From Parvularcula mediterranea (GTDB lineage: Bacteria > Pseudomonadota > Alphaproteobacteria > Caulobacterales > Parvularculaceae), in the NCBI RefSeq assembly GCF_013085255.1, contig NZ_JABFCX010000003.1:62001-126000 (forward strand): 64,000 bases of DNA. Reading direction: 5' to 3'. Below the pieces are notes generated by a model. The model had not been told where the DNA came from, made no database searches, and was given only the letters and a program-made list of their open reading frames with translations. Positions 1 to 64,000 of the stretch are shown here, piece after piece (position 1 is the first letter of the stretch; every line of letters begins with the position of its first letter). Position numbers and translations under genes: made by a program.

Positions 1-1
1 C

Positions 2-154
2 AATCGTGAGAAAATCGCCAACGTCCTCTCGCAATACACCCGCGAGGACATTGACGACATGATCGAGGACGGCGCGCTCGAGGTCACCTGCGACTTCTGC
101 CGTCAGGTCTATCGCTTCGAACTCGACGAAAGCGGCGAGCGGTTTACTGAATAG
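2..154 (+). CDS. hslO: Hsp33 redox-regulated chaperone, C-terminal fragment
   Basis: The last 50 codons of a gene that begins upstream of the window. The visible part contains the second half of the Hsp33 zinc site, CDFC, in the context 'VTCDFCRQVYRF', preceded by 'SQYTREDIDDMIEDGALE', which is typical of the Hsp33 redox-switch linker. In this family, four cysteines bind zinc in the reduced cytoplasm; oxidation releases zinc and activates holdase activity towards unfolding proteins. The first cysteine pair (CxC) lies outside the window. The gene ends in a TAG stop at 152-154 and converges on the AEC transporter gene, with a palindromic repeat between them. Confidence 0.9.
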   Translation, partial: NREKIANVLSQYTREDIDDMIEDGALEVTCDFCRQVYRFELDESGERFTE

Positions 155-183
155 TGGAGCGCTCTCGCGCGAGAGTTCTTCAG

Positions 184-267
184 ATGGATCCTGAATCAAG
201 TTCAGGATGACGGGTGGAGAGACCACCTCCCCAATTTCGTCATCCTGGACCCGATCCAGGATCCATC
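184..267. repeat. REP-like palindrome pair between convergent genes
   Basis: Two related palindromes face each other: GGATCCTGAATCAAGTTCAG (from 186) followed by GATGACG, and CGTCATCCTGGACCC (from 238) followed by GATCCAGGATCC. Each is itself a palindrome (CCTGAA/TTCAGG and CCTGGA/TCCAGG), and together they can fold into one long hairpin about 80 nt across. The same family reappears at 58795-58825 (CACCCCGGACTTGATCCGGG). Sitting between convergent genes, it could act as a bidirectional terminator or mRNA stabiliser; this is inference. Confidence 0.6.
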
Positions 268-346
268 ACAAAAAGAGAACGAAGCTCCGCCCACAAACCC
301 TCTCCCTCGGGAGAGGTCCAAATCTGCAGGCTTGGAGAAACCGCCC

Positions 347-1261
347 TTAGCTCACCAGCCACATCCAGAACGGCAGGCTGACGAACGCCAGCATCGTCGT
401 CACCGTCACGTGCCCCGCCATCAGCTCTGCGTCCCCGCCCAGCTCCTTCGCCAGCACGTAGGCCGACGCCGCGCCGGGCGCCCCGCCAATCGCGGCGAGC
501 ACCACCAGTGCTTCGGGCGGTAGGGAGAACGCTACCCCGATCCCGAGGAATACGGCAGGCGCTATGAGCAGCTTGAGCACCACGGAGGCCGACAAAAGCC
601 CCGGCTTTGCTCCGATAGCGGAGAAATCGAGCCCCGCACCGATGGCCAGCAGGATGAGAGGCAACGCAGCCCTGCCGATCAGCTCTCCCGTTGCCACCAC
701 GAGGGGCGGCTGAAGCCACGGGAGAGCGATCGCAGCAGCACCCGCGGCGCATCCGATGATCAGGGGGTTGGTCACGATCCGCAACGCCACGCGGGAGACA
801 CTTACGTCCCCCTCGTGTGCTCCCCATACGGAGAGAACCGCAACGCAAAGGATATTGATGAGCGGCACCGTCGGCCCGAAGATGATCGCGACCAGCGCCG
901 CCTGATCGACCGAAAGGCTGACCTGCGCGAGCGCCAGGATGACAAACCCGTTCCAGCGCAATCCGCCTTGGAAGACGCTTGTGAAGCTTGGTCCATCGGT
1001 GCGTAGGAGTGGCTTCAGCATGACGATCAGCGCCGCCATCGCAAGGAAGCCAAGGACAGCCGAAACCACGACGCCGCCGGCAGCGATGCCTTCAAGGCTG
1101 GCCTGCCCGATCGTCACGAACAGGAGCGCAGGCAACAGCACGAGATATCCGAGCTTGTTGATCCCTGCCCAGAGGTCTAGGCGCACCAGCCCCGTGCGCC
1201 TGACCACCCAGCCAAGCGCGATGGTCGCCGCGATGGGGATCAGGCCGGAGAAGACGTCCAA
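347..1261 (-). CDS. AEC family (auxin efflux carrier-like) permease
   Basis: A 304-residue integral membrane protein with about ten hydrophobic segments. It opens with 'MDVFSGLIPIAATIALGWVVR' and has the pseudo-repeated two-half layout of the AEC/BART transporter family, including a glycine/proline-rich 'LPLILLAIGAGL' at the start of the second half. Family members export or import small organic acids; the substrate cannot be read from the sequence. The start is TTG (CAA at 1259-1261 on the + strand), chosen because GGAGGAGG lies just upstream. It follows gdhA by 27 bp on the same strand, so the two are probably co-transcribed and the permease may handle a dicarboxylate or amino-acid-related anion. 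Confidence 0.8.
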   Translation of the reverse strand: MDVFSGLIPIAATIALGWVVRRTGLVRLDLWAGINKLGYLVLLPALLFVTIGQASLEGIAAGGVVVSAVLGFLAMAALIVMLKPLLRTDGPSFTSVFQGGLRWNGFVILALAQVSLSVDQAALVAIIFGPTVPLINILCVAVLSVWGAHEGDVSVSRVALRIVTNPLIIGCAAGAAAIALPWLQPPLVVATGELIGRAALPLILLAIGAGLDFSAIGAKPGLLSASVVLKLLIAPAVFLGIGVAFSLPPEALVVLAAIGGAPGAASAYVLAKELGGDAELMAGHVTVTTMLAFVSLPFWMWLVS

Positions 1262-1288
1262 GTCACACCTCCTCCGGGTGCTGAGGGC

Positions 1289-2713
1289 TTAGAGGCCCAA
1301 GGAGCGGTAGCTCTCTGCGACGTCCTTAAGCGAGGTGTAGTAGGCGGCCGTCCGCATATCCTCGATGGCGTCCACCTCACGCCAATAGTGGCGCATCTGC
1401 TGGTAGGCGTTGCGCATCGTATCATCGAGACCTGAGCGAACGAGGTCGATTTCGTCAGCACCCCGACCGAACTTTTCGACGAACTCCGGCGCGAATTTCT
1501 GCCCGGTCATCTTCTCGAGCTCTTCGACAAGCAGCAGCTTCTGCTTCTCGTCCTCACGGCGCTGCATCCGGCCGAAGCGGATGTGGCTGAGGTTCTTGAC
1601 CCACTCGAAGTAGGAGACGGTCACGCCGCCTGCGTTGGCGTACATGTCTGGGATGATGATCACGCCTTTTTCGCGGAGGATCGTGTCAGCATTCGCCGTG
1701 ATCGGACCGTTTGCGGCTTCGATGATCAGCTTGGCCTTCACGTTCGGTGCGTTGCCGCGCCAGATGGCACCTTCGACCGCAGCCGGGATGAGGATGTCGC
1801 AATCCTCTTCGAGCAGCTTCGAGCCATCGGAGATGCAGGTGCCGTGGTGATAGCCCTTCACGCCGCCGGTCTTGGCGATGAAGTTCTTCAGCTGGTCGAT
1901 GTTGATGCCATTCTCGTCCCAGATGCCGCCATCACGCTCGGCCACGCCGATGATCTTGCAGCCGTCTTCTTCGGCGAGGAACTTCGCGGCGTGGTAGCCC
2001 ACATTGCCAAGGCCCTGAACGATGACGCGCTTGCCATCGAGGGTGCCGTCCATGTTGGCGTCCTTCACGTCCTCATCGTGGCGGAAGAACTCCTGCAACG
2101 CATACTGAACACCGCGGCCTGTCGCTTCGACCCGGCCAGCGATGCCGCCAGCGCCGAGCGGCTTACCGGTGACGCAGGCAGCGGCGTCGATGTCGGTCGG
2201 GTTCATCCGGCGGTACTGGTCCGCCATCCATGCCATCTCGCGCTCGCCCGTGCCCATGTCGGGGGCGGGGACGTTCTGTGACGGATGGATGAGGTCGCGC
2301 TTGGCCAGCTCATAGGTGAAGCGGCGGGTGATGCGCTCCAGCTCGTCTTCGTCCCAATCGCGCGGGTTGATGGCGAGACCGCCTTTCGAACCGCCGAACG
2401 GCACCTGAACCAGTGCGCATTTGTAGGTCATCAGCGCCGCAAGCGCTTCCACTTCGTCCTGGTCGACCGAGAGGGCATAGCGGATGCCGCCCTTGACCGG
2501 CTCGAGGTGCTCGGAGTGCACCGCTCTGTAGCCCGTGAACGTGTGGATGTCGCCGCGCAGGCGGACACCGAACCGGACCGCGTAGACCGAGTTCGCGACC
2601 TTGATCTTGTGCTTCAGCCCCTCGGAGATATCGAGGTGCGCTGCTGCGCGGTCGAACATGATGTCGACGCTCTCGCGAAATGTCGTTTCGCGTTCCATTG
2701 CGTCCAGGGCCAT
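1289..2713 (-). CDS. gdhA: Glu/Leu/Phe/Val-type glutamate dehydrogenase
   Basis: A 474-residue enzyme that interconverts glutamate and 2-oxoglutarate plus ammonia with NAD(P). Visible family signatures are 'PVKGGIRY' (about 72-79), 'VPFGGSKGGL' (about 104-113, with the catalytic-region lysine), 'PAPDMGTG', and 'GATGRGV'-like 'VEATGRGV' before the dinucleotide-binding 'VQGLGNVG'. The open frame extends 34 codons further, but ATG at 2713 is preferred because AGGAGG-like sequence (2722-2727) sits correctly upstream and the protein then begins 'MALDAMERETTFRES', normal for this family. It lies 37 bp downstream of purH on the same strand and 27 bp before the AEC permease. Confidence 0.95.
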   Translation of the reverse strand: MALDAMERETTFRESVDIMFDRAAAHLDISEGLKHKIKVANSVYAVRFGVRLRGDIHTFTGYRAVHSEHLEPVKGGIRYALSVDQDEVEALAALMTYKCALVQVPFGGSKGGLAINPRDWDEDELERITRRFTYELAKRDLIHPSQNVPAPDMGTGEREMAWMADQYRRMNPTDIDAAACVTGKPLGAGGIAGRVEATGRGVQYALQEFFRHDEDVKDANMDGTLDGKRVIVQGLGNVGYHAAKFLAEEDGCKIIGVAERDGGIWDENGINIDQLKNFIAKTGGVKGYHHGTCISDGSKLLEEDCDILIPAAVEGAIWRGNAPNVKAKLIIEAANGPITANADTILREKGVIIIPDMYANAGGVTVSYFEWVKNLSHIRFGRMQRREDEKQKLLLVEELEKMTGQKFAPEFVEKFGRGADEIDLVRSGLDDTMRNAYQQMRHYWREVDAIEDMRTAAYYTSLKDVAESYRSLGL

Positions 2714-2750
2714 TCTTTGTCTCCTCCGATTTTTTATCGTTGTGTGTTGA

Positions 2751-4313
2751 TTAGTGCCTGAAGTGCCGCATTCCGGTGAAGACCATTGCGAGACCTGCAT
2801 CATCTGCAGCAGCAATCACTTCATCATCCCGCATGGATCCGCCGGGCTGGATGACCGCCGTGGCGCCAGCATCAGCTGCTGCGAGAAGGCCATCAGCGAA
2901 GGGGAAGAACGCGTCCGACGCAACGACCGAGCCTTTCACGAGCGCTTCCGAGAGGCCCTCAGCTTCAGCGGCGTCCTGAGACTTGCGCGCAGCGATGCGG
3001 GATGAGTCGAGGCGGCTCATCTGGCCAGCGCCGATGCCCACGGTCGCGCCGTCCTTGGCGTAAACGATGGCGTTCGATTTGACGTGCTTGGCGACGGTGA
3101 AAGCGAAGCGCAGGTCTGCCAGTTCCTGCTCGGACGGCGCGCGCTTGGTCACGGTTTTCAGCTCACCACCGAAAAGCGCCGTGTCATGGTCCTGGTGCAG
3201 GAAGCCGCCAGCGATGGGCTTAAGGATCTGGCGCAGCTGGGCAGGATCGGGAAGCTCCGGGATCGTAAGGAGGCGGAGGTTCTTCTTCTTGGCGAAGAGC
3301 TCCTTGGCGTCCTCGTCAACGCCCGGTGCGATCACGACTTCGGTGAAGATCTTGGTGATCTCTTCAGCAGCCTGACGGTCAATCCGTTGGGTGGCCGCGA
3401 TGATACCGCCAAAGGCCGAGACGGGGTCGCAGCGCAGGGCGCGTTTGTAGGCGTCCGCGATGCTCTGGCCCTGGGCCACGCCGCAGGGGTTGGCGTGCTT
3501 GACGATCACGACGGCCGCTTCGTCCCGCAGCTCTGCTGCCAGCTCGACGGCCGCATCGGTATCGTTGAGGTTGTTGTAGGAAAGCTCCTTACCCTGATGT
3601 TGCTCGGCGTTCAGGACGCCTGCGCGCTCCTCCGCTGTGCGGTAGGCGGCGGAGGACTGGTGCGGGTTCTCGCCATAGCGGAGGGTCTGGGCGATGCGGC
3701 CCACCGTGCCTGTGCGGCGAGGCGGGGCGTCGCCCTCGTGAAGCTGCTGAGAGATCAGGAGGTCGTACTGCGCCGTTCGTCCGTAAGCGATCGAGGACTG
3801 CTGCTTGCGGAAAGCCTTGGTTGTTCCGCCTGCGGAGAGTTCGTCCAGCAGCGGCGCATAGTCTTCAGGGTCGGTGATGACCGTGACGCGTTCGAAGTTC
3901 TTCGCCGAAGCCCGGATCATCGCCGGGCCGCCAATGTCGATCGTCTCGACAAGGCCCGCTTCATCGGCGCCTTTTCTCACGCTTTCCTCGAACGGGTAGA
4001 GGTTCACGACGAGAAGGTCGATCGGCGCGATGCCGTGCTCTTCCATCGCGGCATCGTCGGTGCCCTCGCGCCCAAGAAGACCTCCGTGGACGGAAGGGTG
4101 CAGCGTCTTCACGCGGCCATCCATGATCTCGGGGAAGCCGGTGACCTTGGAGACATCCGTCACTTCGAGGCCGGCCTCGCGCAGCGCCTTCGCCGTGCCG
4201 CCAGTCGACAGCAGCGTCACGCCGTGGCTCGCCAGTTTCTCAGCGAAGGGGATCAGTCCGTTCTTGTCAGAGACGGAAAGAAGGGCACGGCGCGGCATGA
4301 AGCGGGCGGTCAT
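2751..4313 (-). CDS. purH: Bifunctional AICAR transformylase / IMP cyclohydrolase
   Basis: A 520-residue enzyme for the last two steps of de novo purine synthesis. The N-terminal cyclohydrolase half begins '[20 protein letters not shown]' with '[13 protein letters not shown]' and 'GGLLGREGT'. The C-terminal AICAR transformylase half carries the catalytic '[12 protein letters not shown]' motif, 'SAFGGIIA' and 'RYGENPHQ' at the junction. Length matches the family. The start used gives '[13 protein letters not shown]'; an internal ATG five codons later is also possible. gdhA follows after 37 bp. hpt and guaA, also purine genes, lie elsewhere in the window. Confidence 0.96.
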
Positions 4314-4451
4314 CGGGGGCGGAAAGCTCCTTGGAAAATCGAGAATCTGTCCCGCTTATCCGCCTGCGACTTTTCGTGCGCAAGAGCCCCGCCGCATTAT
4401 GCCTTGATCGTGCGCAGCGCCTCGTGCTCTTGGCCGAAAACGGCCAAAAAT

Positions 4452-4723
4452 CTAGGGCCCAGACCCATAAATCTCACGAATTTGGTCGAGGTGGTCTCGC
4501 GCGCTTGCTAGGAGCTGGGCCGCAGGAATGGTCAGCCCTTTCAAGGCCCAGCGACGACGACAGAGCGCCAGACCGCCCGATCCTTCGGACGTCCGGTCCC
4601 TCGCCCGTCGGACGTCGGCGCAGAGGAGCCGAAAGGGCAAACCATTCCGGCTCCTCAGCTTCTAGCCGAGCGGGCGAGGGACCGGACGCCAAACCTCGGG
4701 AGATTAATGGGTCTGGGCCCTAG
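4452..4723. mobile_element. MITE-like palindromic element with 23-bp terminal inverted repeats
   Basis: The ends CTAGGGCCCAGACCCAT-A-AATCT (4452-4474) and the complement of 4701-4723 (CTAGGGCCCAGACCCAT-T-AATCT) match at 22 of 23 positions. Inside are further perfect arms: GTCCGGTCCCTCGCCCG (4591-4607) with 4671-4687, and GAGGAGCCG (4623-4631) with 4648-4656. GGAATGGTCAGCCCTTTC (4525-4542) pairs nearly perfectly with 4631-4648. No transposase is encoded. CTAG flanks both ends and may be the duplicated target or part of the repeat. The right-hand CTAG supplies the TAG stop of the CapD-type gene, so the insertion left that protein intact. The remainder of the gap, 4314-4451, shows no gene. Confidence 0.75.
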
Positions 4724-5934
4724 CTGACGCGCTTGATCGGCTGCTGCGCTGCGGCCTTCGCTGCCTCGGTTCGTGCGTCCGGCTTGAACTCGGGCACAAG
4801 GTGATGGACCGCCTCAAGCAGAGCCTCCGACTGGCCAGCCCGTGCGAAGCGGATCACATCCGAGAAGCGCGGCACGAGCAGCGGCAGGTCGATCATGGTC
4901 GGCGATGCTAGGAGAACCCCGTCCGTACCCGTCTGGATCAGCTTTTCGAGGGAGTGGAAGATCTCCTCGAACAGCTTCTCGCCGGGGCGGAGCTTGGTGA
5001 ACTGGATGTCGATGTCCTGATAGGGCTTGAAGCCTGCGGCCTCGATCATCTTCTCGGCCAGCGTCACGATCTTGATCGGCTCGCCCATGTCGAGAACGAA
5101 GATCCGTCCGTCATTGCTGAGGACGCCATTCTCCGACTCAAGGGAGGCGGCTTTCAGGACCAGCTTTGACGCTTCCTGCGTCGTCATGAAGTAGCGCTGC
5201 ACGTCCGGGTGCGTGACGGTAACCGGGCCACCCATCGCAATCTGCCGCTGGAAAAGCGGCGCAACGGACCCCGTTGAGCCGAGGACGTTGCCGAAGCGCA
5301 CAGTGACGAACCGCGTGTCGGTCTGCGCAACGTCGAGCGCCTGGGCGTAGAGCTCCGCCATGCGCTTGGTCGCGCCCATGAAAGACGAGGGGTTCACGGC
5401 CTTGTCGGTGGAGATGAACACCACCGTCTCCGCCCCGAACTCGGTCGAGGCGTCAAAGACGTTCTTTGCGCCGAGGACGTTCACGAGCGCAGCTGCCGAG
5501 GGGTTCATCTCGACAATCGGTACGTGCTTCAGGGCGGCTGCGTGCAGCACCACTGACGGCCTAAAGAGCTTGAAAAGCCCCATGATGTGGTCGCGTTGGC
5601 AGACGTCGATGAGCTGCGGCACGAGCATATCGCCGTGGCCGGCTTCGGTCAGCTCGCGCTCAATGGTGTAGAGATTGAACTCGCCATTATCTGCAAGGAT
5701 AAGTTGCCGAGGTCCCAGCTTGGCGATCTGGCGGCAGAGCTCGCTGCCGATCGTGCCGCCTGCACCTGTTACAAGAACACTCCGGCCGCTGATCATCTCG
5801 CGGGTCATGGAGAGGTTCACTGAGCGGGGCTTGCGATTGAGGAGCGCCTCGCAATCGAGGTCGATATCGCACTCACCCTTTTTCTTCACAGAGTCCGCAC
5901 CTTGCGTCTGATCGCTCCAGCGTTTCCAGAACAT
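4720..5934 (-). CDS. CapD-type UDP-sugar 4,6-dehydratase/epimerase (soluble form)
   Basis: A 404-residue member of the polysaccharide biosynthesis (Polysacc_synt_2) short-chain dehydrogenase family. The NAD(P) site TGAGGTIGS is at about residues 56-64. The catalytic region 'STDKAVNPSSFMGATKR' has methionine where extended SDRs carry tyrosine, as in FlaA1/WbpM/CapD inverting 4,6-dehydratases. Unlike long CapD proteins it lacks N-terminal membrane helices and starts with a 40-residue polar extension. It probably makes a modified UDP-N-acetyl sugar for surface polysaccharide, possibly for the locus at 19.6-33.8 kb. AAGGAGAGGG precedes the ATG. The stop codon overlaps the terminal repeat of a MITE-like element. 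Confidence 0.85.
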   Translation of the reverse strand: MFWKRWSDQTQGADSVKKKGECDIDLDCEALLNRKPRSVNLSMTREMISGRSVLVTGAGGTIGSELCRQIAKLGPRQLILADNGEFNLYTIERELTEAGHGDMLVPQLIDVCQRDHIMGLFKLFRPSVVLHAAALKHVPIVEMNPSAAALVNVLGAKNVFDASTEFGAETVVFISTDKAVNPSSFMGATKRMAELYAQALDVAQTDTRFVTVRFGNVLGSTGSVAPLFQRQIAMGGPVTVTHPDVQRYFMTTQEASKLVLKAASLESENGVLSNDGRIFVLDMGEPIKIVTLAEKMIEAAGFKPYQDIDIQFTKLRPGEKLFEEIFHSLEKLIQTGTDGVLLASPTMIDLPLLVPRFSDVIRFARAGQSEALLEAVHHLVPEFKPDARTEAAKAAAQQPIKRVS

Positions 5935-6053
5935 GGTTTAGACCCTCTCCTTCGCACCGCACCTTAACGAAATGCGCGCGCGATCAAAGCACTAAAACAG
6001 CCTAGCTACAGTTTATGACAGAGACGTTGCCCCGCTCCCTCGGGACAGCGATG

Positions 6054-6719
6054 TCAGGCGCTGCCGCTCAACCGTAAATTGTCGATGGCCTTCCGGTAGC
6101 TGCCGTGAGGCGAGCGGAAGACCGCGGTTCCAGCGACCAGGGCGTGTGCACCCGCCTCGATCACCGATGGTGCCGTCTCGTCATTGATGCCGCCATCGAC
6201 CTCGATGATTGTATCGAGGCCAAGCTGGTCGATCCTCTCCCTGATCGACCGGATGCGGCCGAGTGAGGCCGGAATGAATTTCTGCCCGCCAAAGCCGGGG
6301 TTCACCGACATGACGAGGATGAGGTCGGCCAGCTCATAAAGAGGCTCGAGCGCTTCGAGCGGCGTGCCGGGGTTGATCGCGACACCGGATTTCTTGCCAA
6401 GGCTCCTGATGTTCTGGAGCGAGCGGTGGATGTTCGGATCAGCCTCGGGATGGACGGATATGATGTCCGCGCCAGCCTCTGCGAAGCTCGCGACGATGCC
6501 GGGGTTCGGCATGATCATCAGGTGCACATCGAAGGTCTTGGCGGAGTATGGGCGCAGCGCCTTCACGACGTCAGGACCGACAGTGAGGTTCGGCACGAAA
6601 TGGCCGTCCATGATGTCGAGATGCACCATGTCGGCACCGGCTTCGTCGATGGCACGCACTTCGTCGCCAAGCTTGGCGAAGTCCGAGGCGAGAATGGAGG
6701 GGCTGATCAGCGTCTTCAT
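6054..6719 (-). CDS. rpe: Ribulose-phosphate 3-epimerase
   Basis: A 221-residue TIM-barrel enzyme interconverting ribulose 5-phosphate and xylulose 5-phosphate. Seen motifs: 'ISPSILASDFAKLGDEV' at the start, 'HLDIMDGHFVPNLTVG' (metal-binding His/Asp), 'FDVHLMI', 'MSVNPGFGGQKF' and 'EVDGGIN' followed by the phosphate-binding 'GAHALVAGTAVF'. The open frame runs 46 codons further upstream but that part is low-complexity; ATG at 6719 gives the normal family length and N-terminus. It is followed on the same strand by the CapD-type gene after about 120 bp. Confidence 0.95.
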   Translation of the reverse strand: MKTLISPSILASDFAKLGDEVRAIDEAGADMVHLDIMDGHFVPNLTVGPDVVKALRPYSAKTFDVHLMIMPNPGIVASFAEAGADIISVHPEADPNIHRSLQNIRSLGKKSGVAINPGTPLEALEPLYELADLILVMSVNPGFGGQKFIPASLGRIRSIRERIDQLGLDTIIEVDGGINDETAPSVIEAGAHALVAGTAVFRSPHGSYRKAIDNLRLSGSA

Positions 6720-6783
6720 AGGGCGCGCGCTACGCTTCTTCGGTTCCCGCGCCAAGGGGGACTCCGTCGCGCTCTCCGCCTTG

Positions 6784-7128
6784 TCACCCGGCGCAGGCCT
6801 GGCTGCTGACCCCGGAGAGTGGAGCGCAGGCCTCAGGATGGCCCCCGCAGCAGTCATTCACGAGGCCGTCGACCATTTCCGTCACCGCGGACAGCACCAC
6901 CGAATAGATGATGCTCCGCCCGTCGCGCCGCTGGGTCACGAGCCCTGAACGGCTCAGGACGTTGAGGTGCGCGCTGAGCGTATTAGGCGCGACGCCCAGA
7001 TCCCTTGCGATCTTCCCAGCGCTGATCCCCTGCGGCCCGGCCGACATGAGGGAGCGGAACACGGAAAGACGGGTCTGCTGGGCGAGGGCACCGAGGCGCG
7101 TGACCAGAATGTCTTGATTTTCATCCAT
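6784..7128 (-). CDS. arsR: ArsR-family arsenic-responsive repressor
   Basis: A 114-residue winged-helix repressor with the ArsR/SmtB fold: 'ALAQQTRLSVFRSLM', recognition region 'IARDLGVAPNTLSAHLNVLSRSGLV' and wing 'RRDGRSIIYS'. The C-terminal tail 'NDCCGGHPEACAPL' supplies clustered cysteines, the arrangement used for As(III) binding in one alphaproteobacterial/gammaproteobacterial ArsR class. The start at ATG 7128 is preferred over the longer frame because it gives a standard N-terminus. It diverges from acr3-arsC, and a perfect palindrome lies in the shared 137-bp promoter region. Confidence 0.88.
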   Translation of the reverse strand: MDENQDILVTRLGALAQQTRLSVFRSLMSAGPQGISAGKIARDLGVAPNTLSAHLNVLSRSGLVTQRRDGRSIIYSVVLSAVTEMVDGLVNDCCGGHPEACAPLSGVSSQACAG

Positions 7129-7191
7129 GTTCGCTAGGTGCGCTCGGCGGATGCGAATTGCAACCGGTAGAGATGCAAGCCGGATCTCCAC

Positions 7192-7206
7192 AACTGTTCA
7201 ACAGTT
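7192..7206. promoter_or_regulatory. Candidate ArsR operator palindrome
   Basis: AACTGTT-C-AACAGTT is a perfect 7-1-7 inverted repeat in the arsR/acr3 divergent promoter region. Position and symmetry suit binding of a dimeric ArsR protein that represses both directions. The sequence itself does not identify the binding protein. Confidence 0.5.
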
Positions 7207-7265
7207 CTTGAAATTAGGAAAAGACCCGCCTAGCAGCGCCGCGAACGAGACTGAGCGGCACCGCC

Positions 7266-8315
7266 ATGGGTAAGTTCGAACGCTATCTGAGCCTCTGGGT
7301 GGCTCTCGCCATCGCAGCGGGGATCGGCCTTGGCCAGCTCCTGCCCGGGTTCTTCGAGGCGCTGGCAGGCATGGAGCTCTTCGCCGTCAATCTGCCCGTC
7401 GCCATTCTCATCTGGGCGATGGTTTACCCCATGATGCTCGGCATCGAGTGGAGCGGCCTGAAGCAGGCGGTCCGCGAGCCGAAAGGCATCATCGTCACCC
7501 TCGTCGTCAATTGGGTGGTGAAGCCCTTCAGCATGGCCGCCCTCGGCGTCCTCTTCTTCCGCCACGTCTTCTCAGGGCTCATCCCTCCAGAAGATGCAGA
7601 GGGCTACCTCGCAGGTCTCATCCTCCTCGGGGCTGCTCCGTGTACGGCGATGGTCTTTGTCTGGTCGCAGCTCACCAAGGGTGATCCCAACTACACCCTC
7701 GCTCAGGTCACAGTGAATGACGCGATCATGGTCGTCGCCTTTGCGCCGATCGTCGCTTTTCTTCTCGGCGTGACGGAGATCGCCGTGCCTTGGGGCACGC
7801 TGCTTCTGTCCGTCGTTCTCTATGTCGTCCTTCCACTGACAGCTGGCGCGCTGACGCGTCAGGCGCTGCAAAGCCAGGGCGAGGGCAGGGTGGAGGCTTT
7901 CCAATCGAAGCTTTCGAAGGTCGGCCCCGCAGGGCTCCTTCTGACGGTGGTCCTTCTCTTCGGCTTTCAGGGTCAGGTGATCCTCGACCGTCCGCTGGTC
8001 ATTGGCCTCATCGCCGTCCCGATCCTCATCCAGTCCTACGGCATCTTCGCCGTGGCCTATGGCGCAGCCTTCGCTCTCAAAGTTCCGCACAAGGTGGCCG
8101 CGCCCTGCGCCCTCATTGGTACCTCGAATTTCTTCGAGCTGGCCGTGGCTGTCGCGATCAGCCTCTACGGCCTTGGCAGCCCCGCGGCTCTAGCCACGGT
8201 CGTCGGTGTCCTCGTTGAAGTGCCTGTGATGCTGAGCCTGGTTGCTTTCGCAAACAGGACCCGGCACCGCTTCGATCAAAAGCCCAGCGGCGAAGGAGCA
8301 CCATCCGCACCATGA
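7266..8315 (+). CDS. acr3: ACR3-family arsenite efflux permease
   Basis: A 349-residue inner-membrane As(III) exporter with about ten transmembrane segments. The family signature '[20 protein letters not shown]' contains the conserved cysteine required for arsenite transport, and '[14 protein letters not shown]' near the C-terminus is also characteristic. It is transcribed away from arsR and overlaps arsC by the 4-bp ATGA, indicating translational coupling. Expression is expected to be induced by arsenite through ArsR. Confidence 0.93.
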
Positions 8316-8731
8316 TCGTCATCCACCACAATCCCGACTGCGGCACCTCCCGCAACGTCCTCAAGATCGTCCGCGATGCAGGCTATGAGCCTGTCGTCAT
8401 TGAGTACCTCAAGGAAGGCTGGACCCGGCCCCAGCTCCTCGCGCTCTTCGCCGCTGCGGGGATCACCCCGCGCGAGGCCCTACGCGAGAAGAAATCCCCC
8501 GCGGCGGAGCTCGGCCTCCTGAAAGAGGGCGTCTCCGATCATGACATTCTTGAGCAGATGCTCGAACACCCGGTCCTCGTGAACCGTCCTCTCGTCGCAA
8601 GCCCCAAGGGCGTCGCGCTGTGCCGTCCGTCGGAGAAGATCCTCGACCTCCTCGATCAGTGGCCTGATGGTCCGTATGCCAAGGAAGATGGTGAGCTGGT
8701 CATCGACGAGAACGGCAACCGCGTCACCTGA
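8312..8731 (+). CDS. arsC: Glutaredoxin-coupled arsenate reductase
   Basis: A 139-residue cytoplasmic enzyme that reduces As(V) to As(III) for export by the adjacent Acr3. The catalytic cysteine is Cys10 in '[10 protein letters not shown]', and the arginines that bind arsenate in the R773 type are present ('REALREKKS', 'VNRPLV', 'CRPSEK'). It overlaps acr3 by 4 bp. With arsR it completes an arsR/acr3-arsC resistance unit. Confidence 0.93.
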
Positions 8732-8796
8732 CGCGGCGCTTGCCAGCCGCCTGATCGCGGGCAAAGCTCTGGTTTCTTCCTAGACTGGAGCCTGCC

Positions 8797-9303
8797 TTGC
8801 GTTCGATCATCTCCGCTCTCGCTTTCCTCTCCGCCAGCGCCGCCGCCCAGGACCTGCCAGGCTTCGAGCCCGGCAACGTGCTCCCGGAGTTCGGCAAGGT
8901 CGCTGACGTCGAGACCAGCTTCGAAGCCCCTCAAGGACAGCCTTTCCGCGTCGTCTTCGACGTCGCAAAGACCGTGGAAGAGGGCGAGAGCCCGCACATC
9001 GGCAAAGCCGCCCGCTTCCTCAACATGCACGGGGAGGGCGGCGTCGACCCAAGACCCCTCGACATCGTCGTCGTCATCCACGGCCGCGCCGTAGGCGACA
9101 TCACCAACGAGGACCGCAACGAGCAGCGCGCCATGGTCGAAGCGCTTCTGGGCAAAGGCGTCCGCTTCATCGTCTGCGGCCAGTCCCTCGCGGGCCTCCA
9201 GGTCCCCCAGAGCGCCCTCATCGAAGGCGTCGAAGTCGCCCTCTCCGCCATGACCGCCCACGCGAGCCTCATGGAAGAGGGCTACCACTCCATGCCGTTC
9301 TGA
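8797..9303 (+). CDS. Secreted DsrE/DsrF-like protein
   Basis: A 168-residue protein with a short signal peptide (about 1-18, ending 'SASAAAQ'). The mature part resembles DsrE/DsrF-like small proteins: 'FRVVFDVAKTVEEG', 'LDIVVVIHGRAV', 'GVRFIVCGQSLAG' with one central cysteine and 'VEVALSAMTAHASLMEEGY'. Periplasmic members of this family are thought to function in sulfur or thiol chemistry, but no specific reaction can be assigned. The start is TTG, supported by CTGGAG a few bases upstream. It follows arsC by 65 bp. Confidence 0.7.
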   Translation: MRSIISALAFLSASAAAQDLPGFEPGNVLPEFGKVADVETSFEAPQGQPFRVVFDVAKTVEEGESPHIGKAARFLNMHGEGGVDPRPLDIVVVIHGRAVGDITNEDRNEQRAMVEALLGKGVRFIVCGQSLAGLQVPQSALIEGVEVALSAMTAHASLMEEGYHSMPF

Positions 9304-9385
9304 TCGTCGCCGCTGCGCTCGAGATTGGGCAAGCCGGGATGATACAGGCAGTCTGGCGGCGTTGCGTCAGGGCAGGGGCGATAGG

Positions 9386-10129
9386 ATGAGCGACCGGAAA
9401 TCGCGGCTACTCGAAATCGTCCGGGGCAAGGCGGGCAAGGCCAGCCGTGCCTTCGAGATCGGCGTTCAGGTCCTGATCCTTCTCTCCCTCGTGACCCTGG
9501 CGCTCGAGACGATGACGGTCTGGACCGAGCGCCAGCTCTGGGTGATCGAGCGTCTCGACGAGCTGATCGTCGGGCTCTTCCTGATCGAGTATCTCCTCAG
9601 GATCGCCGCGGCTGAGAGCAAGCGGCGCTACCTTTTCAGCTTCTGGGGCATCGTCGACTTCCTCGCCGTGGTGCCGACAATTCTCCTCGCGGGCCTCGAT
9701 TTGAAGGCGCTCCGGGCGCTCCTTTTCCTAAGGCTCGTCAGGCTTCTCAAGCTCGGCCGATATCACCAAGGCGTGGAGCGCCTGGTCCGCGCTTTCCGAG
9801 ATGTCCTGCCGGAGTTCATCATCTTCTTCGCAGCGTCGATGGTACTTCTCTACCTCGCCTCGGCGGGCATCTATTTCCTTGAGCGCGAAGCGCAGCCGGA
9901 GACCTTCTCATCCATCCCGGCCGCCATGTGGTGGGCCGTCGCGACCTTCACCACGGTGGGCTACGGCGACATCTACCCAGTGACCCCGGGCGGGAAGGCT
10001 TTCACGGGACTGGTCGTCCTGATCGGCCTCTGTCTCGTCGGCATCCCCGCAGGGCTCATCGCTGCCGCCCTCGTGGAGCAGCCTGACCACAAGCGTCCCG
10101 ATGACGATGGGGATAACAACGCCGATTAG
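9386..10129 (+). CDS. Voltage-gated-type potassium channel
   Basis: A 247-residue six-helix ion-transport protein. The pore loop carries the K+ selectivity filter TTVGYGD in 'VATFTTVGYGDIYP' (about residue 190-205), followed by the inner helix 'LVVLIGLCLVGIPAGLIAAAL'. The S4-like segment 'LKALRALLFLRLVRLLKLGRY' has basic residues spaced every third or fourth position, a simple voltage sensor. ATG at 9386 is preferred to a TTG eight codons earlier because GGCAGGGGCGATAGG precedes it. The C-terminus is short and polar, with no RCK domain. Confidence 0.9.
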   Translation: MSDRKSRLLEIVRGKAGKASRAFEIGVQVLILLSLVTLALETMTVWTERQLWVIERLDELIVGLFLIEYLLRIAAAESKRRYLFSFWGIVDFLAVVPTILLAGLDLKALRALLFLRLVRLLKLGRYHQGVERLVRAFRDVLPEFIIFFAASMVLLYLASAGIYFLEREAQPETFSSIPAAMWWAVATFTTVGYGDIYPVTPGGKAFTGLVVLIGLCLVGIPAGLIAAALVEQPDHKRPDDDGDNNAD

Positions 10130-10192
10130 GCGAATTTTCTTCTCCAAATCCGCTTGCATCAGCCGATCCCCTGCGCCATACGCAGCCGCTCA

Positions 10193-10269
10193 GCACCGGT
10201 AGCTCAGCTGGATAGAGCACGTGACTACGAATCACGGGGTCGGGGGTTCGAATCCTCCCCGGTGCGCCA
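10193..10269 (+). tRNA. tRNA-Arg (anticodon ACG)
   Basis: The full cloverleaf can be folded by eye: acceptor GCACCGG/CCGGTGC, D stem GCTC/GAGC, anticodon stem CGTGA/TCACG around loop CTACGAA (anticodon ACG), T stem GGGGG/CCTCC around TTCGAAT, discriminator G and encoded CCA. The last 16 bp, CCTCCCCGGTGCGCCA, are repeated at 19411-19426, marking this gene as the attachment site of the adjacent island. The tRNA itself is intact. Confidence 0.96.
10254..10269. repeat. attL: tRNA 3' end core
   Basis: CCTCCCCGGTGCGCCA within the T arm and acceptor of tRNA-Arg. It is identical to the copy at 19411-19426. This is the classical position for tyrosine integrase attachment. Confidence 0.88.
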
Positions 10270-10296
10270 TTTTCTGCTATACAAAAATTAGCCAAG

Positions 10297-10313
10297 CCGT
10301 TGATTTTCAACGG
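10297..10313. repeat. Perfect palindrome after tRNA
   Basis: CCGTTGA-TTT-TCAACGG, a 7-3-7 inverted repeat 28 bp past the tRNA. It could be a weak tRNA terminator or an integrase/excisionase arm site. No T-run follows on the + strand. Confidence 0.4.
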
Positions 10314-10395
10314 AAAATCTCGAGCACAAATGGTTCGATACGCGAATGTAGGCCGATTTGGGCCACATCTGGTGTACGAAGCTGGTCTACATCAC

Positions 10396-10417
10396 TGTGT
10401 CTCAGCGGTGAGACACA
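10396..10417. promoter_or_regulatory. Perfect 9-4-9 inverted repeat upstream of integrase
   Basis: TGTGTCTCA-GCGG-TGAGACACA lies 144 bp before the integrase start codon. Its symmetry suits a dimeric regulator or an att-arm site. No repressor or excisionase gene is recognisable in the island, so the binder is unknown. The rest of 10270-10560 shows no gene. Confidence 0.45.
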
Positions 10418-10560
10418 AACGGGGTCCCAAGCCCCACATCTGACCGGTCGGGCATGCTTCCTCGCGCGGCGTTGTGATCCGCCTCCCACTAAAGTAGCCT
10501 CAAAGCTGGAGCATGCTTTCGGCTCCGCGCTCGGTCTCGCTCTCCGGAAAGGAGAGCGCC

Positions 10561-11985
10561 ATGCCTAAGCCTCCACGCAAGCACGACCACTACCTTCTGA
10601 AACGTAGCGGCCGGTATTATTACTACCGCCGGGTGCCGGAGAAGTACCGCGACCTCGACCCTCGCGGGACGATCAAGACAGCCCTCAAGACAGACAGCCT
10701 GGAGATGGCGAGGATGCGTAGGGATTCCCTCGCGCACTCCGATGAGGAGCTTTGGAAAGCCCTCGAACTCTCCCTAACCGAAGGTGACAAGAGTGGGACC
10801 AGCGTCGCAATCGCCCGGCGTCGGTACAATGCGGCACAGGCAAGAGCGCTCGCTTACGGCTTCACCTATCGCCCGATGGATGAGCTGATCGACGAGGGAA
10901 AGATCGAAGAGATCGTCGCCCGCGTTCTCGCCATCGACAATGATACGAACGGCCCGAAGCGTTCGATCAGGGCGCACCGAGAAACCGCTGAGGCTCTTCT
11001 AGGGGCTGTCCCAGTCCCCGATGTCAGGGTCTCCGATGCATTCAAACTCTACCTCGAAGACATCGCCTTCGACGCCCAATACGGAAAGTCGCCCGCCCAG
11101 AAGGAGGTCTGGCTCAACACTAAGAAGCGATCGATCGGCTACTTCATACAGGTGATCGGCGATATCTCCATGGAAGCCATCACCAGGGAGCACGCCATCG
11201 ACTATAAGAAGTGGTGGGCGGAACGATTGCTTCCCCAAGCCGACGGCTCTCAAAGCCTGAAACCAGCCACCGCGAACCGAGCGATCGGTGACATGCGGAC
11301 GCTCTATCAGTCCTACTTCGAGCATGTCGGTCAGGAACGGACGAACCCCTTCCGCGGGATACGCTTCAAGGCAAAAACGCGCACCGAGGTTCCTGCCTTC
11401 GAGAACGAATGGGTACGAACGAGAATTCTGGAGCCGGGAGCGCTTAGCGGTCTCAACCCGCAGCTCCAGGTGATCGTCTTGATGCTGATCGAAACGGGGT
11501 GCCGTCCGTCGGAGATCATGAATCTCGACCCGGAAGACTTCCATCTGGGCCACGTTGTCCCGCACATCTCGATCCGCGCGAAGGAGGGCCGCGAGATCAA
11601 GACAGAGACCTCGATCAGGGACATTCCGCTGGTGGGGGTCTCGCTCGAAGCCGCGAAGCGGATGCCCGGCGGGTTCCCGCACTATCGGGACAAGAACAAC
11701 CTGTTCTCGGCGTCGGTGGTGAAGGCATTTCGGAACAGAGGTCTCTTCCCGACGCCCAATCACGTCATCTACTCCTTCCGCCACGCCTTCGAAAAGAGGA
11801 TGCAGGAGGCCAACATCGACTTCGGTCTCCGCTGCCTCCTGATGGGGCACAAGACGAGCCGCCCCGCCTATGGAGATGGCGGCTCGCTGGCCTATCGCCG
11901 CGACGAGCTCCTCAAAATAGCTCACCCGTTTTCGGAGAGCCTGTTCTCTGAGATCGACCGCTCAGTTTCGGTCGAAGAGGCGTAG
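10561..11985 (+). CDS. int: Tyrosine recombinase (island integrase)
   Basis: A 474-residue phage-type integrase. The N-terminus 'YLLKRSGRYYYYRRVPEKYR' is the DUF6538-type arm-binding module common in such integrases, followed by a core-binding domain and the catalytic domain with Arg in 'ETGCRPSEIMNL', 'YSFRHAFEKR' (HxxR-box equivalent), 'LMGHK' and the probable nucleophile Tyr in 'RPAYGDG'. ATG at 10561 is chosen for the GGAAAGGAGAG ribosome site before it. It lies directly beside the tRNA-Arg attachment site and is the presumed recombinase for this island. Confidence 0.93.
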   Translation: MPKPPRKHDHYLLKRSGRYYYYRRVPEKYRDLDPRGTIKTALKTDSLEMARMRRDSLAHSDEELWKALELSLTEGDKSGTSVAIARRRYNAAQARALAYGFTYRPMDELIDEGKIEEIVARVLAIDNDTNGPKRSIRAHRETAEALLGAVPVPDVRVSDAFKLYLEDIAFDAQYGKSPAQKEVWLNTKKRSIGYFIQVIGDISMEAITREHAIDYKKWWAERLLPQADGSQSLKPATANRAIGDMRTLYQSYFEHVGQERTNPFRGIRFKAKTRTEVPAFENEWVRTRILEPGALSGLNPQLQVIVLMLIETGCRPSEIMNLDPEDFHLGHVVPHISIRAKEGREIKTETSIRDIPLVGVSLEAAKRMPGGFPHYRDKNNLFSASVVKAFRNRGLFPTPNHVIYSFRHAFEKRMQEANIDFGLRCLLMGHKTSRPAYGDGGSLAYRRDELLKIAHPFSESLFSEIDRSVSVEEA

Positions 11986-12142
11986 GCCTGCAAAGACCAT
12001 CGAGGCGCCGCCGCCGCGCTTCGATGCGCTCGACCTCATCGTCGAGCAGTTCGAACACAGGCCAGAAGCTCTCGCCGAAAGACTGGACAAGACCGGCGGC
12101 AACATCGCGGGCGCGGTGGAGTTTGGGGTCGGGGTTGGTCAT
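11912..12142 (-). CDS. Small hypothetical protein, 76 aa
   Basis: Starts 'MTNPDPKLHRARDVAAGLVQ', contains 'SFWPVFELLDDEVERIEARR' and ends in a basic tail. AGGAG is spaced 5-10 bp before the ATG at 12142. The amphipathic helical centre with mixed charges suggests a small regulatory or structural protein; I do not recognise a family. It converges on the integrase and overlaps its last 74 bp, so its true extent could be shorter. Could be a real island accessory gene or a chance frame. Confidence 0.45.
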   Translation of the reverse strand: MTNPDPKLHRARDVAAGLVQSFGESFWPVFELLDDEVERIEARRRRLDGLCRPTPLRPKLSGRSQRTGSPKTGELF

Positions 12143-12289
12143 GGTGTTGCTCCTGTGGGGAGCGGATCGGGCAGGAAAGCAACACCGGCTTAGCGAACTG
12201 GAGCAGCCCGACAAAGTCGCTGGTACGAAACACCGGCTTCCGCTTTCCGGCAATGCCCGGAATGAAAGGCAGGCATGGACGGGTCGCGA

Positions 12290-14863
12290 TTACTGAGAAA
12301 CTGCATCCTTACCAACTACGGTATCGTATCCACCGAGGCGGGTCAGGCCTTCGTGGCTATCGATCCCCGTGTAGCTGAGAGAGGCGTCTTCGTAGCGCCG
12401 AAATGCGAAGACAGCGGCATTCATCCTCTCGGTATTGAACACCTTAAGATCAACCAACAAGTTAAAATCAGCCACGGTCAGGCCAGTGACCGTTAGGAAG
12501 AGCTCCGGCTCAATTTTCGTGATGACGTCGACAAGCGCATTCTCTCGAAAGTCTGTCAGATACATGAAGGCAGGAATGCGAGTAGCAAATTTGATCAGTT
12601 TCTCCTGAACCTTCTTTCTCATGGATTTGTATTCTTTTTCCTCCGCGGTAAGCTCTTTTTTCTCTTTCTTCGAAAGCTCTCCGTCGCGTTCCTTCTTCTT
12701 CAGCTCCTTGACCTTGTCACTTTTGTTAACAATCGTCTCGATGACATTGTCGCCGAGGGCTCGCCAACCCTCGATGCGTTCGACAGCTGCCATAGCATCT
12801 TTGCTATCCATCACCCGCCGCAGGGTGTCGTTGTCCACGTTGACCAACATCGCGGACTCCCACTTGCGAGCAAGAAGCGTGGCAGACGTGCCAGACATCG
12901 CGATATCGAGGATGCCACCAGCGTCTACCTGAACCATCCTCGCCCCATCGTAGGCGAGCACAGGTAGGAACGAGACCAAATCGGCTACTGCTTTTTCGGG
13001 ATTTGATTCACCGGGTGACAGTCCGATGCCATAGTCTGAAAGCTGGCGTAGTGCGCGAGTTGGAGCGAAATCAAAAACAAAGCATGCTGGTTTCAACACG
13101 TCTTCTCGGTTCGGATCATCACCGTCAGGATTGGAAATCGACCACGGTGACTGTACTCGAAAAGCCGCCTGAAAATATGTTTCGGGCGACTTGAGATTAC
13201 GAAGCATCAGAATTGAGGACCACTGCTTCACAGTTACGCCTGTCGTCAGCTTGCCACATGACAAAGTGATTGTTTTGGTATCGTGCCCGCTGCCTATCGC
13301 CTCTCGAACAGGGGGGAGAGCGTCGAGGCCAACTCCTGCGTCTGAGCCTGCGGAAACGATCACCTCATAATCGTGCCAGAAAGTGTTCTGCCTCTCCTCC
13401 AATAGGTTCTTCATGGCGTGGCAAGCGGCGACGTTCGGTAGGAACCAGAACGCGTGATTGAGGTACGGCAGGAGTCGGACGTCAGAGTAAGGCCAGGGAG
13501 GTTTGCTACCTGATCTCAGACTCTCAATCGCCTGAGACTCGCCGGAACCACGAATGATATTGAGCCACTTCTGGACTTCATTTTTGTGGGAGAACGTCGC
13601 CAGAACGCCCTCTCCAGACGCTTTGAAAAACTCGTTTAAGTCAAACTCATCAAATTCGCCGCCGCTGGCGATTGATAGTAGCTCCTCGGGCATCTGGTAG
13701 GTCAGGAGACGCATCTGCGGTAACGCACCATAGGGGTTGCGTTTGTCGGGGTGTTCCTCGGAGAACTTCGCCTTCGCTCGCTGCTCGTCGGTATACGTCC
13801 AATTAAAAATCTGCTCTTCGATGAACTCCCCTGTAGCCAGTGCCTTGAATGGTGTTCCGGACAGATATAGATATGCCCGCGTGGTGATCGGAAGAAACAG
13901 CCCTTCGTTATCGCCCACCACGTCGAGCTGATCGTTCACCTTGTCGAGGCTGCTGGTAAATTCCTGCTCGATCTCTTGCTTGGCGACCGTTTCATCTTCG
14001 CCTTCGAACAGCTCCTTTGCAGAATCGCGCCAGGCTCCGAAATGGTATTCATCGAAGACGACCAAGTCCCAGTTGATCGCGTGGATCCACTCATTTTTCT
14101 TCTTGACGCTCTTCCCGTCCTTGCCGAGCAAGTCCTGGAACGAGCCGAAATAGACCATCGGCGTATCGGCTGGCACTTCGAGCGGATTGCCATCGGTCTT
14201 TTGGGAAACATACCGCCATCCATCGAAATCGACATGGCCTTCAAGGTCTGACTGCCAGGCATCCTCGACAGCGGGTTTGAACGTGACCACCAGCACGCGC
14301 CTAGCATTCAATGTCTTCGCGAGTTGGTAGCTGGTAAACGTCTTCCCAAAGCGCATCTTAGCGTTCCAGAGGAAGCGTGGAACGGCCTTCGGATCTTCTG
14401 TCCACCGCGACTGGTAGTAGTCGAAGGTTTGCTTGACCGCATCCGCTTGCTCGCTTCGCATCGCAAAGTGCTGGTCACGCGACGCTTCGAACCGTAGGCC
14501 TTGCTGCAGCTCGATTATCGCGCTCTTCACGTCCTCAGGCGCGCACTGTATCCATTCGCGCGATGACCCCCGCACGACATTTGCGAAGCCCTTGTCCACC
14601 AGTCTTTGCCGAATATCGCTATCGCGGAATGTCGAACCATCTCTGCGCTCGGCGAAGGTATTTACATCTGTATGCAGCGTGTACGCGTGTTGCATCTGGC
14701 CCTGCGACTGGCGAATACGATCATTGACGTTTTCCTGAGTTGTTTGTCCGACCTTAATTAGGCCGAGGTAGTCTTTGGGCGGATCATTCGGTGACCAGGC
14801 GTATATGCGCAACCGCCCTTCCGGTCTCGGGGCGAGGATTGCGTCGATCGAGGGACTATTCAA
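12290..14863 (-). CDS. GIY-YIG nuclease-SF2 helicase fusion (restriction subunit)
   Basis: An 857-residue protein. Residues about 19-90 look like a GIY-YIG/T5orf172-type nuclease: 'RIYAW', 'YLGLIKVGQTTQENVNDRIR' with the catalytic-type Arg. The central part is an SF2 helicase: Walker A 'KMRFGKTF' (169-176), DEAH-type box 'VFDEYHFG' (269-276), motif III-like 'LSGTPFKAL', and 'TTGVTVKQWSSILMLRN...FRVQSPW' as motifs V-VI. A charged coiled-coil (KVKELKKKERDGELSKKE) follows near 720-750. It starts with TTG, overlapping the upstream methylase by 8 bp. By analogy with Type I/III enzymes it would translocate DNA and cleave it with the GIY-YIG domain; no PD-(D/E)xK nuclease motif is apparent. Confidence 0.8.
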   Translation of the reverse strand: MNSPSIDAILAPRPEGRLRIYAWSPNDPPKDYLGLIKVGQTTQENVNDRIRQSQGQMQHAYTLHTDVNTFAERRDGSTFRDSDIRQRLVDKGFANVVRGSSREWIQCAPEDVKSAIIELQQGLRFEASRDQHFAMRSEQADAVKQTFDYYQSRWTEDPKAVPRFLWNAKMRFGKTFTSYQLAKTLNARRVLVVTFKPAVEDAWQSDLEGHVDFDGWRYVSQKTDGNPLEVPADTPMVYFGSFQDLLGKDGKSVKKKNEWIHAINWDLVVFDEYHFGAWRDSAKELFEGEDETVAKQEIEQEFTSSLDKVNDQLDVVGDNEGLFLPITTRAYLYLSGTPFKALATGEFIEEQIFNWTYTDEQRAKAKFSEEHPDKRNPYGALPQMRLLTYQMPEELLSIASGGEFDEFDLNEFFKASGEGVLATFSHKNEVQKWLNIIRGSGESQAIESLRSGSKPPWPYSDVRLLPYLNHAFWFLPNVAACHAMKNLLEERQNTFWHDYEVIVSAGSDAGVGLDALPPVREAIGSGHDTKTITLSCGKLTTGVTVKQWSSILMLRNLKSPETYFQAAFRVQSPWSISNPDGDDPNREDVLKPACFVFDFAPTRALRQLSDYGIGLSPGESNPEKAVADLVSFLPVLAYDGARMVQVDAGGILDIAMSGTSATLLARKWESAMLVNVDNDTLRRVMDSKDAMAAVERIEGWRALGDNVIETIVNKSDKVKELKKKERDGELSKKEKKELTAEEKEYKSMRKKVQEKLIKFATRIPAFMYLTDFRENALVDVITKIEPELFLTVTGLTVADFNLLVDLKVFNTERMNAAVFAFRRYEDASLSYTGIDSHEGLTRLGGYDTVVGKDAVSQ

Positions 14864-16439
14864 CGGGCACTTCCATGGGGCGGATCAGACTTTCGATCAA
14901 AGCAATCTCACTCGAATCAAATCCATATTTTGTATAGAGTGCATCATCCGTCCAGACTCTATCCCAAGTCTGCATAGGTACCCATTGGTAAGTTGAGTGC
15001 GTAGCGTGCTGCGAGATCTTTCGAAGCGATACTAAATACCGAAAAAATCGGGTCGTATAGTAAGACTGAAGACTTTTCGCCTCACTTTCCGATGATAGAA
15101 AGAAGAACAGAAACGATTGCGTGCAAACAGACGGTGAGGGCGCAATCATTGAAGGACCCAGCACAAGGTCGATTCCACTCTTCTCTCGCTCGCGACCTGA
15201 ACCCACCGCTGGAACTAGGACCTTCCACGTATCGATTAAATTCTCACTCTTGGATACGTTCCCGCGTTCAATATAACCAACTAATCGTTTCATCTTGCGG
15301 ATATAGTGCAGAGGCACATCCCCTTCACGTTCTTGTTGGTGAAAGCCAGCAAAATTTGAAGTCCAACCAAATTCTTTATCGCGAGCAAGTATGGCATTCA
15401 CAGAAGGTTCTTCATGCACAAGCACCTTTCGCAAAATCTCAACTGCGCGGCTGTCTCGAACAAGAACGTCGAATTCATCAAGATCGCGTTTACTCGGCCC
15501 AATAGAATCACCAGACCTTACGCTGGTAAACTCGCAGCTTCCAGAGTATTGCGAGTCCCAAAGGAAGTAGCATGCGCCACCATTTATTCCTACGGACGGA
15601 AATATCTCGGCGGCATTAGGAAAATCGACTAATTGTCGAATGCGTTTATCACTGAGCATTGTCTGGCGAAATTCATTCAAACCTAAGCCGCTCGCCATCC
15701 AACGTGATGGAATAATCATTGTAAGCAAACGTGGTTCAAGACTTTTAGCCTGGTCCACAAAACGATGGTAGATTGGAACATCGCGCGTGCCTCCATCACT
15801 TGCCAGTTGATATGGAGGGTTCCCGATTATAACATCGAATTTCATGCTCTCTCCAAAAATCTCGTCCATTCGCGCCGCGATACTATCGGCGTGGATAAAT
15901 GGGTATGCATGTGTTTCCGCTTCTCCGCCGCGAGATAGGCGGCTTTCCTTGGCTCCGCAGAATATGCACTTTCCGCTCTGCCAAGTATGCTCCATTCGCT
16001 CGTGCCAAATATTTCCAGCATCATCAGTAAACGCTTGTGAGATTGAATGGAGGCCGGAAGCGTGCTTCGAGCAGTAGAGGCTACGACGTGCTAGCAGTGC
16101 GGTGAGTTGGGTGATCCCGATACCAAAAACCTGCTGGGTCAAGATATGGTCAACTCGCTGTTGCAAGTCAGGAATCTCAGGTTCTAATCCTTTAATTAGA
16201 CGCTTCGCAATTTCGCGCAAGAAGACACCGGACTTGGTGCACGGGTCAAGAAAGGTAATCTCGCTATTCGTCCAGATGTCCGCGCCATCGTTATTCGCTG
16301 CCCAAACCTCTGCCACGGAGTCGAGCATGCGATTAGCAAAGTCAGGTGGCGTAAAGACCTCGTCGTTAGAGAGATTGGCGATGCAGCTCAGCACATCCGG
16401 GTTGCGGCCCTTAAGAGCGAATTCGGATTCCTCAATCAC
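14856..16439 (-). CDS. Eco57I-like adenine-N6 DNA methyltransferase with target-recognition tail
   Basis: A 527-residue enzyme. 'DEVFTPPDFANRMLD' opens the domain; the SAM-binding motif I is 'FLDPCTKSGVFL' (63-74) and the catalytic motif IV is 'VIIGNPPYQ' (NPPY 207-210). Between them is a cysteine-bearing insert ('LYCSKH', 'KCIFCGAK') that might bind zinc. The C-terminal 250 residues carry no methylase motif and probably recognise the target. GTG start at 16439 overlaps the upstream gene by 8 bp; the downstream helicase also overlaps by 8 bp, so the three genes are translationally coupled. Confidence 0.85.
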   Translation of the reverse strand: MIEESEFALKGRNPDVLSCIANLSNDEVFTPPDFANRMLDSVAEVWAANNDGADIWTNSEITFLDPCTKSGVFLREIAKRLIKGLEPEIPDLQQRVDHILTQQVFGIGITQLTALLARRSLYCSKHASGLHSISQAFTDDAGNIWHERMEHTWQSGKCIFCGAKESRLSRGGEAETHAYPFIHADSIAARMDEIFGESMKFDVIIGNPPYQLASDGGTRDVPIYHRFVDQAKSLEPRLLTMIIPSRWMASGLGLNEFRQTMLSDKRIRQLVDFPNAAEIFPSVGINGGACYFLWDSQYSGSCEFTSVRSGDSIGPSKRDLDEFDVLVRDSRAVEILRKVLVHEEPSVNAILARDKEFGWTSNFAGFHQQEREGDVPLHYIRKMKRLVGYIERGNVSKSENLIDTWKVLVPAVGSGREREKSGIDLVLGPSMIAPSPSVCTQSFLFFFLSSESEAKSLQSYYTTRFFRYLVSLRKISQHATHSTYQWVPMQTWDRVWTDDALYTKYGFDSSEIALIESLIRPMEVPVE

Positions 16440-17370
16440 GCGACACCTGATCGTCTTTCGCTGCGAGATCGGTGACTGTCATCGGCGGGTAGTTGGCAGT
16501 CGGTTGAAAGATCTCGTGGCTACCGAGGCCCGAGAAGAGAGAGCGCTCCTCTTGAAACCGAGACATGCCTATCAGTACGTCGAGCCGAAAATCGCGCCGG
16601 TTAAACTTTCCATTCCCGATGGAGCTCCACTCGACAACGGTGATTGGCTCGCCATCGGCGGAAGTCATCGTCATTGCGTCCCCATGGATTAGATTGAGGG
16701 CGAGGATGTGTGATGCCGCACGATAAAGTTCATCTGTAGGCTGAAGTCCGAGATACTGGGCGAATACCCCCAGCATATTTGCGCGGCATTCGGTTATGTT
16801 GTCCGACAGGAGCTCGACTCCGTACAAGCTCGCTAGGGCGAGCAATGCATAGTGCCGTTTTGCGAAATCTGACTTTCCGTACTTGACCTCAACCGATGCT
16901 AGCTTGCGCTGAAGCACCGGGACCAGGAAGTTTCCGCTGCCACATGCGGGCTCTAAGAAACGGGAGTCGATCCTCTCGGCCTCGCCCTTCACCAGGTCCA
17001 GCATCTTCTCAACCAGCCAGGGCGGCGTGAAAACCTCACCGTGATCCGCTACCCGCTGTTTTGACTTGATGAGGTCCGAGCCTGGGCCGTTCGGTTTTTC
17101 CCGATGACCGCTTCCTGCGGACGGCGCTGTTTGCGGCGCGCCATCCTTGGGCATCTCATCTACGGAGCCATTGGCCCTCTCAGCTTCGTGGAAGCGTTCA
17201 AGCACTTCAAGCGAGCGGAGAACACGTTCCGGCGGCTCAATCGAGCCATCTTCCCACTGACAAACCGTTGATAACGGAAGCCCGAACTCCTCGGCAGCGC
17301 TTTCAGGCGAAAGACCAGCTGCGGCACGTAAGGATGAGAAGACAGATGGCTTTTTGGCTAGGGAGGTCAT
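16432..17370 (-). CDS. HTH-fused N6-methylase-like protein lacking NPPY
   Basis: A 312-residue protein. Residues about 12-50 form an XRE-like helix-turn-helix ('GLSPESAAEEFGLPLSTVCQ'), a linker follows, and 110-290 is methylase-like with 'GEVFTPPWLVEKMLDLV' and motif I 'FLEPACGSGNFL' (138-149). The place where NPPY would be expected reads 'FRLDVLIGMSRFQ', so the catalytic motif is absent. It may be a SAM-binding partner or autoregulator for the complete methylase encoded next. First gene of the three-gene operon; 82 bp downstream of the Fic gene on the same strand. Confidence 0.78.
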   Translation of the reverse strand: MTSLAKKPSVFSSLRAAAGLSPESAAEEFGLPLSTVCQWEDGSIEPPERVLRSLEVLERFHEAERANGSVDEMPKDGAPQTAPSAGSGHREKPNGPGSDLIKSKQRVADHGEVFTPPWLVEKMLDLVKGEAERIDSRFLEPACGSGNFLVPVLQRKLASVEVKYGKSDFAKRHYALLALASLYGVELLSDNITECRANMLGVFAQYLGLQPTDELYRAASHILALNLIHGDAMTMTSADGEPITVVEWSSIGNGKFNRRDFRLDVLIGMSRFQEERSLFSGLGSHEIFQPTANYPPMTVTDLAAKDDQVSRD

Positions 17371-17452
17371 GAAGACTCAGATTGATAAGGCAATTGCCCT
17401 CGCGCGAAAAGGGCAATCCGACGTGTGACACAGCCCGACCTTCGCGCCGATA

Positions 17453-18514
17453 CTATGGTCGCTTGTACCACGTACCCTTACCCCTCCCATGTTGCTCGAC
17501 CAAGGCAGCGCCGACCAGCTCCCGCAGCCGCACTTTCACCGTGTTCCGGTTCGCCCCGGTCCCCTCGACAAGCTCGCTGATCGTGCGCCGTCCGTGCTTG
17601 TCGAGTTCGGCCAGGATCTGCAGCGATAGGGTCGGCAGATCGCTCCGCTCCTCCCCCTTCCGCCGGGGCGCTTCAGCCTCTAATCGCCGTTCGAGATTGT
17701 CCTTCTGGCGCTTCAAGCAGCGGAGGAAGAACCCCACCCATGGGGTCCAGTCGGGCTCCCGGTTCGCGAGCGTGATCTGCGTCCGGCGGAGGGCTTTGTA
17801 ATACTGCTCCTTGTTGTCCTCGATGACGCTTTCGAGGGACGCGTAGGGCGCGTATTCGTAGCCCGAGCGCAGCAGGAGAAGCGTCGTCAGGACCCGGCTG
17901 AGGCGGCCATTGCCGTCCTGGAAGGGGTGGATCGCGAGGAAGGTGACGACGAATACCGCCGTGATCAGGAGGGGGTGAAGCGCCTCCTCGCGGAACGCCT
18001 TGTCGGTCCAGGCGACGAGATCCTCCATCTCCTTCGGGGTCGCGAAAGGCGGGCTCGTTTCGAAGAGGATGCCGACCTGTTTCCCGTCCGCATCGAGGGC
18101 GACGATGTTGTTCGTCAGGGCCTTGTAGAGCCCCCGGTGACGCTCGTCGCGGAAGCTGTGCCGAAGAAGCACGTGGTGCAGCTGGCGGATGGTGCTCTCC
18201 GTCGGGCGGAGGTCGTCATAGGCCTCGAAGACGAGGTCCATCGCCTCGGCATAGCCCGCCACTTCCTGCTCATCGCGGGAGGTGAAGGACCCCGCTTCGA
18301 GGTTCGCCAGGAGCGTTTCGACCTGGGCGTCGGTAAGCTTTGCGCCCTCGATCCTGGTGGAGGAGCCGACGCTTTCGACGGTGGCGACTTTCCTCAACGC
18401 GGTAAGGCGTTCGGGGGAGAGCTGGCCTAAAGCCGCCCATCGGCCTTTGAACTCGTCGATCTCGGCAACGAGCTTCACGAGGTCCGCCGAAAGAAGGAGC
18501 TGGGGGTCGATCAT
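17453..18514 (-). CDS. Fic-family AMP-transferase with winged-helix C-terminus
   Basis: A 353-residue Fic protein. The catalytic motif HPFQDGNGR is complete (196-204). An N-terminal inhibitory helix of class II type, SSTRIEG (51-57; S/T-x3-E-G), is present, so activity should be self-restrained. The C-terminal 60 residues ('LSLQILAELDKHGRRTISEL', 'NRNTVKVRLRELV') form a winged helix, suggesting DNA binding and autoregulation. The start at ATG 18514 is chosen over an upstream ATG because four phased ATACC repeats, probable operator sites, occupy 18524-18562. Fic enzymes transfer AMP to Tyr/Ser/Thr of target proteins; the target is unknown. Confidence 0.85.
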   Translation of the reverse strand: MIDPQLLLSADLVKLVAEIDEFKGRWAALGQLSPERLTALRKVATVESVGSSTRIEGAKLTDAQVETLLANLEAGSFTSRDEQEVAGYAEAMDLVFEAYDDLRPTESTIRQLHHVLLRHSFRDERHRGLYKALTNNIVALDADGKQVGILFETSPPFATPKEMEDLVAWTDKAFREEALHPLLITAVFVVTFLAIHPFQDGNGRLSRVLTTLLLLRSGYEYAPYASLESVIEDNKEQYYKALRRTQITLANREPDWTPWVGFFLRCLKRQKDNLERRLEAEAPRRKGEERSDLPTLSLQILAELDKHGRRTISELVEGTGANRNTVKVRLRELVGAALVEQHGRGKGTWYKRP

Positions 18515-18523
18515 CCCCCCAAG

Positions 18524-18562
18524 ATACCCGAATTTTATACCCATATATACCCGAAAATACCT
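18524..18562 (-). promoter_or_regulatory. Four phased ATACC repeats upstream of fic
   Basis: On the + strand ATACC(C/T) begins at 18524, 18537, 18547 and 18557 (spacing 13, 10, 10 bp), i.e. GGTAT boxes on one face of the helix just before the fic start codon. This looks like a cooperative operator overlapping the promoter or ribosome site. The Fic protein's own winged helix is the obvious candidate binder, by inference. Confidence 0.55.
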
Positions 18563-18565
18563 CAA

Positions 18566-19410
18566 CGGGATCGCGGGCGGCAGGGCTACATTCTGGCTCT
18601 ATGGTGGCCCCGGAGCGGACGGCCGGTCACCGCTTCGGGGTCCATGTTCTGCTCGATCTTCTATACCGTCCTACCGAAGCGGTGGCCTGCCGCCCTTCCT
18701 CGGGGCCGGAGGCTGGCCGAGGGTTGCCCGCCTGAGGGCGCTCAGAGGGGTAGTGGGAGCGAAAAAAGGAGACCGGATCTGCTCGGGCCCATTGCCTGGG
18801 AAGGGGCGCTCTTAGGGGCCCATAGAGAGAAGCAGGTGGACCTCTCAAGAACGGCCAGGGGCCGCCCTGGCCTGATCACACACAACGCACAGGGTGCCTG
18901 GGGCCCTCAAAGCAAGTCTGCGCCCGGGTTTGAGGGCAAATCCGCGAAACCGAGCCGCTTTGGCGCGTCGTATCCGGGCATGGCGCTAGACCCGCATTCG
19001 CAACGGCTATGCCGGATACGGATTGTCTCCGAAACGCGCTGTCGATGCAGACACCGTGTTTTTGGACTGAAATAGTGCTTTCGGACTAGCCGTTGCTCAA
19101 CATCAGCCCTGGAGCGCTCGCCACTCTGTGGCGCTGGGAGATCTCTTTTCCAAAGGGTGGGTGGGTTACGTCCGGGGCGCAGTAGGGGTGCGCCTGAGAT
19201 ACGCGGGCAGCACTCAACCGGCTCACATCGCAAAATCCAGCAATCTGCGAATGGCTCTTTCATTGGGCTTCAGGATGGGTTAGACGGATACAGAACGCGC
19301 CGTTTGAGTACGGACGTTCGGCCTACCAACTAAATGCAGAAAGGGAGACTATGATGCGCATTGAGCATTCTAAGCCGCTGAAATTCTGCAGAAAATCAAG
19401 CGCTAATACG
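18566..19410. other. Island right end without convincing genes
   Basis: No frame here has convincing coding character. Inverted repeats are present: GGCCGGTCACCGCTTCGG (18620-18637) with CCGAAGCGGTGGCC (about 18676-18690), flanked by GGCCCCGG/CTCGGGGCC, and CGTATCCGGGCATGGCG (18969-18985) with CGGCTATGCCGGATACG (about 19005-19021). These may be remnants of mobile elements, recombination sites or structured RNA. Confidence 0.5.
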
Positions 19411-19449
19411 CCTCCCCGGTGCGCCACTCTCCCTCTTCTGTTGATCTGA
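19351..19449 (+). CDS. Possible 32-codon ORF crossing attR
   Basis: Begins MMRIEHSKPLKFCRKS after AAGGGAGACT, a good ribosome site, and runs through the 16-bp att repeat to TGA at 19447-19449. Possibly the 5' end of a gene fused to chromosomal sequence by integration, or chance. No family recognised. Confidence 0.2.
   Translation: MMRIEHSKPLKFCRKSSANTPPRCATLPLLLI
19411..19426. repeat. attR: right-end copy of tRNA core
   Basis: CCTCCCCGGTGCGCCA, identical to 10254-10269. The similarity stops immediately outside, as expected for a site-specific recombination core. Confidence 0.88.
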
Positions 19450-19480
19450 ATAAGTTCTCCGTCAGAGCTATGACGCTTTT

Positions 19481-19503
19481 TGCGTTTTGCACTGCAGGAT
19501 GCA
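19481..19503. promoter_or_regulatory. TGCA-N3-TGCA sites before the polysaccharide export gene
   Basis: TGCGTTTTGCA (19481-19491, one mismatch) and TGCAGGATGCA (19493-19503, exact) lie about 90-115 bp before the first EPS gene. The same motif occurs in the two other promoter regions of the EPS locus. A weak -24/-12-like candidate GCGGCCCTTGTCCTGCA (19567-19583) would leave almost no leader before the ATG at 19595, so the true promoter is uncertain. Confidence 0.55.
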
Positions 19504-19594
19504 TTGGCGCCTGATCTGAGAGATTAGAATTCCATTATAATACAACAGCCTAGAGCACTCATGCCTGCGGCCCTTGTCCTGCAGTGATGGCTGC

Positions 19595-20854
19595 ATGACC
19601 CATCCTCTGATCACCCGCGCCGGACGTTTCCTTGCTTTCGCAGCTTTGCTGCCGACGTTTGCAGGCTGTGCCTCGGTCCGGCTGCCTGAGAACGACTTTG
19701 AGAGTGCGCCGGGCGGCTCCGCCTACATGGCTGAGTGGCGGTCGGAGTACCGCCGTGCCTCGCTCGACCGGGGCTGGGCGGAGGAGGCGAATTCCGCATC
19801 CTGCGTTGCCGAGCCGCTGCCCGCTGATGCTGCTGCGCTCCCGCTTGTCCCATCCAAGGAGCTCTCCGCAGAGCCCGTTCTTGCGCCCGGGGACCTCCTC
19901 ATCCTGTCGGTTGAGGATGACGTGCTCTTCTCCGGCAGCGTCGTGGTTGCGCAGGACGGGACGATCGGTCTGCGCCATGCGGGGCCGGTCGCGGTTGCGG
20001 GCCTGACCCTGAGGGCTGCAGGCCAAGAAATCGAAGAGAGACTGGTCGCAGCGGAGATCTACAAGCCGGGCTACGCGTCGGTGAGCCTCCGGGTTGCCGC
20101 ATGGGCGCCCGTCGATGTCGCTGTCGAAGGCGCAGTCTTCCAGCCGGGCATCGTCACGGTGAACGACATCCCCGCTGAGGCCGTCCGTACCGAGAAGGTC
20201 GAGGCCGCAGGCGATCACGCGCTCCAAAGACGTCTTTCCGCTGCCCTCCGATCGGCTGCAGGCGCTCGTCCTGATGCAGACCTTTCACGCGTCATCCTCG
20301 TCCGCCAGGGACGCAGGAGCCCTGTCGACCTGACCGGAATCATAGCTGGTGGCGCCGCGGAGGATCCGTTTCTTGAGGCTGGTGACCGCATCATCGTGCC
20401 GGGCAGGGGTTGCTATGACCAGCGCCTGGCAAGGCCAAGCCCGGTGACACCGCCGGGCATACGGATCTTCCTCTCCAACCTGACCGCGCCTGCGCGCGCC
20501 AATGCACCGTCAGCCATCGGAGAAAATGCGACCCGTGTTCCTTACGGCACGACCATGTTCCAAGCCCTGTTCTCCGCCAACTGCGTCGGCGGCACGCAAG
20601 TGACCAACGCCGGGCGCTTTGCCGTCCTCGCCACCCGCGACCCTCGCACGGGCGAGGAGGTGGTCATCCAGCGGGCCATTGAAGACCTTGTCCGCCGCAA
20701 CGACCGCCGCGAGTTCAATCCCGTCCTGATGCCGAACGACAGCGTCGCCTGTTACGACTCGGTTGTGACCAATGTCCGCGATGTCCTCGCCACCATTGGA
20801 GAAGTCGCCGGCCCTGCGCTTCTCACCGTGGGTATCGCAGGAGCTGCCCAATGA
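19595..20854 (+). CDS. Wza/GumB-type polysaccharide export lipoprotein
   Basis: A 419-residue outer-membrane export protein. A lipoprotein signal ends at 'LLPTFAGC' (Cys25). The Poly_export domain is 'VLAPGDLLILSVEDDVLFSG...VAQDGTIGLRHAGPVAVAGLT' (about 110-200), followed by one SLBB-like region ('VDVAVEGAVFQPGIVTVND') and a further domain with paired cysteines. It would form the outer-membrane channel for exopolysaccharide. ATG at 19595 gives the signal peptide; a TTG seven codons earlier is less likely. It overlaps the next gene by 4 bp. Confidence 0.88.
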   Translation: MTHPLITRAGRFLAFAALLPTFAGCASVRLPENDFESAPGGSAYMAEWRSEYRRASLDRGWAEEANSASCVAEPLPADAAALPLVPSKELSAEPVLAPGDLLILSVEDDVLFSGSVVVAQDGTIGLRHAGPVAVAGLTLRAAGQEIEERLVAAEIYKPGYASVSLRVAAWAPVDVAVEGAVFQPGIVTVNDIPAEAVRTEKVEAAGDHALQRRLSAALRSAAGARPDADLSRVILVRQGRRSPVDLTGIIAGGAAEDPFLEAGDRIIVPGRGCYDQRLARPSPVTPPGIRIFLSNLTAPARANAPSAIGENATRVPYGTTMFQALFSANCVGGTQVTNAGRFAVLATRDPRTGEEVVIQRAIEDLVRRNDRREFNPVLMPNDSVACYDSVVTNVRDVLATIGEVAGPALLTVGIAGAAQ

Positions 20855-22302
20855 TCATCCTGAAAACCATCCACAACGTCTTCCGCCCCAAACAGACCGA
20901 GATGTTCGCTGCGCGCAGGGCAGGGAAGAGCATTGTCCGCAAGCTGATTTCTGGCTTTGACCGGGAAGGCCGCGCGTTCCGCTACTCGTCGCTTGGCGTC
21001 ATTGGCACAGCCGTGATCTTCGGCCTCGCCATCGCCTATATCGTCCTGACACCGAAGAGCTACACCAGCGACATGACCCTGATCATGCCCGGTTCCGGCG
21101 CGGGCAGCTCGATCAATCTCAGCGAGATCGGCCAGGCCTCGTCAATGACGTCGTCACCCTTCTCGCAGGCCTCCCTAAGCCCCACGGAGAACTACAAGCG
21201 GATCATCACCTCACGGAGGGTCCTCCACCGTGCAGCGGCTATCGTGGAGACGAGCCCGGAAAGCTTCCCTGATCCCTCTATCAAGCTCGTCGACCAGACC
21301 CAGCTGATGATGATTAAGATGTCGACCCGTGACCCGGCGGTCTCGCAGCAGTACGCCGAGGCGCTGCTCTCGGCGTTTCTCCTTGAGCTGGAAGAACTCC
21401 GCGAAGGGGAAATGGCTATCCGTCAGGAGGTCTACCAGCGCCATATCGCCGAGTTCCGTCAGGGCCTCACCGAGACCCGCGGCGCGATCCTCGCGACCCA
21501 GAGCGCGGCGGGCATTGTCTCCCTCGATCAGTATAAGGAGATCGTCGCCACCCTCGAAGACTCGCGCAATGAGCTGGAGCGTCAGAAGGCAGCCCTCGCT
21601 GAAGCAGGCGGTCGCATCGAAACGCTCTCCCGTCTTCTTGGCATCGACGAGAGCCTCGCCGTCCACGCCTTCACGATCTTCACCGACCCGGAGGCGCGTG
21701 AGCTTTCCCGCCGCCTCGCGGAGGAACGGACCAGCGTCGCAGCGATGTCGCTCCGCTATGGCGCCAACCATCCTGAGCTGATGAAAGCCACTCGCACCGC
21801 AGGCTCGCTCAGCGCTTCCCTGCGCGCCCGTGGCCGGCTCCTAACGGGCCTTGGCGATGAGATCCTCGCACCGCTTTTCGAGCACGCCGCCGTTGAAGAG
21901 CGCGCGAGCCTGATGAAGGAACTTGTCGAGACCGCAGCGCTGCGCGGCGCTATCGCAGCCCGTATCTCCGAGCTCACATGGCAGATCGACACGGCCGTCC
22001 TCCGCGTTGAGGAGCTGAAGCCCATCGCGGCGAAGCTCGACGATCTCGAGCGCGACCATCTCATTGCGGAAGCTGTCTTTTCCTCGGCACTCGCGCGGAC
22101 CGACACGTCGAAAACCGACGTCTTCCAGTCCTACCCGCTGGTGCAGGTGCTAGAAGCGCCGCTGCTGCCTGTGGGACCGTCGGCGCCGATGCCCAAGATT
22201 GCCCTCGCAGGCGCCTTTGCGGCGTCTTTACTCTGGATGTTCACACTGGTGCTCCTATGGATCAGGCTTCCCGTCCTCCAGGCGATCCTGAAGACCGTCT
22301 GA
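20851..22302 (+). CDS. Wzz/GumC-type chain-length determinant (no kinase domain)
   Basis: A 483-residue polysaccharide co-polymerase. An N-terminal membrane helix ('VIGTAVIFGLAIAYIVLT', about 50-68) and a C-terminal one ('IALAGAFAASLLWMFTLVLL', about 450-470) bracket a large periplasmic region with long coiled-coil helices (about 180-260 and 290-410). The tyrosine kinase domain found in Wzc-type proteins is absent and no separate BY-kinase gene is in the window. It controls polymer length and links the inner-membrane machinery to the export lipoprotein encoded just upstream. The next gene overlaps it by 46 bp. Confidence 0.85.
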   Translation: MIILKTIHNVFRPKQTEMFAARRAGKSIVRKLISGFDREGRAFRYSSLGVIGTAVIFGLAIAYIVLTPKSYTSDMTLIMPGSGAGSSINLSEIGQASSMTSSPFSQASLSPTENYKRIITSRRVLHRAAAIVETSPESFPDPSIKLVDQTQLMMIKMSTRDPAVSQQYAEALLSAFLLELEELREGEMAIRQEVYQRHIAEFRQGLTETRGAILATQSAAGIVSLDQYKEIVATLEDSRNELERQKAALAEAGGRIETLSRLLGIDESLAVHAFTIFTDPEARELSRRLAEERTSVAAMSLRYGANHPELMKATRTAGSLSASLRARGRLLTGLGDEILAPLFEHAAVEERASLMKELVETAALRGAIAARISELTWQIDTAVLRVEELKPIAAKLDDLERDHLIAEAVFSSALARTDTSKTDVFQSYPLVQVLEAPLLPVGPSAPMPKIALAGAFAASLLWMFTLVLLWIRLPVLQAILKTV

Positions 22303-23552
22303 CACTGTGGGGCTGGGCACTGAGCTGGCCAGCCTACGCCGTTGGTGCGTTCTACGTCCTGGGGCCGCTGGTCGGCTATCTCCTCCTCGGTCTCCTCTGC
22401 GTCCGGAGCTATTTTGCTCCGGCGCTTTCCGCATCGAAGAGGCCCCATGACATCCCTTTCGGGGTCTGGGTCTGGATTGTCGGGATGCTGGTCATGCTGG
22501 TGGCGCTCTTCGCGGGGCACGTGGCCAATGCGCTGGGCCTCGGGCAAACCATCAAGTCGACCATCGGCTGGGCCAAAGGTTGGGCGCTGCTCGCGCTCTT
22601 CCCGCTGGTGGGCGCGTGCCTCCATGTTCGTGCTGAGACGATTTACAGGGCCTGCGGGTACTTCTCCCTCCAAACCCTGATCCTCTTGCCGCTGTTCCTG
22701 GTCGCTCCGTTCGTAGGCCTGCCCGAAGCGCTGTTCGTCTCGCCGCTGAAAGCCATCGGCGGTCCGGGGCCAGAGGTCTTCACCGTCTACCTCTACACGA
22801 TCGCTCCAGACACAGGGGCAGCGCGCTGGCAGTTCCTTGCCCCGTGGGCGCCTGCGGCAGGCCTCATCGCCAATCTCCTTTTCATCAGCGCGATGGAGGA
22901 GAAGCACCGCTTCTGGAAAGCCGTCGGCGTCACCGCCGCGCTGGCTATCGTCGTCCTCTGCCAGTCGCGGATGGCGATGCTGAGCCTCTTCCTCATCTAC
23001 CCGGCGGCATGGGCCGTCAGCCGGATCCTCCGTCCCACGACATTCCTCGCCGCGAGCATCGTCAGCCTCGTCGCGGGCGTCCTCGCGCCGCTCCTCATCA
23101 GCGCTGCGGACTCAGCGATCAACAGCTTCACCTCGGCCCGGGCCGACTCGAGCCGCGTCAGGGGCGCACTGAACCGGATCGCGCGGGAGAGGGGGCTCGA
23201 AGAGAACCCGATCTGGGGCCACGGCATTGTCGAGCCGGGTCCGCACTATGTCGAGTACATGCCGATCGGCAGTCATCACTCCTGGTACGGACTGATATTC
23301 GTGAAGGGGCTTGTCGGTTTCTTCGCGTTTCTCGTCCCAGTGATCTGGAGCCTGCTTGAGCTCATCACGCTGGCACCGGCCGTGAAGGCTGCGCGGGCAG
23401 CGCTCGCATGTCTCCTCCTCATGCTGTTCTTCAGCTTCGGTGAGAACATGGAGATGCTGGCCTATCTCTACTGGCCTGGTCTCATGCTGATTGGCGTGGC
23501 TTTCCGCGAGGGGATGCTCCTCCAGCGGAAGGCTCTAGCTGAGAGAGGCTAG
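22257..23552 (+). CDS. O-antigen ligase/Wzy-like polysaccharide polymerase
   Basis: A 431-residue membrane protein with about eleven hydrophobic segments. A large periplasmic loop near 285-345 has features of the O-antigen ligase/Wzy family: 'RADSSRVRGALNRIARERG', 'NPIWGHGIVEPGPHY' and 'GSHHSWYGLIFVKGLVGF', i.e. the R...G.G...H.....G pattern. In this locus it most likely polymerises undecaprenyl-linked repeat units. It overlaps the preceding chain-length gene by 46 bp and meets the convergent glycosyltransferase with a 4-bp overlap of stop codons. Confidence 0.82.
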   Translation: MDQASRPPGDPEDRLTLWGWALSWPAYAVGAFYVLGPLVGYLLLGLLCVRSYFAPALSASKRPHDIPFGVWVWIVGMLVMLVALFAGHVANALGLGQTIKSTIGWAKGWALLALFPLVGACLHVRAETIYRACGYFSLQTLILLPLFLVAPFVGLPEALFVSPLKAIGGPGPEVFTVYLYTIAPDTGAARWQFLAPWAPAAGLIANLLFISAMEEKHRFWKAVGVTAALAIVVLCQSRMAMLSLFLIYPAAWAVSRILRPTTFLAASIVSLVAGVLAPLLISAADSAINSFTSARADSSRVRGALNRIARERGLEENPIWGHGIVEPGPHYVEYMPIGSHHSWYGLIFVKGLVGFFAFLVPVIWSLLELITLAPAVKAARAALACLLLMLFFSFGENMEMLAYLYWPGLMLIGVAFREGMLLQRKALAERG

Positions 23553-24526
23553 CCGAGGGCGGTCAGAAGCTCCGTCCACCCCTCAACCTGCTGGTCATAG
23601 GCACCGCGTGCGCTGCGCCGCGCTTCGTCTGTCAGGGAGAGGATGTCCTGAGGCGCGAGCCCCTCAAGCAGCGTTCGAAGGCCCTGCTCATCATCCGCAG
23701 GCACCATGATCCCGCCTCCACTGGCTAGCTGATCGACCAGTCCATCGACACCATAAGCGATGAGTGGCCGACCGGCGGCGCGCGCTTCCAATCCAGTCAA
23801 TCCGAACGCCTCGTATCGGGAGGTCATCAGCAGCGCGTCTATCGACCGCATGAACGCCCGGGGATCATCCACCGAGCCAACAAAGCGAATGTTGGGCGCG
23901 TCTCTTTCGAGAGCCTTCAGCTCGTCCTCCAGAGGTCCGTACCCGCCGACGACCAGCGTAACACCCTCCACCCCGCGCGCAGCCCGGATCGCATCCTCCA
24001 TGCCTTTCTGCATGGCGAAACGGCCAAGGATACCGAGCGTGACATGCCCCTCAGGACACGGAGGGGTGAGCATCTCAAAGCCTTCCGTCCTCCGACTCAT
24101 CCTGATGGTGGACAGCTTCTTCGCAGGCACCACGCCGCTCGCAAGAAGCCACGCAGCCTGGGTTTCGCTCACGGCCACCACCCGGTCCACCAGACTGTAG
24201 GCGAGGCGAAGCATCATGCGAAACCGGCCCTTGGCCTCGACGCAATGGCGCTCAAAGCCTTGCGTGTAGCTGTGTTCCTCGAGGATGATATGTGCCCCGG
24301 GATTGCTCAGGCGCAGCCCCGTCAGGAAAGGCATCTTCCGCCAGCTGACGGTCAGGTGCAGGACTATGACGTCTGCCTTGAGCCGGGGACCTGGGCGGCT
24401 TGAATCCAGCTCGACAAGTTGCGAGCGAGCGATGCTCGCAAGGCGGTAATCGTGGAACATTTCGATATGCTGCATCACACCGCCAAGGCCGGTGTCGTCA
24501 ACGACATGCGCAATACGGAGGGTCAT
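23549..24526 (-). CDS. GT4-family glycosyltransferase
   Basis: A 325-residue GT-B glycosyltransferase. The N-terminus 'MTLRIAHVVDDTGLGGVMQH' has the glycine-rich loop of the family; the C-terminal half has 'LGILGRFAMQKGMEDAIRA', 'VGGYGPLEDEL', 'FVGSVDDPRAFM' and the donor-binding 'TSRYEAFGLTGLEARAAGRPLI' (E-x7-E). It should add a sugar to a lipid-linked intermediate on the cytoplasmic face. It overlaps the upstream GT2 gene by 4 bp and is the last gene of the minus-strand EPS operon. Confidence 0.88.
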   Translation of the reverse strand: MTLRIAHVVDDTGLGGVMQHIEMFHDYRLASIARSQLVELDSSRPGPRLKADVIVLHLTVSWRKMPFLTGLRLSNPGAHIILEEHSYTQGFERHCVEAKGRFRMMLRLAYSLVDRVVAVSETQAAWLLASGVVPAKKLSTIRMSRRTEGFEMLTPPCPEGHVTLGILGRFAMQKGMEDAIRAARGVEGVTLVVGGYGPLEDELKALERDAPNIRFVGSVDDPRAFMRSIDALLMTSRYEAFGLTGLEARAAGRPLIAYGVDGLVDQLASGGGIMVPADDEQGLRTLLEGLAPQDILSLTDEARRSARGAYDQQVEGWTELLTALG

Positions 24527-25518
24527 GACGCACCACCCAGGAACCGGCGGCGGATAACCTCGACGAATGAGCTCGGCGCGAAGGCAAAGAAGATGGCTGC
24601 ACCGACAGTTGTGGTCGTCTTGAGAGGCTCACGGATGAAAAGATGCGGTGCTTCGCGCAGCGCTTTCATGCAGAGAGAGAGCCCCTGCGCGCCCTTGCCT
24701 GACTGGACGGCCCTGCGCGCAAGATAGCGCAGCTGGAACCCACGTGCGACCTTCGCCCAGCGGCGGTGGAATTGCGGGTTGGTCTCGGCAACCTTGCTCA
24801 CCATCCGCTCCCAGTTCGCTAGCTGCTTCTCCACATCTGCAGACAGGCCATTCGCATTGATCCGATAGTTTGTGAGCTGACCGGGCAGGCCCTCCATTTT
24901 CCAGTCCGTCGTCAGAGCAATCCGCGTCCAGCATTCAATGTCCTCAGACTGACGGAACGTCTCGTCGAAGTAGGCACTCTCCCCATGCACGGGATCGGAA
25001 TAGGCGATATCCTCAAAGACTTTCCTGCGGAAAACCGGTGCAGAGCCGTTGCCAATCGGATTACGAAGGAAGACATGTTCCGGCCTGACATCCTTCAGGC
25101 GAGGCTTCTGGCTCACGCCGATCGCGCCGCTCAGCTCGTCGACCATGGCAGAACCAGAGTAGCTGATGCCGACCTGCGGCGAGGCTTCCAGGTGGATCAC
25201 ATGGTTGCGGAGCTTGTGCGGATGCCAGGTGTCGTCAGCGTCGATCAGCGCAATGAACTTACCGCGCGCTTCCCGGATGCCAGTGTTTCGCGCGCCGGAA
25301 AGCCCGCGGTTCTTCTGGTGGATCATCCGTACGCGGGGGTCATGGAACCCTTCGCAGACTGCGATGCTGGAATCCTTCGCGCCATCATTGACGATAAGAA
25401 GCTCAAAGTCCTCGAAGCTCTGCCCAAGGACGGAATAGACGGTCTCTGCCACGGTCATCTCTGCGCCGTAGACTGGCATCACTACGGAGACGGCGGGGAT
25501 GTTGTTGTCGTTCGTCAT
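24523..25518 (-). CDS. GT2-family glycosyltransferase
   Basis: A 331-residue GT-A enzyme: 'VSVVMPVYGAEMTVAETVYS', 'LLIVNDGAKDSS', 'GLSGARNTGIREARGKFIAL' and the metal-binding 'LIDADDTW'. The start at ATG 25518 is chosen because AGGAGG stands ideally before it; the frame extends seven codons further. It overlaps the GT4 gene by 4 bp and follows another GT2 gene after 17 bp. Confidence 0.9.
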   Translation of the reverse strand: MTNDNNIPAVSVVMPVYGAEMTVAETVYSVLGQSFEDFELLIVNDGAKDSSIAVCEGFHDPRVRMIHQKNRGLSGARNTGIREARGKFIALIDADDTWHPHKLRNHVIHLEASPQVGISYSGSAMVDELSGAIGVSQKPRLKDVRPEHVFLRNPIGNGSAPVFRRKVFEDIAYSDPVHGESAYFDETFRQSEDIECWTRIALTTDWKMEGLPGQLTNYRINANGLSADVEKQLANWERMVSKVAETNPQFHRRWAKVARGFQLRYLARRAVQSGKGAQGLSLCMKALREAPHLFIREPLKTTTTVGAAIFFAFAPSSFVEVIRRRFLGGAS

Positions 25519-25535
25519 GTCAGCCTCCTGACGGT

Positions 25536-26477
25536 TCAACGCGCAACGGCGCGGGCGATATGCTTGTTGGAGAGAAGGGGCGCAGCGAGGACGCCTGCGA
25601 TGGTGGAGAGGGTCCTGCGCGGCTCCCGCACCAGCAGCTGCGGGGCCTGCGAAACGGCACGGAGGAGGGTCCCAAGATCGCCCTCGTCCGGCCTGCCAAG
25701 GCGCAAACGCCTGCGGACCGCGTAGCGGGTGAACCGGGCGATGATCTCTGCCTCGGCATTGGCAACATGGCCGGGGGCCATTGCCTTCGCTGCAGCGACC
25801 ACGCAGCTCCAGTCCGCGGAAAACTGCTCGAGATCTGAGGACAGGCCCTCCGCAGACGTCCTGTAGTTGACGGTCAACCTGTCGATGCCCCGGACCTTGT
25901 GTGCGGCGAGGAAGAGGCGCGCGAGAAAGTCTTGGTCCTCGGCCCGGTCAAGGTCTTCGGTGAAGCCGCCAATCGCCCTCGCGGCATCTGTCCTGACGCA
26001 GATGTTCGACGCCGTGCAGACCTGGTTGTCGCCTAGGATCAGGGGCAACGTCAGCGTCCTGCAGAAGCTGCTCAACCGTCCGTCCTCGCCATGCGCGGGA
26101 TCCCAGAAGCGCACCCGGCCGAAGGACAGGGCGAGTCCGGGATCGCTGGCGAACGCTTCCAGATGTCCCGCCAGAGCACCGGGGAGCAGCATGTCATCGG
26201 CATCAAGAAACGCCAGATACCGTCCACACGCTGCGGCAATCCCGGCATTGCGAGCTGCCGAAACCCCAGCATTCGCCTGCTTGATCACCCGCAGCCGTGG
26301 GTCACCGGCCCCCGCGCGCTCAGCAGCACCAGCATCGTCCGTCGGTGAACCATCATCAATGACAATGACTTCGAGCCCTTCAATCTCTTGAGTGAGTGCA
26401 GACCGGACAGCGTCTCCTACGGTGCCTGCGCTGCGGTAGCTCGGGATGATCACGGTAAAGAGGATGTACTTATGCAT
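25536..26477 (-). CDS. GT2-family glycosyltransferase
   Basis: A 313-residue GT-A enzyme: 'FTVIIPSYRSAGTVGDAVRS', 'VIVIDDGSPTDDAG', 'GVSAARNAGIAAACGRYLAF' and the DxD site 'FLDADDMLLPGAL'. Its acceptor-domain sequence differs from the next GT2, so the two probably add different sugars. It overlaps the flippase gene by 8 bp. Confidence 0.9.
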   Translation of the reverse strand: MHKYILFTVIIPSYRSAGTVGDAVRSALTQEIEGLEVIVIDDGSPTDDAGAAERAGAGDPRLRVIKQANAGVSAARNAGIAAACGRYLAFLDADDMLLPGALAGHLEAFASDPGLALSFGRVRFWDPAHGEDGRLSSFCRTLTLPLILGDNQVCTASNICVRTDAARAIGGFTEDLDRAEDQDFLARLFLAAHKVRGIDRLTVNYRTSAEGLSSDLEQFSADWSCVVAAAKAMAPGHVANAEAEIIARFTRYAVRRRLRLGRPDEGDLGTLLRAVSQAPQLLVREPRRTLSTIAGVLAAPLLSNKHIARAVAR

Positions 26478-27771
26478 GCTGGAGCTCCTTGGTCTGAGAA
26501 GAGGGGGTCATCTGTAGGCCGACGAAACGCAGACAGATGGAGAGGATGAGCTGGGCGCCTCCGGTGACCGCTGCGAGAGCGATGGCGGCGGCAAGGAGGC
26601 TCAACTGAGCGCCAGCGAGAAGCGCGAGAAGGGCGGCCGTGCCGATCAGAGCGTTGCCGGCGAACTCCGCACCGCTCCGGCCCTCGCTCCGAGCAAGCTG
26701 GACGACGCTCTCCCAAAGGAGCCGCGGCGCGCCCGTGAGGCAGAGGACGGCGACGATCGCGACCGCGCCATCCCACCGGTTGCCAAAGAGGATCGGGACG
26801 TAGAGAGGCGCAGCCACGGCCTGAACGACGAACACTGCGGTCAATGCGGGCAGGGCCGTCCACGCGAAGCGGTCGAACCGTTCACGGCGGCTCTGGCCCT
26901 CTTCGTCCTTACACAGAAAAGGCATCAGGATGAGCGAGAAGGCCGAGGAAACCGCTTGCGTCAGGCCGAGGCCAGCAGAGGTCGCGAGGTACCAGAGGCC
27001 CGCGGCTTCAACGCCGAGGACAGCGCCAATGATCGGCTTGTCGAGGTTGAGGCGTACGGCCGCCAGCGCTTCTGAGCCAAGGATCGGCAGACCAAACTTG
27101 AGGATCGGTCCCCACGCGGCCGCCTGAACCTCGCGCTGGGGCTGCCACTTCACGAGGCGCCTGACGCAAACGAGCCAGATCGGCATCGTCAGCACCTTGG
27201 GCAGGACCAGGGCCCAGACGCCCGCTCCGGCAAGCGCGAGCACAACGGTCAGAACACAGTCAGCTATGTTCTGGGCCGCTGCGATCCGTGCGACCTCATC
27301 GGCACGCTCATCGCGCAGGGCACGGAACACATGGACGAGGCCCAACGGCATTCCAAGGAACACGAGCGCGAGCGCCATGCCAAGATAGGGAGCCGAAACG
27401 TGGCCCGTAGCCCCACCCACCATCCAGCCGATCGCGAGCTGAATCCCTGCAAGCACTGCGCAGACGAGAATGTTCAGCTGCCAGCTCGCCTTGGAAACCG
27501 CCTCGAGTTCATCTGCATGTGCCCTGATGATCGATTGGCCAGTACCGATCTGTGCACCGACTTTGACCAGCTCGTGGCTCGACAGGAGCAGGGCAGCGAC
27601 ACCGAATGCCTCTGGCCCGAGGATCCGGGCAACAATCGCGACGGAAAGCAGTCGGACCGCCCGGGTGGCGACATCAGCGCCAGCCAGCCAAGCGAGGTTT
27701 CGCGCGATACGGGTGCGCAGAAGGGCGGCGATGGAAGTCTTGGTCTTGCGAAGATCGAGCACGGTTTTCAT
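26470..27771 (-). CDS. Wzx-type polysaccharide flippase
   Basis: A 433-residue MOP-superfamily transporter with about 12 hydrophobic segments, starting 'MKTVLDLRKTKTSIAALLRT' and containing 'LARNLAWLAGADVATRAVRLL'-like and 'RILGPEAFGVAALLLS' segments typical of Wzx/PST proteins. It would flip undecaprenyl-linked repeat units to the periplasm. First gene of the minus-strand operon; a sigma54-like element lies 20 bp upstream. Confidence 0.85.
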   Translation of the reverse strand: MKTVLDLRKTKTSIAALLRTRIARNLAWLAGADVATRAVRLLSVAIVARILGPEAFGVAALLLSSHELVKVGAQIGTGQSIIRAHADELEAVSKASWQLNILVCAVLAGIQLAIGWMVGGATGHVSAPYLGMALALVFLGMPLGLVHVFRALRDERADEVARIAAAQNIADCVLTVVLALAGAGVWALVLPKVLTMPIWLVCVRRLVKWQPQREVQAAAWGPILKFGLPILGSEALAAVRLNLDKPIIGAVLGVEAAGLWYLATSAGLGLTQAVSSAFSLILMPFLCKDEEGQSRRERFDRFAWTALPALTAVFVVQAVAAPLYVPILFGNRWDGAVAIVAVLCLTGAPRLLWESVVQLARSEGRSGAEFAGNALIGTAALLALLAGAQLSLLAAAIALAAVTGGAQLILSICLRFVGLQMTPSSQTKELQHA

Positions 27772-27790
27772 CCTTTGTCGGGATGAAGGT

Positions 27791-27807
27791 CGCAGGTTCC
27801 GTGCCTG
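27791..27807 (-). promoter_or_regulatory. Candidate sigma54 promoter for wzx operon
   Basis: The minus strand reads CAGGCACGGAACCTGCG: GGCACG at -24 and CTGC at -12 with the required GG-N10-GC spacing. It fits the consensus YTGGCACG-N4-TTGCW at 14 of 17 positions counting N. The inferred start site is about 10 nt before the wzx ATG. Confidence 0.55.
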
Positions 27808-27866
27808 CCGAGCTCATACGCTTGTCAGCTATAAAAGTGAGCAAAAACATTGTTATAGTTGGTGTG

Positions 27867-27937
27867 TGCAGAATGCAGAAATCCGCGGACGTGCGGAATG
27901 CCAGAGCGCCTTTCGCAGAATATCCGTGCACTCTGCA
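27867..27937. promoter_or_regulatory. TGCA-N3-TGCA sites in the divergent EPS promoter region
   Basis: TGCAGAATGCA (27867-27877) and TGCACTCTGCA (27927-27937) are exact matches 60 bp apart, with a degenerate third copy TGCATCCTGCG at 28047-28057. They lie between the wzx operon and the GT26/sugar-transferase gene and could serve as upstream activator sites for both. The remaining 27772-28170 sequence has no gene. Confidence 0.6.
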
Positions 27938-28120
27938 AAGAGCGATGAGGCTCGAAGTTCACGCTCAATTGGGGAGGTTTTGGACAGGCATCTCCACCAG
28001 TGAAGGCGCCCTTGCAAAACACGACCGCATTTTAGCGATATCGTCGTGCATCCTGCGATCCGCTAGAGACGGAAAGATGGAAAAGCAAAAAAATACAATA
28101 GGATAGCCCACTCACTCCAT

Positions 28121-28137
28121 TCGGCCTGGCCTCTGCA
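28121..28137 (+). promoter_or_regulatory. Candidate sigma54 promoter before the fused transferase gene
   Basis: TCGGCCTGGCCTCTGCA keeps GG-N10-GC and the TGCA at -12 but has CCT instead of CAC at -24. It is 33 bp before the ATG at 28171. Confidence 0.4.
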
Positions 28138-28170
28138 ACGTCTCCTGCGAAACCGAAAGAGGAGTTTGCA

Positions 28171-29562
28171 ATGTCAGCCTGTGCAGTGAGAGAAACCACC
28201 GAAGCGCTCGGCACCCGGACGATCGAGCTTGAAGGCATCAAGATCGCCAACGCGTCGAAGGATGAAGCGCTCGAAGACCTGCGCCTTCGCCTCGACCTCC
28301 GCCAGCGGTCGCGCATCATGTTCATGAACGCGCATTGCTTCAATGTCCTCAGAAGCAATCCCTACTATGCCACGGCGCTGCGCAGGGCCGATGTTCTACT
28401 CCCTGACGGATCTGGCGTCGCCTTCGCCGCCCGGATGAAGCAGCAAAAGTTCGAAGCCAACCTCAACGGTACCGATCTCGTCCCCGCACTGTTCGATAGC
28501 CTGACGGACCGGAAGACCCGAGTCTTTCTCCTCGGCGGAACGGAAGGCGTCGCGGAAGAAGCTGCCGCCAACATCACTGCCGACTGGCCCGACATCGATA
28601 TTGTCGGCACACGCAACGGCTACTTTGCGCAGAGCCAATCGACAGAAATCGTCAAGGAAATCAACGCGACAGACGCAGACATCGTCCTCGTCGCCATGGG
28701 CGTTCCCCAGCAGGAGCTGTGGATCGACCGTCACGGTGCAGCGCTTGAAGCGCCGATGGTCCTCGCGGTGGGCGGTCTCTTCGATTTCCTCGCAGAGCGC
28801 GTCTCCCGTGCACCGACGATCGTGAGGCGGACGGGAATGGAGTGGGGCTGGCGGATGATGCAGGAGCCGAGCCGGCTCTGGCGTCGCTACGTGATCGGCA
28901 ACCCGGTCTACCTCTCCCATGCCCTCGCAGACGGCATCCGGAGTCGTCTTCGTCAGTGTCATGATATTCTGGCGCGTGGCCTCGATATCGTCGGCTCGGC
29001 CGCAGCCCTGCTCCTCGCGGCACCGATCCTCCTGCCAGCCATGCTTGCGGTAAAGCTCACAAGCCCTGGCCCCGTCTTTTTTCGCCAGGAGCGTGTCGGG
29101 AAGGGCGGCCGCCTTTTTCAGATGCTGAAGCTCCGCTCCATGGTCGTGGACGCCGAGACCCGGCGCGCTGAGGTCGAGAAGCTCAACCACCACGGCGAAG
29201 AAGCGGTGACGTTCAAGATCGCCGATGACCCCCGCATCACGCCAGTGGGCAAGTTCATCCGCCGCTACTCGATCGACGAGCTGCCTCAGCTCATCAATGT
29301 CCTCCAAGGCGACATGGCTCTCGTCGGTCCCCGTCCGCCGCTGCCGGAAGAAGCCATCCAGTACAGCGGCGAGGCATGGGTCAGGCTTTCCGTGAAACCC
29401 GGCATCACGTGCTTCTGGCAGGTCGGCGGGCGCGCATCTCTAGGCTTCCGGGAGCAGGTGCGCCTCGATCTTCAGTACATTCGCGAACGGGATCTCGTCA
29501 CCGATATCGAAATACTCGCCAAGACACCGCTCGCCGTGATTACCGCGAAAGGTGCCTATTGA
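28171..29562 (+). CDS. GT26 (WecG/TagA) - phosphoglycosyl transferase fusion
   Basis: A 463-residue protein joining two enzymes. Residues about 20-235 are a WecG/TagA/CpsF glycosyltransferase: 'FMNAHCFNVLRSN', 'LLPDGSGVAFAARM', 'LLGGTEGVAEEAAANI', 'VAMGVPQQELWI'. Residues about 265-463 are a monotopic phosphoglycosyl transferase: re-entrant hydrophobic helix, 'FFRQERVGKGGRLFQMLKLRSM', the catalytic Asp-Glu in 'YSIDELPQLINVLQGDMALV', 'GPRPPLPEE' and 'KPGITCFWQVGGR'. The C-terminal part would start a glycan on undecaprenyl phosphate and the N-terminal part add the second sugar. GAAAGAGGAG precedes the ATG. Confidence 0.9.
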   Translation: MSACAVRETTEALGTRTIELEGIKIANASKDEALEDLRLRLDLRQRSRIMFMNAHCFNVLRSNPYYATALRRADVLLPDGSGVAFAARMKQQKFEANLNGTDLVPALFDSLTDRKTRVFLLGGTEGVAEEAAANITADWPDIDIVGTRNGYFAQSQSTEIVKEINATDADIVLVAMGVPQQELWIDRHGAALEAPMVLAVGGLFDFLAERVSRAPTIVRRTGMEWGWRMMQEPSRLWRRYVIGNPVYLSHALADGIRSRLRQCHDILARGLDIVGSAAALLLAAPILLPAMLAVKLTSPGPVFFRQERVGKGGRLFQMLKLRSMVVDAETRRAEVEKLNHHGEEAVTFKIADDPRITPVGKFIRRYSIDELPQLINVLQGDMALVGPRPPLPEEAIQYSGEAWVRLSVKPGITCFWQVGGRASLGFREQVRLDLQYIRERDLVTDIEILAKTPLAVITAKGAY

Positions 29563-29581
29563 TGGGGATCACCGGAGAGTC

Positions 29582-29617
29582 TTGCATTTTGCAAAGCGAG
29601 TATGTTGCAATTTGCAA
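29582..29617. promoter_or_regulatory. Paired TTGCA-N3-TGCAA palindromes
   Basis: TTGCATTTTGCAA (29582-29594) and TTGCAATTTGCAA (29605-29617) are two near-identical operators 23 bp apart (about two helical turns). They sit about 90-125 bp before the histidine kinase gene and share the core TGCA-N3-TGCA with the other EPS promoters. Confidence 0.65.
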
Positions 29618-29658
29618 GAATACGAAACGGAAACCCAGTGTTTTTGCGGTCTTCTGTT

Positions 29659-29675
29659 CCGGCACGGCCCGTGAA
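29659..29675 (+). promoter_or_regulatory. Candidate sigma54 -24 element before the kinase gene
   Basis: CCGGCACGGCCCGTGAA has a near-perfect -24 half (GGCACG) but GTGA rather than TTGC at -12. It lies 42 bp past the paired palindromes and 31 bp before the preferred start codon. Confidence 0.4.
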
Positions 29676-29706
29676 CCTTGGTTCTTCGAGACTTCGGAGA
29701 CGGGTG

Positions 29707-32421
29707 ATGGCCATTGATGACCTTCGGGAGAGCCTTATGGGCAACGAAGACGCAGTTATGGATGATCAGAGTGAGCTGCAGATCGCGCTGCGTAACGCAG
29801 TCATTGATCAGGCGCTCGACTGCGTCGTCATCATCGACGGTATCGGCAAGATCATCGAGTTCAATCCTGCGGCGTGCAGAACCTTCGGTTATCGCCGGGA
29901 AGACGTCATCGGCCTGAACCTCGCCAACGTCCTCGTTCCAGAGCGTTTCCGCCAGATGCACACGGACGGGATGGAGCGCTTCAAACGGACGGGCGAGGGC
30001 CCTGTCATCGGGAAGCGGATCGAGATCGAAGCTCTCTGTGCGGACGGTGCGGAGATCCCCGTTGAACTCGCGATCACTCCCGTGAATTGCGACGGCGTCC
30101 ATTACTTCACAGCCTATCTCCGCGACATCAGCCTCCGCCTCGAAGCCGAGGAGGAAGTGCGCGCGTCGCAGAACAAGTATCAGAACCTGTTCGAGCTCTC
30201 GACCGATGCAATCATCGTCCACACTGTCAAAGGAGAAATCGTCGAGTTCAATTCCAAAGCAGCGAGCCTTCTCGGCCTGGAGCGGGAACACTCGATCGGC
30301 AATCACGTCAAAAGCCTGCATCCGGACAGCGCTATCCCCGCGGCCAAAGCCGCCTTAGGCGAGGTGATGGCTGGTCGGGAAGTCAGTATCGAGACAGAAT
30401 TCCTCAGCGCGTCGGGTGAACCCTTCGCAGCCGAGCTGACCGCGCGCCAGGTGGATACCGAGGCCGGTCCGCTCGTCCATGGCGTCGTACGCGACATCTC
30501 CGAACGCAAGCAGCACGAGGCTGAACGCGACCGCTACGAAAAGCTCCTCGCCCACGCCCAGCGCCTCGCGCAGGTCGGTAGTTTCGAGTGGGAGATCAAG
30601 TCCGGGACCTTCTTTTGGTCGCCAGCTACTTATGAGATCTTCGGCCTTGACGCCGAGAAGCCAGCTCCGACCACGGAAGAGTTCACGGCTCTCCTTCACC
30701 CCGAGGATCTCGCTAGGCTTGAACCCGAGGTCCGGGCCGCTGTTGCAACGGGTACGGATCAGGAAGTGACCCACCGGGTCATCCTGCACGACGGCTCGAT
30801 CAAGACCGTGGAGACGCGGATCCAGACCCTGCGCAGCCCGAACGGCACGCCCTACCGCCTTGTCGGTACGATCCAGGACATCACCAAAGTCGCCGAGGCC
30901 AACCAGGCCCTCACCGAAGCGAAAGAGGCGGCAGAAGCAGCCAGCATCGCGAAGACACAGTTCCTAGCATCCATGTCTCACGAAATGCGCACGCCCCTCA
31001 ATGGCGTGATCGGCCTTCTGGATCTCCTTGGTGAGACGGCGCTGACGGAGGTGCAGACCAAGTATCTGGAGCAGGCAGCCGCATCTGCGGACTCGCTCCT
31101 GACCCTGCTGTCGGACCTCCTCGACCTCTCGCGCATTGAAGCCGGCGAGATCGAGATCGAGCGCAAGCCGATCCTGACCCGTGACTTCATCGATCAGTCC
31201 GTGTCCGTCATCAAGGCAACTTTCGCCGACCGTCAGCCTACGATCGACGTTCGCATCTCTCCGACCACGCCCGATGCAATCGAAGGCGACGCCGCGAGGC
31301 TGCGCCAGGTGCTGGTCAACCTTCTCTCCAACGCCGTGAAGTTCACGCCTTCTGGCGAGGTCAAGGTGGAGGTCGACTATGACCCCGCCGCATCGAGCCT
31401 CCAACTCGACGTGATCGACCGCGGAATCGGTATCGCAGAAGACGTGCTCCCGCGGCTCTTCGACCGCTTCGTCCAAGCCCATACCGGGCTTAGCCGCCGT
31501 TACGACGGGGCAGGGCTCGGCCTTGCCATCTGCCGCGACTTATGTCGCGCCATGGGCGGCGACATCAGCGCCTCCAGTACCCTTGGTGAAGGCTCGCGTT
31601 TCTCCGTATCCGTCCCCGCTGCCGCAGCGCAAATCGGCGGTCAGGAGATCAAGGCCGACAACCCGGGCGACGCTGCAGCTGAGCTTCTCAGCGGGTTTTC
31701 GATCCTGATCGCGGAAGACAGCGATACCAACGCCCTCGTCGTCTCCCGCCGTCTGGAGCGGCAGGGCGCAAAGGTGGTCCGCGCTCGCGACGGCCGCGAA
31801 GCTGTGCTCAGTGCACAAACCGGCTCCTATGACGTCATCCTGATGGACGTCTCCATGCCCGAGATGGATGGCCTCGAAGCGACCCGCGCCCTTCGTGCGC
31901 TTGGCGGTAGGTTTGCATCCGTTCCGATCATCGCCCTGACCGCGCACGCGCTGCGCGGCGACAAGGAGCGGTGCCTCGAAGCCGGGATGAATGGCTATGT
32001 CAGCAAGCCGATCGCCACTGATGAACTCATCAGCAACATTCTCCGTACCGTGACTGACAGGAGGCCCTCAATGCAGGACGATCTTCTCGTACCCGACACA
32101 TCCGTCAACGACTGGCAGGACGATCCCGAACTCTTCGCCGAAGTCCTTGAAATGTTCCGCGGCGAGCTTGCAGGCTACCGTGAGGCCTTGAGCGAAGCTG
32201 GCCAGGCAGAGAGCAACGAAGTCTTCCGCCACATCCATTCTCTCAAGAGCTCCGCAGGCAATGTCGGCGCTCTGCCGCTTCAGGCTCTCGCTACGGAGCT
32301 CGACAGCCTCTCCAAAGACGGTCGCGCCAGCGAAGTCATCAGCAGGCTGCCGAACCTGATCGACCTGATCGCCAAGACTGAAGCGGCCATCGACAGCGCA
32401 TCAGGAAGGATTGCGTCATGA
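29707..32421 (+). CDS. PAS-rich hybrid sensor histidine kinase with REC and HPt domains
   Basis: A 904-residue cytoplasmic sensor with no membrane segment. Order: PAS1 ('DCVVIIDGIGKIIEFNPAAC'), PAS2 ('TDAIIVHTVKGEIVEFN'), PAS3 ('YEIFGLDAEKPAPTTEEF'), HisKA with His425 in 'ASMSHEMRTPLNG', HATPase_c ('NLLSNAVKFTPSG', 'DRGIGIAEDVLPRLFDRF', 'GAGLGLAICRDL'), REC with Asp714 in 'VILMDVSMPEMDG', and HPt with His844 in 'IHSLKSSAGNVG'. It has all modules for an internal phosphorelay ending on the sigma54 activator whose gene overlaps it by 4 bp. The frame is open from 29602, but that ATG lies in the operator; 29707 is preferred. Confidence 0.92.
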   Translation: MAIDDLRESLMGNEDAVMDDQSELQIALRNAVIDQALDCVVIIDGIGKIIEFNPAACRTFGYRREDVIGLNLANVLVPERFRQMHTDGMERFKRTGEGPVIGKRIEIEALCADGAEIPVELAITPVNCDGVHYFTAYLRDISLRLEAEEEVRASQNKYQNLFELSTDAIIVHTVKGEIVEFNSKAASLLGLEREHSIGNHVKSLHPDSAIPAAKAALGEVMAGREVSIETEFLSASGEPFAAELTARQVDTEAGPLVHGVVRDISERKQHEAERDRYEKLLAHAQRLAQVGSFEWEIKSGTFFWSPATYEIFGLDAEKPAPTTEEFTALLHPEDLARLEPEVRAAVATGTDQEVTHRVILHDGSIKTVETRIQTLRSPNGTPYRLVGTIQDITKVAEANQALTEAKEAAEAASIAKTQFLASMSHEMRTPLNGVIGLLDLLGETALTEVQTKYLEQAAASADSLLTLLSDLLDLSRIEAGEIEIERKPILTRDFIDQSVSVIKATFADRQPTIDVRISPTTPDAIEGDAARLRQVLVNLLSNAVKFTPSGEVKVEVDYDPAASSLQLDVIDRGIGIAEDVLPRLFDRFVQAHTGLSRRYDGAGLGLAICRDLCRAMGGDISASSTLGEGSRFSVSVPAAAAQIGGQEIKADNPGDAAAELLSGFSILIAEDSDTNALVVSRRLERQGAKVVRARDGREAVLSAQTGSYDVILMDVSMPEMDGLEATRALRALGGRFASVPIIALTAHALRGDKERCLEAGMNGYVSKPIATDELISNILRTVTDRRPSMQDDLLVPDTSVNDWQDDPELFAEVLEMFRGELAGYREALSEAGQAESNEVFRHIHSLKSSAGNVGALPLQALATELDSLSKDGRASEVISRLPNLIDLIAKTEAAIDSASGRIAS

Positions 32422-33809
32422 AGACCACCGTCCTGATCATCGAAGACAGCCCCTCCATGGCGCGGACCTATGATGGTTTCCTCCGCCGCGCCGGGATGGA
32501 GACGATCGTGGTCGAGACCTGCGCAGCGGGCATCGATGAGATCTCCCGTGAAGAGCCCCACGCCGTGCTCCTCGACCTGCACCTGCCGGATGGCAGTGGC
32601 CTGAAGCTCCTCCGCTGGCTTCAGAAGGAAGGCCGCAAGGTCCCCGTCATCGCGATCACTGCCAATGGCTCGATGGGCACAGCCGTCGAGGCCATGCGCG
32701 AAGGTGCCCGCGACTTCCTCGTCAAACCGTTCAGTGGGCCGAAGATGATCGCTGCGCTTGAGCAGATGTGGATGCGTACGGAGGAAGAGACAGACGACAC
32801 ACCCGTTCCTGCGCCCGCTGCCAAGCCGCAGCCTCAAGAGAATCAGGCAATCGCCTCCCAGATGATCGGCGAGTCCCTGCCGATGAAGGCAGTCTACAAG
32901 ATCATCGAGGCTGCAGCGCCCAGCGACGCCAGCGTCTTCATCACCGGCGAAAGCGGCACCGGCAAGGAGCTCGCCGCCGAAGCGATCCACCGCAATTCTG
33001 GCCGCAGCCGCGGTCCCCTCGTGATTCTCAACTGCGCTGCCATCGCGCCGAACATGCTGGAGAGCGAAGTCTTCGGCCACGTGAAGGGCGCCTTCACCGG
33101 AGCCGTTTCCGACCGCGAAGGCGCAGCGGAGAGGGCTCACGGCGGGACGCTCTTCCTCGATGAACTCGGCGAGATGGAGATCGGCCTCCAGAGCAAACTC
33201 CTCCGCCTGCTGCAGGAAGGCACCTACATGCGGGTCGGCGAGTCCAAAGAACGCCGTGCCGACATCCGGTTCGTCGCTGCCACCAACCGCGACCCGAGGA
33301 AGGCCATCGTCGAAGGCAAGCTGCGCGAAGACCTCTACTTCCGCCTCAACGTCATTCCCATCACCATGCCGCCCCTGCGAGAGCGAGGCATGGACACGGT
33401 GCTCATCGCGTCTTCGTTCCTTGAGCGCTTCGCCAAGGAGCACGGCAAGACGCAAACCACCTTCGACGAAGGAGCCCGTGCGGCCCTCGCTTCCCATGGC
33501 TGGCCAGGCAATGTTCGTGAGCTGATGAACGTCGTCAGGCGCGCAGTCATCCTCGGTACGGGTCAAGGCGACGAAGTCACAGCCGAAGATCTGGCCCTCG
33601 CCATGCAGCTCGACGGAGAGGGACAGGCGCCGGTCGTGAGCTTTAGCGAAGGGGCATGGGATGCCGTCGTCGAACCCCTTCACGTGACGGAACGCAGGGC
33701 CATCGAGCGGGCCCTCGCGGTCACCGAAGGCAACATTCAGGAGGCCGCCCGCCTTCTGGAAATCAACCCCTCGACGATCTACCGCAAGAAGACCTCCTGG
33801 GCCGTTTAA
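32418..33809 (+). CDS. NtrC-family sigma54-dependent response regulator
   Basis: A 463-residue activator. REC domain 1-120 with the phospho-acceptor Asp in 'AVLLDLHLPDGSG' (about 54) and Lys in 'DFLVKPFSG'. AAA+ domain with Walker A 'GESGTGKE', the sigma54-contacting 'GAFTGA' loop, Walker B 'GGTLFLDELGEM' and arginine-finger region 'FRLNVIPI'. The C-terminal Fis-type HTH is 'AARLLEINPSTIYRKK'. Coupled to the hybrid kinase by an ATGA overlap. It is the most plausible binder of the TGCA-N3-TGCA sites in this locus. Confidence 0.94.
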   Translation: MKTTVLIIEDSPSMARTYDGFLRRAGMETIVVETCAAGIDEISREEPHAVLLDLHLPDGSGLKLLRWLQKEGRKVPVIAITANGSMGTAVEAMREGARDFLVKPFSGPKMIAALEQMWMRTEEETDDTPVPAPAAKPQPQENQAIASQMIGESLPMKAVYKIIEAAAPSDASVFITGESGTGKELAAEAIHRNSGRSRGPLVILNCAAIAPNMLESEVFGHVKGAFTGAVSDREGAAERAHGGTLFLDELGEMEIGLQSKLLRLLQEGTYMRVGESKERRADIRFVAATNRDPRKAIVEGKLREDLYFRLNVIPITMPPLRERGMDTVLIASSFLERFAKEHGKTQTTFDEGARAALASHGWPGNVRELMNVVRRAVILGTGQGDEVTAEDLALAMQLDGEGQAPVVSFSEGAWDAVVEPLHVTERRAIERALAVTEGNIQEAARLLEINPSTIYRKKTSWAV

Positions 33810-33928
33810 AACGCTCGCTGCTGCGGCGTCTTTGAGCACAGCAGCGATCAGTGCTTCACTCTCTTCCAAACACAGGCGGAGAGGGCTGTTCTCACCTTCC
33901 GCCAAGGGCAGGAGGGCGAGCGATTACA

Positions 33929-33952
33929 ATGACTTCGCTTGAGTTCGTTTGA
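33929..33952 (+). CDS. Possible 7-codon leader ORF
   Basis: ATG ... TGA encoding MTSLEFV, preceded by GGAGGG 12 nt upstream; its TGA overlaps the TTG start of the next gene. It may couple translation initiation at that weak start codon, or be chance. Confidence 0.25.
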   Translation: MTSLEFV

Positions 33953-34716
33953 GTAAGCGCGCCGAGGAGATTTCTGCGCGAATCGATGCCGTTCATCGCG
34001 AGGGGCTCTGGCGCTTCGTTCGGAGGGTGTCGGCCTACTATCTCGCGGGCGGCGGGTTGATTGCTGCGCTCATCTTCCTTTTCCCGGCGGTGATCGAGGT
34101 GCTGCCGGTCGGCGGCATTCAGGATTACGGCTCCTTGGAGTTCGATCCGATTGTCGCGGGAGAGATCACGCGGACTGGACCGGCGACCGCCTATTCATGG
34201 CTTGAGGATGCGATCACTTTGTTCCTCGCCATGCTCTGTTCGCTTGCGCTGATGGTCCCGGTGGCTTGGCTCTATAAGGACATCCATCAGGGTCAGGACT
34301 ATGACCACTCCATTGACGAGACCACGTTGGTCATGCCTGCCGTGGTCGCAGGGGTCGTCACCGTCGCGCAGCATTCCCTGGCGCTCGCTTTCTCCCTCGC
34401 AGGGATCGTGGCTGCCGTCAGGTTCCGCCGTGCCCTGAGCGATACGTTCGACACGCTCTTCATCTTCGTCGCCATCGGCGTAGGCCTCGCAGCGGGCGTT
34501 GGCGCCATCGAGATCGCCCTCGTGACCACGGTCTTCTTCACCTACGCCACGGCCTTCATCTGTATCTTCGGCGACGGCCTCGAAAGCCGCTTCGTCGCCA
34601 AGCGCCAGCGTGAGGAAGAGCGCGCCGCCAAGAAGGCGCGCAAGGCCAAGGCCCTCCGCGCAGAAGAGAAACGCCGCCAGGAAGCGCAGTGGGCGGATGA
34701 AGGAGTAGGCCGATGA
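33949..34716 (+). CDS. DUF4956-type membrane protein
   Basis: A 255-residue protein with four hydrophobic segments (about 32-52, 85-108, 125-150, 160-205) and a very basic/acidic C-terminal tail (about 215-255, 'KRQREEERAAKKARKAK'). The core 'LALAFSLAGIVAAVRFRRALSDTFDTLFIFVAIGVGLAAG' matches the DUF4956 pattern. In many bacteria DUF4956 genes are neighbours of CotH and VTC/polyphosphate polymerase genes; here a CotH-like gene follows two genes later. The predicted start is TTG. The function is unknown. It overlaps the phosphatase gene by 4 bp. Confidence 0.75.
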   Translation: MSKRAEEISARIDAVHREGLWRFVRRVSAYYLAGGGLIAALIFLFPAVIEVLPVGGIQDYGSLEFDPIVAGEITRTGPATAYSWLEDAITLFLAMLCSLALMVPVAWLYKDIHQGQDYDHSIDETTLVMPAVVAGVVTVAQHSLALAFSLAGIVAAVRFRRALSDTFDTLFIFVAIGVGLAAGVGAIEIALVTTVFFTYATAFICIFGDGLESRFVAKRQREEERAAKKARKAKALRAEEKRRQEAQWADEGVGR

Positions 34717-35708
34717 CCGTTCGCATTTTCGCCCTCGTGCTGGCCCTCGCCGTCAGCATTGGCGCAGCCCGGGCCGAGCGGATCGTCGCCATCGGGGACA
34801 TCCACGGCGACTACGACGCCTACATCGCCGTCCTTACCGAAGCAGGGCTGGTCGATGACCGCTTACGCTGGAGCGGCGGCGACACGGTTCTTGTCCAACT
34901 CGGCGACGTGCCTGACCGCGGGCCTGACACACGGAAGATCCTCGACCACCTGATGCGCCTTGAGAAGCAGGCGAAGCGAAAAGGCGGCAAGATCGTCCCC
35001 CTGATCGGTAACCACGAGGCGATGAACATCACGGGCGACCTGCGTTATGTCGATCCCGGAGAGTACGCCGCCTTCGTCACAGGTCGCTCCGAGCGCACCC
35101 GCGACAGGTTCTATGCCCGCGTCAGGGAGCAGTACGCCGCCTCGCTCCTCTCAAGGGATCCAACCCTGACGCCTGAGCAGATCCGTGCACGGTTCGATGA
35201 GCTTCACCCGTTGGGCTATGTTGAGCACAGGCAGGCATGGGCCCCGGGCGGGGACTATGGCCGCTGGGTTGCCGATAATGATGCCGTGGCGCTCATCGAC
35301 GGTACGCTCTTCGTTCACGGAGGGATGAGCGAGGGTTGGATCGAGACTTCGCTCGACGCCATAAACTTCGCTGTCGGCGAGGCGCTTTCCGGCCTTGAGG
35401 CAGAAGCCGAGATCATCGCCAGCGAAACCTCGCCGCTCTGGTACCGGGGCAACGTCGAAGGCTCGCTGGAAAGCGAAGCCGAAGTCGATCGGATCCTCGC
35501 AGCTTACGGAGCAGAGCGGATCGTCGTCGGCCACACGCCGCAGCTCGAAGGTATTCGCTCCTTCTACGGAGGGAAGGTCATCGCCGCAGATACGGGCATG
35601 TCGGACCATTATGGCGGGACCCGGTCGTGGCTCTTGATTGATGAGGGCAGCATCACCGCTGTCGACAACGGCACGCGCCGTGTCCTTGAGGGGGAGGGGA
35701 ACCCATGA
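34713..35708 (+). CDS. Secreted calcineurin-like metallophosphatase
   Basis: A 331-residue protein with signal peptide (1-21, 'ALAVSIGAARA'). The metallophosphoesterase signature is complete: GDIHGD, 'LGDVPDRGPDT' (GDxxDRG), 'LIGNHEAMNITGDL' (GNHE), 'FVHGGMS' and 'VVGHTPQLEG'. The order and spacing resemble Shewanella-like PPP-type phosphatases, which act on phosphoproteins. It should be periplasmic. Overlaps both neighbours by 4 bp. Confidence 0.88.
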   Translation: MTVRIFALVLALAVSIGAARAERIVAIGDIHGDYDAYIAVLTEAGLVDDRLRWSGGDTVLVQLGDVPDRGPDTRKILDHLMRLEKQAKRKGGKIVPLIGNHEAMNITGDLRYVDPGEYAAFVTGRSERTRDRFYARVREQYAASLLSRDPTLTPEQIRARFDELHPLGYVEHRQAWAPGGDYGRWVADNDAVALIDGTLFVHGGMSEGWIETSLDAINFAVGEALSGLEAEAEIIASETSPLWYRGNVEGSLESEAEVDRILAAYGAERIVVGHTPQLEGIRSFYGGKVIAADTGMSDHYGGTRSWLLIDEGSITAVDNGTRRVLEGEGNP

Positions 35709-36748
35709 AACTGATCGGTTGGCTCGCAGCTCTGGCAGCACTCGTCTCGCCAGCGCTCGCTCAGAAAGACGTCACTCCGCTTTTCGCCGAAGACGCGACC
35801 CTTGCGATTACGCTCACTGGTCCGTTCAAGGAGCTCCGCAGCCGAGCGGGCGATGAGGAGCCACAGCGCTATGATGCTGTGATGCGCCTCGAGGGAACGA
35901 GCGCCGAGACCCATGCCATTAACCTGCAGGCTCGGGGCAACTTTCGCCGCGACCGCAAGAATTGCGGCTTCCCGCCGCTGCGTCTCCGGATCAACGAGAA
36001 GCCCGGCGATGCCTCGCTCTTTGACCGCCAACGCTCGCTCAAGCTCGTCACCCATTGCCGCGATCGTGCGCAGTACAGGGACTATCTCCTCGCCGAATAC
36101 ACCGCCTACCGCCTTTATGGCCTCCTGACCGAGGAGAGCTTCAAGGTCCGGCTCCTCGATATCACCTATGTTGAAGAAGCTGACGGTTCGGTTGTCACGA
36201 CCCAGTCGGCCTTCTTCATCGAGGATATCGACGACCTCGCCGACCGCTTCGGTAAAGATGAAGTCGAGGCGGACCGCGCCACCCAAGAGGCTCTTGTAGC
36301 CGATGCTGCGGGCCGTCTTTCGGTCTTCCAATACATGATCGGCAATACGGACTGGTCGGTCTTGCGTGGCCGCGAAGATGATCCGTGCTGCCACAATATG
36401 AAGATGATCGGCGCCACCGAGGAAGCGCGCACCGACCTCACACCTATTCCTTACGACTTCGACCACGCAGGGCTGATCGATGCCCGCTACGCAACGCCCC
36501 CTCCGGGTCTCGACCTCGATTCCGTCCGTGAACGCCGTTACCGAGGCTTCTGTCGTCACAACACCGAGGCGCGGGCGACGATCGAGAAAACGGTGTCGAT
36601 GAAGGACGCCTTCCTCGCAGAAGTGGCGCGGACGCCTGGGCTGACCGACCGCAAGCGCGGTGCCATGCGGCGCTATCTCGAGGGCTATTTCAGGGATGTT
36701 CGCAGCGAGGACATAGCCGAGCGGAAGCTCCTGCGCGACTGCCGCTAG
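35705..36748 (+). CDS. Secreted CotH-like (atypical kinase fold) protein
   Basis: A 347-residue protein with signal peptide (1-19). Features reminiscent of the CotH secreted kinase family are 'LQARGNFRRDRK', 'YLLAEYTAYRLYGLLTEESFKVRLL', 'FQYMIGNTDWSV...HNMKMI' and 'PIPYDFDHAGLIDARYA', where the N-D and DFD groups would bind nucleotide and metal. Four cysteines may form disulfides. Assignment is by motif pattern only. It overlaps the secreted phosphatase gene by 4 bp, so a kinase-like and a phosphatase protein are made together and sent to the periplasm. Confidence 0.65.
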   Translation: MKLIGWLAALAALVSPALAQKDVTPLFAEDATLAITLTGPFKELRSRAGDEEPQRYDAVMRLEGTSAETHAINLQARGNFRRDRKNCGFPPLRLRINEKPGDASLFDRQRSLKLVTHCRDRAQYRDYLLAEYTAYRLYGLLTEESFKVRLLDITYVEEADGSVVTTQSAFFIEDIDDLADRFGKDEVEADRATQEALVADAAGRLSVFQYMIGNTDWSVLRGREDDPCCHNMKMIGATEEARTDLTPIPYDFDHAGLIDARYATPPPGLDLDSVRERRYRGFCRHNTEARATIEKTVSMKDAFLAEVARTPGLTDRKRGAMRRYLEGYFRDVRSEDIAERKLLRDCR

Positions 36749-37548
36749 TCCTTCGGCAGGTACTCTTTCATCGTCGCGCGCTTGCCGCGACCTTCATCGG
36801 CTATGAGCAAGGAGCCATAGGCGGTGAGGGCAATGCCCTCCGGCTGCGGATGAATACCGTCCACGAGACGAAAGACAGACTTCGGCTCACCCTCCGAGGA
36901 AAGGCGCATGACAAGCGCTGGCGAGTGGCCGAGGACCAGAACGTCCCCCGTCTTCGTATCCCGCTCAAGACCCGTCCACCTCATCCCGGCAGGCACCGGC
37001 AGATCGCGCGGCGGCAAGCTGACCCAGACCTCAGGCTCTGAGAGACGGGTCTCAAGGCTCCAGCGATGGATCGTCAGCCGGCCACGATCTTCCTTGCACA
37101 GAAGAAAGAGCCCTCCGTCCCCGCTTGTCGTCAGCCCCTCGACCTCACAACGCGCGCTGACACCTGTGTCGTAGACATTGAAGCGAACCGTCCCCGGCTC
37201 GTCTTCGATCGGAGCTTCGTAGATCAGCCCTGAGCTGGTCACGAGATAGAGGAAGTCCTCGGTCGCCGTGACCCCCTCGAAGTCCGCCTTCACCGAAGGC
37301 TTGCCCAGCTTGATCTTTCCCCGGATGTGGCCACCGTTCGTCTCGACGAGATAGACGATCCCGCGCTCATCATCGTGCGCATAGACCATGGCACGCATCA
37401 CATCATCGGCGCCTGGGCCATCGACAGGGGCCAGCCCCGAAACCTCCTCGAGGACCTTCTCCAACCTGATCTGGTCGGGCAGCTCATACTCCTGCGCCGC
37501 CGCTGAGGGCAGCGTCAGCAGGGCAAAGGAAAGAAGGGCGCGCAGCAT
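36745..37548 (-). CDS. Secreted YjiK/SdiA-regulated-like beta-propeller
   Basis: A 267-residue protein with signal peptide (1-18). It shows repeated short beta-strand motifs of a propeller: 'EVSGLAPV', 'ADFEGVTATEDFLYLVTSSG', 'CEVEGLTTSGDGGLFLLCKE', 'HPQPEGIALTAYGSLLIADEG'. This 'S/EG(L/I)..' recurrence is the mark of the SdiA-regulated (YjiK) family, of unknown biochemical function. It converges on the CotH-like gene with a 4-bp overlap. Confidence 0.7.
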   Translation of the reverse strand: MLRALLSFALLTLPSAAAQEYELPDQIRLEKVLEEVSGLAPVDGPGADDVMRAMVYAHDDERGIVYLVETNGGHIRGKIKLGKPSVKADFEGVTATEDFLYLVTSSGLIYEAPIEDEPGTVRFNVYDTGVSARCEVEGLTTSGDGGLFLLCKEDRGRLTIHRWSLETRLSEPEVWVSLPPRDLPVPAGMRWTGLERDTKTGDVLVLGHSPALVMRLSSEGEPKSVFRLVDGIHPQPEGIALTAYGSLLIADEGRGKRATMKEYLPKD

Positions 37549-37589
37549 CCGGCCAGCGTGGAACCATCTCCGCCCGCCCGCAAGCGTTC

Positions 37590-37853
37590 TCAGTGCTCCC
37601 TGATCGCCTCGATCAGCTCGCCCTTATCCATCTTCGAACGCCCGTCGATGTCCAGTTCCTGCGCCCGGTCATAGAGCTCGTCCTTCGTCCGGTCTTCGAG
37701 GTTCGAAGCCTTCCCGCCTTTCTCCGACGGGCTCATCTCGTCATTCGCCTGAGCATTGGCGATCCGCGCAGCCTTCTCCTTGCTCGCGCCGTCCTCGCGC
37801 AGGCTCTCATAGACCTCATCGTTCTTGATCGAGGGGCCGTGGTCCTTGGTCAT
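37590..37853 (-). CDS. Small Rho_N/SAP-like protein
   Basis: 87 residues. The N-terminal 'GPSIKNDEVYESLREDGASKEKAARIAN' resembles the DUF7218-type module and the C-terminal 'TKDELYDRAQELDIDGRSKMDKGELIEAIRE' is a Rho N-terminal/SAP-like helix-extended-loop-helix that often binds nucleic acid. Such short proteins are common stress-associated genes in alphaproteobacteria; role unknown. Confidence 0.75.
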   Translation of the reverse strand: MTKDHGPSIKNDEVYESLREDGASKEKAARIANAQANDEMSPSEKGGKASNLEDRTKDELYDRAQELDIDGRSKMDKGELIEAIREH

Positions 37854-37988
37854 GCTGGTCTCCTTTCCGGAACCAACAGCCAGGAGCGCGATCCGTTGCG
37901 CTGTTGAAAACGCGAGGTGGACGTTCCGCCAGCGCGCGGGAAGGGTGCGCGCCTCTTCTTATTGAACCGAACAGAGGGCAGAAGTCTC

Positions 37989-38270
37989 ATGGCCGACGGC
38001 AGCGCATCCTTCGAACCCGCCACCGGCGGCAGCACCGACACCGTCGCAGGCGAGCGCCTGCGCCTCTTCATCGAGCGGGTCGAGAATCTCGAGGAAGAAA
38101 AGAAAGAGATCATGGACCAGGTCAAAGAGGTCTATGCCGAGATGAAAGGCGAGGGCTACGACACCAAAGTCGTCCGCCAGATCGTCCGCCTCCGCAAAAT
38201 GGACCGCGCTGATCGGCAGGAGCAGGAAGCTCTCCTTGACCTCTACCTCTCGGCTATCGGCGAAGCCTGA
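37989..38270 (+). CDS. gapR: GapR nucleoid-associated protein (DUF2312)
   Basis: 93 residues. The sequence '[48 protein letters not shown]' is the signature of DUF2312/GapR, the AT-rich/overtwisted-DNA-binding protein first characterised in Caulobacter, which forms a tetrameric clamp and stimulates topoisomerases ahead of replication forks. ATG at 37989 gives normal length; the frame is open further upstream. A terminator follows. Confidence 0.93.
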
Positions 38271-38316
38271 TCGGCGAAGAAGGAAAGCTGGGCACTCCCG
38301 GCTTCCCGAAAGCAAA

Positions 38317-38347
38317 AAGCGCGGCCCGCTTGGGACCGCGCTTATTT
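38317..38347. terminator. Bidirectional terminator between gapR and the carboxypeptidase gene
   Basis: AAGCGCGGCCC-GCTT-GGGACCGCGCTT forms a strong GC-rich hairpin, A-rich before and T-rich after (TATTTTCT). It can stop transcription from both convergent genes. Confidence 0.8.
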
Positions 38348-38369
38348 TCTGTCTTATTGAGGTCTTGGC

Positions 38370-39635
38370 CTACCGGCCCGGAGGCAGCGCGAGGCAGTCC
38401 TGACGCTTCGCCTTCAGGCGCGTGCAGACCTCTTCCGCCTCGGCTGCGGTCACTTCAGCGAAGCGTGCCCGGTAGAGCGTCCGGCCCCGGCTGGTGTTCG
38501 GCAGGATCAGGCGCTCGGCAGTCGGCGCAACGCCACTGACTTCCGAGACCATCTCTTCAAGACGGGCCATGGCGAGCTTTTGCTGACGATAGGCACCAAC
38601 CTGCACGGTCCAGTCGCGAGGATCGGTGACCTCGGTGTCGCCTTCCATGACGGGCGTATCGAATTCGATGGCCGCCACGGCCTGGGCGAGCATCTGGAAG
38701 TTGAGGTCATCAGCCGTCACGAGTGCCGGATCCATGTCAGCGGCTGCCAGCGCAATCGGTGCGGAGCCAGGCTTCATGTTCGGGGTCGGCGGGCGGCGGT
38801 AAGCAACCTTGATTCGCGAGGGCCGCGATTTGATGGCTGCAAAGCCGCGGTCGAGGATGTCGCGCATGTGGCGGTCACGGGTCGTGCCCGAGCGGCCACC
38901 GAGGACCACGCCAACCAGCGGATGGCCATTGCGCTCAGCTGTGGTCGCAAGGTTATAGCCCGAGGCGCGGGTATAGCCGGTCTTCAGGCCCGTCGCGCCT
39001 GAGTAGTAGAGCGAAACCTTGTTGTGGCTGCGATAGGTGCGGCCGTTCCAAGCGAAGCTCTTCTTCTGGAAGTAGTGCTGGTACTGCGGGAAGTCCTGGC
39101 GGAGGCGCTGGGCAAGCTTTGCCATGTCCCGAGCGGTCGTCACCTGACGACGGTTGGGCAGGCCACTGGCATTGCGGAACGTGGTCGAACGCATGCCGAG
39201 GTCACGGGCCGTCCGGGTCATGCGCCGGGCGAAGGCCACTTCGCTGCCGGAGACATGCTCAGCGACGGCAGACGCAGCATCGTTGGCGGACTTGATGACC
39301 AGCGCTTCGATGGCCGTCTCGACCTTGAGCTTCGAGCCAGTACGGAGGCCGAGCTTCGAGGCCGGCTGGCGTGCCGCGTAAGAGGAAATCTTGATCTTGT
39401 CGTCGAGCTTGATGCGGCCTGCCTCGATGTCCTCGAACAGGACGTAGAGGGTCATCATCTTGGTCAGGGAAGCGGGGTATCTCCGCGAGTCGGCATAGCG
39501 CGAAAAGAGGACGTCACCGGTCCCTTCGTGCATCACGAACGCCGCATATTTCGGGTTCGCCTGAGCCTGCCCGGCAACAAGCATCACCGCAGCGCAACAA
39601 ACAGCAGATATAAAGCCGGAAAGCTTCGCTAACAT
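38370..39635 (-). CDS. D-alanyl-D-alanine carboxypeptidase with SPOR domain
   Basis: A 421-residue S11-family penicillin-binding protein. Signal peptide about 1-26. Active-site motifs: SLTK (56-59), SAN (116-118), KTG (218-220). It trims the terminal D-Ala from peptidoglycan pentapeptides. Instead of the usual PBP5 C-terminal anchor, the tail (about 345-415, 'WTVQVGAYRQQKLAMARLEEM') is a SPOR domain, which binds denuded septal glycan, so this enzyme is probably recruited to the division site. Combination with SPOR is seen in other alphaproteobacterial members. Confidence 0.92.
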   Translation of the reverse strand: MLAKLSGFISAVCCAAVMLVAGQAQANPKYAAFVMHEGTGDVLFSRYADSRRYPASLTKMMTLYVLFEDIEAGRIKLDDKIKISSYAARQPASKLGLRTGSKLKVETAIEALVIKSANDAASAVAEHVSGSEVAFARRMTRTARDLGMRSTTFRNASGLPNRRQVTTARDMAKLAQRLRQDFPQYQHYFQKKSFAWNGRTYRSHNKVSLYYSGATGLKTGYTRASGYNLATTAERNGHPLVGVVLGGRSGTTRDRHMRDILDRGFAAIKSRPSRIKVAYRRPPTPNMKPGSAPIALAAADMDPALVTADDLNFQMLAQAVAAIEFDTPVMEGDTEVTDPRDWTVQVGAYRQQKLAMARLEEMVSEVSGVAPTAERLILPNTSRGRTLYRARFAEVTAAEAEEVCTRLKAKRQDCLALPPGR

Positions 39636-39805
39636 TCTGAATTTCGCCCCACAACTAGAGGAAGAAGCTAGCGGCTCACGGAGCCGTGTGCACCTTATTT
39701 TTGAGACACGATAACGGTTCTCAGCCTAGTAGAAACGTTCTAAGCAAAGTCTTAACACGGCGGTCACTTGGGGCACCGAGTCGCCTTTTCTCGCAGAGTT
39801 GAAGT

Positions 39806-39884
39806 CAAACACGTATGTCGTGTTTGTGCGCTGCACAAATTTCCTTGACGAGGCTGGTTCGGTTCTCTATGTTGCGGTGCAGCA
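39806..39884 (+). promoter_or_regulatory. Phasin promoter with flanking inverted repeats
   Basis: TTGACG (39845-39850) and TATGTT (39868-39873) are spaced 17 bp, a good housekeeping promoter. Upstream are CAAACACG-TATGT-CGTGTTTG (39806-39826) and the overlapping TTTGTGC-GCT-GCACAAA (39823-39839). TTGCGGTGCAGCA (39872-39884) overlaps the -10. The TGC/GCA-rich sites resemble those bound by PhaR-type repressors of PHB genes. The rest of the 39636-39981 gap is unremarkable. Confidence 0.5.
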
Positions 39885-39981
39885 TGGGACTTGAACGATC
39901 TTGATCCCGTGACCCGGCGCCGCTCCGGGAGTTTAAGGCGGCGCTGTGAGACAAGAATAAGAACCGATCAGGAGTTACCCA

Positions 39982-40437
39982 ATGAGCGCAACGCGCAAAA
40001 CCACCGCCAAAGCTACCGAAGCCGCCAACGAGTCGGTCTTCACCGCAGCCAACACTGCTCAAGCCTCGATCAACGAAGGCGTTGAGCGCATGACCAAGGG
40101 CATGACCCAAATGGGTTCGTTTGCTCAGGACAACACCGAAGCCGTCATGCAGGCCGCTTCTGTCGTCGCCAAGGGCATGGAAAAAGTGACCCAAGAGAAC
40201 GTCGACTACGCCAAGTCGCAGTTCGAAACGGCTCAGGACAAGGTCCAGGCCCTCACCAAAGCGAAGACCCCGCAAGAGTTCTTCGAAGCGCAATCCGAGC
40301 TCTTCCGCACCTCGATGGAAGCTCAGATCAGCCAAGTGAACAAAGTCAGCGACATGATGATCGCGACCGCCAAAGACGCTGCCCAGCCGCTCTCCAAGCG
40401 CTACAGCGCGATGGTCGAGCTGATGCAGCAGCGCTAA
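39982..40437 (+). CDS. Phasin family protein
   Basis: A 151-residue, almost wholly alpha-helical protein with the Phasin_2-type sequence 'SQFETAQDKVQALTKAKTPQEFFEAQSELFRTSMEAQISQ'. Phasins coat polyhydroxyalkanoate granules and control their size. The N-terminus is Ala/Thr/Lys-rich. AGGAG precedes the ATG. Codon use is very biased towards preferred codons, consistent with high expression. A rho-independent terminator follows. Confidence 0.92.
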   Translation: MSATRKTTAKATEAANESVFTAANTAQASINEGVERMTKGMTQMGSFAQDNTEAVMQAASVVAKGMEKVTQENVDYAKSQFETAQDKVQALTKAKTPQEFFEAQSELFRTSMEAQISQVNKVSDMMIATAKDAAQPLSKRYSAMVELMQQR

Positions 40438-40470
40438 GCGCTGACACGATCGCATTCGGGGGAATGCAAG

Positions 40471-40503
40471 GCCCCGCTGGTGAAAACCGGCGGGGTTTTT
40501 CTT
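40471..40503 (+). terminator. Rho-independent terminator after phasin gene
   Basis: CCCCGC-TGGTGAAAACCG-GCGGGG followed by TTTTTCTTT, 35 bp after the phasin stop codon. Confidence 0.9.
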
Positions 40504-40550
40504 TGCGCAGTCGCCCGGCTCAGCTACTCCCGATGGAGGAGGGTTCCCCA

Positions 40551-41720
40551 ATGCTTCACCGGTTCCGCTCAATCGCCTTGCCGCTCATGGCGCTGCTTCT
40601 CGCGTCGTGCGCCAGCCGTCCCGCTGAGCCCGAATTCGCCGCCAGGCTCGATGCTCTGATGCCCGACCTCCTGGCCGAGGAAAAAGCCGCCGGCGTAGGG
40701 ATCGCCGTCATTCGCGATGGCGAGGTCGTCTGGACGGGGACTTATGGAGAGCAGGCGCCGGGCGTTCCGGTGACCCTGTCGACCGTCTTCAACACGGCTT
40801 CCATCGCAAAGACCATTACCGCTGAGACCGTCATCACTGCGGCGGCGGAGGGCTTAATTGATCTTGACGAACCGATCGCCGGGACGATCACCGACACATC
40901 TCTCAGCAGCGATCCGCGCTATGCGCTTCTGACCCCGCGCCTCCTCATGTCTCACCGGGCAGGTCTCCTGAACTGGGCCTACGCCTATGAGGACGGCGTT
41001 CTCGCCTTCGACCACGATCCGGATACACGCTTCAGCTATTCCGGAGCAGGGGTTGAGCTTGCCGCAGAATTCGTCGGGGCGAAGCTTGGGAAGAGCTATC
41101 CTGAAGCAGCGTCCGACCTGGTACTCCGCCCGCGAGGCATCGAGGCGATAAGCCTCGGCGATGTTCCCGACGCATGGAACGATGGCAGGCTCGCTCAGCC
41201 GATGGACGCTGAAGGCAGCTGGCGCGCGATCGAAGAGGTGAATGCCGCGCTCATGTCCGAAGATGACGACCGGATTGGCGCTTCGGACGATCTCCTCGTC
41301 ACGGTCCCCGCCTACGCCAAGCTCCTCGTGAGCCTCCTCGCAGAGCCGGGCTCTGAGAACGCCCAGACGAATCGCAGGGAGATCCTCACCACCCTCGAAG
41401 GCGACCCGGTCTATAACTGCCCCGAGGTGAGCTATCTCACCTGTCCTGACGCCTATGGCCACTCGATCGGGTGGCAGGTTTTTCGCTGGGGCGACCACGA
41501 CGTCATCACCCACAGCGGCAGCGACGCAGGCGAGAACGCGCTCGTCCATTTCTCTCCCGATACCGGCAATGGCGCGGTGATCTTCGTCAACGGAGCCAAT
41601 GGCTGGGTGGTCATGACCCGCGCCGTCGAGGCCATTGGCGATGAGCCGGAGTTCGCCAACTACTACCGCGGGCTCATCGAAACCGTCCTTGGCCGCGAGA
41701 TGCCTCCGCTCGATCGCTGA
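40551..41720 (+). CDS. Beta-lactamase-family serine hydrolase lipoprotein
   Basis: A 389-residue lipoprotein (lipobox 'LLLASC', Cys about 18) of the class C beta-lactamase/D-Ala carboxypeptidase-like family. SxxK is 'ASIAKTI', the second motif is 'YSGAG' (Y-x-x) and the third 'HSGSDAG' (HSG in place of KTG). Family members are mostly esterases or peptidases; no direct sign of antibiotic hydrolysis. ATG at 40551 is preferred because GGAGGAGGG precedes it and it gives the lipoprotein signal. Confidence 0.85.
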   Translation: MLHRFRSIALPLMALLLASCASRPAEPEFAARLDALMPDLLAEEKAAGVGIAVIRDGEVVWTGTYGEQAPGVPVTLSTVFNTASIAKTITAETVITAAAEGLIDLDEPIAGTITDTSLSSDPRYALLTPRLLMSHRAGLLNWAYAYEDGVLAFDHDPDTRFSYSGAGVELAAEFVGAKLGKSYPEAASDLVLRPRGIEAISLGDVPDAWNDGRLAQPMDAEGSWRAIEEVNAALMSEDDDRIGASDDLLVTVPAYAKLLVSLLAEPGSENAQTNRREILTTLEGDPVYNCPEVSYLTCPDAYGHSIGWQVFRWGDHDVITHSGSDAGENALVHFSPDTGNGAVIFVNGANGWVVMTRAVEAIGDEPEFANYYRGLIETVLGREMPPLDR

Positions 41721-41794
41721 GCGCCATCGCCCACGGCTTGCAGGCAGGACGAAACCGCGCGAGGTTCCCGGCTCTGTTTTAAGGGGAGGGGCCG

Positions 41795-43747
41795 ATGGCA
41801 CTTCGTATCCGACATTTCCTGGCGGTGGGCGCAGCGCTGATTGCGACCGCTCACGCCGATGACGCGCCGATCTATCCGGCGGAAGCGTTCTTCGAGACGA
41901 CCAGCTACCAGCTCGCGAGGGCTGGCGGCGCCTGGGACCGGCGGGGTGAGAAACTTCTGATCAGCTCGGACGAGACCGGCATCTTCAACGTCTACGCCCT
42001 CGACGCGAAGACTGGCGACCGCGAGGCGCTCACCGAGTCCCGCGACGACGCGATGTTCGCCCTCGGCTGGATGCCTGATGGGGAGAGCTTCCTCTACGCC
42101 GCCGACCAGGGCGGTAACGAGCTGACCCACATCTATCTCAAGATCCCCGGTGAGCGGGCCATCGACCTCACCCCCGGCGACGCGGTCAAGGCGAACTGGC
42201 TCGGCTGGCAGGAAGGCAAGCGCGCCTTCTTCATCTCGACGAACGAACGTGATCCCCAGACCTTCGACGTCTACCGCTACGATGTGCAGAGCCTCGAGCG
42301 CGAGCTGATCTTCGAAAACGAGATGGTGCTCGACAACCTGACCGTGGGCCCGAAGGGCAAGAAGGTTGCCGGTGTCCTCGAGGTTTCGGCTGGCCGCAGC
42401 GAAGTCTACGCTGCTGATCTCCGGAAACGCGGCGGCTTCATCCGCAGACGGAACAGAAGCGGCGCTGACGGCCCGGTCCTCCTGACGCCGGAAGCGGGCG
42501 AGATTTCCCGCAGCATTTACGGCTTCGACCCCACGGGCAACAAGCTGGTCATCGGCTCCAACGTCGATGGCGAGTTCGAGAAGGCCTACGAGGTCCGTCT
42601 CTTTGAAACTGAACGACGTGAGCTGATCGATGGTGGCTGGGATGTTTCCAGCGTCTATTACTCGCCGTCAGGCCGCTTCCGCGTCCACTCGGTGAACGAA
42701 GACGGCCGGACGGTCACGACGATCACCGACCAGCAGCGCAACCGCCCGGTCACGCTCCCTGAGGGGTTGCCCGAAGGCGCGATGACCAATGTCCGCTTCT
42801 CGCCGCGCGAGGACATGATCGCTGCACGGATCTCTTCATCGAAGAGCCCGGCCGACATCTACGTCTTCCCCGTGGGTGACGCAGATGCCGAGCCGCGCCA
42901 GCTGACCACTGCGCTCGATGAACGGATCGAGCCCGAGCACCTCGTTGCGGCGGAAGTGATCCGCTACGAAAGCGCTGACGACCTCGACATCCCGGCGATC
43001 CAGTACCGCCCGAAAGGCGCGGAGAGCTTCGCCAAGGTCCCCGCAGTCGTCTTCGTCCACGGCGGCCCAGGCGGCCAAAGCCGCGCCAGCTATTCCGCCA
43101 TGATCCAGCACATGGTCAACAACGGCTACGGCGTCCTCGCGATCAACAACCGAGGATCGTCAGGGTACGGTAAAAGCTTCTACCACCTCGATGACCGCCG
43201 CCACGGCGAGGCTGACCTCAAAGACGTGGTCGCTGCCCGAACCTATCTTGAAAGCCTCGACTGGGTCGATGGCGACAAGATCGCCGTCATGGGCGGCAGC
43301 TATGGCGGCTTCATGACCATGGCCGCGCTGACCTTCTACCCGGAGGTCTTCGACGCAGGCATCAACATCTTCGGCGTCACCAACTGGGAGCGCACGCTTG
43401 CGTCGATCCCGCCATGGTGGGGCGCGTTCCGTGAGCGGCTCTACTCGGAGATGGGTGATCCGGCTACGGATGGTGCGCGCCACCGCCGTATCTCGCCGCT
43501 CTTCCGCGCGGACAAGGTGACCAAGCCCGTCCTCATCGTGCAGGGCGCCAATGACCCCCGCGTCCTCCAGATCGAGAGCGACGAGATGGTTGCTGAGCTC
43601 CGCAAGAACGGCGTGCCGGTGGAGTATGTTCTGTTCCCGGACGAAGGCCACGGCTTCCGTAAGCGGAAGAACCGGATCGAGGCTTCGGAAGCCTATGTCC
43701 GCTTCCTTGACCAGTATCTCCTCGGAGATGTCGTCCCGGCCAACTAG
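41795..43747 (+). CDS. S9-family prolyl oligopeptidase-like peptidase (periplasmic)
   Basis: A 650-residue protein with signal peptide (1-20, ending 'ATAHADD'). The N-terminal 350 residues form a beta-propeller (TolB/DPPIV-like, 'ALGWMPDGESFLYAADQGG'). The C-terminal alpha/beta hydrolase has 'VFVHGGPGGQSR', the nucleophile Ser502 in GGSYGGF, Asp in 'QGANDPRVL' and His in 'PDEGHGF'. It should cleave oligopeptides in the periplasm. Its stop codon overlaps that of the convergent kinase by 4 bp. Confidence 0.92.
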   Translation: MALRIRHFLAVGAALIATAHADDAPIYPAEAFFETTSYQLARAGGAWDRRGEKLLISSDETGIFNVYALDAKTGDREALTESRDDAMFALGWMPDGESFLYAADQGGNELTHIYLKIPGERAIDLTPGDAVKANWLGWQEGKRAFFISTNERDPQTFDVYRYDVQSLERELIFENEMVLDNLTVGPKGKKVAGVLEVSAGRSEVYAADLRKRGGFIRRRNRSGADGPVLLTPEAGEISRSIYGFDPTGNKLVIGSNVDGEFEKAYEVRLFETERRELIDGGWDVSSVYYSPSGRFRVHSVNEDGRTVTTITDQQRNRPVTLPEGLPEGAMTNVRFSPREDMIAARISSSKSPADIYVFPVGDADAEPRQLTTALDERIEPEHLVAAEVIRYESADDLDIPAIQYRPKGAESFAKVPAVVFVHGGPGGQSRASYSAMIQHMVNNGYGVLAINNRGSSGYGKSFYHLDDRRHGEADLKDVVAARTYLESLDWVDGDKIAVMGGSYGGFMTMAALTFYPEVFDAGINIFGVTNWERTLASIPPWWGAFRERLYSEMGDPATDGARHRRISPLFRADKVTKPVLIVQGANDPRVLQIESDEMVAELRKNGVPVEYVLFPDEGHGFRKRKNRIEASEAYVRFLDQYLLGDVVPAN

Positions 43748-45528
43748 GCTTTGAGCGCTTCCTCGCCTTGAGAGGTCTGGGAGCGCTTCATCACGTGGTC
43801 GATCGTCTCGGCGAGGCGGTCGGCACGCATCGGCTTCGCGATGAAGCCGTCCATCCCGGCATCGAGCAGCGCAGCCTCTTCGCCTTCCATGGCGTCAGCC
43901 GTGGCCGCGATGATCGGAACATCGGCCCAGCGCTCACCGCTCTCGCGAATGGCGCGGGTCGCCTCGATCCCGTCCATGATAGGCATGTGCTTGTCCATCA
44001 GGATCAGGTCGACATCGATCGTCCCCATCAGCTCCAGCACTTCCTGCCCATTCTCGGCAAAGCGCGGCGTCGCGCCCAGAAGCTTGAGGATCTCCTCCGT
44101 CACGAGCTGGTTCACCTGATTGTCCTCAGCGACGAGGATGCTCAGGCCGTCCAGCCGGATCGAGCTATCCGCTTGCTGAACGGTTTTCTCAGGCGCAGGC
44201 GTCTTGGCAACGGGGAGGGGGAGGATCACCACGAAGGTGGTGCCGCCCGGGCCCGTGCGCTTGATCGAGATTTCACCGCCCATCAACTCCGCGAGCTTGC
44301 GGCAGATCGGGAGGCCAAGGCCCGTCCCGTCACGGCGGCGGAGGGTCCCGCTCTCTGCCTGCTCGAAGGGGTCGAACACGGCTTCTGACCGCTCGGCAGG
44401 GATGCCGCAGCCCGTGTCCTGTACCTCGACCCACGCCCAGCCCTTGCGGCCTGGGAGGGCGCCTGCCCGGATGGCGACGCCGCCTTCTTCAGTGAACTTG
44501 AGCGCATTCGAGACAAGGTTCGAGAAGATCTGCCGTATGCGGAGCTCATCACCGAGCACGAGATCCGGCAGCTCCTCCGCGACGTCGAGGGTCAGGGTCA
44601 GCCCGCCCGTTTCCGCGTTGGCGGAGAAGGTTTCCAGCACGGCCTCCAGCAAGGAGCGGAGATCCAGCGGCTCGCTCTCCACCGCCACTTTGTCCGCTTC
44701 GAGCTTGGAGAGGTTCAGAATATCATCGACGATCGACAGGAGATGGCTCCCTGCGTTGTCGATGGTCGTCATGAGCTTCCGCTGGCGGGCACTCAGCGGG
44801 TCGTCATGGGTCTCGAGAAGCACGCCTGTCAGGCCGAGAACAGCATTCATTGGTGTACGAAGCTCATGGCTCATCGAGGCGAGAAACTGCGACTTGGCTC
44901 GCTCCGCATCGAGAGCCCGAGACCGCGCTCCCTCAAGGCTGTTGAGCGCCTCTTCCGCTGCTGCCGAGAGAGCGGTCGCCGCGAACGTGGCAAGGCAAAC
45001 CGCAAACATACCCTGTGTCAGGCGGAGCTCCTGCATCATCGAAAGCCCGGTGAGGAACCCTGCGCTACCCGGCGTCGCATTCTCGGCGAGCAGGACGAGG
45101 ACCACGAGCGCAAAAGGCAGGAAGACGAGACCAACCCGCCAGCCGCCGACGAACGTCAGGACCAACGGACTGATCGCAAGGTAAGGAAGGAGTGACGTGT
45201 CGATTCCGGTATTGTCCAGTGACGCCGGCACAACGATGCCCGCAATCATCGCCGCGCCAAGGATCGACGCATAGAACAGAGATGCCTTGAACCAGCGAAG
45301 AACAACGACAGCGCCGAGGCAGAAAATAGAAAAAGCAACACTCGGCCAGTGGTAAACGGACCATCCACCGAACGTGTACAAACTGATGAAGATATTGCTC
45401 GTCTGTACCAGAACGAAACAGAGCAAAATGCTGTAGGTCGCACGGGTCCTCAGGATCGCCCATCCGCTGTCGAGGCGTTCCATAAGGAGAAAGCGCTCAA
45501 GAGCGCGCCACGGGACCTTCCAATGCAT
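43744..45528 (-). CDS. Membrane-bound hybrid sensor histidine kinase
   Basis: A 594-residue kinase. The N-terminal 190 residues contain about six hydrophobic segments without a large periplasmic domain. They are followed by HisKA with 'FLASMSHELRTPMNAVLG', HATPase_c ('NLVSNALKFTEEGG', 'DTGCGIPAERSEAVFDPF', 'GTGLGLPICRKL') and a C-terminal REC with 'VDLILMDKHMPIMDG' and 'FIAKPMRADRL'. There is no HPt or cognate response regulator next to it, so its output partner is elsewhere. Confidence 0.92.
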   Translation of the reverse strand: MHWKVPWRALERFLLMERLDSGWAILRTRATYSILLCFVLVQTSNIFISLYTFGGWSVYHWPSVAFSIFCLGAVVVLRWFKASLFYASILGAAMIAGIVVPASLDNTGIDTSLLPYLAISPLVLTFVGGWRVGLVFLPFALVVLVLLAENATPGSAGFLTGLSMMQELRLTQGMFAVCLATFAATALSAAAEEALNSLEGARSRALDAERAKSQFLASMSHELRTPMNAVLGLTGVLLETHDDPLSARQRKLMTTIDNAGSHLLSIVDDILNLSKLEADKVAVESEPLDLRSLLEAVLETFSANAETGGLTLTLDVAEELPDLVLGDELRIRQIFSNLVSNALKFTEEGGVAIRAGALPGRKGWAWVEVQDTGCGIPAERSEAVFDPFEQAESGTLRRRDGTGLGLPICRKLAELMGGEISIKRTGPGGTTFVVILPLPVAKTPAPEKTVQQADSSIRLDGLSILVAEDNQVNQLVTEEILKLLGATPRFAENGQEVLELMGTIDVDLILMDKHMPIMDGIEATRAIRESGERWADVPIIAATADAMEGEEAALLDAGMDGFIAKPMRADRLAETIDHVMKRSQTSQGEEALKA

Positions 45529-45625
45529 GCAAATGATTCCCCCTGCGCGCTGTTCTAGGGAGAAATACTCAAAAAAGTGCTAGTGGTTCCATGGGCTTGA
45601 TTGTTACCGATCCCACGCTCCGCGA

Positions 45626-46396
45626 TCACCCATCTGCTCCAGCATGCTCGCCAGGCTCGACCCCAAGGGCGGCATCAAGCGCCTCGTGCACACCATCGAT
45701 GCTCCGCGAGTAAGGCTGCACGACATCGCGCATGAAGCTGTCATAAAGATCGATGTTCCAGGCGAGATCATTCCGAAAAGCGGGCGACGCCTGCATGGCT
45801 GCGACATCGCACTGAAAACGAAGCCTCAGTTCTGTTCCGTCCACCTGTGCCGGAGCATCCTCAACGTAAGGCGTCGTCGTGATGGCTTCAGGGTACTTAG
45901 AGGATAAATTGACAGCAGACTGACGAGTGAAATTCCGATCGTCCGCTGTCACAAGGCTCTGCTGTAGGGTGGCAATCCTTGTGGCAAGCAGATCGTCGGA
46001 AATGATCGAAAGCCGATTGTTCGCCTGCAGACGATCAATACTGGGCAATGAGCTCTCGCCGAGGACGAGAATGCTTGTCCCCGCGATGGCGAGGCACTCC
46101 TGGTCCGTCAGCTCCCGTCCATCCCCTTCGCTGTAGATAGCATCGATCGCAATCTGCATCGCTTCGTGAGAGGCCGTGCGCGCCGCAAGCTTCTCCTCAT
46201 AGACGTCCCGGCCGGCCAATATCTCCCGGTGAAGGGCAATCAGGAACTCCTGCTCCTCATCCCGGTCCCGGCGTTCGTCATTCCAGTTACCAAGCTGGAG
46301 ACCCATGAACACACCGACGACGACGATGAAGAAGTCAATGCCCACGGCGACCCAGTTCTGGGTACGGACATGTTCCATGACACGGCGCAGGATCAT
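45626..46396 (-). CDS. Array paralogue 1 (last in operon): single-pass membrane protein
   Basis: 256 residues. Constant head 'MILRRVMEHVRTQNWVAVGI' continues into one membrane helix 'DFFIVVVGVFMGLQLGNWNDE' (about 20-40), then a mostly helical ectodomain. The family core motif is weakest here: 'LQANNRLSIISDDLL', with NN in place of SG. Two cysteines (CLAIAG and 'FQCDVAAM'). The N-terminus resembles DUF6090-type proteins; function unknown. It overlaps paralogue 2 by 4 bp and is the 3'-most gene of the nine. Confidence 0.85.
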   Translation of the reverse strand: MILRRVMEHVRTQNWVAVGIDFFIVVVGVFMGLQLGNWNDERRDRDEEQEFLIALHREILAGRDVYEEKLAARTASHEAMQIAIDAIYSEGDGRELTDQECLAIAGTSILVLGESSLPSIDRLQANNRLSIISDDLLATRIATLQQSLVTADDRNFTRQSAVNLSSKYPEAITTTPYVEDAPAQVDGTELRLRFQCDVAAMQASPAFRNDLAWNIDLYDSFMRDVVQPYSRSIDGVHEALDAALGVEPGEHAGADG

Positions 46397-47160
46397 CGTG
46401 AGCGCCCTCCATCAAGTTGCGCATCCACAGCGACGCGTAGGGCTTCGAGTGCAGCGTCGACACGCTGGTTGTCGCCGCGGTGAAAGGCGCGATTGTTGAC
46501 CATCTTGAAGAGAACGTTCTTATACTGATTATTATCCCGCATGCCTTCGAGGTCGCAGGAGACGAAGGATCGCAAGACTTCTTCCGACTGGACGGACTCG
46601 GTAATCCCGCCTCTTTCAATGATCGGGACGATGCTGCCTTGGAACTGGATGAGATCAGGAAAGATCGTGGCCGGGTCGACCTTTTCAGAGGCGATCGCGC
46701 TTTGCGAGTCCCGAGCGCGTGCCGAGACAAGGAGATAGCTCTCGATGGCGCGCGCCACCTCGACATCGGTGATGAGGGTAAGCCTCCCCGATGTCATCAG
46801 CTCACTGATCGCCCCGACTTGATCTGTGGGGTTGGAAACAGGCGCTCCGGTCAGGGCAAAACACTCAATCGCCGTCAGCTCCGCCGGGTCGCCTGAGTAA
46901 ACCTTCTCTGCTGCCTCCGCCATCACACTGGTGAGGAAATGCCGGCCTGTCAGAACTGTTGCGCGCGTTCTCTGGAGGTCAGCGATCTCCACGCGCAGGC
47001 GCTCATAGTACTCGTTCTCAAGAGCCCGGTCGGCGCGATAGTTCGACCATTCCTGAACCTGCAGACCGATGAAGACACCCAGCACGACGATCAGGAAATC
47101 AATCCCGACCGCCAGCCAGTTCTGTGTACGGACATGTTCAATGATACGGCGAAGGATCAC
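46393..47160 (-). CDS. Array paralogue 2: single-pass membrane protein
   Basis: 255 residues. Head 'MILRRIIEHVRTQNWLAVGI', helix 'DFLIVVLGVFIGLQVQEWSN': the usual GNWNE after the helix is replaced by QEWSN, the most divergent junction of the array. The ectodomain has the core motif 'SELMTSGRLTLITDVEV' and cysteines in 'ECFALTG' and 'FVSCDLEG', placed like those of paralogue 1. Its helix-coding DNA is nearly identical to that of paralogue 3. The GTG start gives a 4-bp overlap. Confidence 0.85.
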   Translation of the reverse strand: MILRRIIEHVRTQNWLAVGIDFLIVVLGVFIGLQVQEWSNYRADRALENEYYERLRVEIADLQRTRATVLTGRHFLTSVMAEAAEKVYSGDPAELTAIECFALTGAPVSNPTDQVGAISELMTSGRLTLITDVEVARAIESYLLVSARARDSQSAIASEKVDPATIFPDLIQFQGSIVPIIERGGITESVQSEEVLRSFVSCDLEGMRDNNQYKNVLFKMVNNRAFHRGDNQRVDAALEALRVAVDAQLDGGRSR

Positions 47161-47870
47161 CGTTCGCCTCCCTTCAGTTCATTGAGTGCCGCTCCTGCAT
47201 AATCGCTCTGAAGCCTCGCAGCTCGGAGGAGGTTCAGTTGCAGAACGTAGAGGCCTTCCAAATGCCCCTCCGCTTCCCTCAGTGCATCGAGATCATAGCG
47301 AATTCGACTGAGAGACTCTGTGCCCTGTAGGAATTCCAGTCGTTCCTCCGCGGAGCGCACAGGCACATCGCGAAAGTCGGGTACCCTGATCAATTGATCG
47401 ATAGTCTTCGGATAAAGGAAGTTCTGCTGATCGACGGACTGATGGTAGCGGGTCAGCGCGCTACGCGTCTCGTCATCCCGCAGAAGCTTGAGGTCACCTG
47501 ACGCAACGAGTTGCTGATACGTGGCAGAGCGAAGGGGAGGGCGACCAAGATTGAAGCTCAGATAGACCGCTTCCTTCATCCGCTCCTCGGCAAACTCAGA
47601 GTCGCCGCGAGCGACTTCGATCAGGACTCCTGTGGCGTCGAGATATCGGGGCACAGCTTCAAGGGTCCCATCGAGCGCTGCGGCGATCTCTTCAAACTCG
47701 ATTGTCAGCCGACCGATGAGCTCAAGCTCGGTTTTCCGGGCCTCCCTCGCTTCATTCAGGTTGCCCAGCTGGATACCAATGAACACACCCACGACAACGA
47801 TCAGGAAATCAATCCCGACCGCCAGCCAGTTCTGTGTACGGACATGTTCGATGACGCGGCGCAGGATCAT
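47157..47870 (-). CDS. Array paralogue 3: single-pass membrane protein
   Basis: 237 residues, the shortest copy. Head 'MILRRVIEHVRTQNWLAVGI', helix followed by GNLNE instead of GNWNE. Cysteine-free ectodomain with core motif 'QQLVASGDLKLLRDDET' and a helical C-terminus. Overlaps both neighbours by 4 bp. No recognisable enzymatic motif. Confidence 0.85.
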   Translation of the reverse strand: MILRRVIEHVRTQNWLAVGIDFLIVVVGVFIGIQLGNLNEAREARKTELELIGRLTIEFEEIAAALDGTLEAVPRYLDATGVLIEVARGDSEFAEERMKEAVYLSFNLGRPPLRSATYQQLVASGDLKLLRDDETRSALTRYHQSVDQQNFLYPKTIDQLIRVPDFRDVPVRSAEERLEFLQGTESLSRIRYDLDALREAEGHLEGLYVLQLNLLRAARLQSDYAGAALNELKGGER

Positions 47871-48634
47871 CGGCTGGCCTCCACGGATGCTCTTACCCGG
47901 TCAGTCAGCGCCTGTGACCGCGCGGCTTCCCGGTACAGGATGCCCACAACGATATCGCCGGTGGCCACCCAATAGCGGAGCTCATTGCGAAGCTCTTCGT
48001 TCGAGAGAAGGCTGGCCACCACCGGGCCGGTTTCTATGCCAAGCCCGGTTGGCGCAGGGCATTCCTTGAAAAGCTGCGCCTGGCGGACGCTGGTCTCATA
48101 GCAATGCTCCGTATGGTAACGTTGCAGCGCTACGGGGATGATGCCCCTGACGGTCCTGCGGTAAGCGGGAAACTCACTGATGAGATCGTTGATCTTGATC
48201 TCGCCATAGTAGACCCCCAGTTCTCGCATGAGTTCGGAGTCCTCGAGCAAGGCCACATCGCCGGTGCTCGTTAGCTCCTCATAGGTCGCCCTGACGCTCC
48301 TTACACCGATGGAATGGCTCGCTTCCATGAAGGCCGAGATGACCTGCCAGTCCGACGCGCTGCCCCGGTCTTCGTAGAAGCTGAGCGCTCTTTCCCCTTG
48401 GTCCCGAACCTGCTCACGGAAGATGCGGTTGTTCTCGAAGCTCTCAGTGGTCAGGTCGAGGTCTGCTGCGAGGCGTTCCAAATAGCCGACCGCCCGGGTC
48501 TGGCCAGCGCGCTCCTCGTTCCAGTTCCCAAGCTGGATACCGATGAAAACACCGACGACGACGATCACGAAGTCGATCCCGACCGCGATCCAGTTCTGCG
48601 TACGGACATGTTCCAGAATGCGGCGGAAGATCAT
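47867..48634 (-). CDS. Array paralogue 4: single-pass membrane protein (Cys subtype)
   Basis: 255 residues. Head 'MIFRRILEHVRTQNWIAVGI'. Ectodomain with 'ATYEELTSTGDVALLEDSEL', the clearest copy of the family core motif, and 'GIIPVALQRYHTEHCYET...FKECPAP', a segment shared with paralogues 6 and 8. The downstream gene (paralogue 3) overlaps it by 4 bp; its ATG overlaps the TAA of paralogue 5 by a single base (TAATG). Confidence 0.85.
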   Translation of the reverse strand: MIFRRILEHVRTQNWIAVGIDFVIVVVGVFIGIQLGNWNEERAGQTRAVGYLERLAADLDLTTESFENNRIFREQVRDQGERALSFYEDRGSASDWQVISAFMEASHSIGVRSVRATYEELTSTGDVALLEDSELMRELGVYYGEIKINDLISEFPAYRRTVRGIIPVALQRYHTEHCYETSVRQAQLFKECPAPTGLGIETGPVVASLLSNEELRNELRYWVATGDIVVGILYREAARSQALTDRVRASVEASR

Positions 48635-49374
48635 TAGCGGCTCCCCTCCTGCGGGAGGAGGTCGATCAGGTCCTCCGTCTGCTGCATAAGGCGTTCAGCA
48701 ACGACGACACTCAGCGCGATCGTCCCGAAACGGATGGCCAGAACGCCGTCAAGCGTGCGCAAATCCTCTGGCGCGACCCGGTCGTTCTTGAAGGACGAGG
48801 GGGTAAACCCTGCTGCCTGGGCGACCTGGCCTCGCGCGAGAACGGCGGCGAAGGAGAGGTGCTCCGTGATGAAGGGCAGGGCGATATGGTCCCTATGCTC
48901 CAGCGCATCCCGGTCCAGCCGCTGCAGGTACACGACATCGGCTTCCCACTTCGAAATCTCCTCCCGCAGAGGGGTCCCGGCCAAGGTGCTGAACGCGTCC
49001 GAAGCGGCGAGGTCGTCGAAAGCGACGGTCTCAGGCCGGTAATTCGTCACCGCGGTCACTGCGAAGAGTCCCGCATTCAGCGTATCTTCTTCGACGTCCC
49101 CGTCGGCCTCCGCGAGCGCAGCGCGGACCTCATTGATCGCGTCGAGCCTTGCCTGCTTCGCATCACGATAGCTGCTGAGTTCATCGAGGTTGCGCTCAAG
49201 CTCATCAGCGAAGGCGATAAGCTGGCGATCAAGCTGCCGCCTCTCCGCAGCGCTCTCGTTCCAGTTCCCAAGCTGGATACCGATGAAAACACCCACCACG
49301 ACAATGACGAAGTCGATGCCAACGGCCAGCCAGTTCTGCGTACGAACATGCTCCATGACGCGGCGGAGGATCAT
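48634..49374 (-). CDS. Array paralogue 5: single-pass membrane protein
   Basis: 246 residues from ATG 49374; the frame is open 34 codons further but that part overlaps paralogue 6 and lacks the conserved head. Head 'MILRRVMEHVRTQNWLAVGI', GNWNE junction, then a coiled-coil-like 'RRQLDRQLIAFADELERNL'. Core motif degenerate ('DDLAASDAFSTLAGTPL'). No cysteines. Function unknown. Confidence 0.85.
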   Translation of the reverse strand: MILRRVMEHVRTQNWLAVGIDFVIVVVGVFIGIQLGNWNESAAERRQLDRQLIAFADELERNLDELSSYRDAKQARLDAINEVRAALAEADGDVEEDTLNAGLFAVTAVTNYRPETVAFDDLAASDAFSTLAGTPLREEISKWEADVVYLQRLDRDALEHRDHIALPFITEHLSFAAVLARGQVAQAAGFTPSSFKNDRVAPEDLRTLDGVLAIRFGTIALSVVVAERLMQQTEDLIDLLPQEGSR

Positions 49375-50135
49375 TTTAGGCGCTCCAGCTCTCGGTCGAC
49401 CTCGGCGATCGCTTCCTCTGCCATCGTGATTTCCTGCTGGAGGTCGCTCGGGAAGGAGACGATGAAGCCGATCCACTCGGTCAGCGTCAGGGCAATATCA
49501 GGCTCCGCACGGATGGCTTCGACGGCCAAGCGAGAGACTTCGGGCGCCACGGGCTCGGGACAGTCCTGGACATAGAGCTCCCAGCCCTCCTGAATGAAGT
49601 AGCACGCGTTCCAATAATGCTCCTGCATTTCGACCGGAATTCGTTGACGGACGAGTGTTCGGTACTCCGGGATGATGCTGCCGGTGGTGATCAGGATGTC
49701 GTTCCTGAAGTGATAGGCCGACACCGCAGCCACAACATCGCGGGACGTCGGCAGTCCTTCCCGGCGCATCTCCTCAAAAATCGTCCGAGGTACAGCCGTC
49801 GTCTGCCACTGGGACGCATGGAACATGTCCAACAGCACAGCCCAGCAGTCGCTCCCGCAATCCTCGTCACTTGAAAGAAAGGCGAGGGACCGCTCTCCTG
49901 CCTCCGCGACCTGCTCAAACGAATTGATCCGTCCACGTGTCCGCTGAACCGAGATCGCCAGTTCCTGCCTCAGCTCGGAAAGCATCATCCGCTCGCGCTC
50001 GGCCGCACCGCGCTCCTCGTTCCAGTTCCCAAGCTGGATACCGATGAAAACACCGACCACGACGATGACGAAGTCGATCGCTACCGCTAGCCAGTTCTGT
50101 GTACGGACATGCTCCATGACGCGTCGGAGGATCAT
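49371..50135 (-). CDS. Array paralogue 6: single-pass membrane protein (Cys subtype)
   Basis: 254 residues. Standard head and helix. The ectodomain has 'SSDEDCGSDCWAVLLDMFHA' and 'RIPVEMQEHYWNACY...QDCPEP', closely matching paralogue 8 and partly paralogue 4, so four cysteines could form two disulfides in the periplasm. Core motif region 'EEMRREGLPTSRDVV'. Overlaps both neighbours by 4 bp. Confidence 0.85.
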   Translation of the reverse strand: MILRRVMEHVRTQNWLAVAIDFVIVVVGVFIGIQLGNWNEERGAAERERMMLSELRQELAISVQRTRGRINSFEQVAEAGERSLAFLSSDEDCGSDCWAVLLDMFHASQWQTTAVPRTIFEEMRREGLPTSRDVVAAVSAYHFRNDILITTGSIIPEYRTLVRQRIPVEMQEHYWNACYFIQEGWELYVQDCPEPVAPEVSRLAVEAIRAEPDIALTLTEWIGFIVSFPSDLQQEITMAEEAIAEVDRELERLK

Positions 50136-50872
50136 CGTTGAGCCTCCTCCAGCCGTTCGAGGATGGCATCGACGCGAGCGTCAATCCGCAGTCTCCACAT
50201 GGTGAAGTAGTTGTGGATGCGGTAGTATTCCTCCGCCGCGTTCTCGAATGCAGGATCGTCCGTCATCCCTTGAAAATCGATCGCCCCGATACCCGTTCCG
50301 ACTTCGGTCGGATCCGCGTAGGCCTCGGTGAGTGCCCAACTCATATCGAGGGAGAAGTGGCGCGAGAAACTGACCTGGATGACCTCGCTCCTGCCAATGA
50401 AGAAGTCGCGCGCCACAGCAAAGCGTTCCAGAAAGTCCTGGTACTCGACGAGAAGGTCGAGGAGCTGCTTGTCCTGCAACAGGTTGGCACGGCCTGAGGA
50501 CAACAGCTCCGTAAACGTACCTGAGTGGTCAGCACTGGTTTGAAAGGCATCGCCAAACGCCAGCGCGCGCTCGATCGCGGGGAGGTCCTCTTCGGAAAAC
50601 GAACCCTCCCGAACGGCTTCGATCAGTGTCCTGAAATCAGAGACCATCGATTCATGAAAAGCGCGGCTTCGCTCGCCATCGTCACCGATGCGCCTGAAGT
50701 CGACGCGCAGCCGCTCAATCAACGCAGCCTCTTCGACCCGTTGTTGCCGCACTTCGTTCCAGTTCGACACCTGGATACCGATGAACACACCAACCACGAC
50801 GATGACGAAATCAATCCCAACCGCCAGCCAGTTCTGGGCTCGCACATGCTCTGTCAGTCGACGGAGGATCAT
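50132..50872 (-). CDS. Array paralogue 7: single-pass membrane protein
   Basis: 246 residues. Head 'MILRRLTEHVRAQNWLAVGI' with SNWNE after the helix, as in paralogue 9. Core motif 'TELLSSGRANLLQDKQL'. Cysteine-free. The C-terminal part is amphipathic helix ('WRLRIDARVDAILERLEE'). Overlaps both neighbours by 4 bp. Confidence 0.85.
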   Translation of the reverse strand: MILRRLTEHVRAQNWLAVGIDFVIVVVGVFIGIQVSNWNEVRQQRVEEAALIERLRVDFRRIGDDGERSRAFHESMVSDFRTLIEAVREGSFSEEDLPAIERALAFGDAFQTSADHSGTFTELLSSGRANLLQDKQLLDLLVEYQDFLERFAVARDFFIGRSEVIQVSFSRHFSLDMSWALTEAYADPTEVGTGIGAIDFQGMTDDPAFENAAEEYYRIHNYFTMWRLRIDARVDAILERLEEAQR

Positions 50873-51636
50873 TCGCCGCGCTCCAGATGCTGGTTGATCG
50901 CGTCAACGCTCGCTTCGGCGCGTTCGATGAGCTCCGGATAGTTCAGCCGCGCATACTCGTTCTGACCGACCCAATACCGCAGGGAATGCTCCAGCTCCCG
51001 GTCGGCCTGCATCGCGCTGAGGGCCGATGAGAGGTCAATCTCCGACAAGGCGTCCTCACACCCGTAGGTCAGAACCTCGTTCGCCATGTCCAAGACTTCG
51101 TAGCAGTCCTGCCAAAGCAGCGTCATGGCATCGACGGGAATGTATCCGCGCACCTGTTCGCGGTAGGGCGGGGGCGTCGCGTTCACCGTGTCCCACCCCA
51201 CGATGTAGGAATAGACGCTCTGAACGTTCAGGCGCAGCGGTTCATGGCTCGGGATGCCTCGCCTGTTGGTCTCCTGGTACTTCTCGCGGAAGAACCCGGT
51301 GCCCCAAACTTGCGAGGCGTGGAAAAGATCAATGACCAGCCGTTCGCAATCCGACGTACACGGCTCATCGCTCTCGAGAAACTGAAGGCCGCTTCGCCCG
51401 CCCTCAACGACACGATCCACGAACTGCGCCTGAATGCGCGCCATGTGCGCGTTCGAGGCGATCTCGTCCCGCAGCTGCTCAAGATACTCAGCCTCCTGAA
51501 CATGAGATACCCGCGCCTCGTTCCAGTTACCGATCTGGATGCCCAAGAACACACCGACCACGACGATGACGAAGTCGATCCCAACAGCGAACCAGTTCTG
51601 CGTGCGGACATGTTCCATCACGCGGCGCAAGATCAT
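50869..51636 (-). CDS. Array paralogue 8: single-pass membrane protein (Cys subtype)
   Basis: 255 residues. Head 'MILRRVMEHVRTQNWFAVGI', IGNWNE junction. The ectodomain shares 'ESDEPCTSDCERLVIDLFHA' and 'GYIPVDAMTLLWQDCYEV...YGCEDA' with paralogue 6, the closest pair in the array although not adjacent. Core region 'YQETNRRGIPSHEPL'. Overlaps both neighbours by 4 bp. Confidence 0.85.
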   Translation of the reverse strand: MILRRVMEHVRTQNWFAVGIDFVIVVVGVFLGIQIGNWNEARVSHVQEAEYLEQLRDEIASNAHMARIQAQFVDRVVEGGRSGLQFLESDEPCTSDCERLVIDLFHASQVWGTGFFREKYQETNRRGIPSHEPLRLNVQSVYSYIVGWDTVNATPPPYREQVRGYIPVDAMTLLWQDCYEVLDMANEVLTYGCEDALSEIDLSSALSAMQADRELEHSLRYWVGQNEYARLNYPELIERAEASVDAINQHLERGE

Positions 51637-52442
51637 TGGTCAGCACCCCCGAGATAGGCTTCGATCCTGCTCTCCAGCTCAACCGTCTCTGAACGCAGCC
51701 TGTTGGCAATCGCTTCATTCGCCGCGGCGACGCCGCTTCGCTTCCCAACCCGGGATTTCACGTCGCTCCAGACGTCCGCGCTGGCAGGGAGCATGAGAAC
51801 GCTTCCGCCGGTTGCCATGAGGCTGGGGTCAATGCGTTCACGCCGGGTCTGGTTGATCGTGTCGAACACCGCGGGCGCAGCCATGCCCATGATTTCGGTG
51901 TCCCATACCCATGAGCCAACGGAGATATCATCAGTAAACCGATTGAAACCATCGTCGATGAAGGTCGCGTTGTTCTTATCGATCACGGCCTCCAGCCGTT
52001 TGATCCCGAAAAAGTACGAAACGATGGCCCGACGCAGGTCGGGATTGGATATCAGGCCAAGCCGCCCGGAGCTTTGAAGGTCAAGAAAGGTCGGGCTTTC
52101 AATAATCAGTGTCCGTCGCGCGCCAAGCTGATCCAGCGTCATCCCGATTTTCCGACGCCGCAGTTCTGAGGGCTGCCCATCGATCAGCGGCAGGACGCCG
52201 TTTCCGATCTCCACCATGAACTGCTCGAACTCGATCTGGCTCTCCACCTCGACAATGGATGCCCGAAGGTCCTGCTGCAGAAGCTCGAGATAGGCGGCCT
52301 CAGCGTCCCGATTAACCCGCGCTTCGTTCCAGTTCGAAACCTGAATACCAATAAACACACCGACCACGACGATGACGAAGTCGATGCCCACCGCCAGCCA
52401 GTTCTGGCTGCGGACATGGTCCAGCACTCTACGAAACAGCAC
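51633..52442 (-). CDS. Array paralogue 9 (first in operon): single-pass membrane protein
   Basis: 269 residues, the longest and probably first-transcribed copy. Head 'MLFRRVLDHVRSQNWLAVGI', SNWNE junction, core motif 'LDLQSSGRLGLISNPDLRR', then an extended C-terminal helix region. The start is GTG at 52442 with GGGAGG upstream. Only 49 bp separate it from the MerT-like gene, so the array may be read through from the metal operon; a weak hairpin GTGCT-AGCGTG-AGCAC is all that intervenes. Confidence 0.85.
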   Translation of the reverse strand: MLFRRVLDHVRSQNWLAVGIDFVIVVVGVFIGIQVSNWNEARVNRDAEAAYLELLQQDLRASIVEVESQIEFEQFMVEIGNGVLPLIDGQPSELRRRKIGMTLDQLGARRTLIIESPTFLDLQSSGRLGLISNPDLRRAIVSYFFGIKRLEAVIDKNNATFIDDGFNRFTDDISVGSWVWDTEIMGMAAPAVFDTINQTRRERIDPSLMATGGSVLMLPASADVWSDVKSRVGKRSGVAAANEAIANRLRSETVELESRIEAYLGGADQ

Positions 52443-52491
52443 GCCCCGAATCCTCCCTAAGTGCTCACGCTAGCACAAAGGTGGCGAGGAC

Positions 52492-52872
52492 CTAGAGAAG
52501 GAGATCAGCAGCAAAGAAGGCGAAGAATCCGCCAACAAGATAGGCGCCAACTGCAATCCACAGAATGACGCCTCCGATTTTTCTCATGCGTGTGCACGCG
52601 CGAGCCTGCGCCGGATCAATGGGGCAGGGCGCATTTCTTGAGCGCCAGCGCATGTATCCTGCCAGCACCAGAAGTGCTCCCGAAACAAGGAACAGTGCGG
52701 TCTTGCGCTCTGTCAGCCAGATCAGGCCCGGGACATTGGCGGTCAGCCCCGCCATCACCGCCCCAGCTCCAAAGGCAATCAAAAGCGCCGGGAGGGCACA
52801 GCAAAGAAGGGTGGAGGTGCTGGCGAACAGTGCGACTGTCGGAGCCAGCCCCTCACGGGCGAAGAGCCTCAT
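52492..52872 (-). CDS. MerT-like metal transport membrane protein
   Basis: 126 residues with three membrane segments. The first holds the vicinal cysteine pair 'STLLCCALPALLIAFGAGA', and the cytoplasmic loop has 'NAPCPIDPAQARACTRMRK' (two more cysteines), the arrangement of MerT-type mercuric transporters. With a CsoR-type regulator upstream, the metal may be Cu(I) or another soft metal rather than mercury; no merA or merR is nearby. It overlaps the HMA-protein gene by 4 bp. Confidence 0.72.
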   Translation of the reverse strand: MRLFAREGLAPTVALFASTSTLLCCALPALLIAFGAGAVMAGLTANVPGLIWLTERKTALFLVSGALLVLAGYMRWRSRNAPCPIDPAQARACTRMRKIGGVILWIAVGAYLVGGFFAFFAADLLL

Positions 52873-53324
52873 GCACCGGAGCCCTGAAGCGCTTCCTCTC
52901 CGCGACGGATGGAAGCGATCCGGTAGCCAGCTTTCTTGACCAGCTTTTCGATCTCAGGGTCGGACAGCTTGGACTCCGGCTTGAGAACGAGGTTGAGTGT
53001 CTTCGTGTCGAGATCGACATAGACGGCCGAGACGTCATCGCGGCGGCCGAACGTCTTGTTCATGGCCTTGGCGCAGAAGTCACAGACAACGCCGAGGACG
53101 TCTGCCACCACGGGCTTGCCGCCTGCTTTCAGCGCTTTTTCGATCGCCTCCGTCTTTGCGATGGGGGGATGTTTCTTTGTTTTTTCTCCATGTCCGTCGT
53201 GATGGCCAGCATGTTCGCTGCCATGATCGTGAGACTGTCCGTGGTCATGGCCTTCATGGTCATGATCTTGGGCCGGTACACTCACCGTGGTGAGTGCAAG
53301 GGTAAGCGCGAGTGTCGTCAGCAT
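52869..53324 (-). CDS. Periplasmic His-rich HMA-domain metal-binding protein
   Basis: 151 residues. Signal peptide 1-18, then a histidine-rich stretch (about 20-50, 'HDHEGHDHGQSHDHG'), then a heavy-metal-associated fold with 'GVVCDFCAKAMNKTF' (CxxC) and 'GYRIASIRRG'. It would bind metal in the periplasm and pass it to the MerT-like transporter, as MerP does. It follows the barrel gene by 11 bp. Confidence 0.85.
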   Translation of the reverse strand: MLTTLALTLALTTVSVPAQDHDHEGHDHGQSHDHGSEHAGHHDGHGEKTKKHPPIAKTEAIEKALKAGGKPVVADVLGVVCDFCAKAMNKTFGRRDDVSAVYVDLDTKTLNLVLKPESKLSDPEIEKLVKKAGYRIASIRRGEEALQGSGA

Positions 53325-53335
53325 ACGGTTCCTCC

Positions 53336-53974
53336 CTAGAACCTGTAGGTGAAGTTGATGAGCGGCTGGTCATCGGTGATGCTCCAGCCAGCTTCGAAGA
53401 GGGCAGCGCCCTTGAAGAAACGAACGAGGGGCGTGATCCCCACCGGCTCGTCATTCTGAGGTCGATGGTCGACCTCAATCATCAGCCACGTGTGAAGATC
53501 GCCGGTATCGCCTTCGTAGGGCGCCCAGCCGACGCGGGCAGCCTGCATGAATTGGTCACCAAGCTCTCCAGCATCGAGCACGCGGTTCCGATAGGATACG
53601 AAAAGACGCCTTGTCTCCCAGTCTGCGAGGACGCCAGCGAACCCGGCGAGCCCGGAGAGGCCCTCTCGGTCGTCTATTCCCTCGGCATGGCCGAGTCCCA
53701 GCACGGGATAGATGTTGGCTTGGTAATTCTCGCCGAACCATCGTTTCCCAAGGAAGGTCGCCTGACCACCGGCGAATACGAAGTCCATCTGCCGGTCCCA
53801 TTCGATCCGTAAACCAAGCGAAAGGGCCGGATCGACGGTGTAGTGGGTCCAAAGGGACGTTGATTGGCGATCGGTCTCTTCAATCAGGGTCCAGCCACCC
53901 TGGTAGGAGACCGGGCGGGCATTCGCTGCCGTGGCGGCAAGGCTGAGAAGAATGGAGGCGACGATGACCCTCAT
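53336..53974 (-). CDS. Outer-membrane beta-barrel-like protein of the metal operon
   Basis: 212 residues with signal peptide (1-19). The mature protein alternates aromatic/polar beta-strand patterns ('LGLRIEWDRQMDFVFAGGQA', 'RLFVSYRNRVLDAGE', 'PLINFTYRF') and ends in phenylalanine, the outer-membrane barrel signature. No known family identified. It overlaps the CsoR gene by 4 bp and is co-transcribed with the metal-binding genes. Confidence 0.65.
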   Translation of the reverse strand: MRVIVASILLSLAATAANARPVSYQGGWTLIEETDRQSTSLWTHYTVDPALSLGLRIEWDRQMDFVFAGGQATFLGKRWFGENYQANIYPVLGLGHAEGIDDREGLSGLAGFAGVLADWETRRLFVSYRNRVLDAGELGDQFMQAARVGWAPYEGDTGDLHTWLMIEVDHRPQNDEPVGITPLVRFFKGAALFEAGWSITDDQPLINFTYRF

Positions 53975-54246
53975 CGCTTACGCCCGCTCAGTACATCCGC
54001 CAGCTCACGGACTTTCTCGCGACGATCATCGAGGTTCCCGCTGGTCAGAGCGTGATCGACGCACGTCTCGACATGGTCATCGACCACAAGGCGCTCGATC
54101 GATACCAACGCGCCGCGGACGGCCTGCATCTGGCGCAGGACATCGACGCAGTAGCGGTCGCTCTCGACCATTTTCAGCACGCCCTGCAGCTGGCCCTCGG
54201 CTTTCTTCAGCCGCTTGAGAACGTCCGGTTTCGTTTCGTCTTTCAT
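53971..54246 (-). CDS. csoR: CsoR/RcnR-family metal-sensing repressor
   Basis: A 91-residue four-helix repressor: 'KRLKKAEGQLQGVLKMVESDRYCVDVLRQMQAVRGAL' with the first metal ligand Cys, then 'VVDDHVETCVDHA', giving His and Cys four residues apart. This C-H-C set is the Cu(I) pattern of CsoR rather than the Ni/Co pattern of RcnR. Start at ATG 54246. It probably represses the operon of barrel, HMA protein and MerT-like transporter and is released by metal. Confidence 0.85.
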   Translation of the reverse strand: MKDETKPDVLKRLKKAEGQLQGVLKMVESDRYCVDVLRQMQAVRGALVSIERLVVDDHVETCVDHALTSGNLDDRREKVRELADVLSGRKR

Positions 54247-54267
54247 ACCCCTACCCTGCAGGGGGAT
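54245..54267 (-). promoter_or_regulatory. Candidate CsoR operator
   Basis: ATACCCCTACCCTGCAGGGG (54245-54264, followed by GAT) contains the palindrome CCCTGCAGGG inside G/C tracts flanked by AT, like CsoR-family sites. It overlaps the csoR ribosome-binding region and start codon. Confidence 0.6.
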
Positions 54268-54412
54268 CATGGTTTAAGCAAGTTGCTCTGCAAAAGCCTT
54301 TCAAACGCTCAGAGCCGCCGCGACGAATGGCGGAAATGTCACGGGTTGCGCCGCAGCGCGAAAAGCCCAGATACTATCCTTCTAGGACATCTGAGACACC
54401 ATCACGCCACCT

Positions 54413-54736
54413 ATGAGCGAAGAACGCGACGACGACCGCGGCGTCGGCACCGGTACGATTACCAAGGCCGAGCCAAAAACGAAAAAGCCGAACCTCTACA
54501 AGGTTTTGCTGCTTAACGACGACTACACCCCGCAGGAATTCGTGGTGTGGCTGCTGGAGGCGGTCTTCAACAAGGACCGCGAGGCAGCGACCCGCATCAT
54601 GCTGCATGTCCACCAGACCGGGGTCGGGATCTGCGGCATCTACACCTTCGAGGTTGCCGAAACGAAAGTCGCGCAGGTGCTTGAACTGGCCCGTCGCAAT
54701 GAGCACCCTCTTCAGTGCACGATGGAAAAGGAATAA
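54413..54736 (+). CDS. clpS: ClpS adaptor of ClpAP
   Basis: 107 residues. The conserved core '[24 protein letters not shown]' and '[26 protein letters not shown]' builds the N-degron pocket (the Asn-Asp-Asp and His of 'MLHVH'). ClpS delivers substrates with destabilising N-terminal residues to ClpA, encoded next. The N-terminal 25 residues are a flexible tail. Confidence 0.95.
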
Positions 54737-54806
54737 CTTCGCTCATTCAGCGAAGCGGTAGCGACGAAAAGAAACTCCCTTCGCTCATTCAGCGAAGCGG
54801 TAGCGA
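54737..54806 (+). repeat. Two 28-bp direct repeats, each a hairpin, between clpS and clpA
   Basis: The 28-bp unit beginning CTTCGCTCATTCAGCGAAG occurs at 54737-54764 and 54779-54806 without mismatch. Each contains a perfect 7-5-7 stem (CTTCGCT/AGCGAAG). The second copy ends just before the clpA ribosome site (GAGGAG). They may modulate clpA translation or mRNA processing. Confidence 0.8.
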
Positions 54807-54817
54807 GGAGAAAGAAT

Positions 54818-57145
54818 ATGGCGAGTTTCGCATCTGGGCTTGAGCAGGCCATCCACGCTGCCATCGCGATGGCGACCGAGCGCAAGCAGGAGCTTGCCAC
54901 GCTCGAACACCTCCTTTTCGCGCTCCTCGATGACAGCGACGCCAAGGCTCTCCTTGAGGCCTGCGCCGTCGACATGGACGAGCTGCGCGAGACGCTGACC
55001 GAGTATATCGAGGACGACCTCGCTAATCTCGTGGTCGAGGAGCTGGACGAGGCCAAGCCCACCACCAGCTTCCACCGCGTCGTGCAGCGCGCCCTGATCC
55101 ACGTGGAGACCTCAGGCCGCGCCGAAGTCACGGGCGCCAACATCATCGTCGCCATCTTCGCCGAGCGTGAGAGCCACGCCGCCTACTTCCTGCAGAGCCA
55201 GGGCATGACCCGCTACGACGCGGTCAACTACATCTCCCACGGCCTCTCCAAGAACGGCATCAGCCAGCCGAAGAGCCCCCGCGGCGCCGACCAGGAGGAG
55301 GAAGAAGGCCAGGCCAAGCAAGGCCCCGAGGCGCTCGAAGCCTACTGCGTCAACCTCAACGACAAGGCCCGCAAGGGCGACGTGGACCCGCTCATCGGCC
55401 GCGAAAAGGAAGTCGACCGCGCGATCCAGATCCTCTGCCGCCGCCGCAAGAACAACCCGCTCTTCGTGGGCGACCCAGGCGTCGGCAAGACCGCCATCGC
55501 CGAGGGCCTTGCCCGCAAGATCGTCGACGAGCAGGTCCCCGAGGTCCTGGCCGAGGCGACCATCTTCTCCCTCGACATGGGCGCGCTCCTCGCCGGCACC
55601 CGCTACCGTGGCGACTTCGAGGAGCGGCTGAAGGCCGTCATCAAGGAGTGCGAGGGCCACCACCACGCGATCCTCTTCATCGACGAGATTCACACCATCA
55701 TCGGCGCGGGCGCGACGTCAGGCGGCGCGATGGATGCCTCCAACCTCCTCAAGCCCGCCCTCCAGAACGGCACCCTCAAATGCATGGGCTCCACCACCTT
55801 CAAGGAGTACAAGCAGCACTTCGAGAAGGACCGCGCGCTCTCCCGCCGGTTCCAGAAGATCGACGTGATGGAGCCCTCGGTCCCTGACACGATCGAGATC
55901 CTCCGTGGCCTGAGGGGTGCGTTCGAGAAGCACCATAACCTGACCTACACGGACGAAGCCATCAAGACCGCCGTCGAGCTTTCGGCCAAGTACATGACCG
56001 ACCGCAAGCTGCCCGACAAGGCGATCGACGTGATCGACGAGGCTGGCGCGCGCCAGATGCTCTTCGCCGAAGAGAAGCGCGTGAAGGAAATCGGCACTGC
56101 GCAGGTCGAGGAGATCGTCGCGGTCATGGCCCGTATCCCGCCGAAATCCGTCAGCAAGTCGGATACGGAGCGTCTCAAGAACCTCGGCTCCGACATCAAG
56201 CGTGTGGTCTTCGGCCAGGACGATGCCGTCGACGCGCTCTCCGCCGCGATCAAGCTCAGCCGCGCTGGCCTGCGTGAGCCGGACAAGCCGATCGGCAACT
56301 ATCTCTTCGCCGGCCCCACGGGCGTCGGTAAGACCGAGGTCGCAAAGCAGCTCGCCAAGATGATGGGCGTTGAGCTTCTCCGCTTCGACATGTCCGAATA
56401 TATGGAGCGGCATACCGTCAGCAGGCTGATCGGTGCGCCTCCGGGCTATGTCGGCTTTGACCAGGGCGGCGGCCTCCTCACCGATGCCGTGGACCAGAAC
56501 CCCCACGCGGTCGTCCTCCTCGACGAGATCGAAAAGGCGCACCCTGAGATCTTCAACATCCTGTTGCAGGTCATGGATAATGGTCAGCTCACGGACAGCC
56601 ACGGCAAGAAGATCGACTTCCGCAACGTCATCGTCATCATGACGACGAACGCCGGCGCGTCGGACATGGGCCGTCAAGAAATCGGCTTCGGCCGGGGCCG
56701 CGCCATCTCCGAGCAGGAAGACGCGATCAACAAGCTCTTCACGCCGGAGTTCCGCAACCGCCTCGACGCGGTGATCCCGTTTGCCGGACTCAGTAAGCCG
56801 ATCATCGACCGCATCGTCGCCAAGTTCGTGCTCCAGCTGGAAGCCCAGCTCGCGGACAGAAACGTCACCTTCGAACTTACCGACGAGGCCACAAGATGGC
56901 TCTCCGAACGCGGCTTCGACGAAGACATGGGCGCAAGACCCCTCGCCAGGACGATCCAGGAGCACATCAAGAAGCCGATCGCCGACGAAATCCTCTTCGG
57001 CTCCTTGCGCAACGGAGGCGTCGTGCGCGTCACCCTCGGCAAGGACGAAAAGCTAGCCTTCGAATATATCCCCGAAGACCCGGCACGGGTCGAGGAGCCT
57101 GAGGCAGGGCAGGGCGATGAAGAGGTCGAGGAGCGGGTGCGTTAG
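54818..57145 (+). CDS. clpA: ClpA, ATPase subunit of the ClpAP protease
   Basis: 775 residues. The N-domain (1-150, 'LATLEHLLFALLDDSDAKALLEAC') binds ClpS. AAA-1 has 'GDPGVGKTAIAEGLA' and 'AILFIDEIHTIIGAG'; AAA-2 has 'GPTGVGKTEVAKQLA' and 'AVVLLDEIEKAHPEIFN'. The ClpP-docking loop corresponds to 'IGFGRGR' (IGF for the usual IGL). Unfolds substrates for ClpP. A GTG-start gene overlaps its stop codon (TAGTG). Confidence 0.96.
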   Translation: MASFASGLEQAIHAAIAMATERKQELATLEHLLFALLDDSDAKALLEACAVDMDELRETLTEYIEDDLANLVVEELDEAKPTTSFHRVVQRALIHVETSGRAEVTGANIIVAIFAERESHAAYFLQSQGMTRYDAVNYISHGLSKNGISQPKSPRGADQEEEEGQAKQGPEALEAYCVNLNDKARKGDVDPLIGREKEVDRAIQILCRRRKNNPLFVGDPGVGKTAIAEGLARKIVDEQVPEVLAEATIFSLDMGALLAGTRYRGDFEERLKAVIKECEGHHHAILFIDEIHTIIGAGATSGGAMDASNLLKPALQNGTLKCMGSTTFKEYKQHFEKDRALSRRFQKIDVMEPSVPDTIEILRGLRGAFEKHHNLTYTDEAIKTAVELSAKYMTDRKLPDKAIDVIDEAGARQMLFAEEKRVKEIGTAQVEEIVAVMARIPPKSVSKSDTERLKNLGSDIKRVVFGQDDAVDALSAAIKLSRAGLREPDKPIGNYLFAGPTGVGKTEVAKQLAKMMGVELLRFDMSEYMERHTVSRLIGAPPGYVGFDQGGGLLTDAVDQNPHAVVLLDEIEKAHPEIFNILLQVMDNGQLTDSHGKKIDFRNVIVIMTTNAGASDMGRQEIGFGRGRAISEQEDAINKLFTPEFRNRLDAVIPFAGLSKPIIDRIVAKFVLQLEAQLADRNVTFELTDEATRWLSERGFDEDMGARPLARTIQEHIKKPIADEILFGSLRNGGVVRVTLGKDEKLAFEYIPEDPARVEEPEAGQGDEEVEERVR

Positions 57146-57891
57146 TGTTTGAATTCTCACTTGAACGAACATCTATTCGCAACGTCTTCGTGGTGGTTTT
57201 GGTCCTCATTGCCAGTTCGGCAGTCGGTTTCTTCGCTGGTGCAATGCAACCTGAGGCAGCCCGCCGGTTCTCAAGTATGTTCCGGCCCGAAAAGGCGTTC
57301 GAGGGCAGCTGGATTTGTGTCGAGAGCTGCAGCGACACAACGATGTCGATCGTACTCCGCCGAGACAGTCTTTGGCTTGTGAGCTCTCGAGGAGTTCTCC
57401 GAGAGCTTGTGTTTGTCCAGCGAGACAGATCAATCCAAATGGTGGGCCTACCTCACCGTGGGTCAATTGCTTCGGATACGGGGACTCTCGAGTTTGGAAA
57501 CTACGGCACGTGGGTAAGAACGGAAAACTTTACTCCTGAATATCGTCAGGCGTCTTTCTGTAGTTCTCTTGATGCATTTTCAGGCGTGAGCATCGCCATT
57601 CTGCCAACACCGGGCGCAATGAACGCAGCCTTGGAGATGAAGGCCTTTCTTCAATCATCGATACCGGATGGGACATTTGTCGTCGATGAGACCTGGAGAG
57701 GCTCAACGTACGTCGAAGGTGGTCTTGTGGCGTTCGCGAAGCAAAAGTCGGCCGATAGGGCCTCGCAGATCGCAGGTCTCTTTAGCGAGGGCCGCATCGA
57801 ATACATGCTCGAGCCCATTTGGGAGAATCCAATGAACAGAGACTTTTTTATTGTGATCAGAAAATGGGACGGTCCCGGGACCTGTAGCTGA
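57145..57891 (+). CDS. Hypothetical membrane-anchored protein coupled to clpA
   Basis: 248 residues, GTG start overlapping the clpA stop by one base. One N-terminal membrane helix (about 13-33, 'VFVVVLVLIASSAVGFFAGA'), then a mostly beta extracytoplasmic domain with three cysteines ('WICVESC', 'ASFCSSL') and a final Cys near the C-terminus. Less GC-rich and with less biased codons than clpA, suggesting later acquisition. No family recognised. Confidence 0.6.
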   Translation: MFEFSLERTSIRNVFVVVLVLIASSAVGFFAGAMQPEAARRFSSMFRPEKAFEGSWICVESCSDTTMSIVLRRDSLWLVSSRGVLRELVFVQRDRSIQMVGLPHRGSIASDTGTLEFGNYGTWVRTENFTPEYRQASFCSSLDAFSGVSIAILPTPGAMNAALEMKAFLQSSIPDGTFVVDETWRGSTYVEGGLVAFAKQKSADRASQIAGLFSEGRIEYMLEPIWENPMNRDFFIVIRKWDGPGTCS

Positions 57892-58285
57892 TAGCCAGCG
57901 TCATGAGAGAAGCGTAGCAGAATGCAACAAACGCCGCTCCCGTGGTCCCGCGCAGTAAGGTCTTGATGCGGACCACTTCAACTCCGCCGTCCTACCAGAA
58001 TTCGCGGAGGCGAAGGTCCCTGACCCATAGCCAGCCCGATTTATAGATTCGACTCTGCACAGACGCCCATCCATTTGGGATGTACTTTTGCATTTTGAGA
58101 TCGCGGGTGGGCGTGTTTCTTCATCCGCTCGGACGGTTTTCTGCGACCGATCGCGCCGGCGGAGCTTCGAATCCGGGGACTGCGTTGGGCGCCCTAAGGT
58201 TCGGCGGTGAGCCGAGCAAAAACGGCAATTGCTTCTCAATGAATGTCGGTATAGATTTAAGCGGGCGACCTTCAGGTACTGTTCC
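57892..58285. other. Gap without a convincing gene
   Basis: Frames here look non-coding. AGAATTCGCGGAGGCGAAGG near 58000 resembles GGAATTCGCGGGAGCGAATA near 58660, a degenerate copy of a repeat. Confidence 0.4.
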
Positions 58286-58558
58286 ATGGCATTTTTAGGT
58301 AGACTCGCTGCGCTTGCGTTATTCATTGTCCCTCCTTGGCTCGGGTTTGCAACTGGAAAGTGGCTGGATGTTGTCGTTGGCCTAGTCGCTGGGCTTATTG
58401 TCTATCTAGTCATTTTTGTACCGATCGGGGTAGGAATTTGGCTATTTACCGGAAAGACTAGTGACCAGACACCTCGGGGAAACGACTTCGGTAATCTCAT
58501 GTTTTGTCTTTTCCTTGTCTTGGGAAGTGTATTGGGTGTTTTAGCGTCGACTGGATAA
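58286..58558 (+). CDS. Small hypothetical membrane protein
   Basis: 90 residues with three hydrophobic segments: 'LAALALFIVPPWLGFATG', 'DVVVGLVAGLIVYLVIFVPI' and 'LMFCLFLVLGSVLGVLA', and a polar loop before the last. AT-richer than its surroundings. ATG at 58286 is the probable start. No family recognised. Confidence 0.5.
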   Translation: MAFLGRLAALALFIVPPWLGFATGKWLDVVVGLVAGLIVYLVIFVPIGVGIWLFTGKTSDQTPRGNDFGNLMFCLFLVLGSVLGVLASTG

Positions 58559-59331
58559 GAATAAGCCAGTAGGGCGGCTTGCGCGGCCAGCCTTCGCCAC
58601 GCCCGCCTCACGGCGCCTTGCTTCGCAAACCGCCCTACGACCTCACCATAGTCTTCCCGGAATTCGCGGGAGCGAATATCCGGGACCCATGGACCATCCG
58701 TGTGCCTCTGATTGGGACGGATGATCCATGGCTCCCGGGTCACCCTTCGGTCGCCCGGAGAGACGGGGCGGTGAGGGCACACCTCCACCCACCGTCACCC
58801 CGGACTTGATCCGGGGTCCATCCCTTCAAAAAAAATGCGCTGTGCGCCGTAGGGCGGCTGCCCGTGTGCTGATCGTCTTGCGCGGGACCCTTTCGGCAGC
58901 CGCGTTGCTCCGCGCGGGTGCGGGCGTCGGCATCGCGAACGCGGCTGCCGCTGGTTGCGCGCACCCGCCCTACGGGCGATGCCGTCACGCTTTATCCCCG
59001 CCCCTTCCGCCCATGCTACAACCCCTCCACCAGCGGGGTTGAGCGCCGAAGGCGATCGACGGTGTTGGCAGTCACTCGTTGATCGGCTTCGCCGCTCAAC
59101 CCTGCCGGTACGGTGGTTTGCTGCTGTGACGGCTACCGCCCTCGTGTGAGCTAGGGATTGGCCGCGGGGAGGTTCGTCAGACCGCCGAATGGCGTGCGGC
59201 TGTGGTTTGGGCTCCTTCAGACCGCAGCAAGGACCCCTAGAATGAGAATCAGATCGCGCTGTGGTCCGGCCGCACGCCATACCCCGCATGCCCTGCAGCG
59301 GTCCTCCGCATGCAGACGATGAGCTGTGCCC
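58559..59331. repeat. Palindromic-repeat-rich gap
   Basis: Several large inverted repeats lie in a row: GTAGGGCGG.../...CCGCCCTAC at about 58569-58638 and again at about 58848-58977; CCCGGGA..CATGGACCATCCG with its complement around 58672-58740; CACCCCGGACTTGATCCGGG (58795-58825); GGGGTTGAGCGCCGAAGGCG with its complement at about 59035-59103; and ATGGCGTGCGGC/GCCGCACGCCAT at about 59188-59281. No gene is supported. Confidence 0.65.
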
Positions 59332-59727
59332 GTAGGGCGGAACGCGAAGCGATCCGCCGCTCGGCGACCGCACCAAGGACAAACGGCGGATCGCTGCGCG
59401 TTCCGCCCTACGGAGGCCCCCATCCCCCGCAAACTCCTTGAAAAACCCTCCCGCCGCGAACGCGACGACCGCATCCGGCGCAAGAAGGCGGACGATCCCT
59501 GGAACGGCGACCGCAAGGCGCACCTCGCCTGGTTTTGCAGCGTCCTCCATTACGAGGCCAAGGTCATGGGCTTTGAATGGTTCAGGAACCGCATGGCGGA
59601 GCGCAACTGGCAGCTCCGCGAAGGGCTGACCGAGGAGGCGTTCTGGACCCTCCACGCCGCGCAGGGCAAATGGCTGCTCGAAGAATGGGGCTACGAGGCC
59701 AAAGGCCCGCCCAAGGTCCCCGGCTAA
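59326..59727 (+). CDS. Conserved hypothetical protein, start uncertain
   Basis: The convincing part is the last 85 residues: 'DPWNGDRKAHLAWFCSVLHYEAKVMGFEWFRNRMAERNWQLREG LTEEAF'-type sequence rich in Trp and charged residues, as in a small soluble protein. The frame extends upstream to GTG at 59326 through an 84-bp palindromic repeat, so the first 35 codons may be repeat-derived, or translation may start further inside (first in-frame ATG gives MGFEWF). It converges on hpt with a 4-bp overlap. Confidence 0.55.
   Translation: MPVGRNAKRSAARRPHQGQTADRCAFRPTEAPIPRKLLEKPSRRERDDRIRRKKADDPWNGDRKAHLAWFCSVLHYEAKVMGFEWFRNRMAERNWQLREGLTEEAFWTLHAAQGKWLLEEWGYEAKGPPKVPG
59332..59415. repeat. 84-bp REP/MITE-like hairpin
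   Basis: CGTAGGGCGGAACGCG... (59332 on) pairs with ...CGCGTTCCGCCCTACG (to 59415), with inner arms GCGATCCGCCG/CGGCGGATCGC. It lies in the extended 5' part of the next open frame. Confidence 0.7.
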
Positions 59728-60242
59728 CCGTTCAGCACACCGATCGAAGGCAGCCCCCGCTGCCGCCCGGCATCATCCATGCCGTAGCCCACAAGAAACG
59801 CATCCCCCGGCGCATCGAAGAGGGCATACTCCGCCTCGATAGGCACGGCGCGCTCCTTGTCCTTGCGCACGGCAACAGCCACAGCGACCCGGCCAGCCTC
59901 CCGCTCGCGCAGCATGTTCCGCGCATGTGCCAGCGAGCGGCCTGAATCGAGGACATCATCCACGAGAAGGACCGACCGTCCTTTAAGGTCCAGCGTGAAA
60001 TCCTTCACCACACGGACGAGGCCAGAGCTTTCCTTCGCTGCACCATAGGACGCAAGCTGAACAAAATCGACCTCCGGGTCGGCGCCAGCCTTTTGCAGGG
60101 CACGGATGAGGTCCGCGCCAAAGATGAACCCTCCGGTGAGGATCGGAACGATCGTGAAATCGCTCCCAAGGTCGGCGGCAATCTCGCGGGCGAGGGCATC
60201 CATCCGCCCTGCAATGGCGGCTTCGTCGAACAGCGTATCCAT
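59724..60242 (-). CDS. hpt: Hypoxanthine phosphoribosyltransferase
   Basis: 172 residues. The PRPP-binding motif is 'VLLVDDVLDSGRSL', preceded by 'PILTGGFIFGADLIRAL', and the base-specificity region is 'FLVGYGMDD...GLPSIGVL'. Salvages hypoxanthine (and possibly guanine) to nucleotide. ATG at 60242 gives the family-standard N-terminus; the frame is open 57 codons further but overlaps the small gene upstream. Confidence 0.92.
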   Translation of the reverse strand: MDTLFDEAAIAGRMDALAREIAADLGSDFTIVPILTGGFIFGADLIRALQKAGADPEVDFVQLASYGAAKESSGLVRVVKDFTLDLKGRSVLLVDDVLDSGRSLAHARNMLREREAGRVAVAVAVRKDKERAVPIEAEYALFDAPGDAFLVGYGMDDAGRQRGLPSIGVLNG

Positions 60243-60273
60243 CCCGCCCCTTAAGACAGGCGGGGAGAGGGCG

Positions 60274-60423
60274 CTAGACCGCGTCCTCGGGATCGTCGCC
60301 CGGCTCGAACTTGTCCGCGCTCCGCCGCTCCGGCCTATGCTGGCCATAGGGGCCGTAGCTGTCCTTGTCCTGATCGCGCAGCTTATCGGCTTCCTCGCTG
60401 CGGTCCTCGTCACGTTCGCTCAT
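60274..60423 (-). CDS. Small hydrophilic protein, 49 aa
   Basis: Starts MSERDEDRSEEADKLRDQDK and is very rich in Asp, Glu, Arg and Lys, presumably unstructured. GGAGGTGCCC directly precedes the ATG, a good ribosome site. It lies 31 bp upstream of hpt on the same strand. Function unknown. Confidence 0.5.
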   Translation of the reverse strand: MSERDEDRSEEADKLRDQDKDSYGPYGQHRPERRSADKFEPGDDPEDAV

Positions 60424-60534
60424 GGGCACCTCCAGCCCACCAACACGCAGTTTCTGCAAAGGTGCTGCGAAAGAGAATTGTCGGTCCTTCGCGAAGCGTC
60501 GTAGCGTCGCATCAATTGCTAAAGGAGGGACGAC

Positions 60535-60951
60535 ATGAAGCCCGGAATAGCGTTTTGGATCGTTGGTATCCTTGCCCTGCTGTTCAACAGCTACGGCGTT
60601 TACGACTACATCATGACCGTCAGTAACACCGAGGCACACCTCGCAGCCTATCCGCCAGAGCAGGTGGAGTACTGGCTCGGCATGCCCGCCTGGCGTACCG
60701 GCCTCTGGGCCATCGGCGTGTTCTCAGGCGTGATCGCTTCGGTCCTGTATCTCGCAAAGAAATCGTGGGCCGTCCCCGTTTTCGCGATTGGGCCGGTGGT
60801 GTTTCTGCTGAACCTCGTCGCGAGCCTTTTCGACGGAGGACCCTCGATCATGGGCGCGGCGTACTACATCGCCAGCCTCGTGATCCTCGCCATCATCACA
60901 TTCTTCTGGTGGTTCGCGCGTAGGCAGCGCGCCGCCGGTGTCCTCAGCTAA
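60535..60951 (+). CDS. Hypothetical four-helix membrane protein
   Basis: 138 residues with four hydrophobic segments and a periplasmic loop 'NTEAHLAAYPPEQVEYW' between the first two. AAAGGAGGGACGAC before ATG is a strong ribosome site. Resembles the unnamed 'sugar transporter' small membrane proteins of proteobacteria. 18 bp before mscL, same strand. Confidence 0.65.
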   Translation: MKPGIAFWIVGILALLFNSYGVYDYIMTVSNTEAHLAAYPPEQVEYWLGMPAWRTGLWAIGVFSGVIASVLYLAKKSWAVPVFAIGPVVFLLNLVASLFDGGPSIMGAAYYIASLVILAIITFFWWFARRQRAAGVLS

Positions 60952-60969
60952 CCACAGGGAAGAGAGACC

Positions 60970-61410
60970 ATGGGTATCGTAAGTGAATTCAAGGAATTCG
61001 CCGTCAAGGGCAATGTCGTGGACCTCGCGGTCGGCGTCATCATCGGCGGCGCATTCGGCACCATCGTGAAGTCGCTGGTCAGCGACATCATCATGCCGCC
61101 GATCGGCTATCTGATGGGCGGGGTCGATTTCTCGGACCTGTATATCAACCTCAAGCCCGACAGCGTCGCGAGCTCGCTCGAGCAGGCGAGGGAACTGGGC
61201 GAGCCCGCGGTGGCCTATGGCCTCTTCATCAACAACGTCATCTCGTTCCTCATCGTCGCGTGGGCCGTGTTCCTGCTCGTGAAGGGCATGAACAGCCTGC
61301 AGCGCCAAGCCGAGGAAGAGCCCGCGGCGGAGGAAACCCCTGTCGAGGCACCGAAGGACATCCAGCTCCTTGAGGAGATCAGGGACGCGCTGAAAGCCCG
61401 GAACGCCTAA
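60970..61410 (+). CDS. mscL: Large-conductance mechanosensitive channel
   Basis: 146 residues. N-terminal helix '[20 protein letters not shown]', pore-lining TM1 '[23 protein letters not shown]' and TM2 '[16 protein letters not shown]', then the cytoplasmic helix '[12 protein letters not shown]'. Opens on membrane tension to release solutes at hypo-osmotic shock. The next gene starts 6 bp after its stop. Confidence 0.95.
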
Positions 61411-61416
61411 CTCTCC

Positions 61417-61869
61417 ATGGAACTACCTGGCCGCTTCGCATTCCTGTGCGCCCTTGCGGCCGGGACGTTCGCTCTCGCGGTCATGACGCTCCTCGGAGCG
61501 TTATGGCCCGAAGCTCCCAGCGACGAAGCCAGAGCAGAGCTTGCCTTCGCCCTGACGAAATCAGGCTTGGCCTTCTTTGCTGCCATCATGCTACTGACGG
61601 GGAAGCTGATCGCGGAACGCATCGACGCTCCTGGCGATGTCCTCAGGGCTTTCGACATCGGATCCGCGCTCGTTTTCGCCGGAGGGTTCTTCGGCGCCGG
61701 GATCAAGATCAACTTCGCACTCAACCATTGGTTTGAAGTTCCTCCTACCATGGGTGGAGGCGACATCGCCTTCATCAGACTGCTTGTTTTGACACCGTTT
61801 TTCGCGCTGCTGATCACTTGCGCTGCAGCCGTAGCGGTCCTGTTGCGAAGGCGCTTCCGGAGGCGTTGA
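61417..61869 (+). CDS. Hypothetical four-helix membrane protein
   Basis: 150 residues, four hydrophobic segments ('FAFLCALAAGTFALAVMTLL', 'SGLAFFAAIMLLTGKLIA', 'GSALVFAGGFFGAGI', 'LLVLTPFFALLITCAAAVAV') and a basic end RRRFRRR. Starts 6 bp after mscL, likely co-transcribed with it. No family recognised. Confidence 0.6.
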   Translation: MELPGRFAFLCALAAGTFALAVMTLLGALWPEAPSDEARAELAFALTKSGLAFFAAIMLLTGKLIAERIDAPGDVLRAFDIGSALVFAGGFFGAGIKINFALNHWFEVPPTMGGGDIAFIRLLVLTPFFALLITCAAAVAVLLRRRFRRR

Positions 61870-61899
61870 TCGCAAGGGAATCCGGGGCTAAGCGCGCGC

Positions 61900-63471
61900 A
61901 TGGACCAACAGCACGCCGCCGAACACCATGAGCGCATCCTGATTGTCGACTTCGGCTCTCAGGTCACCCAGCTCATCGCCCGCCGCCTCCGTGAGGATGG
62001 CATCTATTGCGAGATTCATCCGTATACGAAGACTGACGATGCCTTCGTGAAGGACTTCGGTCCGAAGGGAATCATCCTCTCGGGCGGGCCGAATTCCGTG
62101 ACGAGCGCCGACAGGCCCAACGTTTCGGGGCTCCTGAACTTCGGCGTTCCCGTCCTCGGCATCTGCTACGGCCAGCAGGTCATGGTGGCGGAGCTTGGCG
62201 GCGAGGTCGAAGTCTCTGGCGAGCGCGAGTTCGGCCGCGCAGAGGTTCGTGCCCTTGCTCCGAGCGCGCTCTTCCAGGGCACATGGGCCACCGGCGGCAC
62301 CTATCCCGTGTGGATGAGCCACGGCGACCGCGTCATCAGCCTGCCTGAGGGCTTCTCAGCTGTCGGCGTGAGCGAGAACGCTCCGTTCGCGGTCATTGCC
62401 GACGAGGTTCGTAATTTCTTCGGCGTCCAGTTCCACCCTGAGGTTGTCCATACCCTCGACGGCGCAAGGCTCCTCTCCAACTTCACCAAGAAGATCTGTG
62501 GTCTGACCGGTGACTGGACGATGGCCGCCTTCCGCGACGAGATGATCGCCAAGATCCGCGAGCAGGTCGGCGATGGCCGCGTGATCTGTGGCCTCTCCGG
62601 CGGTGTCGACAGCGCAGTGGCCGCCGTCCTGATCCACGAGGCGATCGGCGACCAGCTCACCTGCGTCTTCGTCGATACCGGCCTCATGCGGATGAATGAG
62701 GGCAAGGAAGTCGTCGAGCTCTTCCGGAACAGCTACAACATCCCGCTCATCCACGTCGAAGCCGAAGAGATGTTCCTCAGTGAGCTGAACGGCGTCTCCG
62801 ACCCTGAGAAGAAGCGCAAGATCATCGGCCGCCTTTTCGTTGAGATCTTCGAGAAGGAAGCGGGCAAGGTCGATAACGCCAAGTTCCTCGCCCAGGGCAC
62901 GCTCTACCCCGACGTCATCGAGAGCGTCAGCGCCACCGGCGGCCCGTCTGTCACGATCAAGTCCCACCACAACGTCGGTGGCCTGCCCGAGCGTATGGGC
63001 CTCGACCTCGTCGAGCCGCTGCGAGAGCTCTTCAAGGACGAAGTCCGCGCCCTTGGTCGGGAACTCGGCCTGCCCGACGCCTTCGTCAGTAGGCACCCCT
63101 TCCCAGGGCCAGGCCTTGCCATTCGCATCCCCGGCGAGATCACCAAGGAAGGCGCAGACCTCCTCCGCAAGGCTGACAAGATCTACCTCGATGCCATCCG
63201 CGAAGAGGGCCTCTACAACGAGATCTGGCAGGCCTTCGCCGTGCTCCTTCCCGTCAGGACAGTCGGCGTGATGGGCGATGCCCGCACCTATGACCAGGTG
63301 CTGGGCCTCCGGGCTGTGACCTCCACCGACGGCATGACGGCGGACACCTATCCGTTCACGCATGATTTCCTGAGCCGCGTCTCGACGAAGATCATCAACA
63401 ATTGCGTTGGCATCGGACGGGTGGTCTATGACATCACGTCCAAGCCTCCGGGCACCATCGAGTGGGAGTAA
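61900..63471 (+). CDS. guaA: GMP synthase (glutamine-hydrolysing)
   Basis: 523 residues. Class I glutaminase domain: '[17 protein letters not shown]', nucleophile Cys in 'LGICYGQQ', 'FHPEVVHT'. ATP-pyrophosphatase domain: PP-loop '[12 protein letters not shown]'. C-terminal dimerisation domain ends '[13 protein letters not shown]', the invariant family end. Converts XMP to GMP. Normal length; single ORF. Confidence 0.97.
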
Positions 63472-63478
63472 CCGCCCG

Positions 63479-63946
63479 CTAGTCTGGCGCGATGTCGAAG
63501 TGCAGTACGTCCTCCCGGACGCCCAGCCTCGTATAAAGAGCGATCGCAGGCGGGTCTTCATAATCCGCCTGCACATAGATCACCCAGGCCCCCGCGGCCC
63601 TTGCCACGGGCTTCAGCCCTTCAATCAGAGCGGTCGCCGCGCCTTGTCGCCGGAAAGCGTCGAGCACCGCGAGGTCGTAGATATAGACCTCCGACCGCTC
63701 GAGCTCGAACTTCTGCAGGATGTAAGCGCTCAGCCCACCGATGATCGCACCATCTTTCTCGGCGACCATCATGATTAAACCAGGGTCACGCAGCCTCTCC
63801 GCGATCCATGCCTCGCTGACACCGCCCGGTGGGTAGTTCCCGTCATCCTCAAAGGCGATGCGGTAGACCTCGATCAAAGCGCGATAGGCGCCGATATCCC
63901 CTTCGCCGAGCCGCCTCACGCTGAGGCCATCGCCTTTTGCTGCCAT
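63479..63946 (-). CDS. AAC(3)-I-type aminoglycoside N-acetyltransferase homologue
   Basis: 155 residues of the GNAT fold. 'GLSAYILQKFELERSEVYIYDLAV', the acetyl-CoA loop 'RRQGAATALIEGLK', 'WVIYVQADYEDPPAIALYTRLG' and the end 'EDVLHFDIAP' closely follow AAC(3)-I enzymes of gentamicin resistance. Chromosomal, with no integron or IS nearby, so it is more likely a native acetyltransferase of that lineage than a recently acquired cassette. Substrate unproven. Confidence 0.8.
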   Translation of the reverse strand: MAAKGDGLSVRRLGEGDIGAYRALIEVYRIAFEDDGNYPPGGVSEAWIAERLRDPGLIMMVAEKDGAIIGGLSAYILQKFELERSEVYIYDLAVLDAFRRQGAATALIEGLKPVARAAGAWVIYVQADYEDPPAIALYTRLGVREDVLHFDIAPD

Positions 63947-64000
63947 TGCGGAGGCTCCTCGGTTGACAGGGCCGCTGGGGCAGGGCGACCCTTTTCCGAT

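Follow-up and report, generated by a model that had tools for sequence, protein, structure and literature searches.

Nine tandem one-helix protein genes of Parvularcula mediterranea resemble a cassette array with shared heads as probable recombination substrates

The window analysed here, a 64,000-nucleotide stretch from Parvularcula mediterranea, carries nine consecutive genes that probably form a cassette-like array, in which constant heads act as recombination substrates and variable bodies may make up a changing periplasmic repertoire for recognition or protection. We put the probability of this reading, which is built on sequence comparison, at roughly 0.6. Comparison with relatives shows that head DNA has been homogenised within genomes, that the head class attached to a body varies from one genome to another, with some genes being clear head/body mosaics, and that array order and number are unstable. 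Head/body recombination is absent from the sequence-only reading, which saw a diversifying or heteromeric set of paralogues.

The array occupies 45626-52442 on the minus strand, where the one-strand series of nine described in that reading is confirmed as nine consecutive ORFs of 237-269 aa, g1 to g9, each a single open frame. It begins with g1 (51633..52442, 269 aa, GTG start), followed by g2 (50869..51636, 255 aa, cysteines 93/97/178/193), g3 (50132..50872, 246 aa), g4 (49371..50135, 254 aa, cysteines 93/97/178/192), g5 (48634..49374, 246 aa), g6 (47867..48634, 255 aa, cysteines 178/192), g7 (47157..47870, 237 aa) and g8 (46393..47160, 255 aa, cysteines 100/202), which also has a GTG start, and ends with g9 (45626..46396, 256 aa, cysteines 101/196). 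Seven of the eight junctions are 4-bp overlaps and g5/g6 joins as TAATG with a 1-bp overlap, much as first described, except that one of the seven (g7/g8) is GTGA and six are ATGA. In all, 163/199 neighbouring pairs overlap by 4 bp (121) or 1 bp (42). The overlaps make a single transcript for g1-g9 plausible. A scan for sigma-70-like promoters gives zero sites in 43600-54500 (shuffles 2.7), a result that is uninformative for this bacterial group.

All nine genes open with a matching head of 120 nt, which in g1 is the homogenised segment 52323..52442 on the minus strand. Heads share about 80% DNA identity, whereas bodies share 16-30% pairwise protein identity, in keeping with the near-identical heads and divergent remainders noted from the sequence alone. 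In 15-nt steps, mean pairwise DNA identity is 0.70-0.88 across nt 1-120, drops to 0.44 at nt 121-135 and lies at 0.30-0.34 from nt 181; in the 60 nt upstream of the starts it is 0.26-0.41. The longest exact shared runs in heads measure 53 nt (g7/g8) and 49 nt (g4/g6), and those outside heads at most 12 nt. The first 34 residues hold 22 invariant columns in the alignment of the nine. Where head residues are identical between copies, they use the same codon at a frequency of 0.54-0.79 against 0.40-0.56 expected from codon usage, an excess seen in 14 of the 14 largest genome or locus groups. The core motif of which the sequence-only reading saw a trace in all nine ectodomains, SG-R/D-x-x-L-I/L-x-D/N, is found in strict form by pattern search in only five (g1, g3, g6, g7 and g8). 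By eye in the alignment it is degenerate in g9 (NNRLSIISD) and absent from g2, g4 and g5.

The products belong to a DUF6090-like one-helix family without a name. PF19578 (DUF6090; cut-off 23.5 bits) is passed by g5 (26.8 bits) and g1 (25.2); g2, g3, g4 and g6 match below the cut-off at E<=0.015, and g7, g8 and g9 show no match to this profile. The matches lie at the helix and body start and, except for that of g5, end within the first 40-50 positions of the profile. In group A3, to which g1 belongs, 34/47 members match at E<=0.01. The single membrane helix claimed earlier is borne out across relatives: 19-residue hydropathy reaches 1.6 in the head of 286/287 members, and in the body of five. 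The N side of the helix is more positive in 253/287. Cysteines after residue 40 occur in 187 members, in even number in 175 of these, and 100 have none. From these features the proteins of the array and its relatives are probably exported, and those of the array are predicted to be anchored in the inner membrane and to face the periplasm. None of the nine proteins has a convincing match in NCBIfam, and the best match of group A2 (that of g4) to solved structures has an E of 0.13.

The bodies are related to one another. HMM-HMM comparison of bodies only gives at least 80% probability in 28/36 window pairs and in 0/36 reversed controls, in alignments some of which have sequences in common (chiefly those of g2, g4 and g6), with g7 as a single sequence; the possibility that the ectodomains are unrelated, raised as a refutation of the sequence-only reading, therefore falls away. 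Related bodies also occur across genera and classes: g1 has body orthologues at five other loci (56-39% identity), those of g3 come from alpha- and gammaproteobacterial records, and Paraglaciecola arctica (L118) has one of g4 (45%). Gene-wide body dN/dS is 0-0.39 in 31/31 orthologous pairs. Since bodies are homologous and under gene-wide purifying selection, their variety points to cassette turnover, and it is in this sense only that the array can be called diversifying.

The family is patchily distributed. It is present in 46/62 Parvularculaceae genomes at 0 to 37 copies per genome; the host genome has 17 members, and 5/10 genomes of its genus have none. Arrays reach at least 15 genes, and relatives also hold broken heads and remnants of family genes. 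The window's site is bordered on the left by an S9 (prolyl oligopeptidase) peptidase gene (41795..43747, plus strand) and on the right by clpS (54413..54736, plus strand) and then clpA. Between these borders, a hybrid sensor histidine kinase gene (43744..45528, minus strand) adjoins the array, and four further minus-strand genes (52492..54270) lie between the array and clpS, encoding proteins of 126 and 212 aa without a Pfam match, an HMA-domain protein and a metal-sensitive repressor. The same site in relatives holds 0, 1 or 9 members. Within the genus, L158 has a lone g9 orthologue there (52% over 253 aa), and L157 has the histidine kinase orthologue (60%) without the array and without the four genes before clpS. 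Among the 28 arrays listed, no two have the same body-group series, and adjacency is kept in 10/46 chances.

A patchy distribution with unstable order, and the occurrence of broken heads and remnants, would also be expected of a largely neutral accordion, in which heads recombine as repeats, copy number drifts and variety has no adaptive role. Bodies are under purifying selection, cysteine numbers are even in most members that have any, and overlapping in-frame junctions prevail, which suggests instead that the products are used, and we consider a neutral accordion unlikely.

Evidence that heads and bodies are inherited apart comes from 287 relatives. Head class, defined by our own rule on residues around the first Trp, differs in 169/502 body-orthologue pairs (random pairing 0.265), among them 3/18 at >=80% identity. 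Two genes, L051:3064 and L053:11108, share 63% nt identity in codons 1-10, 47% in codons 11-20 and then 87-100%; both genomes are MAGs, as are many of the relatives, so mis-binning or chimeras are possible. In a second mosaic, L061 and L064, the synonymous difference is 0.38 in the head and 0.02 in the body (Fisher 1.4e-7): the heads differ almost only by silent changes and the bodies are nearly identical. Head and body synonymous rates differ (p<0.01) in 6/31 pairs with body identity >=70%, the head rate being higher in four and lower in two, and show no difference at that threshold in the other 25.

Genes 2 and 4 of a four-gene array in the same genus (L160) share 77-90% nt identity over 120 nt and 17-47% thereafter, and genes 1 and 3 match at 90-100%. 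The head of the g9 orthologue (nt 1-60) scores 0.67 to g9 and 0.65-0.70 to g1-g8, whereas that of g9 scores 0.72-0.87 to its array mates. Within-genome paralogues are 0.74 identical over residues 1-20 and 0.69 over residues 21-40; in 41 orthologue pairs at 60-75% the order is the opposite (0.68 and 0.82). Adjacent heads within 22 arrays average 0.771, a weak neighbour effect (permutation p 0.005), although neighbours in several arrays have less similar heads. Kept adjacencies in this comparison number five, too small a sample for relating broken order to foreign heads.

Heads might instead be alike from protein-level selection alone, through helix packing or a shared partner, with lineage-specific co-adaptation and no recombination. 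Invariant or nearly invariant positions fall mostly in the head, which makes a degree of functional constraint likely. In favour of recombination, nt identity tracks the body poorly in codons 1-20 and 21-40 (rank correlations 0.17 and 0.29) and more closely in codons 42-61 (0.62; 506 pairs), although protein constraint on heads narrows the range and lowers such correlations. At third codon positions the head correlation over all 506 pairs (0.27-0.36) is not below that of the body (0.30-0.37); in the 147 pairs at >=50% it is mostly lower (0.16-0.48 against 0.45-0.65). Protein selection without recombination is nonetheless very improbable, given synonymous codons common beyond codon usage, synonymous rates that disagree in both directions, the silent differences between L061 and L064, and head classes that switch on similar bodies.

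Strong divergence within one array could also stem from positive selection on point mutations, as in diversification of an antigenic type; this reading is about as improbable, since gene-wide body dN/dS is low in all 31 pairs and related bodies span genera and classes. A fixed nine-subunit hetero-oligomeric envelope complex, with which co-expression suggested by overlapping genes and a possible packing of heads would agree, is very improbable, and the word heteromeric in the sequence-only reading is disfavoured because neither order nor copy number is conserved.

In the cassette reading, each unit would comprise a 120-nt head, encoding a basic tail and one helix, and a divergent but homologous body. 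The mosaics, together with the finding of 0, 1 or 9 genes at one site in relatives, make the head DNA most likely a handle for ordinary homologous recombination of the RecA type, with crossing-over and gene conversion between heads. As genes share a common start position and ATGA or TAATG overlaps, head-to-head exchange would leave an intact, in-frame and probably translationally coupled operon. The result would be an integrase-free cassette array, in which purifying selection maintains each body for as long as it is of use and bodies come and go as cassettes.

Integron cassette arrays likewise consist of single-gene units that are reordered and exchanged between distant bacteria. Integrons have attC sites between genes, for which the window's overlapping junctions (8/8) leave no room, and the exchanged joint of the window array lies inside coding sequence; the array does not look like an integron. 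A 972-bp block common to L061 and L064 has sharp ends with end palindromes, for which an integron-like reading is kept as a lead; no attC-like ends were recognised in it by eye.

The tandem lipoproteins lpl/csa1 of S. aureus were reportedly studied by Tsuru and Kobayashi in 2008, and we know of no description of start-stop coupling there. Like the window family as proposed here, these "gene accordions" are exported tandem paralogues with recombination-driven changes in copy number (PMC7360770). The crossover site in lpl, about 130 nt of conserved sequence (PMC9484751), is central rather than in a 5' head, and the lpl/csa1 work considered here lies within one species. The T7SS immunity arrays esaG (S. 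aureus) and tipC (streptococci) are strings of non-identical paralogues whose copy number shifts by homologous recombination at short conserved intragenic blocks, of about 55-100 nt in esaG (PMC9484751), and the window family shares this organisation. A further likeness is the probable lipoprotein signal peptide of TipC (PMC9484751). They differ in having two (tipC) or three (esaG) blocks (PMC9484751) against one anchor-coding 5' block here, intergenic regions in esaG against overlapping genes, and known toxins, against none recognised by eye near the window family. Related bodies across genera and classes further set the window family apart. The S. aureus tsaI array has one 5' homology block, covering the first membrane helices, and a variable remainder, as here, but TsaI is polytopic rather than one-helix and that account gives little recombination evidence, against clear mosaics in the window family (PMC9484751). 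The staphylococcal and streptococcal lpl, esaG and tipC arrays are the closest precedents (PMC9484751).

The proteins may form an immunity- or decoy-like periplasmic repertoire, a weaker proposal. Inspection by eye of the 22 neighbour clusters that recur most often within 2.5 kb, a few representatives of which were scanned with Pfam, turned up no toxin-like gene, so the functional part is purely an analogy. PADLOC models gave no convincing match for any of the nine proteins (best E 0.011), and the array was not assigned to an anti-phage defence system. Nor does it register as phage or plasmid cargo: neither the 72,556 plasmid records nor the 50,697 phage records matched g5, searched alone, at E<=0.001, and of 13 pattern matches of the nine-protein alignment to viral contigs none could be confirmed. 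PHROGs returned two weak matches for g5 and none for three others tried. The literature searched holds no mention of DUF6090/PF19578, although a description under another name is possible, and the papers listed by looser searches lack the names DUF6090 and PF19578 or Parvularcula and Parvularculaceae.

The array points to a simple way of reshuffling tandem paralogues while the operon stays intact. Its homology block coincides with the 5' end that encodes the anchor and includes start, stop overlap and frame, so that recombination within it would still yield a functional gene. The locus also lends itself to a clear test of the role of heads, as mere anchors or as genuine sites of exchange. A family found in most Parvularculaceae genomes can now be read as a repertoire comparable to immunity-gene arrays. 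More speculatively, and on balance doubtfully, the 120-nt head may have evolved as a protein-coding recombination site that forms, with the ATGA/TAATG joints, an integrase-free platform on which alpha- and gammaproteobacteria trade single-gene periplasmic recognition proteins. If so, bacteria of these two classes, often marine as the host probably is, would build their arrays into heritable repertoires against competitors or phages.

The array is a gapless run of nine minus-strand genes spanning 45626-52442, from g1 (51633-52442), the first, to g9 (45626-46396), the last. Neighbouring genes overlap by 4 bp at seven of the eight junctions and meet in TAATG at the remaining one (g5/g6), bearing out the sequence-only reading of nine consecutive, overlapping genes on one strand. 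Its description of conserved heads (the first 120 nt, encoding a basic tail and a membrane helix) and strongly diverged remainders also holds: mean pairwise DNA identity among the nine is 0.70-0.88 over nt 1-120, drops to 0.44 at nt 121-135 and is 0.30-0.34 from nt 181 on, and the bodies (residue 46 on) are 16-30% identical. The 60 nt upstream of the nine starts are dissimilar (identity 0.26-0.41). A core motif proposed for all nine proteins is strict in five and, by eye, degenerate in g9 and absent from g2, g4 and g5.

DUF6090 is the sole Pfam family found in the nine proteins beyond stray matches, scoring above the cut-off in two, below it in four and not at all in three; the profile also hits 34 of the 47 relatives in an alignment (E<=0.01). 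No mention of DUF6090 (PF19578) was found in the literature searched. Unrelated ectodomains behind a shared anchor are not seen: the nine bodies look like one superfamily, because HHalign on bodies alone gives at least 80% probability in 28 of 36 window pairs and in 0 of 36 reversed controls. Family-wide counts cover 287 full-length members at 86 loci. A strong hydrophobic stretch occurs in the head of 286 members and in the body of five. The more positive flank of a membrane helix is cytoplasmic under the positive-inside rule, and since 253 of 287 members carry more positive charge on the N side, the predicted orientation is N-in with the body outside. Past residue 40, 100 members have no cysteine and 175 of the other 187 have an even number, as disulfide-bearing exported proteins would show. 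Among 199 same-strand neighbouring family pairs, 121 overlap by 4 bp and 42 by 1 bp, 29 are separated by more than 60 nt, and seven lie close with neither overlap.

Across the family, judged from sequence comparison, heads and bodies evidently travel separately. The bodies have relatives in other genera and classes (g1 56% in L066, g3 48% in L072, g4 45% in L118, all loci of relatives). Reciprocal-best pairs having three or more mates on each side number 283, and in 220 of them the head is nearer its own-genome mates than its orthologue's head by mean nucleotide identity. A rule on residues round the first tryptophan assigns 280 of 287 members to head classes (I 238, III 28, II 14). The class differs in 92/287 body-orthologue pairs at 35-45% body identity, 54/122 at 45-55%, 13/46 at 55-65%, 7/29 at 65-80% and 3/18 at 80% or more; random pairing gives a mismatch of 0.265. 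Over 506 pairs, codons 1-20 show a rank correlation of 0.17 with the body (from codon 46) and codons 21-40 one of 0.29, but codons 42-61 reach 0.62 with the body after codon 100; when each genome pair contributes a single pair (n=355), the values are 0.16 at codons 1-20 and 0.60 at codons 51-70. Within-genome paralogues are more alike at residues 1-20 (0.74) than at 21-40 (0.69), and the order is reversed (0.68 and 0.82) in orthologue pairs at 60-75% body identity (n=41). As counter-evidence, at third codon positions only the difference is gone over all pairs (head 0.27-0.36 versus body 0.30-0.37); it returns in part in the 147 pairs at 50% or more (0.16-0.48 versus 0.45-0.65).

Individual genes are mosaic. 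Between the genes at L051:3064 and L053:11108, identity is 63 and 47% over the first two ten-codon windows and 87-100% from there to the end. Two records share a 972-bp block (9909-10880 in both L061 and L064) that holds one family gene, is 97.7% identical and has dissimilar flanks; 12 of the 14 differences in the gene fall within nt 34-138, just one alters a residue, and synonymous difference is 0.38 in the head and 0.02 in the body. The block looks like a mobile single-gene unit. Its ends are sharp, with short palindromes, and an IS110-type transposase lies upstream in L061, none being recognised in the listed part of L064. Among 31 pairs at 70% or more, head and body rates differ at p<0.01 in six (head more diverged in four, less in two) and show no difference in 25. 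The L160 array, from the same genus, reads A-B-A'-C, with A and A' 90-100% alike and B and C alike in the first 120 nt only. Of the 24 closest pairs, 17 share a block roughly one gene long, four a block of two genes and three a longer one, and several blocks start only within the head; extension into the next head is weak evidence because all heads are alike.

Copy number varies across genomes. The own genome has 17 members (E<=1e-6): besides those of this array, it carries a run of four (L012 7413-10451) and four that stand singly. A lone distant member there, L013 5758-6504, has a differing head (RRDWLMLFFELILLVLGVYAGIALGNWNE). Members occur in 5 of 10 genomes of the genus (0 to 17 matches per genome), 46 of 62 of the taxonomic family (0 to 37) and 3 of 200 in a phylum sample (E<=1e-12), own genome included each time, and, among the best 80 matches, in gammaproteobacterial records that include Wenzhouxiangella, Aliiglaciecola and Paraglaciecola. 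A search of 72,556 plasmid and 50,697 phage records found no g5 relative; no match was confirmed in viral contigs searched with the nine-protein alignment.

The array's site (41795-54736), bordered by an S9 peptidase gene on one side and clpS-clpA on the other, varies within the genus and here also carries a metal-repressor gene cluster. Besides the nine members it holds four more genes, of which Pfam marks two as metal-related. Of two congeneric loci, L157 has the sensor histidine kinase gene that adjoins the array in the window but no array, and L158 lacks that kinase and has a single member, an orthologue of g9 (52% over 253 aa). Because that orthologue's head (nt 1-60) is no nearer g9 (0.67) than g1-g8 (0.65-0.70), and the g9 head is 0.72-0.87 to its array mates, either the g9 head would have adopted the array dialect or the orthologue would have lost it.

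Gene order is unstable, with adjacency retained in 10 of 46 chances. Other one-helix families, TPR proteins and SnoaL-like proteins recur within or beside arrays, several with a 4-bp overlap. One one-helix family (VGLIILIVEVRQN; L160 3351-3932, L050 8302-9225, L016 2984-3526 and an open frame at L045 12986-14053) lies inside or ahead of arrays in eight genome groups, where 4-bp overlaps are frequent; the one member tried has no Pfam match. A related-looking family (IQVRQ) takes the same positions in seven groups. TPR proteins whose membrane heads share a conserved FFSELKRRNV (L075 2153-4012 and relatives) lie near arrays in 13 and are perhaps another constant-head, variable-body family. At L066 3196-3270 a broken head, a 24-codon remnant, precedes a foreign gene of these recurring kinds; its stop overlaps that gene's start, and it could be a translational-coupling leader. 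At L046 7314-8180 a family head is fused to a protein from outside the family, whose SprT-like match is weak and below the cut-off.

Arrays of this kind are known. The esaG and tipC arrays recombine at conserved blocks, tsaI has one 5' block and little recombination, lpl is recounted as having a central conserved block (all PMC9484751), and RecA-mediated accordion behaviour is supported for csa1 (PMC7360770). The window array is of this kind, but it has a single anchor-coding 5' block, stops that overlap the next start, and bodies whose relatives span genera and classes.

The comparisons show DNA-level homogenisation, head switching, mosaics, and unstable number and order. RecA-type recombination between heads would be the likely route; a head-to-head crossover would leave a working coupled operon, because the joint falls at a fixed in-frame place and the previous stop overlaps the start. 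Body dN/dS is 0 to 0.39 in 31 pairs, and on this gene-wide measure the bodies are under purifying selection, so the array probably changes by cassette turnover rather than point diversification. The proposal of a diversifying array holds only in the former sense. Because no toxin was recognised among recurrent array neighbours and PADLOC gave no convincing match for the array proteins, function is a guess held at well below even odds: if immunity arrays are a guide, the bodies may form a repertoire of proteins that act in the periplasm as protectors or decoys.
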